Below, piece by piece: positions 1 through 64,000 of a stretch of DNA of 64,000 bases. Under the pieces are notes generated by a model. That model had not been told where the DNA came from, searched no databases, and saw nothing but the letters and a program-made list of their open reading frames with translations. This DNA is from Halocaridina rubra (lineage: Eukaryota; Arthropoda; Malacostraca; Decapoda; Atyidae). Every line of letters starts with the position of its first letter. The stretch's first letter is position 1. A program made the position numbers and the translations under genes. The stretch is from positions 62,001-126,000 of the forward strand of contig JAXCGZ010015116.1 in assembly GCA_037179515.1 (NCBI GenBank), given 5' to 3'.

Positions 1-1012
1 TTTTTTACTCTTTTGTAGGTTTGTCAGGCATTTATGTTTTTTCTCCTCCTATACTTTTTCCAGCATTTGTCTCTCCACTCCTAAGCTCTTTTACACTCAT
101 TATCGAACCATTTCTCTCTGGCATGAATTACACCTACTTTGGTGAAATGTATGCAGCAATCTACTATCTTCCCATATTTCTCACAAAAGATGTCATACAT
201 TTCTTGTACAGATTTGTTGTAAAATAAGGTTCTCCAGTCAATAACTGCAAAAAGCTCATTAATTTTGATGTAATATCCTTTCGAATAATTCCTCCTCATG
301 TCCTCAGTGTCTACTCTCAGGCAGAGCATTTTCAATGACATACTCCATCAACAACACACAGTGATCACTCTTTCCAATTGGTGGTTCATACTCAAGTTTT
401 TCAATATCCAACTCGTTATTTGAGAATACTAGATCAAGTAGTGATGGTTCATCCCCACCCATGGCCCTCGTTGGTTCCAGTACATGCTGGTGTAGGAAAT
501 TCCCTTGTACGCAATCTAAGAATCTTGCCCTGAATGAGTCCTCACCACTGTGTGGGTCAAGATTTATCCAATCTATCTCTTTATGATTAAAATCTCTCAT
601 AATCAAAATCCTACATTTTCTCTCCCATGCCATGTTAACAACTAAGTTTATGACTTCAATAGTACCTACATGACTTTCCTCATAAACTTCTAGCCTATGT
701 TGGTTCCTTGGTGGATTATAAACAGCAATTATTATAATGCTCTCTGACCCAGTATTTATGCGAGCAAGAAGAACTTCCTTGAACTCACTTTCTATAGGCA
801 AGTTTGTTTGTTCAACCTGAATACTTTCTCTTATGAACAGTTTTATACCTCCACCAGTCCTCTCAGATCTTTTAACCTTTAATATTTTGAAGCCCCACTG
901 CCTATGTCCTCACTCAACTTAGTCTCTGTACCTGCTACTATATGTGTCTTACTGTTGTGAATCCTATCTTTTAATTCTACTGCCTAATCCATCAGCATTT
1001 GTGTATAACATT
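1..1012 (-). pseudogene. CR1-type LINE ORF2: endonuclease domain and linker, running off the left edge
   Basis: On the minus strand the region about 1010 to 304 reads as the apurinic-type endonuclease of a non-LTR retrotransposon. Near the start is a GTETKLSEDI-like stretch that carries the catalytic Glu. Near 600 a DFNHKEIDW box stands where the family has GDFN, with the Gly replaced by Arg. Near 350 is a GKSDH box holding the catalytic Asp-His pair. Reading continues in other frames from 341 to position 1 through the basic linker that normally joins endonuclease to RT (Trp- and Arg-rich, with QTYKR near position 15). The RT would lie left of the window. Several stops and frame changes make it non-coding today. 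The domain call is firm. Assignment to CR1 rather than a neighbouring clade, and to the same family as the CR1-like 3' pieces elsewhere in the window, is inference. Confidence 0.8.
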
Positions 1013-1013
1013 C

Positions 1014-2142
1014 TTAATGAGGCCCCATCCCCTGATCTTTTGTCATTATCTTCTTTATCTCCCCTTTGTCTGGAAGAACTCTGAAATTAATTTTTTTCTT
1101 CTCTTCTTCGATTATTTTCTCATTTAAGCTTTTAGCCTTTTGCAACACGTTTTTGATCCTCTCCATTTCTTCCTGTGTTCTGTATTGTCTAATGAAAATT
1201 TCTTTGATTTCTTGAAGTTCTTTTTGTTTTTTTTTCTCCCTCATCAATATTTCTCTATATGTGTCCCCTCTCTCAAAGGTTACTTTTCTTAGTCCCTGCT
1301 TTCCCTCCCTAGAATATTTACCTAGTTGGTGAATGTTTACAATATCCTCAGGACCACAAACTACTCACAATTTTCTTGTCAGGTCTACAACCCTAGCTTT
1401 ATTTTATTCAAGTCTCCCCTGCTGTGTTCGCTCCTGGGATTCACTTATGCCTGAAATGACCACTGTCTTCTCCTTATCAAGTGCCTGTTTAATCAGTGGA
1501 TTTGCCCTTTCCATCACAACATCTTTCATTTTTTTGATTACTGTTACTTTATAGTCAACTGTTTGTATGTTTCCCAGTGCCACCACCTTCACAGCCTCTT
1601 TTACTGCCACATTCCCCTTTAGTGCATCAGCAAAGGAAGTTTTCATGGCATCATGTTCTGCATTCAGCTCCTGGAACTCTTTTCTAAAGTGTTCAATGTT
1701 TTCCTTAATCTGGACATTCCAAGCTGCAATCTCATCTCTCTCAGAAGAGAGCAGTGATCTAACGCTCAATTCATTTAGGTTGTCATTTAGCTGTTTGTTG
1801 TTATCTTCTTGTTTAGAAATTTTGATGTCTAGGTCACTCTTTTGCCCTTCCAGCTTCTCTATTCGTTTTTCTAGTTCATTTCTCTCTTGCCCTTGTGCCT
1901 TATTTGCTTCATCCAAACATCTTATTTCCTCTCTGAGTCTTTCATTCTCTTTCATTTCTCTATCTATACTCCGAATTTTATCATCAAGGTTTATGGCCAT
2001 TGTCTCTAATTCCTTGACTTTCTGTTTTAATCTCCTAACAGGTACTCCTCCTCCTGCTACATTCCTTGGAGATCCCCTATCACCCCTTCCCCAACCATTG
2101 GATGGGGAAGGGGGTTTGGGACAGAGCTGGACTCATTTTCAT
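1014..2142 (-). pseudogene. LINE ORF1, coiled-coil protein, broken
   Basis: Two minus-strand open pieces (2000-1404, 198 codons; 1247-1014, 77 codons) lie directly upstream of the endonuclease remnant, where ORF1 of a two-ORF LINE belongs. The first piece is a long charged heptad-like segment rich in Glu, Lys, Arg and Leu, predicted by eye to be a coiled coil, and it ends with a VVISGISES stretch. The second is again Glu/Lys-rich. The frame continues upstream of the Met at 2000 through a Gly/Pro/Arg-rich N-terminus to about 2115. A possible start at 2142 is out of frame by one base, probably because of an indel in the G-run near 2113. In such elements this protein binds the element RNA, but no zinc knuckle is visible here. 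I assign it as ORF1 from position and composition, not from a recognised fold. Confidence 0.6.
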
Positions 2143-3011
2143 GTTTTTCCTTTCACGAAATATAGAGAGCATAAGAAAAAAAGAGAGAAAAGCTTCTATT
2201 TAATCTTCACACTGAATTTCTATATCTTCATATGAGTACTATTCAGTTACTCAATTCATCTCTTTTCTGGTAACACACATCCTAACTTAAAATTTGATTT
2301 TGGTAATTTGAGAGGAAAAAAATGCAAAACAAAAGGCCACTTGAAGGAAAATTCGAAGTTGTATGTGAGGAGACACCCACCTGTTTCTGCTATATATTCT
2401 ACTTAACTGATAAACTGGTCATTTCAGAAAAAAAATATCAATTACTTTATATCTAACTCAATTCATACAAAATAAAAAATAATAAAAGAGAAAGCAAAAA
2501 GAAAAAAAATAAGACAGCCGTGCTACTTGTCAATTTAACTCAGTACTGTTGACAGGTGTATTTTTTGTATTTATTTATTTATTCAATTATTTAGTGTATC
2601 AAACAAACTAGAAAGTTAATTTAAATGGGAAGGATATTGATTTTAACAATATATGGAACCACAGGATCAGGTAAACGGCTGTAAGAGCTCTCCCCAGTTT
2701 ACACAAAAAATTAGGCAATGTGATGTGATGGCTTCGCCTTTGGCAACTCTTCTCAACTTCCTTCAAGGCAGGACAGGACAGCTTCTTCTCTTTCCCCTCC
2801 CAAAAGTAATTTCAATATTTTCCTTTAATATTTTGGACAGTCTCGTTAACTACAAATATATTTTTATTTTACTCACAATACTCTGCAGAATCTCTTATTT
2901 AGGGAAATTTTGTTTACGTTTTATACTAATGTCTTCGTCACTCAAAAACACAAGGAAAAATTAGAGAGATACTGATTGTGTGTGTTCTAAGGCCTGCTGC
3001 TGCTGTGTGTG
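2143..3011. other. AT-rich stretch without a recognised gene
   Basis: This stretch lies between the LINE ORF1 and the CR1-like 3' piece. It contains A-runs, T-rich runs and a short TG repeat near 3001-3013, but nothing that looks like a protein domain. The single 103-codon open frame at 2653-2964 shows no domain or compositional sign of coding. The first 100 or so bases next to 2142 may be the 5' UTR of the minus-strand LINE. Confidence 0.5.
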
Positions 3012-3283
3012 TGTGATTACCTAATTGTTTACTTATTTGTGCTTACGGGAAAGAGCCTAAAGCTCGTATCTTCCCGTCTCCTCATCGGTTCCATTTTGTA
3101 CTTAGTGATACTTATCAAACTTGTCCTTAAAACTATGGGTTGAGATAGCATTAACTACCTTTTCGCTTAGCGAATTCCAATTATCGACTGCTCTTACACT
3201 GAAAAAGTACTTCCTTACATCCTGCAAAGAAGTTTTCTTACGAAGCTTCAAACTATGACCTCTAGTTCTAGAGCCAACCATAT
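3012..3283 (-). mobile_element. CR1-like LINE, 3'-terminal fragment
   Basis: On the minus strand this matches the last part of the RT ORF and the 3' UTR of the CR1-like elements at 12.5-13.8 kb and 26.2-26.8 kb. Shared landmarks are the TCTAGAACTAGAGGTCATAG box, the NWNSLSEKVVNA coding stretch, the tail TCTTCCCGTCTCC on the plus strand, and a single GTGATTACCTAATTG terminal repeat. It is 5' truncated at the ATGGYTGGCTC motif. It interrupts the RNase H end of gypsy element G-A. Confidence 0.85.
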
Positions 3284-5043
<1,760 letters not shown>

Positions 5044-5045
5044 GA

Positions 5046-5840
5046 CAGTCCAGTTCCAGCTCCTGTAGCGATTGATCTCTCCTCTCTCCCTCTGCCAGCA
5101 GCCAACAGTTGAAGCCGACTCCCCCCAGCAGTTGAAGCCGACTCCGGCCAGCAGATTAACTCTCCACAACAGTCTGGTTCCAGCTCCAGTAGTAATAGGA
5201 CCTCCATCATCCTCTCTGCCAGCAGTAGTTGAAGCATCTTCCTACCAGTGAAGTGAATTTCTCCTCCTCCACTACTTCCCTGATCTGAGGTGGAAGTTTC
5301 TACAAGGAAAAAAGCGAACCCAAGTATCTCTGTTTTCTTTTCTTCCTCTCTCACGAGAGTCAGAGAGAGAAACAGAAAGATTGCCTTTTTTGTGTGCTTT
5401 TGTGTTGTTTTGGTTTAGTTGAACACACATTATTGTTTGTTCCATAATTCTGTATATAGTGTTCAAATTTTAATTTTGCATTTATATTCTGTCTGCTTTT
5501 CCCTCTCTTAAGAGAGCAGGGAAGAGAATTAAAAAGACCACTTGGTGCTAGGCATACATTGTGCTGTGTCTCATAACCAAGATGATCCATTGCATATTTT
5601 CTGTTTGCACTCCCCTCTCTCACGAGAGTTGGGAAGAGAGATAGAAGACTGTTTTAGCGATAAAAAGTTGTAGTGTTCCAATTAACTCAAGTGATCCAGC
5701 CACAAAGCCCCTATATTCTGTTAAACAAAATTGACAAGCAGTGCAAGTGATATAATATACTTAGTGAAATCTGTGGATATCCATGACTAGTTGTTAGTCA
5801 TGGCCTCTACCGCTTCTCCTGCTTCCTCCCAGAGGGGGGA
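5046..5840 (+). promoter_or_regulatory. 5' UTR of I-1 with one monomer of a repeated unit
   Basis: This leader is shared with the I-2 copy (18095-19505). It begins with two CCAGCAG/GTTGAAGC-rich stretches and contains one unit (from about 5291) that is present about three times in I-2. The unit carries short inverted repeats CTCTC-N2-GAGAG (near 5352 and 5619, with a variant near 5507) embedded in pyrimidine-rich then purine-rich tracts that could form hairpins. LINE promoters are internal and usually lie in this region, so a regulatory role is likely but inferred. Confidence 0.5.
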
Positions 5841-7290
5841 ATGGAACTCGACCCCCCTCAAGAAGGGTGGACGGTTGTGGGAAAGAAGAGGCCAAGGATG
5901 GCCTCTGGCAGGAGCCAGGAGAGTGCTGCTGCCCCAGTTCTCCCCCAGCCCCAAAGACCGATAGAGAGCCTATATCAAAGGTTAAAGTACAGACTCCTTC
6001 CACTAAAGAGGCATATGACCTGAGTAGAGAGTTGGAAGACCAACTCACCGAGTTTGGCTGCATAATTAAGCCTAATGTACAGGGTGAATTTATCATCTAC
6101 TCATCCTCAGTAGAAGCCGCAGAGAAGATCCTCAGCCTCAATTCACCTCACTTGGCAGAGATGAACCTTGCCCAAAAAATAAGGAAATATATCCTCATTG
6201 GCTTCCCTGTTGCTTGGTCAGTTGACCTGCTTACCAAACAAACATATATTACTGCTGCCTCACGTTGCTCCTCCAAAATAGATGGCCAAATCGTCCTCTC
6301 AAAACAAGTTCTGGTCCACATCTGTGGTCTACCCCCTTCGCAAGTACACCTCGGCATCTGGGGCAAATTCAATTTAAGTGACTACACTCCTTAACCACTG
6401 AGATGTTTCCGGTGTCAAAGAATTGGGCACCATAGAAATACTTGCCATCTCCCAGAGAGATGTGCAATATGAAGTGGGGGACTTTCCACTGACTGCTACC
6501 TCAACAAATTCAAGGCCAAAGAAGCATCAGTTGCCAAGTGCCCAAACTGTAAGGGAAACCATCACGCATGGAACAACCGCTGCCTAGAAAGGCTGAAGAG
6601 GAGTCCTCAAAGAGTCCCTCCCTCTGCCCCTGCCACCAATCACACCACCTCCAATATCACTCCAGCTCCTCCCCCCACCTCCAATCCTTGGCAAAGGCCC
6701 TTTCCTGCCCCACTCAGACCCAACCTCCCCACACAAAACCCACCACTCAACACTAACCCAGCTCCTAACAGACAGATCACACCTCCTACAGTTTCCACCC
6801 CTACACCAACTCCGTCCACTCCATCACACAACACTTACACTCCTACCATCCCCCCAAACAACACTCACACTCCCACCATCCCCTCACACAATACTCACAC
6901 CAACACCTCCACCCCATGCAACACTCAAACACGCAATACAGTCACATGCAACACTCAGACCACACACACACCCACTCACCACACCAGGTCCCGGTAACCT
7001 AGACTTAAATCCCATACCCCCACACCTCACCAGCCTATCCAGACACCTTCCTCTGCCTCCTCTTCCCAACAACAAACCCTATTCACAGTAAATGAGCTCA
7101 CCAACATTTTTATTCAAGCCATACAGGCAGCCGTCCAACTCCTCGAAACCTCTCCTCTCCTCAAGATGCCAACAATCAAGTCATCGAGTAGCCCATTTCG
7201 TCGTTGCCCAAGCCCTCGTCTCCATAACCCACCACCAGCCTCAACAAACCACCACTCCTACCACCTCCACCTCCTTAAATCATCAAGATG
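5841..7290 (+). pseudogene. I-1 ORF1: nucleic-acid-binding Gag-like protein, broken
   Basis: The likely start is the ATG at 5841 (MELDPPQEGWTVVGKKRP). The frame then shifts near 5930, in the proline-coding run, to the frame open from 5867 to 6394. That part has a conserved globular segment (LEDQLTEFGC, QKIRKYILIGFPVAWSVD). After a stop at 6392-6394 come remnants of three CCHC zinc knuckles (about 6400-6590). A TGA replaces a key Cys of the second knuckle. A long Pro/Thr/Ser/Asn-rich linker with repeated NNTHTPTIP-like units (6600-7060) leads to a short helical C-terminus near 7090-7150. Such proteins coat LINE RNA. The sister copy I-2 keeps the knuckles intact. Confidence 0.75.
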
Positions 7291-10200
7291 TCTAATCTCG
7301 GGATCCTACACTGGAACGGCCAGGGTCTCAGACACAAGGTACAACATCTTGAAGGTATTGCCAAGGCTGACAACATAGATGTCATCATGGTTCAAGAAAC
7401 CCTGTGCACAGAGCAAAATACTCCAAAAATCTCAGGATACAAAGGAGTCTACCAGCACTGGTCTACAGGGAAGAACAGTGACAGTGCCACCTTCATCGGG
7501 AAAAACCTGTTAGCCAAGGAAATAGCCCGACCAGTCTACTGAGGCGAAGATGTCCATGTCCTCGCTGTTAACATCAAACTTCAGGGCAGCTGCATAGATC
7601 TGTACAACATTTACAGACAACACAATGGTGGGTTAGACATGATTGCCCTCTCCGGGCTAGCCAGTCATCGTGACTTGGTAATAGGAGGCTCCTTCAACAC
7701 GTACCATCCAAGATTCAGGTATGAGTGCCCCTGTGCTGCAGGCAGACACATCATGAGGCTGCTGGACGACCAAGAAGACGTCTCCCTTCTCAACAATCAT
7801 GAGCCAACTCATGACAGAGGTGGAATACTGGACCTCACCTTTGTCTCCAACTCCCTAAGGCAACAAGCCACATGGAGAATTCATCCCCTGGTCACAAGCG
7901 ACCACTACGGGATCCATCTCACAATGCCAATTCCTGAAATCTTCCAAATCCCGGCTCCTCCCCCTCAAAGGAATTTCAAGAAGGCCGACAGGGGCCGATT
8001 CCAGGAGCACCTCAGCAATTGATTTTCTGCCTACACACCATCTGAAGACATTGAGCAAGCAGAGGCAGAGCTAGTCAATGCCCTGAAAGCTGCAGCAAAC
8101 TCCCCCATCCCCCTCTGTAAATCACAACACACCACTCATCGGGACAGATGGTACTACTGTGACAGAGTTAAAGAACTCAATCACCAGTTCAGTGTTATCC
8201 AGAAAATGCACAGGAAACATCGCACTGAAGACTCCCACCGCACTCTCTAGGCAGTCAAAGAACATGTTCATGAAGAGACACGCAACATTAAGAGAAAAAC
8301 TGGCTAGAGTGGTGTTCCACCCTAGATGCTCACACCTTTGTGGGCCAGATGTGGAGGAGCATTAACTCCTTTGCTAAAGGTAAACCTACTAAAATCATCC
8401 CTCACAGGGATCCTATCAGGGCAGCAGAAGAACTTTTCGTCAAATTCGCGGATAGAGCAAGCTCCAACCAGCTCCCCATTGCCACCAGAACAACTCTTCA
8501 GGGCCTCACCACATCAAGATGGGAAGAAATAGAAAAGGCCATCAACACTGAAGACCAAACAGATGCCCCCTTCTCTCATCGAGCAAAAGCTCTAAGAACA
8601 CAGTCTCAGGTGCTGATAGAATCACATACACAGTGATTCAAAATATGGGGCCCAAGGGGAGCTTGCTCATCTCTCTCTGATCATTTCAACATACACACGA
8701 AGAATCAGACCAGCCTCATGGAACAGAGCAGACATTCAGCCCAACCCAAAACCATAGGACCCTGACAACCCTCGCCCCATCTCCCTCCTGAGGTAGCCTC
8801 AACTTGCCTGAGCAAGACGGCAGAAAAGATGGTACTTAACAGAGTCCGTTGGAAATGCCCACCCTTCCCAGACTACATGTTTGCCTACCAGCCTGGCTTA
8901 GGCACCTCAAAATGCATAGCCTCCATGCTATCATTTATCAACAACTGCCGTCGATACATCATTTTTCTAGACCTAGAGAAGGCCTTTGAACAAGCCAATG
9001 TGCCAGCGATACTCTCAGCTCTCATTGCAAAGCAGATTAAAGGCAACCTTCTCTCATGGATTAAGCAGAGTCTATAAAACCGTAGTGCACGAATCAAAGT
9101 AGAAGGGCACTACTCCACCTACAAAAACCACGAAAATGGGACCCCCCAAGGTGGAATCCTTAGCCCCTTCCTCTTTAATTGTCACATGGAAAAACTCATG
9201 GACATCGCACTACCACATGGAGCCAAACTCATCACTTATACGGATGACTTTGCCCATGTCACAATAGGCGACAGAAGCTCTAACAAGACACAGCGTTGCC
9301 TCACCAACATTCACCAAGCCTCCATCTCCCTCGAAGTTAAAATCAATGCCCGCAAAACCAAGGCCCTTCCCATCCACCAGTGGAGACCAGACACTAATTC
9401 AGTCATAGGTAACGAGCCTGTAGACTGGATTATCGAGCACCAATACCTGGGTGTAATCATTGACGGCAAACTAAACTTTGGACCTGAAATTCAACACTTG
9501 CGCGACAAATGCAGCCAGTGACAAGCGGTCCTTTGTCGGATGTCGGGCCTCTACGATGGTGCATCATTTAAAGTCCTCAAAAGCTTCTATGTACAAACCA
9601 TATGCGGCCTCATAGACTATGTGTGTCCCACATTCTGGCTAGTAAAAGACCAACAGTGGGACAAGATAGAAGTCATTCAAAACAACGCCATGCGTACCAT
9701 GCTAGGAGTCCTCATGTGGACCAAGAGAAAAAACATCCAGATGGAACCGGGACTCATGCTACTCAAACTCAGAGCTCAGCAAAGACTGACCCTCTTTGTG
9801 GCCAAAACCACCACTGCCCAACATAATTGCCTCGCTGGCACAAATCTCCAACTAGCTCTCAATCGCCACCCCGACCACCACCATAGAACCTGGGCAGCCA
9901 AGGTCTGCACTAGCCTGCAAGCACTACCAGTCAGGGAGAACATCCTAGCCAAGATACAGGACACTCCGCTTCCTGAATACCGATGTCCACCCCCATGGAA
10001 TGACCAACCACTCGACATAAAGATCGAGCTCCCTGACAAACCCAAAAGCTTGGTAAACCCACTTGTCCTGAAAAACATATACAAGGACAAAATTCAGAGC
10101 TGGAGCAGGCCGAACTCTCAAGTCTTCTACACTGACGGTTCAGTAAATCAAGAAACTGGAGCCTCAGTCGCCGCCTTCACCACTGGAAACCACGTCCTAT

Positions 10201-10981
10201 CCTGGAGACTGTCAAACTCCTGCTCATCACTCCAAACTGAGCTTGTTGCCATAGCCAATGCCCTTAACTTCTTCATCCAGCAAGGAGCTGACCATGCCCT
10301 AATTCTCTCTGACTCCAAAGGCGCCATACAGGCCATCAAGAAGCCACTCCTCAGAGACAATGTACGTATCATCACCACCATCCTCAGCCACTACCACAGG
10401 ACAACCAGCCTTGGAAAAGCCATCACTCTTGCCTGGATTCCCAGCCACGTCGGCATCAAGGGAAATGAGGAAGCCAATCATGCCGCCAAACAAGCCACTC
10501 TTAGAGCAGAAATCCAAATATCTCTGCCTCCTGGGATTCAACAGATAAAAAAAAAAGCTACCAAGTCACTCCTTAATGTCTTAATAACTAAACACAACCT
10601 GTGCACAGACATTGGCTCCCCCTCCACCTGGTGGTACAAAGCCACCACTGATCTTCAGCGAATCACCTGCCTACGAACCTTCGACGAAGCACGGCTGTCA
10701 ATGTGTACCGTCTGAGACTCGGATACAAGTGCACCTGGCGAATTGTGGATGATATCATCAGGGAATGCACCTTCTGCCAGGTAGCCTCACCACATCCACT
10801 GCTCCACTACATCCTCAAATGTGATTCCTTTTCAGAAATTCGACGGAAAACTGGTGCCCCCGCAATATCCAGCGAAGATCCAAATGCCCTTCATGTTGCT
10901 AGCTCTATAATTATTCTATCAACAAACAACTACATGAACAGTCTACTAAGTATCATCAGTCAATACCCTCCACCAAGATAA
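7288..10981 (+). pseudogene. I-1 ORF2: endonuclease, reverse transcriptase, RNase H
   Basis: ORF2 starts at the ATG at 7288. The endonuclease part (7288-8020) shows WNGQGL, VQETL and TSDHYGIHL, but GSFN replaces the usual GDFN, so a metal-binding Asp is lost. It is interrupted by TGA at about 7540 and 8020. RT motifs follow in changing frames: FLDLEKAFEQAN near 8970, GTPQGGILSPFLFN near 9140, TYTDD near 9236 and QYLGVIIDGKLNF near 9450. A 391-codon frame (9540-10715) ends in a well-preserved RNase H with YTDGS (10129), TELVAI, SDSKGAI and WIPSHVGIKGNEEAN (10435). After one more frameshift, 10703-10981 gives the C-terminal CX2C...HX4C-type motif (CTFC...HYILKC) typical of these elements. RNase H is the best-kept domain. 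Confidence 0.88.
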
Positions 10982-11306
10982 CCATGTAATAACTCTCTCA
11001 CACCTCCAAAACAGGAATTCATTAAATTGTTTGATGTAAACTAATAATCCTCAATTGAACACTTATCTTTTCCACTATCTTTACAGTTTTGCACAACGTC
11101 ACCTGAGGGCCAAATTAGGGAGTCCGATCGCCCTCAAGATTGAATACCACCAACAATGACCAGATTTCACCACACCTCTGTGCCAAATAGGAAACCCCAT
11201 TCGTCCTCATGAGCAAATACCACCTCAAATCAACAAAATCTTACCCCACCTGCGGGCCAAAAAGGGAAGGTCCGCTCACCCTCAAGGGAGAACATCATGA
11301 AAAAAG

Positions 11307-11335
<29 letters not shown>
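10982..11335 (+). repeat. I-1 3' UTR with a 74-bp unit in triplicate and poly(A) tail
   Basis: After the ORF2 stop, an approximately 74-bp unit occurs three times with moderate divergence, starting near 11101, 11174 and 11248. Each unit begins ACCTSNGNGCCAAA and ends in a CCTCA(A/T)G stretch. The third copy is followed within about 30 bases by a poly(A) run (11304-11335) that passes directly into (TA)n. The repeats could be sites recognised by the element's own RT, but that is conjecture. Confidence 0.65.
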
Positions 11336-12061
<726 letters not shown>

Positions 12062-12492
12062 ATACGAAACTGGTGCCAGAAATACGCAATCTCAGTTATG
12101 ATGAGAGGCTGAGGGAATTAGACTTACCATCACTCGAAGCAAGAAGAGTGAGGGGGGATATGGTGACAGTCTTTAAATTCCTTCATGGTTATGATAGAGT
12201 GGATAGGGATCGATATTTTGATATGGCTGGCTCTAGAACTAGAGGTCATAATTTGAAGCTTCGTAAGAAAACTTCTTTGCAGGATGTAAGGAAATACTTT
12301 TTCAGTGTAAGAGTAGTTGATAATTGGAATTCGCTAAGCGAGGAGGTAGTTAATGCTATCTCAGTCCATAGTTTTAAGGACAGGTATGATAAGTATCACT
12401 AAGTATAAAATGGAACCGATCAGGAGACGGGAAGATACGAGCTTTGGGCTCTTTCCCGTAAACACAATTAGGTAATCACAATTAGGTAATCA
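12062..12492 (+). mobile_element. CR1-like LINE 3' fragment, tandem unit B
   Basis: This is a longer 3' piece of the same element, beginning at CGAAACTGGTGCC (coding KLVPEIRNLSYDERL) and again ending in two AATTAGGTAATCA repeats. The coding part 12073-12399 is open. Its left end joins the terminal repeat of unit A, and its right end joins unit C. Confidence 0.88.
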
Positions 12493-14109
<1,617 letters not shown>

Positions 14110-14112
<3 letters not shown>

Positions 14113-14920
14113 GTAAGACCAAATATTCCCTTTTGCAGAACGCTTGGTAAGTCTATCTGTGAGTCTTTTATTTTTGCAATCAATTAGCAATTCAAAGTTA
14201 CAAAGGAAATTGCTACCAAGAAGTGGCTCAGTTACATCTGAAACAATAAAAGTCCAAATAAATGAGCGGAATAATGTGGAATGGTAAGACCCAGATCTAC
14301 TTCACCATAGTCTGAGATCGACATACCTGTAGCTGTCAAAATAGTGACAGCTGTTGGTCGTAATATAGTCTTTGTATATATTGTTGGAAGACGATTGATA
14401 CTGTAGCACCAGTATCAGAAATAAAATTTGCATTAGTGCAACTAACTTTGAATACGATCTCCAGAAGTGGCAGAACAGAGGTGGTTGCAAAACAAGCGTT
14501 TTCATTTGTCTGCCTTAAGCACTTTCCTGAGTCTGGAGAGTGTGTGCTCTCCCTGCTGGTGATGATGACCTGGATGCTGGAGATGGCACTCTGAAAGATG
14601 GTCACATCTGCTGGTTAGAAGATTTAATTGACTACTGACACCAGGATTTGTGCCGTTTGGCAATTGTCCGAAAATATGAATGAGCACAGCAAACATTTGG
14701 ATGTTGATTCTATTGAAAAGGATGCAGCCCTTGGGAATATCAGGGTTAAGGTGACACAGTCTGTCATGGTGCACTGGCACGGTGCTGTACTTTCGAAGAC
14801 TGCACAACATTAATGGAATTCCCAGAGATGACAATTAATTTATCTGCAAGCTGACCTAATGCCTGTAGATTTATGTTGCCTTTTGATGCTAAAACTGCAG
14901 AGAAACTGCTTGAAACTGCT
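14110..14920 (-). pseudogene. Gypsy element G-A: end of gag and aspartic protease
   Basis: On the minus strand the region 14915-14600 resembles the last part of an arthropod gypsy Gag, including an INLQALGQLADKL stretch, followed by a Ser/Pro-rich linker. The frame at 14605-14336 then shows NANFISDTGATVSIV, the retropepsin active site Asp-Thr/Ser-Gly. After a frame change come [12 protein letters not shown] and the [16 protein letters not shown] stretch that closes gypsy proteases. It stops at the (AT)n border at 14109. In protein order it is the immediate upstream neighbour of the RT piece at 3284-4767, so both are called one split element. Confidence 0.75.
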
Positions 14921-14924
14921 TTTT

Positions 14925-15195
14925 TTTATGAGTGTGACAGGGACGGGCTAAAAATTGCCCTCATCAATAAAAGGCCGGGCACGAGAAAACATCAAGACGA
15001 AGGACAAGGCGGAGATGAGGTAATAATATACAAAGGAAAAGGACAAACTAAAAAACTAGTTAGATTACTGAGGACCTAGATAAATGACAGGATCAGCCTT
15101 GAGATGACGATAGATCCACTTTGTAACGAAAAATAAGTAATGAGAATTAGGAAAGACAGAAAGAGTAAAAGAGTTCTAGAGTCTGGAGGTAGATG
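14925..15195 (-). mobile_element. 3' fragment of the 55-kb-type LINE
   Basis: The plus-strand sequence GAGTGTGACAGGGACGGGCT through GTTCTAGAGTCTGGAGGTAGA closely matches the 3' end of the minus-strand LINE at 55.3-58.1 kb, including its GCCCTCATCAATAAA box and the codons for LWNS. It is therefore a 5'-truncated minus-strand copy of that family. It lies between the gag remnant of G-A and a partial Gm LTR. Confidence 0.8.
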
Positions 15196-16372
15196 CAATT
15201 ATTTGCAATTTATAGCAAAAAGACACTTTATTTACGAGTATTGACGTAAAACACTTTATTTACGATGATAGAAAGGCGTGAAATGAAATTAGAATTTCGC
15301 TAGGAAACAGGGATAGATTTCTATGTGGTAATGAGCAATCTTCTGAGGATGAGATTTTACTTTGGCACTCTTAATGAAAAAAATTTCTTATCAATATATA
15401 TCGGTGATAATTCCCAGGTCAAGGAATTAAAGTTGGCAAATGAGATTCCAGTTAGGTAATCTACAAAATTTAGTTTTGGATGGGAATGGAATCTGAGAAA
15501 ATATTTTTAGGATTTGACCAGTAACGAATTTAACCAGCTACTCAAATTCCCAATTTGCTTGACCAACGAGCTTTACCATACACTATCTCTCACCCTGTTT
15601 GTGCCAGATGAATTCCTGTGAAGACGCCATGTAAAAAAAGTTTGAAGTAAGCTAGACTGCTGAGGCGAGATCTTCCTCTGGGATGCTTGGCTGCCAATTG
15701 AGAGCAATTAAGCCCCCTGTAGGATGTATATTCAGAGCAGTAACTGGTCATATAATATTCGAGGGCTACTGTAGCAGTGGTCCCTGGCAGGCAATTATGG
15801 CAGAGATGCAAGGGAGAGACAATATTTTAGGTGTAACAAGCGGAAGCAAATAAAACAAAACGAGATATATTAAGGGAAAAATAGATTACTGGCGAGCAAT
15901 CTCCAGAACGTTTTTCGCAATGCAGGAGAAAGAATTTTAACTATTCAAATAATAATAAAGAAACTACTGAAATGTATCTAGACAAGCTGATGACATATCA
16001 GTGGGGTCAAATTTATAACAAACTTATCAGCAAGAGCAAATTTTTAAATATAACAAAATTTATCAGAAAAACAATTTTATAAGAAAAAAAATTGTGTAAA
16101 CAATGTATTTATGGGCTCATTCATGAGAAAAAAAAGGAAGAGCAAGAAACAGAAACTGGAGGGAGCTTTTATATTGAGATCATGCTTTCTACACGTACAA
16201 GAATATTAAACAAGATATACTAGAATAAGAATTGCAAATAATCATAATCTGCAATATGCAAGGAGTGATATTTTTTTTCAGTTGGAAAAGAAAAGACAGT
16301 TACTAGTTAGCTACATAACTAATAAGGCATCAACTACAGCCTCTGGTGACTTGAGCAAAGCACTCTGTCACA
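15196..16372 (-). repeat. Partial LTR of a Gm element (3' LTR, truncated)
   Basis: This matches the upstream half of the Gm LTRs (for example 45,180-46,315) at moderate divergence. Shared landmarks are TTTACGATGATAGAAAG, GATGAGATTTT, CCTGGCAGGCAATTATGGCAGAGATGCAAGGGAGAGAC, and the LTR terminus CACTCTGTCACA at 16372. On the minus strand the LTR starts TGTGACAGAG. The rest of the LTR is missing where the LINE fragment begins. Confidence 0.8.
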
Positions 16373-16892
16373 AAGGCCCTTTCTAGAGAATATTGAACTA
16401 ACAAATTTCTACTACAGAAGGCAAAAAAAGAATGGAGGATGATATGGTGACTTTAGTGTTATTATGATGGATGAAAGATCCTTTTAAGGGAAAAGAACAA
16501 ATGAACAAACAAAAAATGAGATCCACCACTGGAACATATCATACTATCAGTAAAGTGACATATTCTTATTAAAAAACACTCTTGATATGCAGAGCATAAA
16601 AGGAATGTGATCAAATTAAAATTTCAAGAAAATTAAAATCATAATTAAATAGAGAATATCAATATTTAAGTTTAAAAATTCTTCACATGCAATAAAGCAA
16701 TAAAAGAATATACGAAAAAAATGCAATATACGTAAAAGGAAAATTTTGAACCAAGTCGTCACTAAGAGCGGCGACTGGATTTAAACAGCTTCAGCTATTC
16801 AACACTAAACTAAAAGTTTCCGTCATGTTCTGGCTTTCAGAGTCCCACAAAGGGAAATATAAAACTACAATCAAAGAAATATTCTTCATCTT
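16373..16892 (-). mobile_element. Gm element 3' UTR with polypurine tract, remnant
   Basis: Directly next to the partial LTR is AAGGCCCTTTCTAGAGAATATTG (minus strand: a purine run AGAAAGGG just before the LTR), the same arrangement as at 30593, 27605 and 46316. The sequence then follows the Gm 3' UTR as far as TTCTTCATCTT, where a plus-oriented LTR begins. No pol remains. Confidence 0.75.
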
Positions 16893-18094
16893 TGTGACAG
16901 AGTGGTTCAGTCAAAGTCACCAGAGGCTGTAGTAGATGCCTTATTAGTTAACTTAGTAACTATTAACTTTTTTATTCTTTCTAAAATAATTTTCTCTCCT
17001 TGCATTTTGCAGATTATGATTATTTGCAATTCATATTTCAGTTTATAGCTAATTTTAAATATATCTTCTTTGATAGTCTTGTACGTGCAGAATGCATAAT
17101 CCCAATATAAAAGTCGACCTTCTATTTCTGTTTTCTGATCTTTCCTTTTCTTCATGAACGAGTCCATAATCCTAGCGAGTCTGTTAGATACGATTTTTAC
17201 ACAATATTCTTATGATAAAATAGCTCTTGCTGATAAATTTGTTATATTATGAAAATTGCTCTTGCTAATAATTTTGTTATAAATTTGACCCTTCTGATAT
17301 GTCATTAGCCTGTCTAGATACATTTCAGTAGCTTCTTTATTATTTGAATAGTTATAATTCCATCTCCTCAAACACAAAGAACATTCTAGAGATTGTTTGC
17401 CAGTAATCTATTTTGCCCATAATAATTCTCGTCTGTTTTTGTTTGTTTCCACTTGTTGCACCTAAAATACTGCCTCTCCCTTGCATCTCTGCCATAATTG
17501 CCTGCCAGGGACCACCACTACAGTAGCCCTCGAATATTATATGAAAATGTTACTTCTCTGGATATATATCCTACAGATGACATCACCAGGAGGGACATTG
17601 AATCTTCCTCATTTGGCGACCAAACATCCCAGAGGCAAGATCTCACCTCAGCAGTCAAGCTTACTTCAATCCTTATTTACGTGGCATCTGCACAGGAATT
17701 CATCTGGCACAAACAAGGTGAGGGATAGTATATGGTAAAGCTCGTTGGGCAAGCAAATTGGGAATTCGAGAAACTGGTTAAATTCGTTACTGGTCAAATC
17801 CTATGAAATATTCTCAGCTTCCATTCTCATACAAAACGAAATTTTGTAGATTACCTAACTGGAATCTCATTTGCCAAACTTAATTCCTTGACCTGGAAAT
17901 TACTGCCGATATACGTTGATAAGAAATTTTTTCATTGAATGTTCCAAACAAAAATCTCATCCTCAGAAGATTGGCTATGACCACATAAAAATCTATCCCT
18001 TTTTCCTAACGAATTCTAATTTCATTTTACCCCTTTCTATCATCATAAATAAAGTGCTTTACATCAAAACTCCTGAATAAAACTATTTACTGAC
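16893..18094 (+). repeat. Partial Gm LTR in opposite orientation
   Basis: It begins TGTGACAGAGTGGTTCAGTCAAAGTCACC and runs through the reverse complement of the landmarks listed for the neighbouring LTR, including CTTGCATCTCTGCCATAATTGCCTGCCAGGGACC near 17480, to the position where the I-2 LINE begins. With 15196-16372 it forms an inverted pair of roughly 1.2 kb arms around a 520-base spacer. Confidence 0.8.
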
Positions 18095-18288
18095 CAGTCC
18101 AGCTCCACCTACAGTAGCTATTGGCCCTTCTCCTCTCTCCCTCTGCCAGCAGCCAACAGTTGAAGCCGACTTCACCCAGCAGTTAAAGTTGACTCCGCCC
18201 AGCAGATTAACTCTCCATGACAGCCTGGTTCCAGCTCCAGTTGTGATAGGACCTCCTCCATCCTCTCTGCCAGCAGTTGAAACCGACC

Positions 18289-19310
18289 AAGTTTCTACAA
18301 AAAACGAGCCTAAGTATCTCTGTTCTCTTTCTTTGTCTTTCACGAGAGCCAAAGAAAGAAACAGAAAGATTATTTTTGTTTTGTTTTTGTATTTCTGTTT
18401 CTGTTTTGGTGAAAACAAGTGACTGTGTGTGTTCTATAACCCTAAATATTTCTGCCTGCTTTTCTCTCTCTTTTATAAGAGTTGGGAAGAGAAAGAGAAA
18501 TAGAATATGTTCATGTTTCTACTTTGTTTTTATCTCTTTTGCGATAGATAGTTGAAGACTCTTCCTACCAGTGAAGTGATTTCCTTCTCCACTACTTCCC
18601 TGATCTGAAATGGAAGTTTCTACCAAGAAAAACAAACCTAAGTATCTCTGTTTTCTCTTCTTCCTCTCTCACGAGAGCCAGAGAAAGAAACAGAAAGATT
18701 GTTTTTTTGTTTGTTCTTGTGCTTCCATTTTTGTTTTAGTGAAAACAAGTGACTGTGTGTGTTCTATAACCCTAAATATTTCTGCCTGCTCTTCTCTCTC
18801 TTTTATAAGAGTTGGGAAGAGAAATAGAAATAGAAAGTGTTCAAGTTTCTGCTTTGTTTTTTATTTCTTTTGCGATAGGTAGTTGAAGCGTCCTCCTACC
18901 AGTGAAGTGAACTTCTCCTCCTCCACTACCTCCCTGATCTGAAGTGGAATTTTCTACAAAGAAAAAATGAACTTATGTATCTCTGTTTTCTTTTCTTTCT
19001 CTCTCACGAGAGCCAGATAAAGAAACAGAAAAATTGCCTTAGTTTTTTTTTTTTGTGCTTTTGTGTTGTTTTGGTTTAGTTGAACACACGTTATTGCATG
19101 TTCCATAAGTCTATAGAAAGTGTTCGAGTTTTCACTATGCATTTATTTTTCTGTTTGCTTTTTCCTCTCTTAAAAGAGATGGGAAGAGAAATAAAAATAC
19201 CACTTGGTGTTGAGCATACTTTGTAATGTGCCTCATAACCAAGGTGATCCATTGCATATTTTCTGTTTGCCTTCCTCTCTCTCACGAGAGTTGGGAAGAA
19301 AGATAGAAGA
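18289..19310 (+). repeat. Tandem monomers of about 330 bp in the I-2 5' UTR
   Basis: Three successive units start at AGTTTCTAC- or ATTTTCTAC-type anchors near 18289, 18618 and 18950. Each holds AAGTATCTCTGTTTTC-like, TCACGAGAGCCAGA, GTGACTGTGTGTGTTCTATAACC (first two units) and AAGAGTTGGGAAGAGAAA-type segments. The junctions read CTACCAGTGAAGTGA...CCTGATCTGAA(A/G)TGGAA. I-1 has one such unit. Monomer-type internal promoters are known from other LINEs, so a promoter role is plausible. Confidence 0.6.
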
Positions 19311-19505
19311 CTGTTTTAGTGATAAAGTGTTGTAGTGTTTCAATTAACTGAAGTGTTCCAGCCACAAGGCCCCTATATTTTATTAAACAAAATTGACAAA
19401 CAAACCATGCAAGTGATATAATATACTTAGTGAAATGTGTGGACATCCATGACTAGTTGTCAGTCATGGCCTCTACCGCTTCTCCTGCTCCCCCCCGAGG
19501 GGGTA

Positions 19506-20302
19506 ATGGAACTCGACCCCCCTCAAGTGGGGTGGATGGTTGTGGGAAAGAAGAGGCCAAGAACGGCCTCTGGCAGCAGCCAGGAGAGTGCTGCTGCCCC
19601 AGTTCCCCCCCCCCCCAGCCCCGAAGACCGATGCCATTAGAGAGCCCATAACAAAGTTTAAAGTCCAGGCACCTTCCACTAAAGAGGCATTTGACATAAT
19701 TAGAGAGTTGGAAGACCAACTCACCGAGTTTGGCTGCAAATTCAAGCCTAATGTACAGGGTGAATTTATCATCCACCCATCCTCAGTAGAAGCCACAGAG
19801 AAGATCCGCAACATCAATTCACCTCACTTGGAAAAGATGAACCTTGCTCAAAAAATAAGGAAATATATCCTCATTGGCTTCCCTGTTGCTTGGTCAGTTG
19901 ACCTGCAAACCAAGCAAACATATATTACTGCTGCCTCACGTCACTCCTCCAAAATAGAGGGCCAAACCGTCTCCTCCAAACAAGTTCTGGTCCATATCTG
20001 TGGTTCACCCCCTGCTCAAGTAAACCTTGGCATCTGGAGTAAATTCAATTCAAGAGACTACACCCCTGAACCACTGAGATGTTTCTGGTGTCAAAGATTT
20101 GGGCACCATAGAAACACTTGCCATCTCCCAGAGAGATGCGCAATATGCAGTGGGGAACATTCCACTGACCACTGCCTAAACAAATTCAAGGCCAAAGAAG
20201 CAACAGTTGCCAAGTGCCCAAACTGTAAGGGAAACCATCATGCATGGAACAACTGCTGCCCAAAAAGGCTGAAGAGGATTCCTCAAAGAGTCCCTCCCTC
20301 TG
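19506..20302 (+). pseudogene. I-2 ORF1: Gag-like protein with three intact zinc knuckles, truncated
   Basis: The ATG at 19506 opens MELDPPQVGWMVVGKKRP. The frame changes within a C-run near 19605-19617 to the long frame open to 20346. That frame gives the conserved segment LEDQLTEFGC...QKIRKYILIGFPVAWSVD and then three knuckles: CFWCQRFGHHRNTC (CX2CX4HX4C), CAICSGEHSTDHC (CX2CX3HX4C) and CPNCKGNHHAWNNC (CX2CX4HX4C). From 20303 the frame reads into unrelated sequence. The knuckles bind RNA in this family. The C-run may be a recent slippage indel, since I-1 also changes frame in this proline-coding zone. Confidence 0.8.
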
Positions 20303-20460
20303 TCAATTATTTACAAACACGAGTATTTCTTTTTCATTTTGCATAGGCATTATTTGCGAATTTCGTATCTTTTTACAATTATATTTTAGGGGCTTTATTC
20401 CAATTTTGCGTAAAAAGCAAACTAGGTGTATATCCAGTTGGTGTTGTAATTGTGTCTAAC
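20303..20460. other. Unassigned AT-rich junction between I-2 and the gypsy integrase
   Basis: About 160 bases with no resemblance to the downstream part of I-1 and no recognisable protein. It contains T-rich runs, and I see nothing else in it. Confidence 0.4.
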
Positions 20461-21849
20461 CTTTATTCTGCTGATCACTAAGAATATCAGGCAACATCAG
20501 AGATAAGATAGTCCTAATCCTCCTCCCCATCAACAAAATTGAAGGTGCCATATCCATAGTTGCATGCATAGTAGTTCGATAACTTAAGAGAAATATACTA
20601 ATGCTAATAGGAACAATAGCATGCAAGGCTTGTTATGCTTAAATGTCTAGACAAATCTTTCAGCCTACCCATTTGTGGCAGGATAATATGGTGCAGAAAA
20701 GGTGCATAAAATACCATTTACATCCAAAAAATCTTTGAATTCCTGAAAAGAAAACTGAGGAATATCATCAGATACTATACACTCTGGCAGAACATGGACT
20801 GCAGCAGCATTAGTGTTTTGATAGTGATTACCTAATTGTGATTACCTAATTGTGTTTACGGGAAAGAGCCCAAAGCTCGTATCTTCCCGTCTCCTGAGAG
20901 GTTCCATATTATACTTAGTGATACTTATCATGCCTGTCCTTAAAACTATGGATTGAGATAGCATTAACTACCTCCTCGCTTAGCCAATTCCAATTATCAA
21001 CTACTCTTACACTGAAAAAGTATTTCCTTACATCCTGCGAAGAAGTTTTCTTACGAAGCTTCAAACTATGACCTCTAGTTCTAGAGCCAGCCATATCAAA
21101 ATATCGATCCCTATCCACTCTATCATAACCATGAAGGAATTTAAAGACTGTCACCATATCCCCCCTCACTCTTCTAGCTTCCAGTGATGGTAAGTCTAAT
21201 TCCCTCAGCCTCTCATCATAACTGAGATTGCGTATTTCTGGCACCAGTTTCGTGGCATGTCTTTGAACTTTTTCAAGCTTAGCTATGTGCTTTTTCAAGT
21301 GCGGATTCCAAAAGGGGGCTGCATATTCGAGTTTTGGCCTCACACAGGTTACATAAATATTTCTGAACATTTCCTTGTCCATGTGCCTGAAGGCTACCCT
21401 TACATTTGATAAGAATGCATATTCTGCCCTTACTATGCCATTTATATGTATTTCTGGAGACAAATCTGCCAGTATGTTTACTCCTAGATCTCTCTCATTT
21501 TCTGTCTCTTGAAGTTGTACTCCAGCCACCGAGTAGTCAAGCTTGGGCCTTCTTGCACTTGTACCCATTCTCACGATGATCTCTGTCCATATACTGTAAG
21601 TATCAACAACAGCTAAGTAAGAATATCAATGAAATGGGCCAGCAAAATCAATGTGTAGCCATTGCCAAGCATGTCAAGGATATTCCCAGGGGTGTAAATG
21701 TGTAGGTTTTGAATTATTTTGATTGAGTGAACAAGTAGTATATTTCCAAACAGACATTTCAATGTCCTTGTCCATCCCTAGCTACCACATGTACCTTCTA
21801 GCTATTGCTTTAGATATTATAATGCCCAGGTGATCCTCATGTAGGTTGT
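20461..21849 (-). pseudogene. Gypsy element G-C: integrase remnant, split by a CR1-like LINE
   Basis: On the minus strand from 21849, HLGIIISKAIARRYMW and DKDIEMSVW form the HHCC-type integrase N-terminus. HIDFAGPF with the first catalytic Asp and YLAVVDTYSIWTEI follow, down to about 21576. After the inserted LINE (20826-21574) the domain resumes at 20825 with VHVLPECIVSDDIPQFSF (second Asp region, where family members have DNG) and LCTFSAPYYPATNG, then a stop, then AERF with the catalytic Glu near 20665. Below about 20640 only weak similarity remains. The upstream pol part is absent: at 21850 the sequence passes into a Gm LTR, so the missing RT should lie beyond the right window edge or is lost. 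Confidence 0.82.
20826..21574 (-). mobile_element. CR1-like LINE 3' fragment inside the G-C integrase
   Basis: A minus-strand 219-codon open frame (21574-20915) covers the end of the RT (ARRPKLDYSVAGVQLQ, NERDLGVNILADLS, AAPFWNPHLKKHI, NWNWLSEEVVNAI). A 3' UTR follows, ending in two GTGATTACCTAATT repeats (plus-strand reading). The integrase reading frame of G-C resumes cleanly on both sides, so the borders are accurate to a few bases. No clear target duplication is visible. Confidence 0.9.
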
Positions 21850-22134
21850 GTGGAAGTTGTTGTTAAGTTTCTGTTTTACTAAGGAGACTTAATGTACTGA
21901 ACTTAGTTAAGAGCTCACAAACAGACAGGACAGATATTCCTTGCACACCCCAACATCACTACTCGGTTAAATGAAACTAAAAATTCAACTTTCTTTTAAT
22001 TTTGGAAATACAATGATACATTGAAAAAAGAATTGAATTAATTTTTGGAAAGCTGAAACAAATTCAAAATTTAAATTTATGGAATGCTGCCTCGAATACC
22101 GGAGGTGGTGAACACGATTTTGATCTCCGGCACC
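21850..22134 (-). repeat. Outer Gm 3' LTR, downstream piece (split by G-B)
   Basis: On the plus strand this carries TTCTGTTTTACTAAGG, GAGCTCACAAACAGACAGGACAGATAT, TCGGTTAAATGAAACT and GCTGCCTCGAATACCGGAGGTGGTGAACACG, matching the last part of the Gm LTRs. It breaks at GGCACC, where the gypsy element G-B begins. The same LTR resumes at GGCACC at 61195. The left border with the integrase remnant is approximate (21848-21860). Confidence 0.8.
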
Positions 22135-22563
22135 AATGTATTTCTTACCTGCAAGAAGGATAATAAGCTTGTAGATATCTTTTATGTTGCCAAGTGCAGG
22201 CAGGTTAATATATGAATGTTACTATTATAACACATATCCCATTTTCGTCACAGATGACTTGGGATTCATAGGAGGTATATAAAACACTCCTTCCTCAACA
22301 GGGCTTATTACGGAGAGGAGAAATTAATATGTTACATAAACTTACGACTAATAGTGTTACAAGAACAAAGGAGAATCTACTTGGAGGGATCAAAACCACA
22401 AGTACTTTATACAGAATCAAATATAAAGGAATTATATCCTATATAGGTTTCTTTCAAGTCATACTCTTTGTACATAAGAATGTTATTCATTTGCTTGTAG
22501 AAAGCGGTAAATATAAATGGAGAATATCTTTGATAAAATGCATAACTGCTTAAATACATAACA
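22135..22563 (-). repeat. G-B 3' LTR
   Basis: About 429 bp, matching 60764-61194 throughout. On the minus strand it starts TGTTATGTATTTAAGC and ends GGTAAGAAATACATT. The terminal two bases are uncertain because GGCACC may or may not be the whole target duplication. Confidence 0.85.
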
Positions 22564-22580
22564 GTCTCCTTTCCCCTAAA
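22564..22580 (-). other. G-B polypurine tract
   Basis: On the minus strand the sequence TTAGGGGAAAGGAGAC lies directly upstream of the 3' LTR start TGTTATG. This is the expected position and composition of the plus-strand primer. Confidence 0.75.
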
Positions 22581-22679
22581 ATAAATTGGCCCCTTTATTT
22601 AAGCAATAAAGTTACATGAGATACAAAATTACGCTTAGGATACATATTGAAATAAGGAACTATATTACTACATATTTCC

Positions 22680-24789
22680 TTATAAGTCTAATATTTCTGG
22701 AGGCTTTCCTCTGTTCCTCCGATCAGGTTTTACAGACTCAACTCTTTCTGATCTCTCTGGATCTTTACCACTGGGTTGTAGCTGGTCAATGTGTCGTCTG
22801 ACTACCTTGCTATCATCCAATTCTACTTCATAATTCAGATTTCCTAATTTCTTTTTAACTTTTCCTTTAGACCATTTCTCCTTGTTATACATTCTGACTA
22901 CTATGCTTTCATTTTCACAGAATTGTCTAATCTTTCCAATTTCTTTCAACCTTTCATATATTTCATTTTCTTTCTTACCTTTTGAGTCAGGTAGAAGTAG
23001 ATCTAACTTACATCTGAGTCTCCTTCCCATCAATACAAATGAAGGGCAAACACCTGTTGCTGTATGAGGTGTTGTCCTATATGTGAGCAAAAACTTATTA
23101 AGAGAATTATGAATGTTCATGGCATTAGCATTACACGTTTTCATTACACTTTTAAAGGTTTGTACCATTCTTTCTGCTGCACCATTTGTTGCTGGGTGAT
23201 AAGGTGCAGATAATTTATGTCTAATGCCATTTACCTTTAAGAAATTTTCAAACTCTTCTGAACAGAACTGAGGACCATTATCCGTAACTACTCTCTCTGG
23301 AATACCATGAGTAGAAAATAATGTCATGAGGACTTCAATTGTATTTAGAGAAGTTATTGTTTGCACTGGAATGATGTCAGGCTATTTGCTATAAGCATCA
23401 ACTACTACTAAATAAGAATTTCCCAGAAAGGGTCCTGCATAATCAATATGCAGTCTCTGATATGGATATCTTGCACATTTCCATGGGTATAAACTTATTG
23501 ACTTAGGGTTGTTTTGCTGTAATGCACAATCCAGACATTCCTTTATATTATCCTCTATATCTTTATCTATATTTGGCTACCATATGAAACTTCTAGCTAT
23601 TGCTTTTGACTTTACAATTCCTTGATGACCTTCATGTATTTCTTCCAAAACCTTTATTCTGACTGGCATAGGACCTACTACTCTAGCTCCTCTCAAGATA
23701 CAATCTTGTTCTATACTTAATTCTTCCTTAACTACTTTATAAGCATGACACTCTTCGCCTTCTAAGAACTTATCATTTCCTGTCATCAAATATTCCTTCA
23801 CTTTACATAGGACTTTATCTTTTGTTGTGCTTTGTCCAATGTTCTTTGCTCTCAAGGGTAAGTTTTGAGTTTCAATCAATAGTATGGACTTTTCATGCCC
23901 TTCTGGTGCTTTCTCTACTGGTAATCGTGACAATGCATCTACATTTCCCATTTTACTAGTGGGTCTATACTCTAATGAGTAATTATAAGCAGCTAATATT
24001 ATTGCCCATCTCTGGAGTCTAGCTGCAACTAGCATTGGTAGTCCTGCTTTTGAACCTAAGATAACTAATAGTGGCTTATGGTCAGTGACTAAAGCAAACA
24101 TATTCTTTCCATACAAATACATGTGAAATTTCTTAACTCTATAGATCAACGATAAGCCTTCCTTCTCTATTTGAGAATAATTTTGCTCAGCTTTATTCAA
24201 CAACATTGAAGCAAATGCAATAGGTTTTTCTGTGCCATCTGGCATTCCATGCGCTAAGACACAACCTATTCCAACTTGTGAGGCGTCACATACTAATTTT
24301 AAAGGAAGATTTTCTTTAAAGTGTACTAAAAACTTATCAGAACAAATCTCCTTTTTTATTTTTTCAAAAGCATTCTGACACTCCTGTGACCATTTCCACT
24401 TTACCTCATTCTTTAATAGCTGGTATAAGGGATGAGTTATTGCTGTTAAATCTTTAATAAATTTTGCATAGAATGTTACTGATCCAAGAAATGATTGCAC
24501 CTCTTTCATATTTGCTGGTATTTTAGCTCCCCATACTGCTTTTATCTTTTCTTTTGTTTTGTGAATGCCATTTTCATCTATCACAAATCCCAAATAATTT
24601 ACTGATGATACATTGAATAGATAATTATTCTTGTTTATCTTCACACCATTTTCCTTTATTTTATCTAATACTTTCTTTAATCTCTGATTATGCTGTTGTT
24701 CATCTTCTTCCCCAACAACTATGTAATTTACAAAGCAGAAAACACCATCTAATCCTGTGAATAGCTTGACCATAGTCTCTTGCCATGAG
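22680..24789 (-). pseudogene. G-B pol, downstream part: end of RT, RNase H, integrase
   Basis: The frame starting at 24773 (398 codons) begins inside the RT palm. The active-site box reads CFVNYIVVGEEDE where YxDD is expected, so both catalytic Asp are gone. It continues through YLGFVIDENGI, SFLGSVTFYAKFI, RNase H with LVCDASQVGIGCVL, NYSQIEKEGLSLIY and VTDHKPLL, then DALSRLP and the integrase HEGHQGIVKSKAIARSF. A TAG stop at about 23577 and another near 23382 precede a 228-codon frame (23366-22680) with VVTDNGPQF, SAPYHPATNGAAERM and LLTYRTTPHT. The first catalytic box HIDYAGPF is near 23440. The HHCC zinc site reads HX3H...CLDC. Confidence 0.88.
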
Positions 24790-24794
24790 GCTGG
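24790..24794. other. Target-site duplication GCTGG, left copy
   Basis: GCTGG here abuts the LTR terminus TGTTGGGG of the tandem Gm array. The same five bases follow the opposite terminus at 54771-54775. The G-B RT reading joins up across the array when one copy is removed (GVASSPA then SWQETM). Confidence 0.9.
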
Positions 24795-27604
24795 TGTTGG
24801 GGTTAGGATGGTTGAGTGTTGTTAGTATTCTGTTTTACTAAGGGAACTCAAAGTACTGAGCTCAGTTAAGAGCTCACTAACAGACAGGACATATATTTGT
24901 ACTTGAACACCCCATTCATTTTGCCATGGCTCGGTTTATTGAAACTCAGAATTCAACTTTCTTTTAATTTTCGAAATGCAATGACATTAAAAGAATTGAA
25001 TTAAATTTCTCAAATTAAATTTTATGAAATGCTGCCTCCAATCCCTGAGGTGGTGAGCACGATTTCGTTTCCCGGCACCACGGACGTATGCCAAGACTTT
25101 GGCTCAACTCGACGATTACCTCTGTCACACAGGCAGAGTAGAATAGAGGACACTGCAATTTCAGAAACAGAAATGACACAAAGTTAATAATGGGAAACTG
25201 AAAGCATGAGCACACATATAATGAGTTTCCAGTGTTATTCTACTGGATGAAAATATATTGGTTATTCACAGCTAACCAGAAATATTTATGCTACCATAAT
25301 AGCACACAAAACCATTAATTCCTTACTGGTTTTAAAGGAAAACAATTTATGCACAATAAATGAAGAATAAGCAAGACAAATGCAGTACTGTATGTATTCC
25401 TTAAACTGTGGGCAACCACAAAAGTTGCAATGCTTATTACTGATTTACAATTTATATGGTAAAACACTCTATTTAGGATAAAGGAAGAATCTACGAGATA
25501 AATACAGTATTCATTCATTTTTGGTTATCAAGAACTGTTTGCAATGAAAAAAAAAGAGGGTGCAAAACCACCTTTTGAGGTATTTGCAGCTTATAACTCA
25601 AAACACTTTATCCCCAACATATGAAGAATTAGCAAGATAAATACAGTATGCATTCCTTAAATTGTGGTTAGCAGGAAATATTTGCAAAGCCAACAGGTTA
25701 AAATTACCTTTTAAATATTTGCAGTTTATAGCATAAAACACTTTAGTTAAATGATTAATTATTTGCAATTTATATAGCAAATAGCTTTATTGACGAGTTT
25801 TTGATGTAAAACACTTTATTTACGATGATAGAAAGAGGTGAAATGAAATTAAAATTTATTAGGAAAAGAGATAGATTTTTACGGGCTCATAACCAGTCTT
25901 CAGAGGATGAGATTTTTGTTTATCACGTTCAGTGAAAAGAAACTTCTTAGCAATGTATATCAGCTGTAATTTCCAGGTTAATGAATTAACTTTGGCAAGT
26001 GAGATTCCAGTTAGGTAATCTACAAAATTTCGTTTGTATGGGAATGGAATCTGAGAATAAAATTCCTAAGATTTAGCCAGTAACGAATGTAACTAATTCT
26101 CGAAAAACCAATTTGCTTAACCCACGAGCTTTACCATACACTTTACCATACCATCAAGAGACAGAAAATGAGAGAGATCTAGGAGTAAACATACTGGCAG
26201 ATTTGTCTCCAGAAATACATATAAATGGCGTAGTAAGGGCAGCATATGCATTCTTATCAAATGTAAGGGTAGCCTTCAGGCACATGGACAAGGAAATGTT
26301 CAGAAATATCTATGTAACCTATGTGAGGCCAAAACTCGAATATGCAGCCCCCTTTTGGAATCCGCACTTGAAAAAGCACATAGCTAAGCTTGAAAAAGTT
26401 CAAAGACATGCCACAAAACTGGTGCCAGAAATACGCAATCTCGGTTATGATGAGAGGCTGAGGGAATTAGACTTGCCATCACTCGAAGCTAGAAGAGTAA
26501 GGGGGGATATGGTGACAGTCTTTAAATTCCTTCATGGTTATGATAGAGTGGATAGGGATCGATATTTCGATATGGCTGGCTCTAGAACTAGAGGTCATAG
26601 TTTGAAGCTTCGTAAGAAAACTTGTTTGCAGGATGTAAGGAAATACTTTTTCAGTGTAAGAGTAGTTGATAATTGGAATTCGCTAAGCGAGGAGGTAGTT
26701 AATGCTATCTCAATCCATAGTTTTAAGGACAGGTATGATAAGTATCACTAAGTCTAAAAATGGAACCGATCAGGAGACGGGAAGATACGAGCTTTGGGCT
26801 CTTTCCCGTAAACACAATTAGGTAATCAATTAGGTAATCACACTATCCCTCACCTTGTTGTGCCAGATGAATTCCTGTGAAGATGCCACGTAAATAAGGT
26901 TTGAAATAAATTTAGACTGCTCAGGTGAGATGTTGCCTCTGGGCAGTCTCGGCACCAAATGAGGACGCCTCATTGTCCCTCCTGGTGACGTCATCTGCAG
27001 GATACATTTCTAGAGCAGTAACTGGCTCTGATATCATTTAAGGACTACTTTAGTGGTGGTCCCTGGCAGGCAATTATAGCAGAGATGCAAGGGAGAGACA
27101 GTATTTTGGGTGCAACAGGTGGAAGCAAATAAAATAAAACGAGAATAATAATGAAAAGTTAGGTTACTGGTAAACAATCTCTAGAACGTTCTTTGCTTGT
27201 AGGAGACAGAATTTAAGTACTCAAATAATAAAGAAGCTACTGATATATATCTAGACAGGCTAATGACATAACAGCAAGGTCAAATTTATAACAAAATCAT
27301 TAGCAAGAACAATTTTTATAATAAGAAAATTGTAAACAAAACAAATCTGGTGAGTTCACAGAAGAGATGGAAAATAGGAGCAGCCTTTATATCGGGACTA
27401 TCCTTCTACACATACAAGAAGAGTAAATAAGGTATATTTAAAATTAGCTATAAACTAAAATATAAATTGCAAATAATCATAATCTGCAAATGTCAAGAAG
27501 TGGGAATTATTTTTTTTTGTTAGAAAAATGACAGTTAAGTTACTAAATTAATTAATAAGGCATCTGGCAGCCTCTGGTGACTTTGAGCAAAACACTCTGT
27601 CACA
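24795..27604 (-). repeat. Gm-2 3' LTR, interrupted by a CR1-like LINE
   Basis: The termini are TGTTGGGG (24795, plus-strand reading) and CTGTCACA (27604). Without the 688-base LINE it is about 2.1 kb, like the other two LTRs of the array. It is followed by the polypurine region AAGGCCCTTTCTAGA at 27605. Confidence 0.88.
26154..26841 (+). mobile_element. CR1-like LINE 3' fragment inside the Gm-2 3' LTR
   Basis: The open frame 26158-26751 begins at the QETENERDLGVNILADLS segment and runs to the conserved C-terminus. The 3' UTR ends in GGTAATCAATTAGGTAATCAC. LTR sequence resumes at ACTATCCCTCACC. At the left junction TTTACCATAC of the LTR is repeated at 26130 and 26142, a short duplication made during insertion. 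Confidence 0.9.
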
Positions 27605-28244
27605 AAGGCCCTTTCTAGAGAATATTGATTTAGCAAAATTCTACTACTGAAGGCGAAAAAAGAACAGAGGAAGTTACGGTGACTTCAGTGTTATTATGAG
27701 GGATGAGATATCCTTCTCATGGAAAAGAACAAATGAACAATAAGAATGGGATCCACCACTGGAACATATCATACTATTAGGAAAAGTGAACAAGTCTTCT
27801 AAACAAAACATTAAATGACATGCAAAACATACAAGAAATGTGATCAAATTCAAATTTCAAGAAAATTAAATCACAATTAGATCTCAGAGAATATCAATAT
27901 TTAAGTTTAAGAATGCTTCACATGCAAGAAGGCAATAATATAATATACAAAACAAAAAATACAGTATACGCAAATGTAAAATATGAACCAAGTCGTCATT
28001 AACATTGGCGACTGGATTTAAAACAGTTTGAGCTATTCAACACTAAACTAAAATGTTTCTGCCATGTTCTGGCTTTCAAAGTCCCACAAAGGGAAGTATA
28101 AAACTACAATCAAAGACTCATTCTTCATCTTTTTCGTCTTCCATTAGGAATAACGTTTGTATGCTAAAATAAACAAGTACAGTACAGTATTAAAGACATA
28201 AAGGATAAACATAAAAAATAAACAACACATTAGAGAAGTAATCT
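27605..28244 (-). other. Gm-2 3' UTR with polypurine tract
   Basis: This lies between the pol stop at 28245 and the 3' LTR. On the minus strand the LTR is preceded by TCTAGAAAGGGCCTT, a short purine run that probably primes the plus strand. No open frame of note. The same region occurs at 30593-31227, 46316-46955 and 63149-63820. Confidence 0.65.
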
Positions 28245-28667
28245 TTACTGACTAGTCAAATTTAGGCTAACAGCACCAGCTTCCTCATTTGAGGGTAACG
28301 ACCGTCGACTTAGTAGATCAACATGTTGGGCAGTGAATTTGAAAAGATTCAGGCAAAGTGTCCACCTTTTCAGGCGAGGATTTAGCTTGTCTGCAGTCTG
28401 TAAATATAGGAGAGGTCGGTGGTCGGTCCTCAGTGTAAAATGTTGGCCATACAGATGGACTTCAAATTTCTTTATGGCCCAATATGCAGCTAGAGCTTCC
28501 TTCTCCACGGTGGAGTAATTTCGCTCTGCAGGGCGAAGCCTGCAGCTTGCATATCGTACTGGAGCTACTTCTGCTGAGTTGTCTGATTGGGCTTGCAAGA
28601 GCACGGCACCCAGGCCTTCGTCTGAGGCATCGGTCTGCAAGATAAATGGAAAATCAGGGTTTACCAG
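28245..28667 (-). pseudogene. Gm-2 pol, C-terminal RNase H piece
   Basis: A 131-codon frame begins at LQTDASDEGLGAVLLQAQ (catalytic Asp). It contains the Glu box NYSTVEKEALAAY and TDHRPLLYLQ, and ends with the family C-terminus. The eight codons around HGKDNDLAD are missing in frame, as in Gm-3, which removes a conserved RNase H Asp. It is cut off from the rest of pol by Gm-1 at 28668. Confidence 0.9.
28663..28667. other. Target-site duplication ACCAG, left copy (Gm-1)
   Basis: ACCAG precedes the Gm-1 terminus TGTGGGGGG. The second copy is at 38930-38934, directly after CTGTCACA. Gm-2 pol is continuous when one copy is removed. Confidence 0.93.
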
Positions 28668-30592
28668 TGTGGGGGGTTTTAGGATGCTAGAGTGTTTTTT
28701 TAAGATTCTGTTTTACTAAGGGGACTCAAAGTACCGAGCTCGGTTAAGAGCTCACAAACAGACAGGACAGATATTTGTACTTGAACACCCCATCTATATT
28801 ACCATTAGTCGGTTAAATGAAACTCAGAATTCAACTTTCTTTTAATTTTGGAAATGCAATGACATTAAAAGAATTGAATTAAATTTCTCAAATTAAATTT
28901 TATGAAATGCTGCCTCGAATCCTGGAGGAGGTGAGTATGAGTTCGTTTCCCGGCACCACGGACGTATGCCAAGACTTTGGCCTCAACTCGATGATTACCT
29001 CTGTCACACAGGCAAAGTAGAATACAGGACACTGCAATTTCAGAAACAGAAATGACACACTGTTTATAATGGGAAATTGAAAGCATGAGCACACATATAA
29101 TAAGTTTCCAATGTCATTCTACTGGATGAATATATATAGGTTATTCACAGCTAACCAGAAATATTTATGCTACCATAATAGCATACAAAACATTAATTCT
29201 TTACTGGTTTTAAAGAAAACAATATATTCACAATAAATGAAGAATAAGCAAGACAAATACAGTACTGTATGTATTCCTTAAATTGTGGGCAACCACAAAA
29301 GTTGCAATGCTTATTACTGATTAACAATTAATATGGTAATACTCTATTTAGGATAAAGGAAGAATCTACGAGATAAATACAGTATTCATTCACTTTTAGT
29401 TATCAAGAACTTTGCAATGAAAAAAAGGGTGCAAAACCACCTTTTGAGGTATTTGCAACTTATAACTCAAAACACTTTATCCCCAACATATGAAGAATTA
29501 GCAAGATAAATACGGTATGCATTCATTAAATTGTGGTTAACAAGAAATATTTGCAAAGCCAACTGGGAAAAATTACCTTTTAAATATTTGCAATTTTGTT
29601 TTTTGGCAAATAGCTTTATTGACGAGTTTTTGAAGTAAAACACTTTATTTACGATGATAGAAAGGGGTGAAATGAAATTAGAATTTATTAGGAAGAGAGA
29701 TAGATTTTTACGGGCTCATAACCAGTCTTCAGAGGATGAGATTTTCGTTTATCACATTCAGTGAAAAGAAACTTCTCAGCAATATATATCAGCTGTAATT
29801 TACAGGTTAAGGAATTAACTTTGGCATGTGAGATTCCAGTGTGGTAATCTACAAAATTTCGTGTGACTGGGAATGGAATCTGAGAATAAAAATCCATAAG
29901 ATTTATCCAGTAACGAATGTAACTAATTCTCGAAAATAAACAATTTGCTTGACCCACGAGCTTTACCATACACTATCCCTCACCTTGTTGTGCTAGATGA
30001 ATTCCTTGTTGTGCTAGATGAATTCCTGTGAAGATGCCACGTAATTAGATTTTAAATAAACTTAGACTACCCAGGCGAGATGTTGCCTCTGGGCAGTCTC
30101 GGCGCCAAAAGAGAGCGTCTCCTTGTTCCTCCTGGTGAGGTCATCTGTAGGAGACATTTCTAGAGCAGTAATTGGCTCTGATATAATTTTAAGGACTATT
30201 TTAGTGGTGGTCCCTGGCAGGCAATTATAGCAGAGATGCAAGGGAGAGACAGTATTTTTAGGTGCAACAAGTGGAAGCAAATAAAATAAAACGAGAATAA
30301 TAATGAAAAGTTAGGTTACTGGTTATTTTTTTCTTAATTTTCTTGGCTCGTTGCAGACAGAAAAATAGGAGCAGCCTTTATATTGGGGCTATACTTCTAC
30401 ATGTACAAGAAGAGTAAATAAGCTATTTATAATTAGCTATAAGCAAAAATACAAATTGCAAATAATCATAATCTGCGAAAGTCAAGAAGTGGGAATTAAT
30501 TTTTTTAGTTAGAAAATAACAGTTATGTTACTAATTTATTTGTTAAGGCATCTAACAGCCTCTGTTGACATTGAGCGAAACACTCTGTCACA
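28668..30592 (-). repeat. Gm-1 3' LTR
   Basis: 1925 bp. On the minus strand it starts TGTGACAGAGTGTTTCGCTC and ends CCTAAAACCCCCCACA. It is about 180 bp shorter than the Gm-2/Gm-3 LTRs because a segment near 30320-30370 is replaced by an unrelated short stretch containing TCTTGGCTCGTTGCAGACAG. It contains no credible ORF. Confidence 0.92.
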
Positions 30593-31227
30593 AAGGCCCT
30601 TTCTAGAGAATATTGATTTAGCAAAATTCTACTACAGAAGGCGAAAAAAGAACAGAGGAAGTTACGGTGACTTCAGTGTTATTATGAGGGATGAGATATC
30701 CTTCTCATGGAAAAGAACAAATGAACAATAAGAATGGGATCCACCACTGGAACATATCATACTATTAGTAAAAGTAAACAAGTCTTGTAAACAAAACATT
30801 AAATGACATGCAAAACATAAAAGAAATGTGATCAAATTCAAGTTTCAAGAAAATTAAATCACAATTAGATATCAGTGAATATCAATATTTAAGTTTATGA
30901 ATGCTTCACATGCAAGAAGGCAATAATATAATATACAAAATAAAATACAGTATACGCAAATTAAACATTTGAACCACGTCGTCATTAACATTGGCGACTG
31001 GATTTAAAACATTCAGCTATTCAGCCCTAAACTAAAATGTTTCTGCCAAGTTCTGGCTTTCAAAGTCCCACAAAGGGAAATATAAAACTACGATCAAAAA
31101 ATTATTCTTCATCTTTTTCGTTTTCCATTAGGAATAACGTTTGTACGCTAAAGTAAAGAAGTACAGTACAGTATTAAAGACATAAAAGATAAACATAAAA
31201 ATAAACAACACATTAGAGAAGTAATCT
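30593..31227 (-). other. Gm-1 3' UTR with polypurine tract
   Basis: 635 bases between the pol stop and the 3' LTR. The minus-strand end TCTAGAAAGGGCCTT touches the LTR start TGTGACAG. The rest is A/T-rich, has no ORF, and is conserved among all Gm copies in the window. Confidence 0.65.
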
Positions 31228-34200
31228 TTACTGACTAGCCAAATTTAGGCTAACAGCACCAGCTTCCTCATTTGAGGGTAACGACCGTCGACTTAGTAGA
31301 TCAGCAAGGTCATTGTCCTTGCCATGAACATGTTGGGCAGTGAATTTGAAAAGATTCAGGTAAAGTGCCCACCTTTTCAGACGAGGATTTAGCTTGTCTG
31401 CAGTCTGTAAATATAGGAGAGGTCGGTGGTCGGTTCTCAGTGTAAAATGTTGGCCATACAGATGGACTTCAAATTTCTTTATGGCCCAATATGCAGCTAG
31501 AGCTTCCTTCTCCACAGTGGAGTAATTTCGCTCTGCAGGGCGAAGCCTGCGGCTTGCATATCGCACTGGAGCTACTTCTGCTGAGTTGTCTGATCGGGCT
31601 TGCAAGAGCACGGCACCCAGGCCTTCGTCTGAGGCGTCGGTCTGCAAGATAAATGGAAAATCAGGGTTTACCAGTTGTAATACTGGCTCACCTGCCAATG
31701 CTTCTCGGAGCTTGAAAAATGCTCTCTCCGCTTCATCTGTCCATTTGACAGGGGAGGATTTACTTTGCTTCGAGGAGGTCAGTTGCTGCAAAGGGGCAGC
31801 GATAGTATTAAAGTGTGGAATGAACCGTTGGTAGTAGCCGACACTACCCAGGAATGATCTCAGTTGAGTGACAGTGGCAGGTTTCTCCATATCCTTAATA
31901 GCTTGTACCCTGTCATGTATAGGGGACATAACTCCTTCTCCAACCACGTGGCCGAGATACTGCAATTGTGTGAAACCAATCTCACATTTGGAAGGCTTTA
32001 AATGAAGTCCATGCTGGTTCAGACGAGTGAGAACTCTGCGGAGAGTCTCGAGGTGCGATGACCAATCCTGAGAATGCACCAGGATGTCGTCTATAAAGCA
32101 TGAAACATTGTCGAGATCCTGTAGTACTATCCTCATGAGTCTGCTGAAGCAGCCAGGGGCATTTACCATACCAAAAGGCATGACCCTGAACTGGTATAGA
32201 CCATATCTTGTGGAAAAAGCTGTAAGAGGCTTGGTAGTCTCGCTCAACGGGACTTGCCAAAATCCACTGGCCAAATCCAACTTGGACAGGTAACGGGCTT
32301 GGGAAAGCAACGAGAAAATATGCTCGGCGTCTGCAATGGGCTCTCCATCAAAGATGGTACGGGAGTTAATCTTACGACAGTCAAGGCAGAACCTGTGACT
32401 GCCATCTCGCTTACGCACTGCCAGTAACGGCGAACACCAAGGCGAAATGCTCTTTTCAACTATTCCGAGGCGGACCCAAGTGTCAAGATCTTCCTTCAGC
32501 CGTAAGGACAACTGGTGGGGAAGACCATAGGAATGCCGAAATGGCTCTGGGTCAGTCAATCTGACATGATGCTCAAGGGTAGTGGTAATGCCTGGGAGGT
32601 CGTTGAAGACGTTCTCATAGTCCTCTAATAGCTTGTTCAGCTGTTCCCGTTGACTCGGTTGCAGTCTGGAGTTAATAATGCAATTACTCACACTTTCTTT
32701 TCGGTGTGTGGGAACGGCAGGATCCTTACCATCATCAAAAACTAAGCTTATGTCTTCAATTGCAAGGGCGGTGGCTGCGGCCAGAGGGGCTTCTTCAAAA
32801 AAACTCCACTCCCGTAAGTCTGTCTCCACTGCAAGGGTGGAGTATTCCAATATAGGAAGTAAGGGGTGGCTATAATGGAGCACCTGTGTTGCTGCAGCCT
32901 CGGAGGTTCTGTTGATGCTTGAGGCATCTATAGGGGTTGCTGGGAGCGCCAGCGCAGGATCCCTGTGGGCCTCCGGGTCCTCACAATAAAGCTTCAGCTG
33001 GTTAATGTGGTATTTCCGGTTAATGCCATCAACATTTAGCACATAATTGTCAGGGGTCACCCGGTGTACCACAGTGTACGGTCCTTTCCAGCGTAGCATT
33101 AGCTTGCGGGTATCTGTTGGAAGAAGTAACAGAGCTCGATCTCCGGGTGTCAGGGCACGACGCCGCGCACGCTTGTCAAAGAGGAGCTTGGCAGTCTGCT
33201 GGTGACCCTTAATGGCTAATTGTGCAGTTTTCCATGCCCTTTTGAGGTGAGACGAAAACTTCAAAATATACTCATGGACGTCCCTATCGTCATCTTCGAT
33301 GGTAGGTGAATCCCAACATTCTGCCAAGAATTCTACTGGGCCTCTGACCTTATGACCATAAATCATCTCGAAAGGCGAGTATCCAGTAGTGTCGTGGGGC
33401 GTGTCTCTGAAGGAGAAAAGTGCAGCAGGGACGTACTTGTCCCACTGCCTAGGCATATCTATCACTAGCTTGCGCAAACATCGCTTCAATGTCCCGTTAT
33501 AGCGTTCGCATGCTCCATTTGATTGGGCATGATAGACACTCGTGCGAATGTGCTTGATTTCTAAAAGGTTGCAGAAAGCCTCAAAGTGCCTACTTGTAAA
33601 CTGACTTCCATTGTCAGAAGTGACCTGCTCAGGAAAGCCAACCCTGGAGCACATTTCAAATAGGGCTTGAGCAACTGCTTCAGTTGTGATAGAAGGCAGT
33701 GGCACTGCATCTGGGTACCTTGTTGCCAGGTCAGCATATACCAGGAGGAATTGTTTCCCCGTGGACAAAGTTGGATTAATAGGACCTAGTATGTCAATAG
33801 CGACATTGGAAATGGGCTCCATTGAGAGCTTAGTTATCCCCATGGGAACTTTCAGTACTGGTGCCGTTGAGGTGGATTGACAGACAGGGCAGGAACCTAC
33901 ATATCTGTCTACCTCGGTGTACATGTTTGGCCATGCAAAAGCCTTCTGAAGGGCGTGCCGAGTTTTTGCTTTGCCTCTGTGTCCACTCAGAGGTAAATGG
34001 TGTGCCACATACATAGCCTGGCGGCGCAACGAAGCGGGCACCACCAACTGTTTAAAGGTGTGGCCACCTTTAGTCACATGCCTACAAAGTACTCCATCTT
34101 CAAGGGCATAAGTGATCTGGCTTCCTCCTCTCACCGTGAAGGTCCTTCCCTCGGTGGCCTGCTGCATCCAGCGTTTGAGGCTGGGGCACTCTTGCTGCAA

Positions 34201-35343
34201 TTTGGCAAAGTCTGGACGGGACTTCAATGGCTCTAGAGGTGCATCATCTGGTAAAGGAGGGGTAAACTCTCCGTGTTCCACATTACGTTTACTGACTGCA
34301 GCAGACTCAACGGAGTCAGTCGGAGAATCATCCAAATTCTTGGCATCGAGGCCAGGAGTTGCTGCTGAAATGGCTTTATGTGACTTCCCCTGAGGGAAGT
34401 TATAACGAGAAATGTCCTTATGGTAGAGGTCGGCCTGGAAAGTAGGAACTAAGTTCAGTGCACGACCCATGAAGACAGGGTACATAAGCCCAATCATTGC
34501 CACAGCTGGGGCTTTTCCCTTGTAATATTTGCAATCCAGGTTAATGACACAGCAGCGTCGTATTTGGGGTGTTCCTTCAGCAACCCGCACACGAACGACT
34601 TCGCCGGTATAATCTTCATCCCTGACGAATCTCTCGTCAACAAATATGCCATTGGCCCCTGTGTCAAGGGCTATCTCAACTTCCACACCATTTATAGTTC
34701 CTAGACATTTTGGGATCACCTGCGGATTACCCCATTCGGTGAGTTCCACATTGGCAAGTTTGTACGTAGGTTCCTCGGCGTTATCCCCAGTGGCCCTTTC
34801 TGGCCTTATTTCTACAGCATGGGCCATGTGCGTGGCCAGACGGCTTTGTGGGCCGCCGCTGTGTGAGGGAGCGTGGTGGCTCTTAGAGTTGGGCTGAAAA
34901 CCCTGGGAAGGTGGAGCAGAGTAATGGCCTTTGTCTCTTAACTGCTGAGGCTTAGGTCTTACCGGGTCATCCTTCTTGAGTGTGGGTGCAGGGCCGTAAT
35001 AAGACTTAGGAGTGTGAGGAGGATGAGCTGGACGATTGAAGTTCTGCAAGGGGCTCTTGTGCTTCCCGTTCCTGTAATCTCTATTTCCGGATAAAGGACT
35101 ACTGTCTGGGATTCCCGCTCGAAGCCGAGCAAGCGCAAGCTCATGTTTATGTTGTGCTTGTGCCTCCTTACGTTGTGCTTGTGCCTCCTCACTTGCTCTC
35201 TCCTCCAGCATATCTCGGCGCTCAACCATCTTCTCATAAGCCCATTCGAAGAGCTTCTGTCTGGGGGAAAAACCATATCTCTCACCCCTAGCAATCAGCA
35301 TGTCTAGGTAACGCTCCTTATCGAATGTTTTGATGGTTTCCAT
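31228..35343 (-). CDS. Gm-1 polyprotein: short Gag-like part, protease, integrase, RT, RNase H
   Basis: A single 1,371-codon ORF starting at the ATG at 35343. Residues 1-85 are charged and coiled-coil-like (RASEEAQAQRKEAQAQ). Residues 86-200 are Pro/His/Ser/Lys-rich. No capsid or CCHC knuckle is visible. The protease has ALDTGANG at 226-233. The integrase has a zinc site H449/H455...C485/C488, catalytic D517 (AIDILG), D577 (TSDNGSQF) and E613 (ACERYNG), spacing D-X35-E, and a C-terminal GPY module near 755. RT lies at about 890-1180, with LDLASGF at 1022 and FIDD at 1083-1086. RNase H has TDAS at 1235, the Glu of STVEKEA, TDHRPL and DNDLADLLSRR. All catalytic residues that I can locate are present. 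Integrase before RT is the Ty1/copia arrangement, yet every domain looks Ty3/gypsy. This matches the Gmr1 group. The product would assemble particles and insert cDNA, perhaps with Gag supplied in trans. Confidence 0.93.
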   Translation of the reverse strand: METIKTFDKERYLDMLIARGERYGFSPRQKLFEWAYEKMVERRDMLEERASEEAQAQRKEAQAQHKHELALARLRAGIPDSSPLSGNRDYRNGKHKSPLQNFNRPAHPPHTPKSYYGPAPTLKKDDPVRPKPQQLRDKGHYSAPPSQGFQPNSKSHHAPSHSGGPQSRLATHMAHAVEIRPERATGDNAEEPTYKLANVELTEWGNPQVIPKCLGTINGVEVEIALDTGANGIFVDERFVRDEDYTGEVVRVRVAEGTPQIRRCCVINLDCKYYKGKAPAVAMIGLMYPVFMGRALNLVPTFQADLYHKDISRYNFPQGKSHKAISAATPGLDAKNLDDSPTDSVESAAVSKRNVEHGEFTPPLPDDAPLEPLKSRPDFAKLQQECPSLKRWMQQATEGRTFTVRGGSQITYALEDGVLCRHVTKGGHTFKQLVVPASLRRQAMYVAHHLPLSGHRGKAKTRHALQKAFAWPNMYTEVDRYVGSCPVCQSTSTAPVLKVPMGITKLSMEPISNVAIDILGPINPTLSTGKQFLLVYADLATRYPDAVPLPSITTEAVAQALFEMCSRVGFPEQVTSDNGSQFTSRHFEAFCNLLEIKHIRTSVYHAQSNGACERYNGTLKRCLRKLVIDMPRQWDKYVPAALFSFRDTPHDTTGYSPFEMIYGHKVRGPVEFLAECWDSPTIEDDDRDVHEYILKFSSHLKRAWKTAQLAIKGHQQTAKLLFDKRARRRALTPGDRALLLLPTDTRKLMLRWKGPYTVVHRVTPDNYVLNVDGINRKYHINQLKLYCEDPEAHRDPALALPATPIDASSINRTSEAAATQVLHYSHPLLPILEYSTLAVETDLREWSFFEEAPLAAATALAIEDISLVFDDGKDPAVPTHRKESVSNCIINSRLQPSQREQLNKLLEDYENVFNDLPGITTTLEHHVRLTDPEPFRHSYGLPHQLSLRLKEDLDTWVRLGIVEKSISPWCSPLLAVRKRDGSHRFCLDCRKINSRTIFDGEPIADAEHIFSLLSQARYLSKLDLASGFWQVPLSETTKPLTAFSTRYGLYQFRVMPFGMVNAPGCFSRLMRIVLQDLDNVSCFIDDILVHSQDWSSHLETLRRVLTRLNQHGLHLKPSKCEIGFTQLQYLGHVVGEGVMSPIHDRVQAIKDMEKPATVTQLRSFLGSVGYYQRFIPHFNTIAAPLQQLTSSKQSKSSPVKWTDEAERAFFKLREALAGEPVLQLVNPDFPFILQTDASDEGLGAVLLQARSDNSAEVAPVRYASRRLRPAERNYSTVEKEALAAYWAIKKFEVHLYGQHFTLRTDHRPLLYLQTADKLNPRLKRWALYLNLFKFTAQHVHGKDNDLADLLSRRSLPSNEEAGAVSLNLASQ

Positions 35344-35557
35344 GTTTGTTTCCTGTGACTGCCTGGTTTCCTAATCAGTCAATAACGAAGTGCCAAAACA
35401 ACCACAAAAAAACAAATCTCTACAATACAGTAGTAGAAAAAAAAATGAAAGAACCACACAACACCAAGGAGAGAAAGAAAAAAATTCAACACCACAGTTC
35501 AAACTTAAACGTAAAAGTGATCTCAAAATCTCACCATAAAAGTGACTCAAAATTCAA

Positions 35558-35968
35558 TCAAGTGCAACAGCAGCAAAATGTTGCAAAACAGTGCATGAAA
35601 CACTGGCAATACAGAATGGCAGTCGTGCCTGCTTAACAGCAATATGTGGCAGTACCTGCGGTTATTGTGCAAATGAAAGGAATGAGCAACACAATCAAGT
35701 GCAACAGCAACAATATGTTGCAAAACAGTGCATGAAACACTGGCAATACAGAATGGCAGTCGTGCCTGCTTAACAGCAATACGTGGCAGTACCTGCGGTT
35801 ATTGTGCAAATGAAAGGAATGAGCAACACAATCAAGTGCAACAGCAACAAAATGTTGCAAAACAGTGCATGAAACACTGGTAATACAGAATGGCAGTCGT
35901 GCCTGCTTAACAGCAATACGTGGCAGTACCTGCAGTTATGGTGCAAATGAAAGGAATGAGTAACAACG
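35558..35968. repeat. 137-bp tandem repeat, three units (Gm-1 leader)
   Basis: Units begin TCAAGTGCAACAGCA at about 35558, 35695 and 35832. They contain ATGTTGCAAAACAGTGCATG, GGCAGTCGTGCCTGCTTA and GGCAGTACCTGCGGTTAT. Homologous blocks in Gm-2 (42783-43340) and Gm-3 (51239-51800) hold four or more units. Confidence 0.9.
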
Positions 35969-36000
35969 AATTTTACCGACTAGCACCCAGTGCCTGAGAG

Positions 36001-36330
36001 TACAATCAAGTACAGTATAGCGGTCGTGCCTGCGTATGAGCGCATATATGGCAGTACCCACAAATAAAAGGTCGTAAGTAATACGAACAAGTACAGTATC
36101 ACGGTCGTGCCTGCGTATGAGCGCGTATATGGCAGTACCCACAAATAAAATGTCGTAAGTAATACGAACAAGTACAGTATCGCGGTCGTGCCTGCGTATG
36201 AGCGCGTATATGGCAGTACCCACAAATAAAATGTCGTAAGTAATACGAACAAGTACAGTATCGCGGTCGTGCCTGCGTATGAGCGCGTATATGGCAGTAC
36301 CCACAAATAAAATGTCGTAAGTAAAATTCT
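36001..36330. repeat. 81-bp tandem repeat, four units (Gm-1 leader)
   Basis: GGTCGTGCCTGCGTATGAGC recurs at about 36022, 36103, 36184 and 36265. Each unit also has GTATATGGCAGTACCCACA and AAATGTCGTAAGTAA. The core TCGTGCCTGC...GGCAGTACC is shared with the neighbouring 137-bp repeat, so the two blocks are related. Gm-2 and Gm-3 have two units each. Confidence 0.9.
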
Positions 36331-36982
36331 GGAGTGTTACCAAAAGGGCACAGATCCTATGCAAAATACACCAACGATAAGCTAACAGCTTACTAGGCAG
36401 CCAGATTACACATTTCTACTATTAATGAGAAAATTTATTTTCATGTGACAACTCAGACACATGAAAGGCTTAGCCTAGGCTCGATAAATGACACCAAAGT
36501 TTTTCTTCCAATGAGCAGTCAATGCTTGAATATAAAACACAATTATAAGCAAAAATACTTAATATGCTTTCTCCCAATTCCTAATTCCAAGGAAATATAA
36601 ACAATTCCTAACAAGTATCACCATTTAACGGATATATAAAACACGAATGCTTTAAAACTCAATCTTATCACGCAAATAAATGAAATTTTATATAACACGT
36701 CTTCTCGTCATGCAAAATTTCTAAAGTCTGTTACCACATAATCTCATGTAGATTTCCTGAAATATTGTTTACCACATGGGAAACAAGAAAATATTAGTTA
36801 GCATTATCAATATTGAAAACAAAGAAAATTTTTTTTTATCCGCAACGTCTCTAGCGCGAAAATTTTCGTGTGCAGCCTAAGATTCATTCATTTCAATAAT
36901 CGAGCCAATGGTAATCGGGTTTCATGTGCAATGTTAAAAAGCAAAATAAAAATAAATTTATAAAATCAGTCTGTCTGTTCGG

Positions 36983-37000
36983 GTCCCTGTTCGGGCGCCA
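36983..37000 (-). other. Gm-1 primer binding site (tRNA-Lys type)
   Basis: On the minus strand TGGCGCCCGAACAGGGAC lies three bases after the 5' LTR. This 18-mer is the well-known complement of the 3' end of tRNA-Lys(UUU), also used by lentiviruses. It is identical in Gm-2 and Gm-3. Confidence 0.92.
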
Positions 37001-37003
37001 AAC

Positions 37004-38929
37004 TGTGGGGGGTTTTAGGATGCTAGAGTTTTTTTTTAAGATTCTGTTTTACTAAGGGGACTCAAAGTACCGAGCTCGGTTAAGAGCTCACAAACAGACA
37101 GGACAGATATTTGTACTTGAACACCCCATCTATATTACCATTAGTCGGTTAAATGAAACTCAGAATTCAACTTTCTTTTAATTTTGGAATTGCAATGACA
37201 TTAAAAGAATTGAATTAAATTTCTCAAATTAAATTTTATGAAATGCTGCCTCGAATCCCGGAGGAGGTGAGTATGAGTTCGTTTCCCGGCACCACGGACG
37301 TATGCCAAGACTTTGGCCTCAACTCGATGATTACCTCTGTCACACAGGCAGAGTAGAATACAGGACACTGCAATTTCAGAAACAGAAATGACACACTTTT
37401 TATAATGGGAAACTGAAAGCATGAGCACACATATAATAAGTTTCCAATGTCATTCTACTGGATGAATATATATAGGTTATTCACAGCTAACCAGAAATAT
37501 TTATGCTACCATAATAGCATACAAAACATTAATTCTTTACTGGTTTTAAAGAAAACAATATATTCACAATAAATGAAGAATAAGCAAGACAAATACAGTA
37601 CTGTATGTATTCCTTAAATTGTGGGCAACCACAAAAGTTGCAATGCTTATTACTGATTAACAATTAATATGGTAATACTCTATTTAGGATAAAGGAAGAA
37701 TCTACGAGATAAATACAGTATTCATTCACTTTTAGTTATCAAGAACTTTGCAATGAAAAAAAGGGTGCAAAACCACCTTTTGAGGTATTTGCAACTTATA
37801 ACTCAAAACACTTTATCCCCAACATATGAAGAATTAGCAAGATAAATACGGTATGCATTCATTAAATTGTGGTTAACAAGAAATATTTGCAAAGCCAACT
37901 GGGAAAAATTACCTTTTAAATATTTGCAATTTTGTTTTTTGGCAAATAGCTTTATTGACGAGTTTTTGAAGTAAAACACTTTATTTACGATGATAGAAAG
38001 GGGTGAAATGAAATTAGAATTTATTAGGAAGAGAGATAGATTTTTACGGGCTCATAACCAGTCTTCAGAGGATGAGATTTTCGTTTATCACATTCAGTGA
38101 AAAGAAACTTCTCAGCAATATATATCAGCTGTAATTTACAGGTTAAGGAATTAACTTTGGCATGTGAGATTCCAGTGTGGTAATCTACAAAATTTCGTGT
38201 GACTGGGAATGGAATCTGAGAATAGAAATCCATAAGATTTATCCAGTAACGAATGTAACTAATTCTCGAAAATAAACCAATTTGCTTGACCCACGAGCTT
38301 TACCATACACTATCCCTCACCTTGTTGTGCTAGATGAATTCCTTGTTGTGCTAGATGAATTCCTGTGAAGATGCCACGTAATTAGATTTTAAATAAACTT
38401 AGACTACCCAGGCGAGATGTTGCCTCTGGGCAGTCTCGGCGCCAAAAGAGAGCGTCTCCTTGTTCCTCCTGGTGAGGTCATCTGTAGGAGACATTTCTAG
38501 AGCAGTAATTGGCTCTGATATCATTTTAAGGACTATTTTAGTGGTGGTCCCTGGCAGGCAATTATAGCAGAGATGCAAGGGAGAGACAGAATTTTTAGGT
38601 GCAACAAGTGGAAGCAAATAAAATAAAACGAGAATAATAATGAAAAGTTAGGTTACTGGTTATTTTTTTCTTAATTTTCTTGGCTCGTTGCAGACAGAAA
38701 AATAGGAGCAGCCTTTATATTGGGGCTATACTTCTACACGTACAAGAAGAGTAAATAAGCTATTTAAAATTAGCTATAAGCAAAAATACAAATTGCAAAT
38801 AATCATAATCTGCGAAAGTCAAGAAGTGGGAATTAATTTTTTTAGTTAGAAAATAACAGTTATGTTACTAATTTATTTGTTAAGGCATCTAACAGCCTCT
38901 GTTGACATTGAGCGAAACACTCTGTCACA
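37004..38929 (-). repeat. Gm-1 5' LTR
   Basis: 1926 bp, nearly identical to 28668-30592, with the same termini. Differences seen by eye include single-base changes near 37190, 37256, 37396, 38224, 38522, 38590, 38738 and 38766. Confidence 0.92.
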
Positions 38930-41900
38930 ACCAGTTGTAATACTGTCTCACCCGCCAATGCTTCTCGGAGCTTGAAAAATGCTCTCTCCGCTTCATCTGT
39001 CCATTGGACAGGGGAGGTTTTACCTTGCTTTGAGGAGGTCATTTGCTGCAAAGGGGCAGTGATAGTATTAAAGTGTGGAATGAACCATTGGTAGTAGCCG
39101 ACACTACCCAGGAATGATCTCAGTTGAGTGACAGTAGCGGGTTTCTCCATATCCTTAATAGCTTGTACCCTGTCATGTAAAGGGGATATAACTCCTTCTC
39201 CAACCACGTGGCCGAGATACTGCAATTGTGTGAAACCAATCTCACATTTGGAAGGGTTTAAATGAAGTCCATGCTGGTTCAGACGAGTGAGAACTCTGCG
39301 GAGGGTCTCGAGGTGCGATGACCAATCCTGAGAATGCACCAGGATGTTGTCTATAAAGCATGAAACATTGTTGAGATCCTGTAGTATTATCCTCATGAGT
39401 CTGCTGAAGCAGCCAGGGGCATTTACCATACCATAAGGCATGACCCTGAACTGGTATAGGCCATATCTTGTGGAAAAGGCTGTAAGAGGCTTGGTAGTCT
39501 CGCTCAACGGGACTTGCCAAAATCCACTGGCCAGATCCAACTTGGACAGGTAACTGGCTTGGGAGAGCAACGTAAAAATATGCTCGGCGTCAGCAATGGG
39601 CTCTCCATCAAAGATGGTACGGGAGTTAAGGTTACGACAGTCAAGGCAGAACCTGTGACTGCCATCTCGCTTACGCACTGCCAGTAACGGTGAACACCAG
39701 GGCGAAATGCTCTTTTCAACTAGTCCGAGGCGAACCCAAGTGTCAAGATCTTCCTTCAGCTGTAAGAACAGCTGGTTGGGAAAACCACAGGAATGCCGAA
39801 ATGGCTCTGGGTCAGTCAATCTGACATGATGCTCAAGGGTAGTGGTAATGCCTGGGAGGTCGTTGAAGACGTTCTCATAGTCCTCTAATAGCTTGTTCAG
39901 CTGTTCCCGTTGACTCGTTTGCAGTCTGGAGTTAATAATGCAATTACTCACACTTTCCTTTCGGTGAGTGGGAATGGCAGGATCCTTACCATCATCAAAA
40001 GCTAAGCATATGTCTTCAATTGCAAGGGCGGTGGCTGCGGCCAGAGGGGCTTCTACTCCGAAAAACTCCACTCCCGTAAGTCTGTCTCCACTGCAAGGGT
40101 GGAGTATTCCAATATAGGAAGTAAGGGGTGGCTATAATGGAGCACCTGTGTTGCTGCAGCTTCGGAGGTTCTGTTGATGCTGGGGGCATCTATAGGGGTT
40201 GCTGGGAGTACAAGCGCAGGATCCCTGTGGGCCTCCGGGTTCTCACAATAAAGCTTCAGCTGGTTAATGTGGTATTTCCGGTTATTGCCATCAATATTTA
40301 GCACATAATTGTCAGGGGTCACCCGGCGTATCACAGTGTACGGTCCTTTCCAGCGTAGCATTAGCTTGCGGGTATCTGTTGGAAGAAGTAACAGAGTTTG
40401 ATCTCCGGGTGTCAGGGCACGACGCCGGGCATGCTTGTCAAAGAGGAGCTTGGCAGTCTGCTGGTAACCCTTAATGGCTAATTGTGCAGTTTTCCAAGCC
40501 TTTTTGAGGTGAGACGAAATTGTTCAAAATATACTCATGGACGTCCCTATCGTCATCTTTGATGGTAGGTGAATCCCAACATTCTGCCAAGAATTCTACT
40601 GGGCCTCTGACCTTATGACCATAAATCAGCTCAAAAGGCGAGTATCCAGTAGTGTCGTGGGGCGTGTCACTGAAGGAGAAAAGTGCAGCACTGCCTAGAT
40701 ATATCTATCACTAGATGGCGCAAACATCGCTTCAATGTCCCGTTATAGCTTTCGCATGCTCCATTTGATTGGGCATGATAGAAACTCGTACGAATGTGCT
40801 TCATTTCTAATAGGTTACAGAAAGCCTCAAAGTGCCTACTTGTAAACTGACTTCCATTGTCAGAAGTGACCTGCTCAGGAAAGCCAACCCTGGACCAGAT
40901 TTCAAATAGGGCATGAGCGACTGCTTCAGTCGTGATAGAAGACAGTGGCACTGCATCTGAGTACCTTGTTGCCAGGTCGACATATACCAGGAGGAACTGT
41001 TTCCCCGTGGACGGAGCTGGATTAATAGGGCCTAATATGTCAATAGCAACCTTGGAAAATGGCTCCATTGAGAGCTTAGTTATCCCCATGGGAACTTCAG
41101 TACCGGTGCCGTTGAGGTGGATTGACAGACAGGGCAGGAGCCTACATATCTGTCTACCTCGGCGTACATGTTTGGCCATGCAAAAGCCTTCTGAAGGGCG
41201 TGCCGAGTTTTTGCTTTGCCTCTGTGTCCACTCAGAGGTAAATGGTGTGCCACATACATAGCCTGGTCAAGCAACGAAGTGGGCACCACCAACTGTTTAA
41301 AGGTGTGGCCATCTTTAGTCACATGCCTACAAAGTACTCCATCTACAAGGGCGTAAGTGATCTGGCCTCCTCCTCTCACAGTGAAGGTCCTTCCCTTGGT
41401 GGCCTGCTGCATCCAGCGTTTGAGGTTGGGGCAGTCTTGCTGCAATTTGGCAAAGTCTGGACGGGACTTCAATGGCTCTAGAGGTGCATCATCTGGTAAA
41501 GGAGGAGGAAACTCTCCGCGTTCCACATTACGTGTACTGACTGCAGTAGACTCAACAGAGTCAGTCGGAGAATCGTCCAAATTCTTGGCATCGAGGCCAG
41601 GAGATGCTGCTAAAATGGCTTCCTGTGACTTCCCCCGAGGGAAGCTATAACGAGAAATATCCTTTTGGTAGAGGTCGGCCTGAAAAATAGGAACTAGGTT
41701 CAGTACACGACCCAGCAAGACAGGGTACATAAGCCCAATCATTGCCACAGCTGGGGCTTTTCCCTTGTAGTATTTGCAATCCAGGTTAATGACATAGCAG
41801 CGTCGTATTTGGGGTGTTCCTTCAGCAACCCGCACAGGAACGACTTTGCCGGTAAAATCTTCATCCCTAACAAATTTCTCATCAACAAGTATGCCATTGG

Positions 41901-42588
41901 CCCCTGTGTCAAGGGCTATCTCAGCTTCCATGCCATTTATGGTTTCTAGGCATTTTGGGATCATTTCCAGATCATCATGTTTGATGAATTCCACATTGGC
42001 AAGTTTGTGTGGTTGTTCGTCGGTGTTATCCTCATTGGCCCTTTCTGGCACTGTTTGCAAAACATGGGCTGAGTGAGTGGCCAGACGGCTATGTGGGCCA
42101 CCGCTGTGTGAGGGAGCGTGGTGGCTCTTAGAGTTTGGCTGAAAACCCTGGGAAGGTGGAGCAGAGTAATGGCCTTTGCCTCTGAGCTGCTGAAGCTTAG
42201 GTCTTACCGGGTCATCCTTCTTGAGTGTGGGTGCATGGCCGTAATAAGGCTTGGGAGTGTGAGGAGGATGATCTGGATGATTGAAGTTCTGCGAGGGGCT
42301 ATTATGCTTCCCGTTCCTGTAATCTCTATTTCCGGATAAAGGACTACTGCCTGGGATTCCCGCTCGAAGCCGAGCAAGCACAAGCTCATGTTCACGTTGT
42401 GCTTGTGCCTCATCACGTTGTGCTTGTGCCTCATCACTTGCTCTCTTCTCCAGCTTATCTCGGCATTCAACCATCTTCTCATGAGCCCATTCGAAGAGCT
42501 TCTGTCTTGGGGAAAAACCGTATCTCTCACCCCTAGCAATCATCATGTCCAGGTAACGCTCCTCATCGTATGTTTTGATGGTTTCCAT
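38930..42588 (-). pseudogene. Gm-2 polyprotein, main part (broken)
   Basis: This has the same organisation and start (ATG at 42588) as Gm-1. Gag-like part, protease (ALDTGANGILVD) and integrase zinc site fill 42588-41080. A one-base loss near 41096 shifts the frame. The integrase core is in 41179-40680, with a deletion of about 20 bases near 40690, and a further frame change lies near 40524. The GPY module is in 40361-40053, and a two-base gain near 40055 precedes the RT frame (40071 downward), where FIDNIL replaces FIDD. Reading stops at the Gm-1 insertion, at codons for LQLV. The C-terminal piece is at 28245-28667. Confidence 0.88.
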
Positions 42589-44185
42589 GTTTGTTTCCTA
42601 AACAATCAATAACGAAGTGCCAAAACAACCACAAAAAATAACAAATCTCTACAATACAGTAGTAAAAAAAAAAATGAAAGAACCACACAACACCAAGGAG
42701 AGAAAAAAAAATTCAACACCACGGTTCAAACTTAAACGTAAAAGTGATCTCAAAACCTCACCATAAAAGTGACTCAAAATACAATCAAGTGCAACAGCAG
42801 CAAAATGTTGCAAAACTGTGCATAAAACACTGGTAATACAGAATGGCAGTCGTGCCTGCTTAACAGCAAGTATGTGGCAGTACCTGTGGTTGTGGTGCAA
42901 ATGAAAGGAATGAGCAACACAATCAAGTGCAACAGCTGCAAAATGTTGCAAAACAGTGAATGAAACATTGGTAATACAGAATGGCAGTCGTGCCTGCTTA
43001 GCAGCAATATGTGGCAGTACCTGCGGTTATCGTGCAAATGAAAGGAATGAGCAACACAATCAAGTGCAACAGCAACAAAATGTTGCAAAACAGTGCATGA
43101 AACACTGGTAATACAGAATGGCAATCGTGCCTGCTTAACAGCAATATGTGGTAGTACCTGCGGTTATCGTGCAAATGAAAGGAATGAGCAACACAATCAA
43201 GTGCAACAGCAACAAAATGTTGCAAGGCAGTGCATGAAACACTGGTAATAAAGAATGGCAGTCGTGCCTACTTAAGAGCAATACGTGGCAGTACCTGCGG
43301 TTATGGTGCAAATGAAAGGAATGAGCAACAACGAATTTTACTGACTAGCACCCAGTGCCAGAGAGTACAACAAGTACAGTATAGTGGTCGTGCCTGCATA
43401 TGAGCGCGTATATGGCAGTACCCACAAATAAAATGTCGTAAGTAATACAAACAAGTACAGTATAGCGGTCGTGCCTGCGTATGAGCGCGTATATGACAGC
43501 ACCCACAAATAAAATGTCGTAAGTAAAATTCTGGAGTGTTGCCAAAAGGGCACAGATCCTATGCAAAATACACCAACGATAAGCTAACAGCTTACTAGGC
43601 AGCCAGATTACACATTTCTACTAGTAATGAGAAAATTTATTTTCAAGTGACAACTTAGTCACAGGAAAGGCTTAGCCTAGGCTCGATAAATGACACCAAA
43701 GTTTTTCTTCCCAATCTATGAGCAGTCAATGCTTGAATATAAAACACAGTTATAAGCAAAATACTTAATATGCTTTCTCCCAATTCCTAAATCCCAAGGA
43801 AATATAAACAATTCTTAACACGAATCACCCTTTAACGGATATATTAAACACGAATGCTTTAAAACTCAACCTTATCACGCAAATAAATGAAATTTTAAAT
43901 AACACGTCTTCTCGTCATGCAAAATTTCTTATTTCTGCTACCATATAATCTCATGTAGATTTCCTGAAATATTGTTTACCAAATGGGAATTAAGAAAATA
44001 TTAGTTACCATAATTAATTTTGAAAATAAAAAATATTCTGATCCGCGACGTCTCTAGCGCGAAACTTTTCGTGTGCAGCCTAAGATTCATTCATTTCAAT
44101 AATCGAGCCAATGGTAATCGAGTTTCATGTGCAATGTTAAAAATAAAAATAAAAATAAATTTATAAAATCAGTCTGTCTGAACGA
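42589..44185 (-). promoter_or_regulatory. Gm-2 leader with tandem repeats
   Basis: This corresponds to the Gm-1 leader. About four 137-bp units (42783-43340) and two 81-bp units (43380-43530) are present. The rest is A/T-rich and nearly identical to the Gm-3 leader. Confidence 0.6.
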
Positions 44186-44203
44186 GTCCCTGTTCGGGCG
44201 CCA
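44186..44203 (-). other. Gm-2 primer binding site (tRNA-Lys type)
   Basis: The same 18-mer as in Gm-1, three bases from the LTR end TGATTGGGG (plus-strand reading). Its position shows that the LTR at 44207-46315 acts as the 5' LTR of Gm-2. Confidence 0.92.
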
Positions 44204-44206
44204 GTC

Positions 44207-46315
44207 TGATTGGGGTTAGGATGGCTGAGTGTTGTTAAGATTCTGTTTTACTAAGGGGATTCAAAGTACTGAGCTCGGTTAAGAGCTCACAAACAGACAG
44301 GACATATATTTGTACTTTAACACCCCATTCATTTTGCCATGGCTCGGTTAAATGAAACTCAGAATTCAACTTTCTTTTAATTTTCGAAATGCAATGACAT
44401 TAAAAGAATTGAATTAAATTTCTCAAATTAAATTTTATGAAATGCTGCCTCCAATCCCTGAGGTGGTGAGCACGATTTCGTTTCCCGGCACCACGGACGT
44501 ATGCCAAGACTTTGGCTCAACTCGACGATTACCTCTGTCACACAGGCAGAGTAGAATAGAGGACACTGCAATTTCAGAAACAGAAATGACACAAAGTTAA
44601 TAATGGGAAACTGAAAGCATGAGCACACATATAATGAGTTTCCAGTGTTATTCTACTGGATGAAAATATATTGGTTATTCACAGCTAACCAGAAATATTT
44701 ATGCTACCATAATAGCACACAAAACCATTAATTCCTTACTGGTTTTAAAGGAAAACAATTTATGCACAATAAATGAAGAATAAGCAAGACAAATACAGTA
44801 CTGTATGTATTTCTTAAATTGTGGGCAACCACAAAAGTTGCAATGCTTATTACTGATTTACAATTTATATGGTAAAACACTCTATTTAGGATAAAGGAAG
44901 AATCTACGAGATAAATACAGTATTCATTCATTTTTGGTTATCAAGAACTGTTTGCAATGAAAAAAAAAAGAGGGTGCAAAACCACCTTTTGAGGTATTTG
45001 CAGCTTATAACTCAAAACACTTTATCCCCAACATATGAAGAATTAGCAAGATAAATACAGTATGCATTCCTTAAATTGTGGTTAACAGGAAATATTTGCA
45101 AAGCCAACAGGTTAAAATTACCTTTTAAATATTTGCAGTTTATAGCATAAAACACTTTAGTTAAATGATTAATTATTTGCAATTTATATAGCAAATAGCT
45201 TTATTGACGAGTTTTTGATGTAAAACACTTTATTTACGATGATAGAAAGAGGTGAAATGAAATTAAAATTTATTAGGAAAAGAGATAGATTTTTACGGGC
45301 TCATAACCAGTCTTCAGAGGATGAGATTTTCGTTTATCATGTTCAGTGAAAAGAAACTTCTTAGCAATGTATATCAGCTGTAATTTCCAGGTTAAGGAAT
45401 TAACTTTGGCAAGTGAGATTCCAGTTAGGTAATCTACAAAATTTCGTTTGTATGGGAATGGAATCTGAGAATAAAATTCCTAAGATTTAGCCAGTAACGA
45501 ATGTAACTAATTCTCGAAAAACCAATTTGCTTAACCCATGAGCTTTACCATACACTATCCCTCACCTTGTTGTGCCAGATGAATTCCTGTGAAGATGCCA
45601 CGTAAATAAGGTTTGAAATAAATTTAGACTGCTCAGGTGAGATGTTGCCTCTTGGCAGTCTCGGCACCAAAAGAGGACGCCTCATTGTCCCTCCTGGTGA
45701 CGTCATCTGCAGGATACATTTCTAGAGCAGTAACTGGCTCTGATATCATTTAAGGACTACTTTAGTGGTGGTCCCTGGCAGGCAATTATAGCAGAGATGC
45801 AAGGGAGAGACATTATTTTGGGTGCAACAGGTGGAAGCAAATAAAATAAAACGAGAATAATAATGAAAAGTTAGGTTACTGGTAAACAATCTCTAGAACG
45901 TTCTTTGCTTGTAGGAGACAGAATTTAAGTACTCAAATAATAAAGAAGCTACTGATATATATCTAGACAGGCTAATGACATAACAGCAAGGTCAAATTTA
46001 TAACAAAATCATTAGCAAGAACAATTTTTATAATAAGAAAATTGTAAACAAAACAAATCTGGTGAGTTCACAGAAGAGATGGAAAATAGGAGCAGCCTTT
46101 ATATCGGGACTATACTTCTACACATACAAGAAGAGTAAATAAGGTATATTTAAAATTAGCTATAAACTAAAATATAAATTGCAAATAATCATAATCTGCA
46201 AATGTCAAGAAGTGGGAATTATTTTTTTTGTTAGAAAAATGACAGTTAAGTTACTAAATTAATTAATAAGGCATCTGGCAGCCTCTGGTGACTTTGAGCG
46301 AAACACTCTGTCACA
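44207..46315 (-). repeat. Shared middle LTR: 5' LTR of Gm-2 and 3' LTR of Gm-3
   Basis: 2109 bp. The low-coordinate side meets a primer site, and the high-coordinate side meets a polypurine tract (AAGGCCCTTTCTAGA from 46316). No target duplication flanks it, since GTC lies on one side and AAGGC on the other. Confidence 0.92.
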
Positions 46316-46955
46316 AAGGCCCTTTCTAGAGAATATTGATTTAGCAAAATTCTACTACTGAAGGCAAAAAAAGAACAGAGGAAGTTACGGTGACTTCAGT
46401 GTTATTATGAGGGATGAGATATCCTTCTCATGGAAAAGAACAAATGAACAATAAGAATGGGATCCACCACTGGAACATATCATGCTATTAGGAAAAGTGA
46501 ACAAGTCTTCTAAACAAAACATTAAATGACATGCAAAACATACAAGAAATGTGATCAAATTCAAATTTCAAGAAAATTAAATCACAATTAGATCTCAGAG
46601 AATATCCATATTTAAGTTTAAGAATGCTTCACATGCAAGAAGGCAATAATATAATATACAAAGCAAAAAATACAGTATACGCAAATGTAAAATATGAACC
46701 AAGTCGTCATTAACATTGGCGACTGGATTTAAAACAGTTTGAGCTATTCAACACTAAACTAAAATGTTTCTGCCATGTTCTGGCTTTCAAAGTCCCACAA
46801 AGGGAAGTATAAAACTACAATCAAAGACTCATTCTTCATCTTTTTCGTCTTCCATTAGGAATAACGTTTGTACGCTAAAATAAACAAGTACAGTACAGTA
46901 TTAAAGACATAAAGGATAAACATAAAAAATAAACAACACATTAGAGAAGTAATCT
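46316..46955 (-). other. Gm-3 3' UTR with polypurine tract
   Basis: 640 bases, the same composition and end sequence as in Gm-1 and nearly identical to 27605-28244. Confidence 0.65.
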
Positions 46956-49900
46956 TTACTGACTAGTCAAATTTAGGCTAACAGTACCAGCTTCCTCATT
47001 TGGGGGTAACAACCGTCGACTTAGTAGATCAACATGTTGGGCAGTGAATTTGAAAAGATTCAGGCAAAGTGTCCACCTTTTCAGGCGAGGATTTAGCTTG
47101 TCTGCAGTCTGTAAATATAGGAGAGGTCGGTGGTCGGTCCTCAGTGTAAAATGTTGGCCATACAGATGGACTTCAAATTTCTTTATGGCCCAATATGCAG
47201 CTAGAGCTTCCTTCTCCACGGTGGAGTAATTTCGCTCTGCAGGGCGAAGCCTGCGGCTTGCATATCGTACTGGAGCTACTTCTGCTGAGTTGTCTGATTG
47301 GGCTTGCAAGAGCACGGCACCCAGGCCTTCGTCTGAGGCATCGGTCTGCAAGATAAATGGAAAATCAGGGATTACCAGTTGTAATACTGTCTCACCCGCC
47401 AATGCTTCTTGGAGCTTGAAAAATGCTCTCTCCGCTTCATCTGTCCATTGGACAGGGGAGGTTTTACCTTGCTTTGAGGAGGTCATTTGCTGCAAAGGGG
47501 CAGTGATAGTATTAAAGTGTGGAATGAACCATTGGTAGTAGCCGACACTACCCAGGAATGATCTCAGTTGAGTGACAGTAGCGGGTTTCTCCATATCCTT
47601 AATAGCTTGTACCCTGTCATGTAAAGGGGATATAACTCCTTCTCCAACCACGTGGCCGAGATACTGCAATTGTGTGAAACCAATCTCACATTTGGAAGGG
47701 TTTAAATGAAGTCCATGCTGGTTCAGACGAGTGAGAACTCTGCGGAGGGTCTCGAGGTGCGATGACCAATCCTGAGAATGCACCAGGATGTCGTCTATAA
47801 AGCATGAAACATTGTTGAGATCCTGTAGTATTATCCTCATGAGTCTGCTGAAGCAGCCAGGGGCATTTACCATACCATAAGGCATGACCCTGAACTGGTA
47901 TAGGCCATATCTTGTGGAAAAGGCTGTAAGAGGCTTGGTAGTCTCGCTCAACGGGACTTGCCAAAATCCACTGGCCAGATCCAACTTGGACAGGTAACTG
48001 GCTTGGGAGAGCAACGAAAAAATATGCTCGGCGTCTGCAATGGGCTCTCCATCAAAGATGGTACGGGAGTTAAGGTTACGACAGTCAAGGCAGAACCTGT
48101 GACTGCCATCTCGCTTACGCACTGCCAGTAACGGTGAACACCAAGGCGAAATGCTCTTTTCAACTAGTCCGAGGCGAACCCAAGTGTCAAGATCTTCCTT
48201 CAGCTGTAAGAACAGCTGGTTGGGAAAACCACAGGAATGCCGAAATGGCTCTGGGTCAGTCAATCTGACATGATGCTCAAGGGTAGTGGTAATGCCTGGG
48301 AGGTCGTTGAAGACGTTCTCATAGTCCTCTAATAGCTTGTTCAGCTGTTCCCGTTGACTCGTTTGCAGTCTGGAGTTAATAATGCAATTACTCACACTTT
48401 CCTTTCGGTGAGTGGGAATGGCAGGATCCTTACCATCATCAAAAGCTAAGCATATGTCTTCAATTGCAAGGGCAGTGGCTGCGGCCAGAGGGGCTTCTTC
48501 CGAAAAACTCCACTCCCGTAAGTCTGTCTCCACTGCAAGGGTGGAGTATTCCAATATAGGAAGTAAGGGGTGGCTATAATGGAGCACCTGTGTTGCTGCA
48601 GCTTCGGAGGTTCTGATGATGCTGGGGGCATCTATAGGGGTTGCTGGGAGTACCAGCGCAGGATCCCTGTGGGCCTCCGGGTTCTCACAATAAAGCTTCA
48701 GCTGGTTAATGTGGTATTTCCGGTTATTGCCATCAATATTTAGCACATAATTGTCAGGGGTCACCCGGTGTACCACAATGTACGGTCCTTTCCAGCGTAG
48801 CATTAGCTTGCGGGTATCTGTTGGAAGAAGTAACAGAGTTTGATCTCCGGGTGTCAGGGCACGACGCCGGGCATGCTTGTCAAAGAGGAGCTTGGCAGTC
48901 TGCTGGTGACCCTTAATGTCTAATTGTGCAGTTTTCCAAGCCTTTTTGAGGTGAGACGAAATTGTTCAAAATATACTCATGGACGTCCCTATCGTCATCT
49001 TTGATGGTAGGTGAATCCCAACATTCTGCCAAGAATTCCACTGGGCCTCTGACCTTATGACCATAAATCAGCTCAAAAGGCGAGTATCCAGTAGTGTCGT
49101 GGGGCGTGTCACTGAAGGAGAAAAGTGCAGCAGGGACGTACCTGCCCCACTGCCTAGATATATCTATCACTAGATGGCGCAAACATCGCTTCAATGTCCC
49201 GTTATAGCTTTCGCATGCTCCATTTGATTGGGCATGATAGAAACTCGTACGAATGTGCTTCATTTCTAATAGGTTACAGAAAGCCTCAAAGTGCCTACTT
49301 GTAAACTGACTTCCATTGTCAGAAGTGACCTGCTCAGGAAAGCCAACCCTGGACCAGATTTCAAATAGGGCATGAGCGACTGCTTCAGTCGTGATAGAAG
49401 ACAGTGGCACTGCATCTGAGTACCTTGTTGCCAGGTCGACATATACCAGGAGGAACTGTTTCCCCGTGGACGAAGCTGGATTAATAGGACCTAATATGTC
49501 AATAGCAACCTTGGAAAATGGCTCCATTGAGAGCTTAGTTATCCCCATGGGAACTTCAGTACCGGTGCCGTTGAGGTGGATTGACAGACAGGGCAGGAGC
49601 CTACATATCTGTCTACCTCGGCGCACATGTTTGGCCATGCAAAAGCCTTCTGAAGGGCGTGCCGAGTTTTTGCTTTGCCTCTGTGTCCACTCAGAGGTAA
49701 ATGGTGTGCCACATACATAGCCTGGTCAAGCAACGAAGTGGGCACCACCAACTGTTTAAAGGTGTGGCCATCTTTAGTCACATGCCTACAAAGTACTCCA
49801 TCTTCAAGGGCGTAAGTGATCTGGCCTCCTCCTCTCATAGTGAAGGTCCTTCCCTTGGTGGCCTGCTGCATCCAGCGTTTGAGGCTGGGGCAGTCTTGCT

Positions 49901-51047
49901 GCAATTTGGCAAAGTCTGGACGGGACTTCAATGGCTCTAGAGGTGCATCATCTGGTAAAGGAGGAGGAAACTCTCCGCGTTCCACATTACGTGTACTGAC
50001 TGCAGCAAACTCAACGGAGTCAGTCGGAGAATCGTCCAAATTCTTGGCATCGAGGCCAGGAGATGCTGCTGAAATGGCTTCATGTGACTTCCCCCGAGGG
50101 AAGCTATAACGAGAAATGTCCTTTTGGTAGAGGTTGGCCTGAAAAATAGGAACTAGGTTCAGTACACGACCCAGCAAGACAGGGTACATAAGCCCAATCA
50201 TTGCCACAGCTGGGGCTTTTCCCTTGTAGTATTTGCAATCCAGGTTAATGACATAGCAGCGTCGTATTTGGGGTGTTCCTTCAGCAACCCGCACAGGAAC
50301 GACTTTGCCGGTAAAATCTTCATCCCTAACAAATTTCTCATCAACAAGTATGCCATTGGCCCCTGTGTCAAGGGCTATCTCAGCTTCCATGCCATTTATG
50401 GTTTCTAGGCATTTTGGGATCATTTCCAGATCATCATGTTTGATGAATTCCACATTGGCAAGTTTGTGTGGTTGTTCGTCGGTGTTATCCTCATTGGCCC
50501 TTTCTGGCCCTGTTTGCAAAACATGGGCTGAGTGAGTGGCCAGACGGCTATGTGGGCCGCCGCTGTGTGAGGGAGCGTGGTGGCTCTTAGAGTTTGGCTG
50601 AAAACCCTGGGAAGGTGGAGCAGAGTAATGGCCTTTGCCTCTGAACTGCTGAAGCTTAGGTCTTACCGGGTCATCCTTCTTGAGTGTGGGTGCATGGCCG
50701 TAATAAGGCTTTTGAGTGTGAGGAGGATGATCTGGATGATTGAAGTTCTGCGAGGGGCTCTTATGCTTCCCGTTCCTGTAATCTCTATTTCCGGATAAAG
50801 GACTACTGCCTGGGATTCCCGCTCGAAGCCGAGCAAGCACAAGCTCATGTTCACGTTGTGCTTGTGCCTCATCACGTTGTGCTTGTGCCTCATCACTTGC
50901 TCTCTTCTCCAGCTTATCTCGGCATTCAACCATCTTCTCATGAGCCCATTCGAAGAGCTTCTGTCTTGGGGAAAAACCGTATCTCTCACCCCTAGCAATC
51001 ATCATGTCCAGGTAACGCTCCTCATCGTATGTTTTGATGGTTTCCAT
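46956..51047 (-). pseudogene. Gm-3 polyprotein, broken by frameshifts
   Basis: It starts at the ATG at 51047. The first frame (to 49539, 502 codons) covers the Gag-like part, protease and integrase zinc site. A one-base loss near 49555 moves to the frame 49638-48913 (integrase core with VTSDNGSQF and GACESYNGT, the catalytic Glu retained). A gain near 48965 moves on to 48803-46956 (615 codons) with the GPY module, RT with intact FIDDILVHS, and RNase H lacking the HGKDNDLAD block. Compared with Gm-1 the order is the same. The shared defects with Gm-2 show common descent after inactivation. Confidence 0.9.
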
Positions 51048-52641
51048 GTTTGTTTCCTAAACAGTCAATAACGAAGTGCCAAAACAACCACAAAAAATAA
51101 CAAATCTCTACAATACAGTAGTAAAAAAAATGAAAGAACCACACAACACCAAGGAGAGAAAAAACAATTCAACACCACGGTTCAAACTTAAACGTAAAAG
51201 TGATCTCAAAACCTCACCATAAAAGTGACTCAAAATACAATCAAGTGCAACAGCAGCAAAATGTTGCAAAACTGTGCATAAAACACTGGTAATACAGAAT
51301 GGCAGTCGTGCCTGCTTAACAGCAAGTATGTGGCAGTACCTGTGGTTGTGGTGCAAATGAAAGGAATGAGCAACACAATCAAGTGCAACAGCTGCAAAAT
51401 GTTGCAAAACAGTGAATGAAACATTGGTAATACAGAATGGCAGTCGTGCCTGCTTAGCAGCAATATGTGGCAGTACCTGCGGTTATCGTGCAAATGAAAG
51501 GAATGAGCAACACAATCAAGTGCAACAGCAACAAAATGTTGCAAAACAGTGCATGAAACACTGGTAATACAGAATGGCAATCGTGCCTGCTTAACAGCAA
51601 TATGTGGTAGTACCTGCGGTTATCGTGCAAATGAAAGGAATGAGCAACACAATCAAGTGCAACAGCAACAAAATGTTGCAAGGCAGTGCATGAAACACTG
51701 GTAATAAAGAATGGCAGTCGTGCCTACTTAAGAGCAATACGTGGCAGTACCTGCGGTTATGGTGCAAATGAAAGGAATGAGCAACAACGAATTTTACTGA
51801 CTAGCACCCAGTGCCAGAGAGTACAACAAGTACAGTATAGTGGTCGTGCCTGTATATGAGCACGTATATGGCAGTACCCACAAATAAAATGTCGTAAGTA
51901 AGATAAACAAGTACAGTATAGCGGTCGTGCCTGCGTATGAGCGCGTATATGACAGCACCCACAAATAAAATGTCGTAAGTAAAATTCTGGAGTGTTGCCA
52001 AAAGGGCACAGATCCTATGAAAAATACACCAACGATAAGCTAACAGCTTACTAGGCAGCCAGATTACACATTTCTACTAGTAATGAGAAAATTTATTTTC
52101 AAGTGACAACTTAGTCACAGGAAAGGCTTAGCCTAGGCTCGATAAATGACACCAAAGTTTTTCTTCCCAATCTATGAGCAGTCAATGCTTGAATATAAAA
52201 CACAGTTATAAGCAAAATACTTAATATGCTTTCTCCCAATTCCTAAATCCCAAGGAAATATAAAAAATTCTTAACACGTATCACCCTTTAACGGATATAT
52301 TAAACACGAATGCTTTAAAACTCAACCTTATCACGCAAATAAATGAAATTTTAAATAACACGTCTTCTCGTCATGCAAAATTTCTTATTTTTGCTACCAT
52401 ATAATCTCATGTAGATTTCCTGAAATATTGTTTACCAAATGGGAATTAAGAAAATATTAGTTACCATAATTAATTTTGAAAATAAAAAATATTCTGATCC
52501 GCAACGTCTCTAGCGCGAAACTTTTCGTGTGCAGCCTAAGATTCATTCATTTCAATAATCGAGCCAATGGTAATCGAGTTTCATGTGCAATGTTAAAAAT
52601 AAAAATAAAAATAAATTTATAAAATCAGTCTGTCTGAACGA
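51048..52641 (-). promoter_or_regulatory. Gm-3 leader with tandem repeats
   Basis: Nearly identical to the Gm-2 leader, with four or more 137-bp units (51239-51800) and two 81-bp units (51835-51985). Confidence 0.6.
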
Positions 52642-52659
52642 GTCCCTGTTCGGGCGCCA
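52642..52659 (-). other. Gm-3 primer binding site (tRNA-Lys type)
   Basis: The same 18-mer as in Gm-1 and Gm-2, three bases from the LTR terminus at 52663. Confidence 0.92.
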
Positions 52660-52662
52660 GTC

Positions 52663-54770
52663 TGATTGGGGTTAGGATGGCTGAGTGTTGTTAAGATTCT
52701 GTTTTACTAAGGGGACTCAAAGTACTGAGCTCGGTTAAGAGCTCACAAACAGACAGGAGAGATATTTGTACTTTAACACCCCATTCATTTTGCCATGGCT
52801 CGGTTAAATGAAACTCAGAATTCAACTTTCTTTTAATTTTCGAAATGCAATGACATTATAAGAATTGAATTAAATTTCTCAAATTAAATTTTATGAAATG
52901 CTGCCTCCAATCCCGGAGGTGGTGAGCACGATTTCGTTTCCCGGCACCACGGACGTACGCCAAGACTTTGGCCTCAACTCGACGATTACCTCTGTCACAC
53001 AGACAGAGTAGAATAGAGGACACTGCAATTTCAGAAACAGAAATGACACAAAGTTAATAATGGGAAACTGAAAGCATGAGCACACATATAATGAGTTTCC
53101 AGTGTTATTCTACTGGATGAAAATATATTGGTTATTCACAGCTAACCAGAAATATTTATGCTACCATAATAGCACACAAAACCATTAATTCTTTACTGGT
53201 TTTAAAGGAAAACAATTTATGCACAATAAATGAAGAAAAAGCAAGACAAATACAGTACTGTATGTATTCCTTAAATTGTGGGCAACCACAAAAGTTGCAA
53301 TGCTTATTACTGATTTACAATTAATATGGTAAAACACTCTATTTAGGATAAAGGAAGAATCTATGAGATAAATACAGTATTCATTCACTTTTGGTTATCA
53401 AGAACTGTTTGCAATGAAAAAAAAAAGAGTGCAAAACCACCTTTTGAGGTATTTGCAACTTATAACTCAAAACACTTTATCCCCAACATATGAAGAATTA
53501 GCAAGATAAATACAGTATGCATTCATTAAATTGTGGTTAACAGGAAATATTTGCAAAGCCAACAGGTTAAAATTAACTTTAAATTATTTTCAGTTTATAG
53601 CATAAAACACTTTAGCTAAATGATTAATTATTTGCAATTTATATAGCAAATAGCTTTATTGACGAGTTTTTGACATAAAACACTTTATTTACGATAATAG
53701 AAAGAGGTGAAATGAAATCAGAATTTATTAGGAAAAGAGATAGATTTTTACGAGCTCATAACCAGTCTTCAGAGGATGAGATTTTCGTTTATCACGTTCA
53801 GTGAAAAGAAACTTCTTAGCAATGTATATCAGCTGCAATTTCCAGGTTAAGGAATTAACTTTGGCAAGTGAGATTCCAGTTAGGTAATCTACAAAATTTC
53901 TTTTGTATGGGAATGGAATCTGAGAATAAAATTCCTAAGATTTAGCCAGTAACGAATGTAACTAATTCTCGAAAAACCAATTTGCTTGACCCACGAGCTT
54001 TACCATACACTATCCCTCACCTTGTTGTGCCAGATGAATTCCTGTGAAGATGCCACGTATATAAGGTTTGAAATAAACTTTGACTGCTCAGGCGAGATGT
54101 TATCTCTGGGCAGTCTCGGCACCAAAAGAGGACGCCTCATTGTCCCTCCTGGTGACGTCATCTGCAGGATACATTTCTAGAGCAGTAACTGGCTCTGATA
54201 TCACTTAAGGACTACTTTAGTGGTGGTCCCTGGCAGGCAATTATAGCAGAGATGCAAGGGAGAGACAGTATTTTGGGTGCAACAGGTGGAAGCAAATAAA
54301 ATAAAACGAGAATAATAATGAAAAGTTAGGTTCCTGGTAAACAATCTCCAGAACGTTCTTTGCTCATAGGAGACGGAATTTAAGTACTCAAATAATAAAG
54401 AAGCTACTGATATATATCTAGACAGGCTAATGGCATAACAGCAAGGTCAAATTTATAACAAAATCATTAGCAAGAACAATTTTTATAATAAGAAAATTGT
54501 AAACAAAACGAATCTGGTGAGTTCACAGAAGAGATGGAAAATAGGAGCAGCCTATATATCACGACTATTCTTCTACACGTACAAGAAGAGTAAATAAGGT
54601 ATATTTAAAATTAGCTATAAGCTAAAATATAAATTGCAAATAATCATAATCTGCAAAAGTTAAGAAGTGGGAATTATTTTTTTTGTTAGAAAAATGACAG
54701 TTAAGTTACTAAATTAATTAATAAGGCATCTGGCAGCCTCTGGTGACTTTGAGCGAAACACTCTGTCACA
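52663..54770 (-). repeat. Gm-3 5' LTR (outer LTR of the tandem array)
   Basis: 2108 bp with termini TGATTGGGG and CTGTCACA. It is followed by the target duplication GCTGG at 54771-54775, matching 24790-24794. Confidence 0.92.
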
Positions 54771-55290
54771 GCTGGACTGCTTGCTACTCCATAGGGTAGT
54801 CTTTCCGGTTGATATAACCTTAAATGAGTATTTAGTGTACATATTTTTTGTGACTAAGTGTCCATCGTTAACTGCTGAAAAGCATTTTTCAAGTCTATTT
54901 TTGAGAATACCTTACAACCTCCCATAGTAGCAAACATTATACTATGGTTAGGTAAAAGATGTTGAGCAACTTTTAATTCTGGATTCACTGGGACTTTATA
55001 ATCACCACATAGTCTTACTCCTCCATAAGGCTTTGCTACGGGTACTAAGGGTGTAACCCACCGACTATATTTTACCTCTTGCCAATTTCCTTCTTCCTCT
55101 AGTCTCAATATTTCTTTTTTGACTTGAGTTTTGAGCCCGAAAGGTGTTTGTCTGGGTGGTAGAAATTTTGACATTGCTTCTTCTTTGAATTCTAAGTTTA
55201 CAGTCACATTGTTTATGGTACCTAGACCTGGCTTAAAAATGTTTTCATACTCTTCCATTAGATCTTGTGTCCTTTTTGTTTTTTTAAGAG
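54771..55290 (-). pseudogene. G-B pol, upstream RT piece
   Basis: From about 55280 on the minus strand: KKTKRTQDLMEEYENIF, then LPPRQTPFGLK, EEEGNWQEVKYSRWVTPLVPV, RLCGDYKVPVNP and FSKIDLKNAFQQL (first catalytic Asp), followed by a TAG stop near 54850. LYQPERLPYGVASSPA then runs straight into the target duplication at 54775. The next codons of the same RT are at 24789 on the far side of the Gm array. Confidence 0.9.
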
Positions 55291-58139
55291 TGTGACACCG
55301 GGACATGCTGAAACTGCCCTCATCAATAAAGGCCTGGGCACGAGAAAATATCAAGACAAAGGAAAAGAAAAAGGTTAAGAGCAAGGCAGAGATGAGGTAA
55401 TGTCACACAAAGGAAAACGACACAAAAGAAAAAACAGTCAAAGTACCGAGGATCCAGAGATATGGAGGAGTAGGCTCTGAGATGACGAGAGATCTGCTTT
55501 TTGAAGGATGAAAGGTCATAAGAATTAGAAAAGACAGAAGGAGGAAGAGAGTTCCAGAGTCTGGAGGTGGATGGGAAGAAGCAGTCGCTGCACCGACCAA
55601 TCCGCGAGCTACAAATCTCCACATAGGACCTGTGAGATGAGGCCACTTGGCGAGTGTTACGCGGCCTCGGCAGTGGAGGAGGGATGCAACTCGCCAACTC
55701 ATCAGAGCAGTGATGGAAGTAGTAGCAATAGAAAAGCGAAAGGGAAGATACCTTACGGCGGAGAGAGAGAGAATCCAGGTTAGAAGTAAGAGAAGGATCA
55801 TTATTGAGTCTGACTGCCTTAGATTCAACCCTATCAAGAAGATAAGTAAACGAAGAAGCACCCCAGATGTGAGAGCAGCATTCTAAGCAGGAGCAGATAA
55901 GACCTTTGTAAATTTTAAGTAACTGCAATGAGGAAAAGTAATGACGAAAGCGAAACAAAACCCCTAAGTTTTTGGATGAAGATTTAGAAATTTGGATTAT
56001 GTGATTCCTCCAAGACAAGTTAGAGGCTATATGGATTTCTAGTATGTTGCTAGAGTTAAGAGGGTAAATTTCATTAGTTTCGAAGACAATAGGGTTATCA
56101 GGAGAAGAAGAAGACAAAGAGATAGCCAGAAACTGTGTCTTGGAGGCATTGAATTTAACTAAATTTTGAGTGCCCCATTCAGATACTCTCTGCAAATCGG
56201 AGTTAAGAGTAGAAGAAAGAGTGATACGAGATTGATTACGAGTAACAGATGAAGGTTGTGAAGAAAAGGCAGAGGAAAAGTGAAGGATAGAATCATCAGC
56301 AAAGGCATGAAGAAGAGAGGAAGATGGGGATTGTAGAAGATCATTGATGAAGAGAAGGAAGATAGTAGGTGAAAGAGCAGAGCCCTGTGGAACACCGCTA
56401 GTAACAGAGAAAGGGCTAGATGTTGCGCCATCAACAACTACAGATGTAGAACGGTCAATAAGAAAACTGGAAATCATAGAACAGAAAGAAGGGGTAAAGC
56501 CATAGGCAGGGAGTTTGGCCAACAGAGCCTTGTGCCTCTGTCAAAAGCCTTAGAGATATCAAGGGCGACGACAAAGGATTCCCCATAGTTCCTCAGAGAA
56601 GATGACCATACATGAGTAAGATAGGACAGGAGATCACCAGTGGATCTTGCCTTGCGGAAGCCGTACTGATGATCAGAGATAAGTGAGTTAGATTCAAGGC
56701 GTTTCAAGAAGTGAGCACTGAGCAAAGTTTCGAAAACTTTAGCAATAGAGGAGGTTAGGGCAATAGGTCGGTAGTTAGAAGGAATAGAGCAGCCACCCTT
56801 CTTAGGAACAGGTTGAACTAGAGCATGCTTCCAAGATGAAGGATAGATTCTAGTTGACAGAATGAGGCGAAAAAGATGGCAGAGTACGGGAGCCAGTTCA
56901 TCTGCAAACTCCTTAAGGAACCTTGCAGGGATACCATCGGGAGAAGATGCTTTGTTCGTCTTTAGCGAGCGAAGAACATTATGAACTTTGCGTGAAGAAA
57001 GGATAAGGGAGGGCATAGGGTTAGAGAGGGGAAAAGACTGAGGAACAGGTGCGCTGGAATCATTGATAGAAGAGTTGGTAAAAAAATGAGAGCCAAAGAC
57101 AGTGGCTTTGTCAGTGGCAGAGCAAGCTATGGAATCATCAGAACAAATGAGAAAGGAAAAGCTTGATTTACAGAATTTTTTTGAAAGGTTTTTGGCTAAG
57201 GACCAGAAGCATTTGTCAGTGGGAGAGGAGTTAAGGTCGTCAACTTTCCTTCTTATAAAGGAAGCCTTAAACCTTTGAATCTGATCAGTACAGTGATTCC
57301 TAGCTATAATAAAAGCAGTGCGAGTTAAATCAGAAGGAGAGGCTAGGTAAGATCGGTGAGCCTGATTCCTAGTCTGGATAGCCACGGAGCAGGCACGATC
57401 AAACCAAGGCTTAGGGGGAGAGAATGTTTTTGTAGAAGAGGGGATGTATGCCTCCATTCCCGCGGTCATGATCTCGGCAACTTTTAGAGCTACTTGATCA
57501 GGGTTGCGGGACCGAAAGCAGTAGTCATCCCATGGGAAGTCAAAAAGAAAGTTACACAAATTTTCATGTTGGGTACGCTTGAAGTGCCAAAGGCGGCGCT
57601 GAGTAGGAGGGATTGGGGGTGGGGGAGCGAAAATGGAAGAGACTGAGATCATAGAGTGGTCAGATTTACCGAGAGGGGAAAGCACAGAATAAGAGTAGCT
57701 TGAAGGGTTAGAAGTAAAAAATAGGTCAAGAGTGTTTGCAGCATGTTTGTGATGATCAGGAACACGAGTAGGATGTTTGCTAATTTGCTCCAGATCGTGA
57801 GTAATTGAGAAAGCAAGGGCCTCGCTTCCTCCCACATCATTGTGAGAAGAATGAAGCCACTCACTGTGGTGTACATTGAAGTCTCCAATGTAGAGAACTT
57901 TAGCATGTGGGTGAGAAGATAGCAAGGACTCGTGGCACGAGAATAGATATTCAAAGAAAGACACAAACTCGGTGGAGTTTGGAGAACAGTAGCAGAAGCA
58001 AAGGAAGATAGTTGTAGTGGAGAGATAGACTTTTAGCCAGAGAACATTAAAGTCAGGAGATTCAAGGTCCATGAGCCTCACAGTAGGAGTGTTAGTGTTG
58101 CAGTATGCTCAGACCCCACCTTTGGAACGAAGACGAGTA
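55290..58139 (-). mobile_element. LINE inside G-B (endonuclease plus RT, no RNase H)
   Basis: This minus-strand non-LTR element is 5' truncated within the endonuclease (TRLRSKGGV at 58139) and has a 3' UTR ending near 55290 with a short A-rich stretch. It separates the G-B protease from the G-B RT. A 3' piece of the same family is at 14925-15195. The lack of RNase H and the overall look suggest the CR1/L2/Jockey side of the LINE tree, but I cannot place it further. Confidence 0.85.
55323..58081 (-). pseudogene. LINE ORF2: endonuclease and RT, one frameshift
   Basis: The first frame (58081-56474, 535 codons) has YIGDFNVHHSEWL and GKSDHSMIS of the endonuclease, then RT motifs SPDGIPARFLKEF, VPKKGGCSIPSNYRPIALTS, YGFRKARST and VVALDISKAFDR (first catalytic Asp). 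A frameshift near 56520 leads to the second frame (56522-55323, 399 codons) with TSGVPQGSALSPTIFLLFINDL, AFADDSILHF (catalytic FADD) and the C-terminal SRLWNSLPPSVF segment. Apart from the missing N-terminus, a TGA near 58110 and this one shift, it is well preserved. Confidence 0.9.
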
Positions 58140-58440
58140 TGCTTTCGTTATCAATTCTGGAAAGTTTAGCTTTAAGCCTTTTATTCAGTTTAAGCCTAAC
58201 AATCCCTTTCTATTTCCTGTTACTATTACAACTGGTAACTCAACAATTTGTTTCTCATATTTTATCATAACTTCAGCTTTTTCTATTGTTTCAATCTTTC
58301 GATTATTGTAATCTGTGATTAATGAACTTGTGTCCTCCTTTATTTTCAGATAAGGTATACTCTTGGCTACTTCTTCTGAAATCAGTTATATATGCAGCTG
58401 TATCTAACTGCATTTCTATATCTTTTCCATTTACTTGTTC
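58140..58440 (-). pseudogene. G-B protease, C-terminal part
   Basis: The minus-strand reading gives SLITDYNNRKIETIEK, then PVVIVTGNRKGLLGLN, a stop where Trp is expected, and IKGLKLNFPELI. The LLGxxW-type box is the usual end of a gypsy retropepsin. The catalytic Asp-Thr/Ser-Gly was not found with certainty; ISEEVAK and the LDTAAYITDF-like stretch near 58380-58400 are the likely place. It is cut from the RT by the LINE. Confidence 0.65.
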
Positions 58441-59336
58441 TTCACACATTATTCTCTTATTTGTGTAAGTGGAATTTAGTTGGAAAGCGAAGTTTTCTTG
58501 CTCTAAGTTTTCTTGTTCTCTTTCTTTTATACAATGTATGTTTTCTTTTCAGCTTGTTTTGTTGTTTCTTAAGACATTTCCTGAAAAAATGTCCATAATA
58601 TCCACAAAACTGGCACACATTGTTATAACCAGGACACTTATATCTATCATTCGGATGATGATTATTATTACCACACCTGCAACACTTTTTATATTTGTTA
58701 CTACTAGGTGTCTGTGCATTATTCCCTTGCCAGTAATTGGAAGTATCGTTCTTATACCTTTTTTCAAAGTTTCCTGTTTTTTTTTTTTGTGAGTTATGGT
58801 TACTTGAGGCTGATTTATTCTGTTGTTTGTACTGAGGGTTTTGCTAATTTTCCTCAAACATTTTATTTTGAACTCGAGACTGTTCATAAGCTCTTGTAAT
58901 TTCCAACAACTTTGGAGATTCAAGTCTTTAGCTTGTAATAGCTTTTCTTTAAGCTCACTGGATTTGCATTTACAAATGACTAAATCAACTATTAAGTCTT
59001 CCTCAGAGTTATGGGTATCATATTTGCAAAATTGACTTTGCTTCTTTAATCTTGTGACAAACATATCTATTACTCTCATTTTCTAGAGGCTCAAGTGCCA
59101 TGAATAGGCTATGTTCGTACCTGATATTTTCACTGGGGGGCTAGTGTTTTAAATATATCCTGAACCACTGGGCCTGCTATGTGCAGTAGGATGCTGACCC
59201 TCTGCTTGTCAGTTTTCGTGGCCAAGCAATCCAAATAGATCTTGAATGAATCAATATATTTCCTCCACCTATGTGCCACTGTTTTAGGGTCACATTCAAT
59301 AGAAAAATGAGGCAGTGCTGCTATTTGAGAAGTCAT
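58441..59336 (-). pseudogene. G-B gag with two zinc knuckles, frameshifted
   Basis: It starts at the ATG at 59336 (TSQIAALPHFSIE). The capsid-like segment has VAHRWRKYIDSFKIYL and ILLHIAGPVVQDIF, and continues in another frame (59079-58549) with RLKKQSQFCKYD and EEDLIVDLVICKC. After an A-run near 58785 the frame changes and two knuckles appear (58575-58690): a degenerate one, CCRCGNNNHHPNDRYKC, and a perfect CQFCGYYGHFFRKC (CX2CX4HX4C). This is an ordinary gypsy Gag and contrasts with the reduced Gag part of Gm-1. Confidence 0.82.
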
Positions 59337-59553
59337 TCTTGTGCCTTTATTTATTATAGGCTAAGCCTAATTGTTTTCCTTAACTATCTTCATCTTATTA
59401 TATAATTATCTTTTTCTTAATCCAGGTACTGTATAAACTTCACTACATAATATACATGCATGTAACTAAAAATTACTTAGCTTATACACATTCATAAAAG
59501 AATTAGATAGACGAATGTTTTCTTTCCGTCTGTTGCTGAAGGTTTTTCGCTGG
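59337..59553 (-). other. G-B leader, part between gag and the solo LTR
   Basis: AT-rich, no ORF. The leader of G-B continues beyond the solo LTR at 60507-60763. Confidence 0.5.
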
Positions 59554-59558
59554 CTGAC

Positions 59559-60506
59559 TGTGACAGAGTGTTTCGCTCAAAGTCACCAGAGGCTGTTAGA
59601 TGCCTTATTAAATAAATTAGTAACATAGCTGTTATTTTCTAACTAAAAAAATAATTCCCACTTCTTGACTTTTGCAGATTATGATTATTTGCAATTTGTA
59701 TTTTAGCTTATAGCTAAATTTAAATATACCTTATTTACTCTTCTTGTACGTGTAGAAGTATAGCCCCGATATAAAGGCTGCTCCTATTTTCTGTCTGCTA
59801 CGAGCCAAGAAAATTATGAGATTATTTACCAGTAACCTAACTTTTCATTATTATTCTCGTTTTATTTTATTTGCTTCCACTTGTTGCACCTAAAAATACT
59901 GTCTCTCCCTTGCATCTCTGCTATAATTGCCTGCCAGGGACCACCACTAAAATAGTCCTTAAAATGATATCAGAGCCAGTTACTGCTCTAGAAATGTATC
60001 CTACAGATGAACTCACCAGGAGGGACAATGAGACACCCTCGGTTGGCGCCCAATCTTCCAAGAGGCAACATCTCGCCTGAGCAGTCTAAGTTTATTTCAA
60101 CCTTAATTACGTGGCATCTTCACAGGAATTCATCTAGCACAACAAGTGTCCTGTATTCTACTCTGCCTGTGTGACAGGGGTAATCATCGAGTTGAGGCCA
60201 AAGTCTTGGCATACGTCCGTGGTGCCGGGAAACGAAATCGTGCTCACCACCTCCGGGATTCGAGGCAGCATTTCATAAAATTTAATTTGAGAAATTTAAT
60301 TCAATTCTTTTAATGTCATTGCATTTCCAAAATTAAAAGAAAGTTGAATTCTGAGTTTCATTTAACCGACTAATGGTAATAGAGATGGGGTGTTCAAGTA
60401 CAAATATCTGTCCTGTCTGTTTGTGAGCTCTTAACCGAGCTCGGTACTTTGAGTCCCCTTAGTAAAACAGAATCTTAACAACACTCTAGCATCCTAAACC
60501 CCAACA
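59559..60506 (+). repeat. Solo Gm LTR in plus orientation with an internal deletion
   Basis: It starts TGTGACAGAGTGTTTCGCTCAAAG and ends CTAAACCCCAACA. CTGAC lies on both sides (59554-59558 and 60507-60511), so it is a real insertion that has since lost its internal part. About 1 kb in the middle of the LTR is missing: TCATCTAGCACAACAAG joins TGTCCTGTATTCTACTC near 60148. It shares the TACGAGCCAAGAAAATTATG variant of the Gm-1 LTR type. It lies in the leader of G-B. Confidence 0.92.
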
Positions 60507-60763
60507 CTGACGTAAGAATCTTCATTGTTGCCTGAATTGCAATGTCATCTTGAGAGGAAGATTTCTGGCAGGATCTGGTTATCGGTTGCTATTATCGTTC
60601 CCCTCACAACTCTTTCTTCTGAGTTCGTTCATCTCGTCGTCCAATAATGTATTTCTTACCAGCAAGAATGATAATAATCTTGTAAAAATCTTTTATGTTG
60701 CCGAGTGCAGGCAGGTTAATATATGAATGTTACTATTATAACACATATCCAATCCTTGTCGCC
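60507..60763 (-). other. G-B leader with a 120-bp duplication of the LTR end and primer region
   Basis: Positions about 60644-60763 repeat the sequence at 60764-60885, including TTTATRTTGCCGAGTGCAGGCAGG and the LTR end. On the minus strand the LTR end ATTATT is followed by GGCGACAAGGATTGG in the inner copy and GGACGACGAGATGAAC in the outer one. One of these is the likely primer site, but I cannot assign the tRNA. Confidence 0.7.
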
Positions 60764-61194
60764 AATAATATATTTCTTACCTGCAAGATAGATAATAATC
60801 TTGTAGATATCTTTTATATTGCCGAGTGCAGGCAGGTTAATATATGAATGTTACTATTATAACATATATCCCATTTTCCTCACAGATGACTTGGGATTAA
60901 TAGGAGGTATATAAAACACTCCTTCCTCAACATGGTTTATTACGTAGAAGAGAGATTAATATGTTACATAAACTGACGACTAATGGTGCTACACGAACAA
61001 ATAAGAATCTACTTAGAGGGATCAAAACCACAAGTACTTTATACAGAATCATTTATTAAGGAATTACATCCTATATAGGTTTCTTTCAAGTCACACTCTT
61101 TGTACTTAAGAATGTTATTCTTTTGCTTGTAGAAAGCGGTAAATTTAAATGGAGAATATCTTTAACAAATACATAACTGCTTAAATACATAACA
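60764..61194 (-). repeat. G-B 5' LTR
   Basis: About 431 bp, collinear with 22135-22563. It starts TGTTATGTATTTAAGC on the minus strand directly after GGCACC of the outer Gm LTR (plus strand 61195-61200). It differs from the 3' LTR at many positions, so G-B is clearly older than Gm-1. Confidence 0.85.
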
Positions 61195-63148
61195 GGCACC
61201 ACAGACAGATGCCAAGACTTTGGCCTCAACTCGATGATCACCTCTGTCACACAGGCAGAGTAGAATAGAGGGCACTGCGATTGCAGAAACAGAAAAATAC
61301 ACTGTTAATAATGTGAAAACCGATGACTTGAGCACACAGATAATGAGTTTCCAATATTATTCTATTAGTCACAGCTAACCAGAAACATTTACGCTACTAT
61401 AAGAGCATACAAAACCATTAATTATTTGCAGAAATTAGAGTAAAACAATTTATTCACAATAAATGAAGAACATGGTAGACAAATACTGTAAGTATTCCAT
61501 AAATTGTGGGCAACCACAAAAGTTTGCAATGCCAACTGGGCAAAATTACTTATTAATAATTTGCAATTTATATGGTAAAGCACTTTATTTATGATAAAGG
61601 GAGTATCTACTACATAACTATGTATTCATTCAATTTTGGTTAGCAAGAAATACTGTATTTGTCATGCAAAAAGGCCAAAACCACCTTTTGAAGTATTTGC
61701 AACTTATAACTCAAAACACTTTATCCCAATATATGAAGAATTAGCAAGATAAATACAGTATGTATTCATTAAATTGTGGTTAACAAGAAACATTTGCAAT
61801 GCCAAAAGGGTAAAATTACTTATTATTTATTTGCAGTTTATTGCATAAACACTTTAGTTAAATTATATGTGGTTTATAGCATAAAACACTTTAGTTAGAT
61901 TATTAATTGTTTGCAGTTTATATGGTAAATAACTTTATTTAAGAGTTTTGACGCTAAAAACTTGAATTACGATAATAGAAAGGGGTGAAATGAAATTAGA
62001 ATTCGATAGGAAAAAGGGATAGATTTTTACGTGGTAATAAGTAATCTTCTGAGGATGAGATTTTACTTTGGCACGTTCAATGATATAAATTTCTTATCAA
62101 TGCATAGCGGCAGTAATTTCCATATAAACGAATTAAGTTTGGTAAATGAGATTCCAGTTAGGCAATCTATAAAAGTTCGTTGTGTAGGGGAATGGAATCT
62201 GAAATTTTTTTTCGTAGGGTCTGACCATTAAAGGATGTGACCAGTAATGAATTTAACAATTTTCTCGAATTCCCAATTTGCCTGACCAACGAGCTTTACT
62301 ATACACTATCTCTCACCTTGTTTGTGCTAGATGAATTCCTGTGAGGACACCACGCAAATAAGTTTTGAAGTAAGCTTGACTGCTGAGCCGAGATCTTGCC
62401 TCTGGGATGTTTGGCCGCCAAATCAGGATGATTCACTGTCCCTCTTGGTGAAGTCATCATTAGGCTCCCTGTAGTATATATATTTAGAGCAGTAGCTTAT
62501 TCATATAAAATTCGAGGGCTACTGTAGTAGTGGTCCTTGGCAGGCAATTATGGCGGAGATGAAAGGGAGAGACAGTATTGTAGGTGCAACAGGCGGAAGC
62601 AAATAAAAAAAACGAGAATTATTATGGGCAAAATAGGTTACTGGCAAACAATCTCCAGAACGTTCTTTGTGTTGCAGGAGACGGAATTTTAACTAAATAA
62701 TAAAGAAACAACTGAATATATATCTAGACAGGCTACTGACATTTCAGAAGGATAAAATTTACAACAAATTTATTAGCAAGAGCAATTTTTATAATATAAA
62801 ATTTTTCAGCATAGCAAGTTTATAATAAGAAATTTGCATTAACAACGTATCTAACAGACTTGCTAGATTATGGTACTGTTTCAGAGAAAAAAAAAAGGCA
62901 GAAAAGGAGAAATATGAGGGAGATATTTATATTGGGATTTTGCTTTCTACATGTACAAGAATATTATATAAGATATATTTAAAATTAGCTATAAGCTGAA
63001 AAGTAAATTACAAACAATAATAATCTGCAAAATGCAAGGAGTGAAAATAGTTTTAGTAAGAAAAGAAAAGGCAGTTAATAGTTGCAAAATTGACTAATAA
63101 GGCATCTACTACAGCCTCTGGTGACTTTGAGCAAAACACTCTGATACA
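61195..63148 (-). repeat. Outer Gm 3' LTR, upstream piece
   Basis: This resumes the LTR broken at 22134 (GGCACCACAGACAGATGCCAAGACTTTGGCC) and runs to the terminus CTGATACA at 63148, followed by the polypurine region AAGGCCCTTTCTAGAG. With the piece at 21850-22134 it makes about 2.24 kb. Its divergence from the Gm-1 to Gm-3 LTRs is clearly greater, so it is the oldest Gm copy that can be placed. Confidence 0.85.
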
Positions 63149-63915
63149 AAGGCCCTTTCTAGAGAATAATGCATTAAACAAAATTCTACTACAGAGGGCA
63201 AATAAGAGAACAAATAAAAAAAGAATGGGATCCACTATTGGAAAATATCATACTATCAGTAAAATGAACAATTCTTATAAAAAAAAAAAAAAAAAAAAAC
63301 ATTAAATGACATGCAAAACATAAAAGGAATTTGATCAAATTCAAATTTGATCAAATTCAAATTTCAAGAAAATTAAAATTACAATTAAATATCAGAGAAT
63401 ATCAATATTTAAGTTTAAAAATTCTTCACATGCAATAATTTACAATATAAGTTAAAGGAAAATTTTGAACCAAGTCGTCATTTACAGTGGAGACTAGATT
63501 TAAAACATGTTCTGCTATTCAACACTAAATTAAAAGTTTCCGCCATGTTCTGGCTTTCGCAGTCCCACAAAGGGAAATACAAAACTACATTCAAAGAAGT
63601 ATTCTTCATCTTATTCATCGTCTACCATTAGGAATAATGTTAATACACATGGATACATTCCACAAGAGTGTATAAACACACTATGATAAAGAAAACTCAA
63701 TAAAACCCATTTTACTCGTATAAATTGTAATATGTATGTAAGCAAAAAATAAACAAGTGCAGTATTAATGACATAAAAGATAAACATAAAAATAAACAAC
63801 ATATCAGAGAATTAATCTTTACAGGCTAGTCAAACTGAGGCTAACAGCACCAGCTTCCTCATTTGAGGGTAACGACCATCAACTTAGTAGATTAGTTAGG
63901 TCATTGTGGTGAACA
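63149..63915 (-). pseudogene. Outer Gm element: 3' UTR and last codons of pol
   Basis: The 3' UTR (63149 to about 63825) follows the Gm-1 3' UTR with small gaps and an A-run at 63279-63298. Beyond it, 63826-63915 on the minus strand matches the Gm-1 C-terminus (HNDLTNLLS, then the Glu-Glu-Ala-Gly-Ala end), with stops. Upstream pol is not in the window. Confidence 0.75.
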
Positions 63916-64000
63916 CTCTAGTCCTTTACTGGCTCACACTAAAGAACTAGGCAACATGTATCCGAGACTCCGCTCCCTCTCTCAGAATCAATACACCTTG
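63916..64000. other. Unassigned right edge
   Basis: The last 85 bases no longer follow the Gm pol. Nothing is recognised. Confidence 0.4.

Follow-up and report, generated by a model that had tools for sequence, protein, structure and literature searches.

A young, putatively Gmr1-type LTR retrotransposon with an intact Pol reading frame and no detected Gag capsid

Background

In Ty3 the integrase follows RNase H, while the Gmr1 clade of Ty3/gypsy elements, reportedly described by Goodwin and Poulter in 2002, is reported to have the integrase upstream of the reverse transcriptase (RT), to encode RT, RNase H and integrase of gypsy type, and to have a single long open reading frame (ORF), features shared with the element described here (Gm-1). 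A 2013 study described Gmr1-like elements from crustaceans, with the swapped integrase layout in shrimps and crabs (PMC3587641), and one of 2021 reported them from an annelid (PMC8220671). The proposal of the initial annotation that a copy outside deuterostomes would extend the known range was rejected on the basis of these earlier reports. Gmr1-like Gag has been reported with a SCAN-related capsid, which is typical of members and not a defining mark of the group (PMC3424704, PMC4592553). Tos17 of rice, by comparison, is described as active although it has no gag (PMC3977881).

Domain order of the Gm-1 reading frame

The window, the whole 64,000-nt stretch of DNA that was analysed, includes an intact Gm-1 ORF of 1,371 codons on the minus strand (31228..35343), with an ATG start and one stop codon, which is terminal. 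Its motifs were read as DTG at residue 227, HHCC at 448-488, D517, D577 and E613 with 35 residues between the latter two, GPY at 754 and FIDD at 1083. Pfam was run on three pieces of the ORF and the matches fell in the order protease, integrase, RT and RNase H. The aspartic protease region containing the DTG (aa 206-330, 34354..34728, minus strand as are all Gm-1 features below) had a weak match under the curated Pfam cut-off (aa 215-264, E 5.9e-4). The zinc-binding HHCC motif of the integrase (33880..34002) was supported by Pfam (Integrase_H2C2, E 9.8e-17), as was the integrase core with D517 and D577 (aa 517-605, 33529..33795; rve, E 3.4e-12), E613 being just past the Pfam stretch, and the GPY of the integrase C-terminal region (aa 754-756, 33076..33084) was identified by motif. 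RT was identified by Pfam and its FIDD motif (aa 976-1133, 31945..32418; RVT_1, E 2.8e-32) and RNase H by Pfam (aa 1201-1330, 31354..31743; RT_RNaseH_2, E 6.6e-33, and RT_RNaseH, E 2.2e-35). Domain matches of this kind are far beyond what chance could account for.

Neither RVT_2 nor gag_pre-integrs matched the ORF at E up to 1 in Pfam, and membership of Ty1/copia was rejected on that ground. In a search of PDB chains the best match of the RT part was Ty3, the integrase matched foamy virus first and then Ty3, and no copia family or chain was among the Pfam and PDB matches listed for either protein. The RT, RNase H and integrase of Gm-1 are of gypsy type, a GPY motif is present and the integrase is upstream of RT; the domain order and motifs support a Gmr1-type architecture. 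The initial annotation had described both this arrangement of the 1,371-codon ORF and the combination of gypsy-type motifs with a Ty1/copia order, and the motif reading, Pfam and PDB matches bore this out.

Gm-1 as a recent insertion

Gm-1 carries the marks of an LTR retrotransposon, namely TG...CA LTRs, a target site duplication (TSD), a primer binding site and a candidate polypurine tract. The whole element of approximately 10.26 kb (28668..38929), delimited by its LTR pair and TSD, is nested within a second copy, Gm-2. Alignment of the 5' LTR (1,926 bp, 37004..38929) with the 3' LTR (1,925 bp, 28668..30592) gave 11 substitutions over 1,925 sites (5 transitions and 6 transversions) plus one gap, a divergence K of 0.0057 (0.57%). 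The 5-bp TSDs (ACCAG, 28663..28667 and 38930..38934) were exact. The primer binding site TGGCGCCCGAACAGGGAC is located 3 nt from the 5' LTR (36983..37000), the identical 18 nt are present in Gm-2 and in the third copy, Gm-3, and the complementary tRNA is one that we take to be tRNA-Lys(UUU); no Rfam family or tRNA was found in the 64,000 nt. An imperfect sequence next to the 3' LTR, AGAAAGGGCCTT (30593..30604), is the candidate polypurine tract. The leader includes tandem repeats (35555..36324) in two arrays, a 137-bp unit present three times (35555-35965) and an 81-bp unit present 3.9 times (36007-36324). The near-identical LTRs, the TSD and the intact ORF support a young, recent insertion, in agreement with the initial annotation.

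Three copies from two insertions

Five of the seven ORFs of at least 250 aa outside the Gm copies had retroelement domains and two had no Pfam match. A gypsy remnant of canonical order (end of RT, RNase H, integrase; 22995..24794, minus strand) is cut in two, its sequence picking up again from 54771 through 55078 and further, and this second flank contains a stop codon. Its RT, RNase H and integrase, like those of Ty3, are homologous to the Gm-1 proteins, although its integrase comes after RNase H, unlike in Gm-1. Inserted into the RT of this remnant is the Gm-2/Gm-3 tandem (24795..54770, minus strand), which has the structure LTR-internal-LTR-internal-LTR, is broken by Gm-1 and a 697-bp repeat, and is flanked by the TSD GCTGG (24790..24794 and 54771..54775).

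The outer 5' LTR of the tandem (52664..54770, minus strand) and the outer 3' LTR (24795..27606, minus strand), which contains the 697-bp insert (26143-26839, with TSD ACACT at 26138-26142 and 26840-26844), enclose a middle LTR (44208..46315, minus strand, low end within a base or two) that is a mosaic of the two. The switch point lies in alignment columns 145-196, 57 of 66 informative sites fit the mosaic, and this fit was equalled in none of 20,000 shuffles. The Gm-2 internal region (larger part 38930..44207, remainder 27607-28667, minus strand) is broken in frame, while that of Gm-3 (46316..52663, minus strand) has two frame changes at sites also broken in Gm-2. Three independent copies were rejected: Gm-2 and Gm-3 are one insertion duplicated by unequal crossing-over between LTRs, with Gm-1 nested in Gm-2. 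The three copies therefore represent two insertions, and the nested tandem offers an ordered example of unequal LTR-LTR crossing-over.

Despite the broken frames, Gm-2 and Gm-3 keep the Gm-1 domain order and are readable by tblastn. The order is thus common to all three copies, as the initial annotation had noted, although its count of three reduces to two insertions. The internal regions of these two insertions are 5.4% apart and both carry the order, which is therefore not a rearrangement of one copy, a point on which the earlier description stands. A chimera, in which an unrelated integrase and RT were joined by recombination or misassembly, is hardly credible given that the order recurs in the diverged second insertion, that integrase and RT both match gypsy/retrovirus-type proteins with no copia among the matches listed, and that the TSDs are exact.

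N-terminal segment and search for a capsid

Approximately 205 residues precede the protease region and form a gag-like remnant (aa 1-205, 34729..35343), a helical segment followed by a low-complexity stretch. An AlphaFold model predicted helices at aa 9-22 and 27-75 (63 residues), while aa 82-205 consist to 62% of P/H/S/G/N/Q/K/R and had no helices. This short N-terminus is common to Gm-1, Gm-2 and Gm-3 and is 81% identical between the two insertions. The Gm-1 ORF had no CX2CX4HX4C zinc knuckle. The N-terminal segments of Gm-1 and Gm-3 drew no match to a gag, capsid or SCAN family at E up to 10 in Pfam searches of limited sensitivity that had no positive control from a known Gmr1 Gag, so that a SCAN-related capsid as in Gmr1-like Gag was not found, and no capsid among PDB chains matched the Gm-1 segment at E up to 10.

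The longest stop-to-stop ORF, edge-crossing ORFs left aside, was 159 aa in the Gm-1 leader and 94 aa in either LTR. The capsid scan of Gm-1 took in ten pieces, namely the N-terminus, all five leader ORFs on the minus strand, three ORFs in the LTRs and one in an overlapping frame. A second scan of eight pieces covered six leader ORFs of Gm-3 on the minus strand, the N-terminus of Gm-3 and the integrase-RT linker of Gm-1; the rest of the 37 listed ORFs, including those on the plus strand, and the Gm-2 leader ORFs lay outside both. No capsid was recognised in the scanned pieces and a capsid encoded in the leader or LTRs was rejected. DUF4939, which we take to be a gag-related family, weakly matched an ORF in the Gm-1 leader tandem repeats (35983-36336, E 0.031) and was absent from the six Gm-3 leader ORFs scanned, and YpmT matched another frame of the same array (E 2.7e-5); both were judged chance matches of tandem-array origin. 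The initial annotation had called the copy apparently complete, a label that is unsupported because capsid and zinc knuckle were undetected in the scanned pieces, leaving Pol as the intact part. A pol ORF alone is insufficient to call an LTR element complete.

Gag evolves fast and is frequently overlooked by profile searches, and as a consequence of its fast evolution the silence of Pfam is weak evidence against a Gag. It is possible, if doubtful, that Gm-1 is an autonomous Gmr1-like element whose residues 1-205 are a working Gag, short and diverged past Pfam recognition, as the short form has inserted at least two times and the CsRn1-like GyRex2 is reported with a first ORF of 235 codons without a zinc finger (PMC3587641). 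Against this, aa 82-205 are of low complexity and helix-free in the model, and the 63 modelled helical residues are fewer than the two four-helix domains of the Ty3 capsid need (PMC6525542). The model itself (aa 1-330, mean pLDDT 40.8) was poor everywhere, even for the protease, and is therefore unable to exclude an N-terminal fold. We infer that a capsid is truly missing rather than unrecognisable.

Selection along the ORF

Comparison among the Gm copies, in which estimates rest on few changes and a decayed partner copy, gave an omega of 0.41 in RT and 0.41 in RNase H, and for aa 1-203 an omega of 1.09 with Gm-3 and 0.89 with Gm-2. Compared with RT plus RNase H, the N-terminus had 4-fold higher nonsynonymous change (p 4e-7), while synonymous rates did not differ (p 0.38). 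Pol thus looks to be under selection and the N-terminus does not; purifying selection was not evident on the segment, although power was low, which also counts against a short working Gag. Relaxed constraint is not limited to the N-terminus because the integrase C-terminal piece had an omega of 1.06.

An N-terminus without visible constraint, together with the broken frames of Gm-2 and Gm-3, would also fit a dead-end deletion derivative that lost its capsid by accident and left relics without continuing mobility. This is unlikely, as the short form is carried by both of the diverged insertions, the Gm-1 LTRs are nearly identical and its ORF is intact, which shows that the short form has moved again recently. 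Less likely still is a gypsy-type lineage that has lost the capsid permanently and functions with no shell at all, in which the N-terminal helical segment and the disordered, basic stretch would keep RNA and Pol together.

The reading we favour, on balance, is that Gm-1 is probably a recent Gmr1-type LTR retrotransposon with a working-looking Pol and neither Gag capsid nor knuckle, which uses the Gag of another element; it appears to have no shell protein of its own and therefore probably borrows one from a relative. Packaging in trans, a Gag donor and current activity would all belong to this reading. Gm-1 would be transcribed from its 5' LTR and its RNA translated into a single polyprotein, RNA and Pol would be packaged in particles whose Gag is made by a relative with a capsid at another place in the genome, and tRNA-primed reverse transcription would be followed by insertion, leaving a 5-bp duplication.

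Comparison with known systems

The swapped domain order outside deuterostomes was already known. Searches of viral contigs with integrase, RT, RNase H or N-terminal pieces gave no locus (one search reported a relative but 0 loci), and searches of genome contigs with RT or integrase pieces found no relative. Among the titles, abstract openings and passages listed from open-licence PubMed Central literature, subscription papers and Repbase lying outside this scope, none described a Gmr1 element without a capsid.

Gm-1 differs from the Gmr1 clade in having no detectable capsid or knuckle. The Gmr1-Gmr4 elements of Tetraodontiformes are listed with a Gag-Pol of 1506-1634 aa and LTRs of 337-518 bp, against 1371 aa and 1.93 kb in Gm-1 (PMC11117352); the shorter ORF of Gm-1 is in line with the favoured reading. 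The crustacean elements GyRex4/GyRex5, Gychoro2, GyMaja1 and GyLiva4 are Gmr1-like according to their authors and are likened to Gm-1 by description only (PMC3587641). The shrimp that yielded GyRex4 also carries GyRex6, whose gag ORF is reported at 221 codons, short like the Gm-1 N-terminus. GyRex4-6 are known as fragments, which the authors were unable to join or link (PMC3587641), whereas the Gm-1 insertion is readable end to end.

Tos17, with which BARE-2 is grouped as a Gag-lacking comparison, resembles Gm-1 in that its pol looks intact, Gag is missing and a supply of Gag in trans has been inferred (PMC3977881). It is a plant Copia element, whereas Gm-1 has gypsy-type proteins and an N-terminal remnant fused to Pol. 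If the favoured reading is true, it would become testable whether different elements can supply Gag and Pol in such genomes, and a capsid-less Gmr1-type element with a conserved Pol would be the gypsy-type counterpart of Tos17, with its own enzymes and a borrowed particle.

Domain order of Gm-1

The LTR retrotransposon Gm-1 (28668-38929) was flanked at either side by the TSD ACCAG, and its LTRs of 1926 and 1925 bp differed by five transitions and six transversions over 1925 sites (K 0.0057). Its internal region opened with GTT followed by the primer site TGGCGCCCGAACAGGGAC, which we take to match tRNA-Lys(UUU); the identical 18 bases opened the internal regions of Gm-2 and Gm-3, the further copies of this element type. 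The 1660-bp leader between the 5' LTR and the ORF contained 137-bp and 81-bp tandem repeats (35555-36324), present as 3.0 and 3.9 copies in Gm-1 versus 4.0 and 2.0 in Gm-2 and Gm-3.

As the initial annotation had described, the minus-strand ORF (31228-35343) was intact, with 1371 codons, an ATG start, a single terminal stop and the motifs DTG (residue 227), HHCC (448-488), D517/D577/E613, GPY (754) and FIDD (1083). Pfam scans of three separate pieces bore out the placement of integrase before RT, in the order protease (a weak match under the cut-off), Integrase_H2C2, rve, RVT_1 and RT_RNaseH. Among the solved-structure matches listed, Ty3 was nearest to the RT part, while foamy virus followed by Ty3 integrase was nearest to the integrase; copia chains were absent from the best 60 of 315 matches in one search and from all 31 in the other. 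The Pfam order and these structure matches indicate that Gm-1 encodes gypsy-type enzymes arranged in copia order.

Two insertions and a tandem duplication

Gm-1 was nested in the RNase H of Gm-2, whose match broke off at 38929 and picked up at 28667. Gm-2 and Gm-3 had a middle LTR in common, and the pair was bounded by the TSD GCTGG and interrupted the RT of a gypsy remnant of canonical order (RT end, RNase H and integrase last, in contrast to the Gm order). Variable ungapped LTR sites numbered 72, with 48 unique to the outer 5' LTR, 18 to the outer 3' LTR and six to the middle LTR. At the 66 sites distinguishing the outer LTRs, the middle LTR was 5' LTR-like through alignment column 145 and 3' LTR-like from column 196, and a single-switch model fitted 57 of them, which was equalled by none of 20000 shuffles. 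A mosaic in this orientation is predicted if the paired LTRs of a single insertion cross over unequally, and the sequence identifies the Gm-2/Gm-3 tandem as one insertion duplicated in this way.

Two frame changes were found in Gm-3 (tblastn), both at sites also broken in Gm-2, which had at least two further breaks in addition to the Gm-1 insertion. We infer that progenitor insertion was followed by decay, tandem duplication and then insertion of Gm-1. The tandem (24795-54770) is an ordered case of unequal crossing-over, with outer LTRs 3.3% apart (K 0.033), internal regions differing by 0.8-0.9% (10/1061 and 44/5273 sites) and LTRs of the later, nested Gm-1 differing by 0.57%.

The three copies first thought to share the domain order thus represent two insertions, and the order was present in both. 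Their internal regions were 5.4% apart (334/6195 aligned sites), which argues against a one-copy rearrangement or an assembly chimera as the origin of the order and supports the original view on the former point.

Other repeats in the window

A tailed repeat was present at 12064-12492, 13059-13809, 20824-21573 and 26143-26839, its copies agreeing at one end (GTAATCACAATTAG-type tandem tail) and diverging at the other, like the tails of 5'-truncated non-LTR retrotransposons. The 697-bp copy at 26143-26839 was inside the Gm-2 3' LTR (TSD ACACT), and an RVT_1 ORF (12521-13321, plus strand; E 5.4e-27) was directly upstream of and overlapping another. Pieces of LINE-type ORFs, carrying endonuclease and RVT_1 domains, were located at 55326-58081 (minus strand), and an RNase H-domain ORF at 9540-10712 (plus strand) is probably from another retroelement. 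Diverged or fragmentary relatives of the Gm LTR at 15197-16893, 16890-18091, 59559-60509 and 61905-63641 (approximately 72-97% identity in blastn pieces) suggest a long local history of this LTR family. A 40-residue match (55%) to Gm-1 RNase H at 3380-3499 may be what is left of an older relative. Long (AT)n arrays of up to approximately 228 dinucleotide copies were located at 4768-5042, 11335-11789 and 13809-14109.

The N-terminal segment and the apparent lack of a capsid

Approximately 205 residues preceded the Gm-1 protease region; a low-confidence model placed helices at residues 9-22 and 27-75, and P, H, S, G, N, Q, K or R made up 62% of residues 82-205. No CX2CX4HX4C knuckle was found in the ORF. 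Pfam (E up to 10) matched neither gag nor SCAN nor capsid families to the N-terminal segment of Gm-1 or Gm-3, and phmmer (E up to 10) found no capsid among PDB chains for this segment. The leader and LTRs held short ORFs only, and those scanned (Gm-1 leader and LTR, Gm-3 leader) gave no convincing match. Gm-1 had been called apparently complete, a description at odds with these searches. The same apparently capsid-less form was seen in two insertions. Three points count against this reading: one tandem-repeat ORF in the Gm-1 leader matched DUF4939 weakly (E 0.031), although the scanned Gm-3 leader ORFs gave no such match; Gag detection was run without a positive control; and the structure model of the N-terminal part was too poor for excluding a fold.

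Omega between Gm-1 and Gm-3, part of which reflects neutral decay in Gm-3, was 0.41 for both RT and RNase H, 0.37 and 0.56 for two integrase pieces, 0.50 for the linker, 0.63 for the protease, 1.06 for the integrase C-terminal piece and 1.09 for residues 1-203; between Gm-1 and Gm-2 it was 0.38 for RT and 0.89 for residues 1-203. The C-terminal value runs counter to a uniformly constrained Pol. Tests on rounded counts covered the N-terminus, RT plus RNase H and the two integrase pieces. Nonsynonymous and synonymous change were unequal in RT plus RNase H (p 0.017) and in the integrase pieces, which share five residues (p 0.025), and no such departure was seen in the N-terminus (p 1.0). The N-terminus exceeded RT plus RNase H approximately 4-fold in nonsynonymous change (p 4e-7), and no difference in synonymous rates was found between them (p 0.38).

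Comparison with known elements

An extension of the Gmr1 range beyond deuterostomes had been proposed, and this falls because excerpts of published work already describe four Gmr1-like elements in crustaceans (PMC3587641) and an annelid family (PMC8220671). In the portion available, PMC8556966 names five gypsy clades as present in several phyla, Gmr1 being one of them, and assigns the annelid Gmr1 element to a clade absent from its own analysis. What remains is a young, end-to-end readable insertion of an apparently capsid-less variant.

In the simplest reading, Gm-1 would supply its own Pol and take its particle from elsewhere, Gag being provided in trans. The chief alternative is that the N-terminus is a short, diverged yet working Gag. 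Shrimp GyRex6, which has a potential gag ORF of 221 codons and which its authors, in the part available, were unable to place with the Gmr1-like pieces (PMC3587641), is compatible with this and equally with Gag in trans; it gives a hint of a broader distribution of the short form among decapods. Gmr1-like Gag, from excerpts of PMC3424704, PMC4592553 and PMC3406341, bears a capsid that is regarded as the source of the SCAN domain, and the Tetraodontiformes Gmr Gag-Pol is given as 1506-1634 aa (PMC11117352, in part) versus 1371 codons in Gm-1. With Gag supplied in trans, Gm-1 would resemble the rice element Tos17, for which its own Pol and a borrowed particle are proposed in the available text of PMC3977881.
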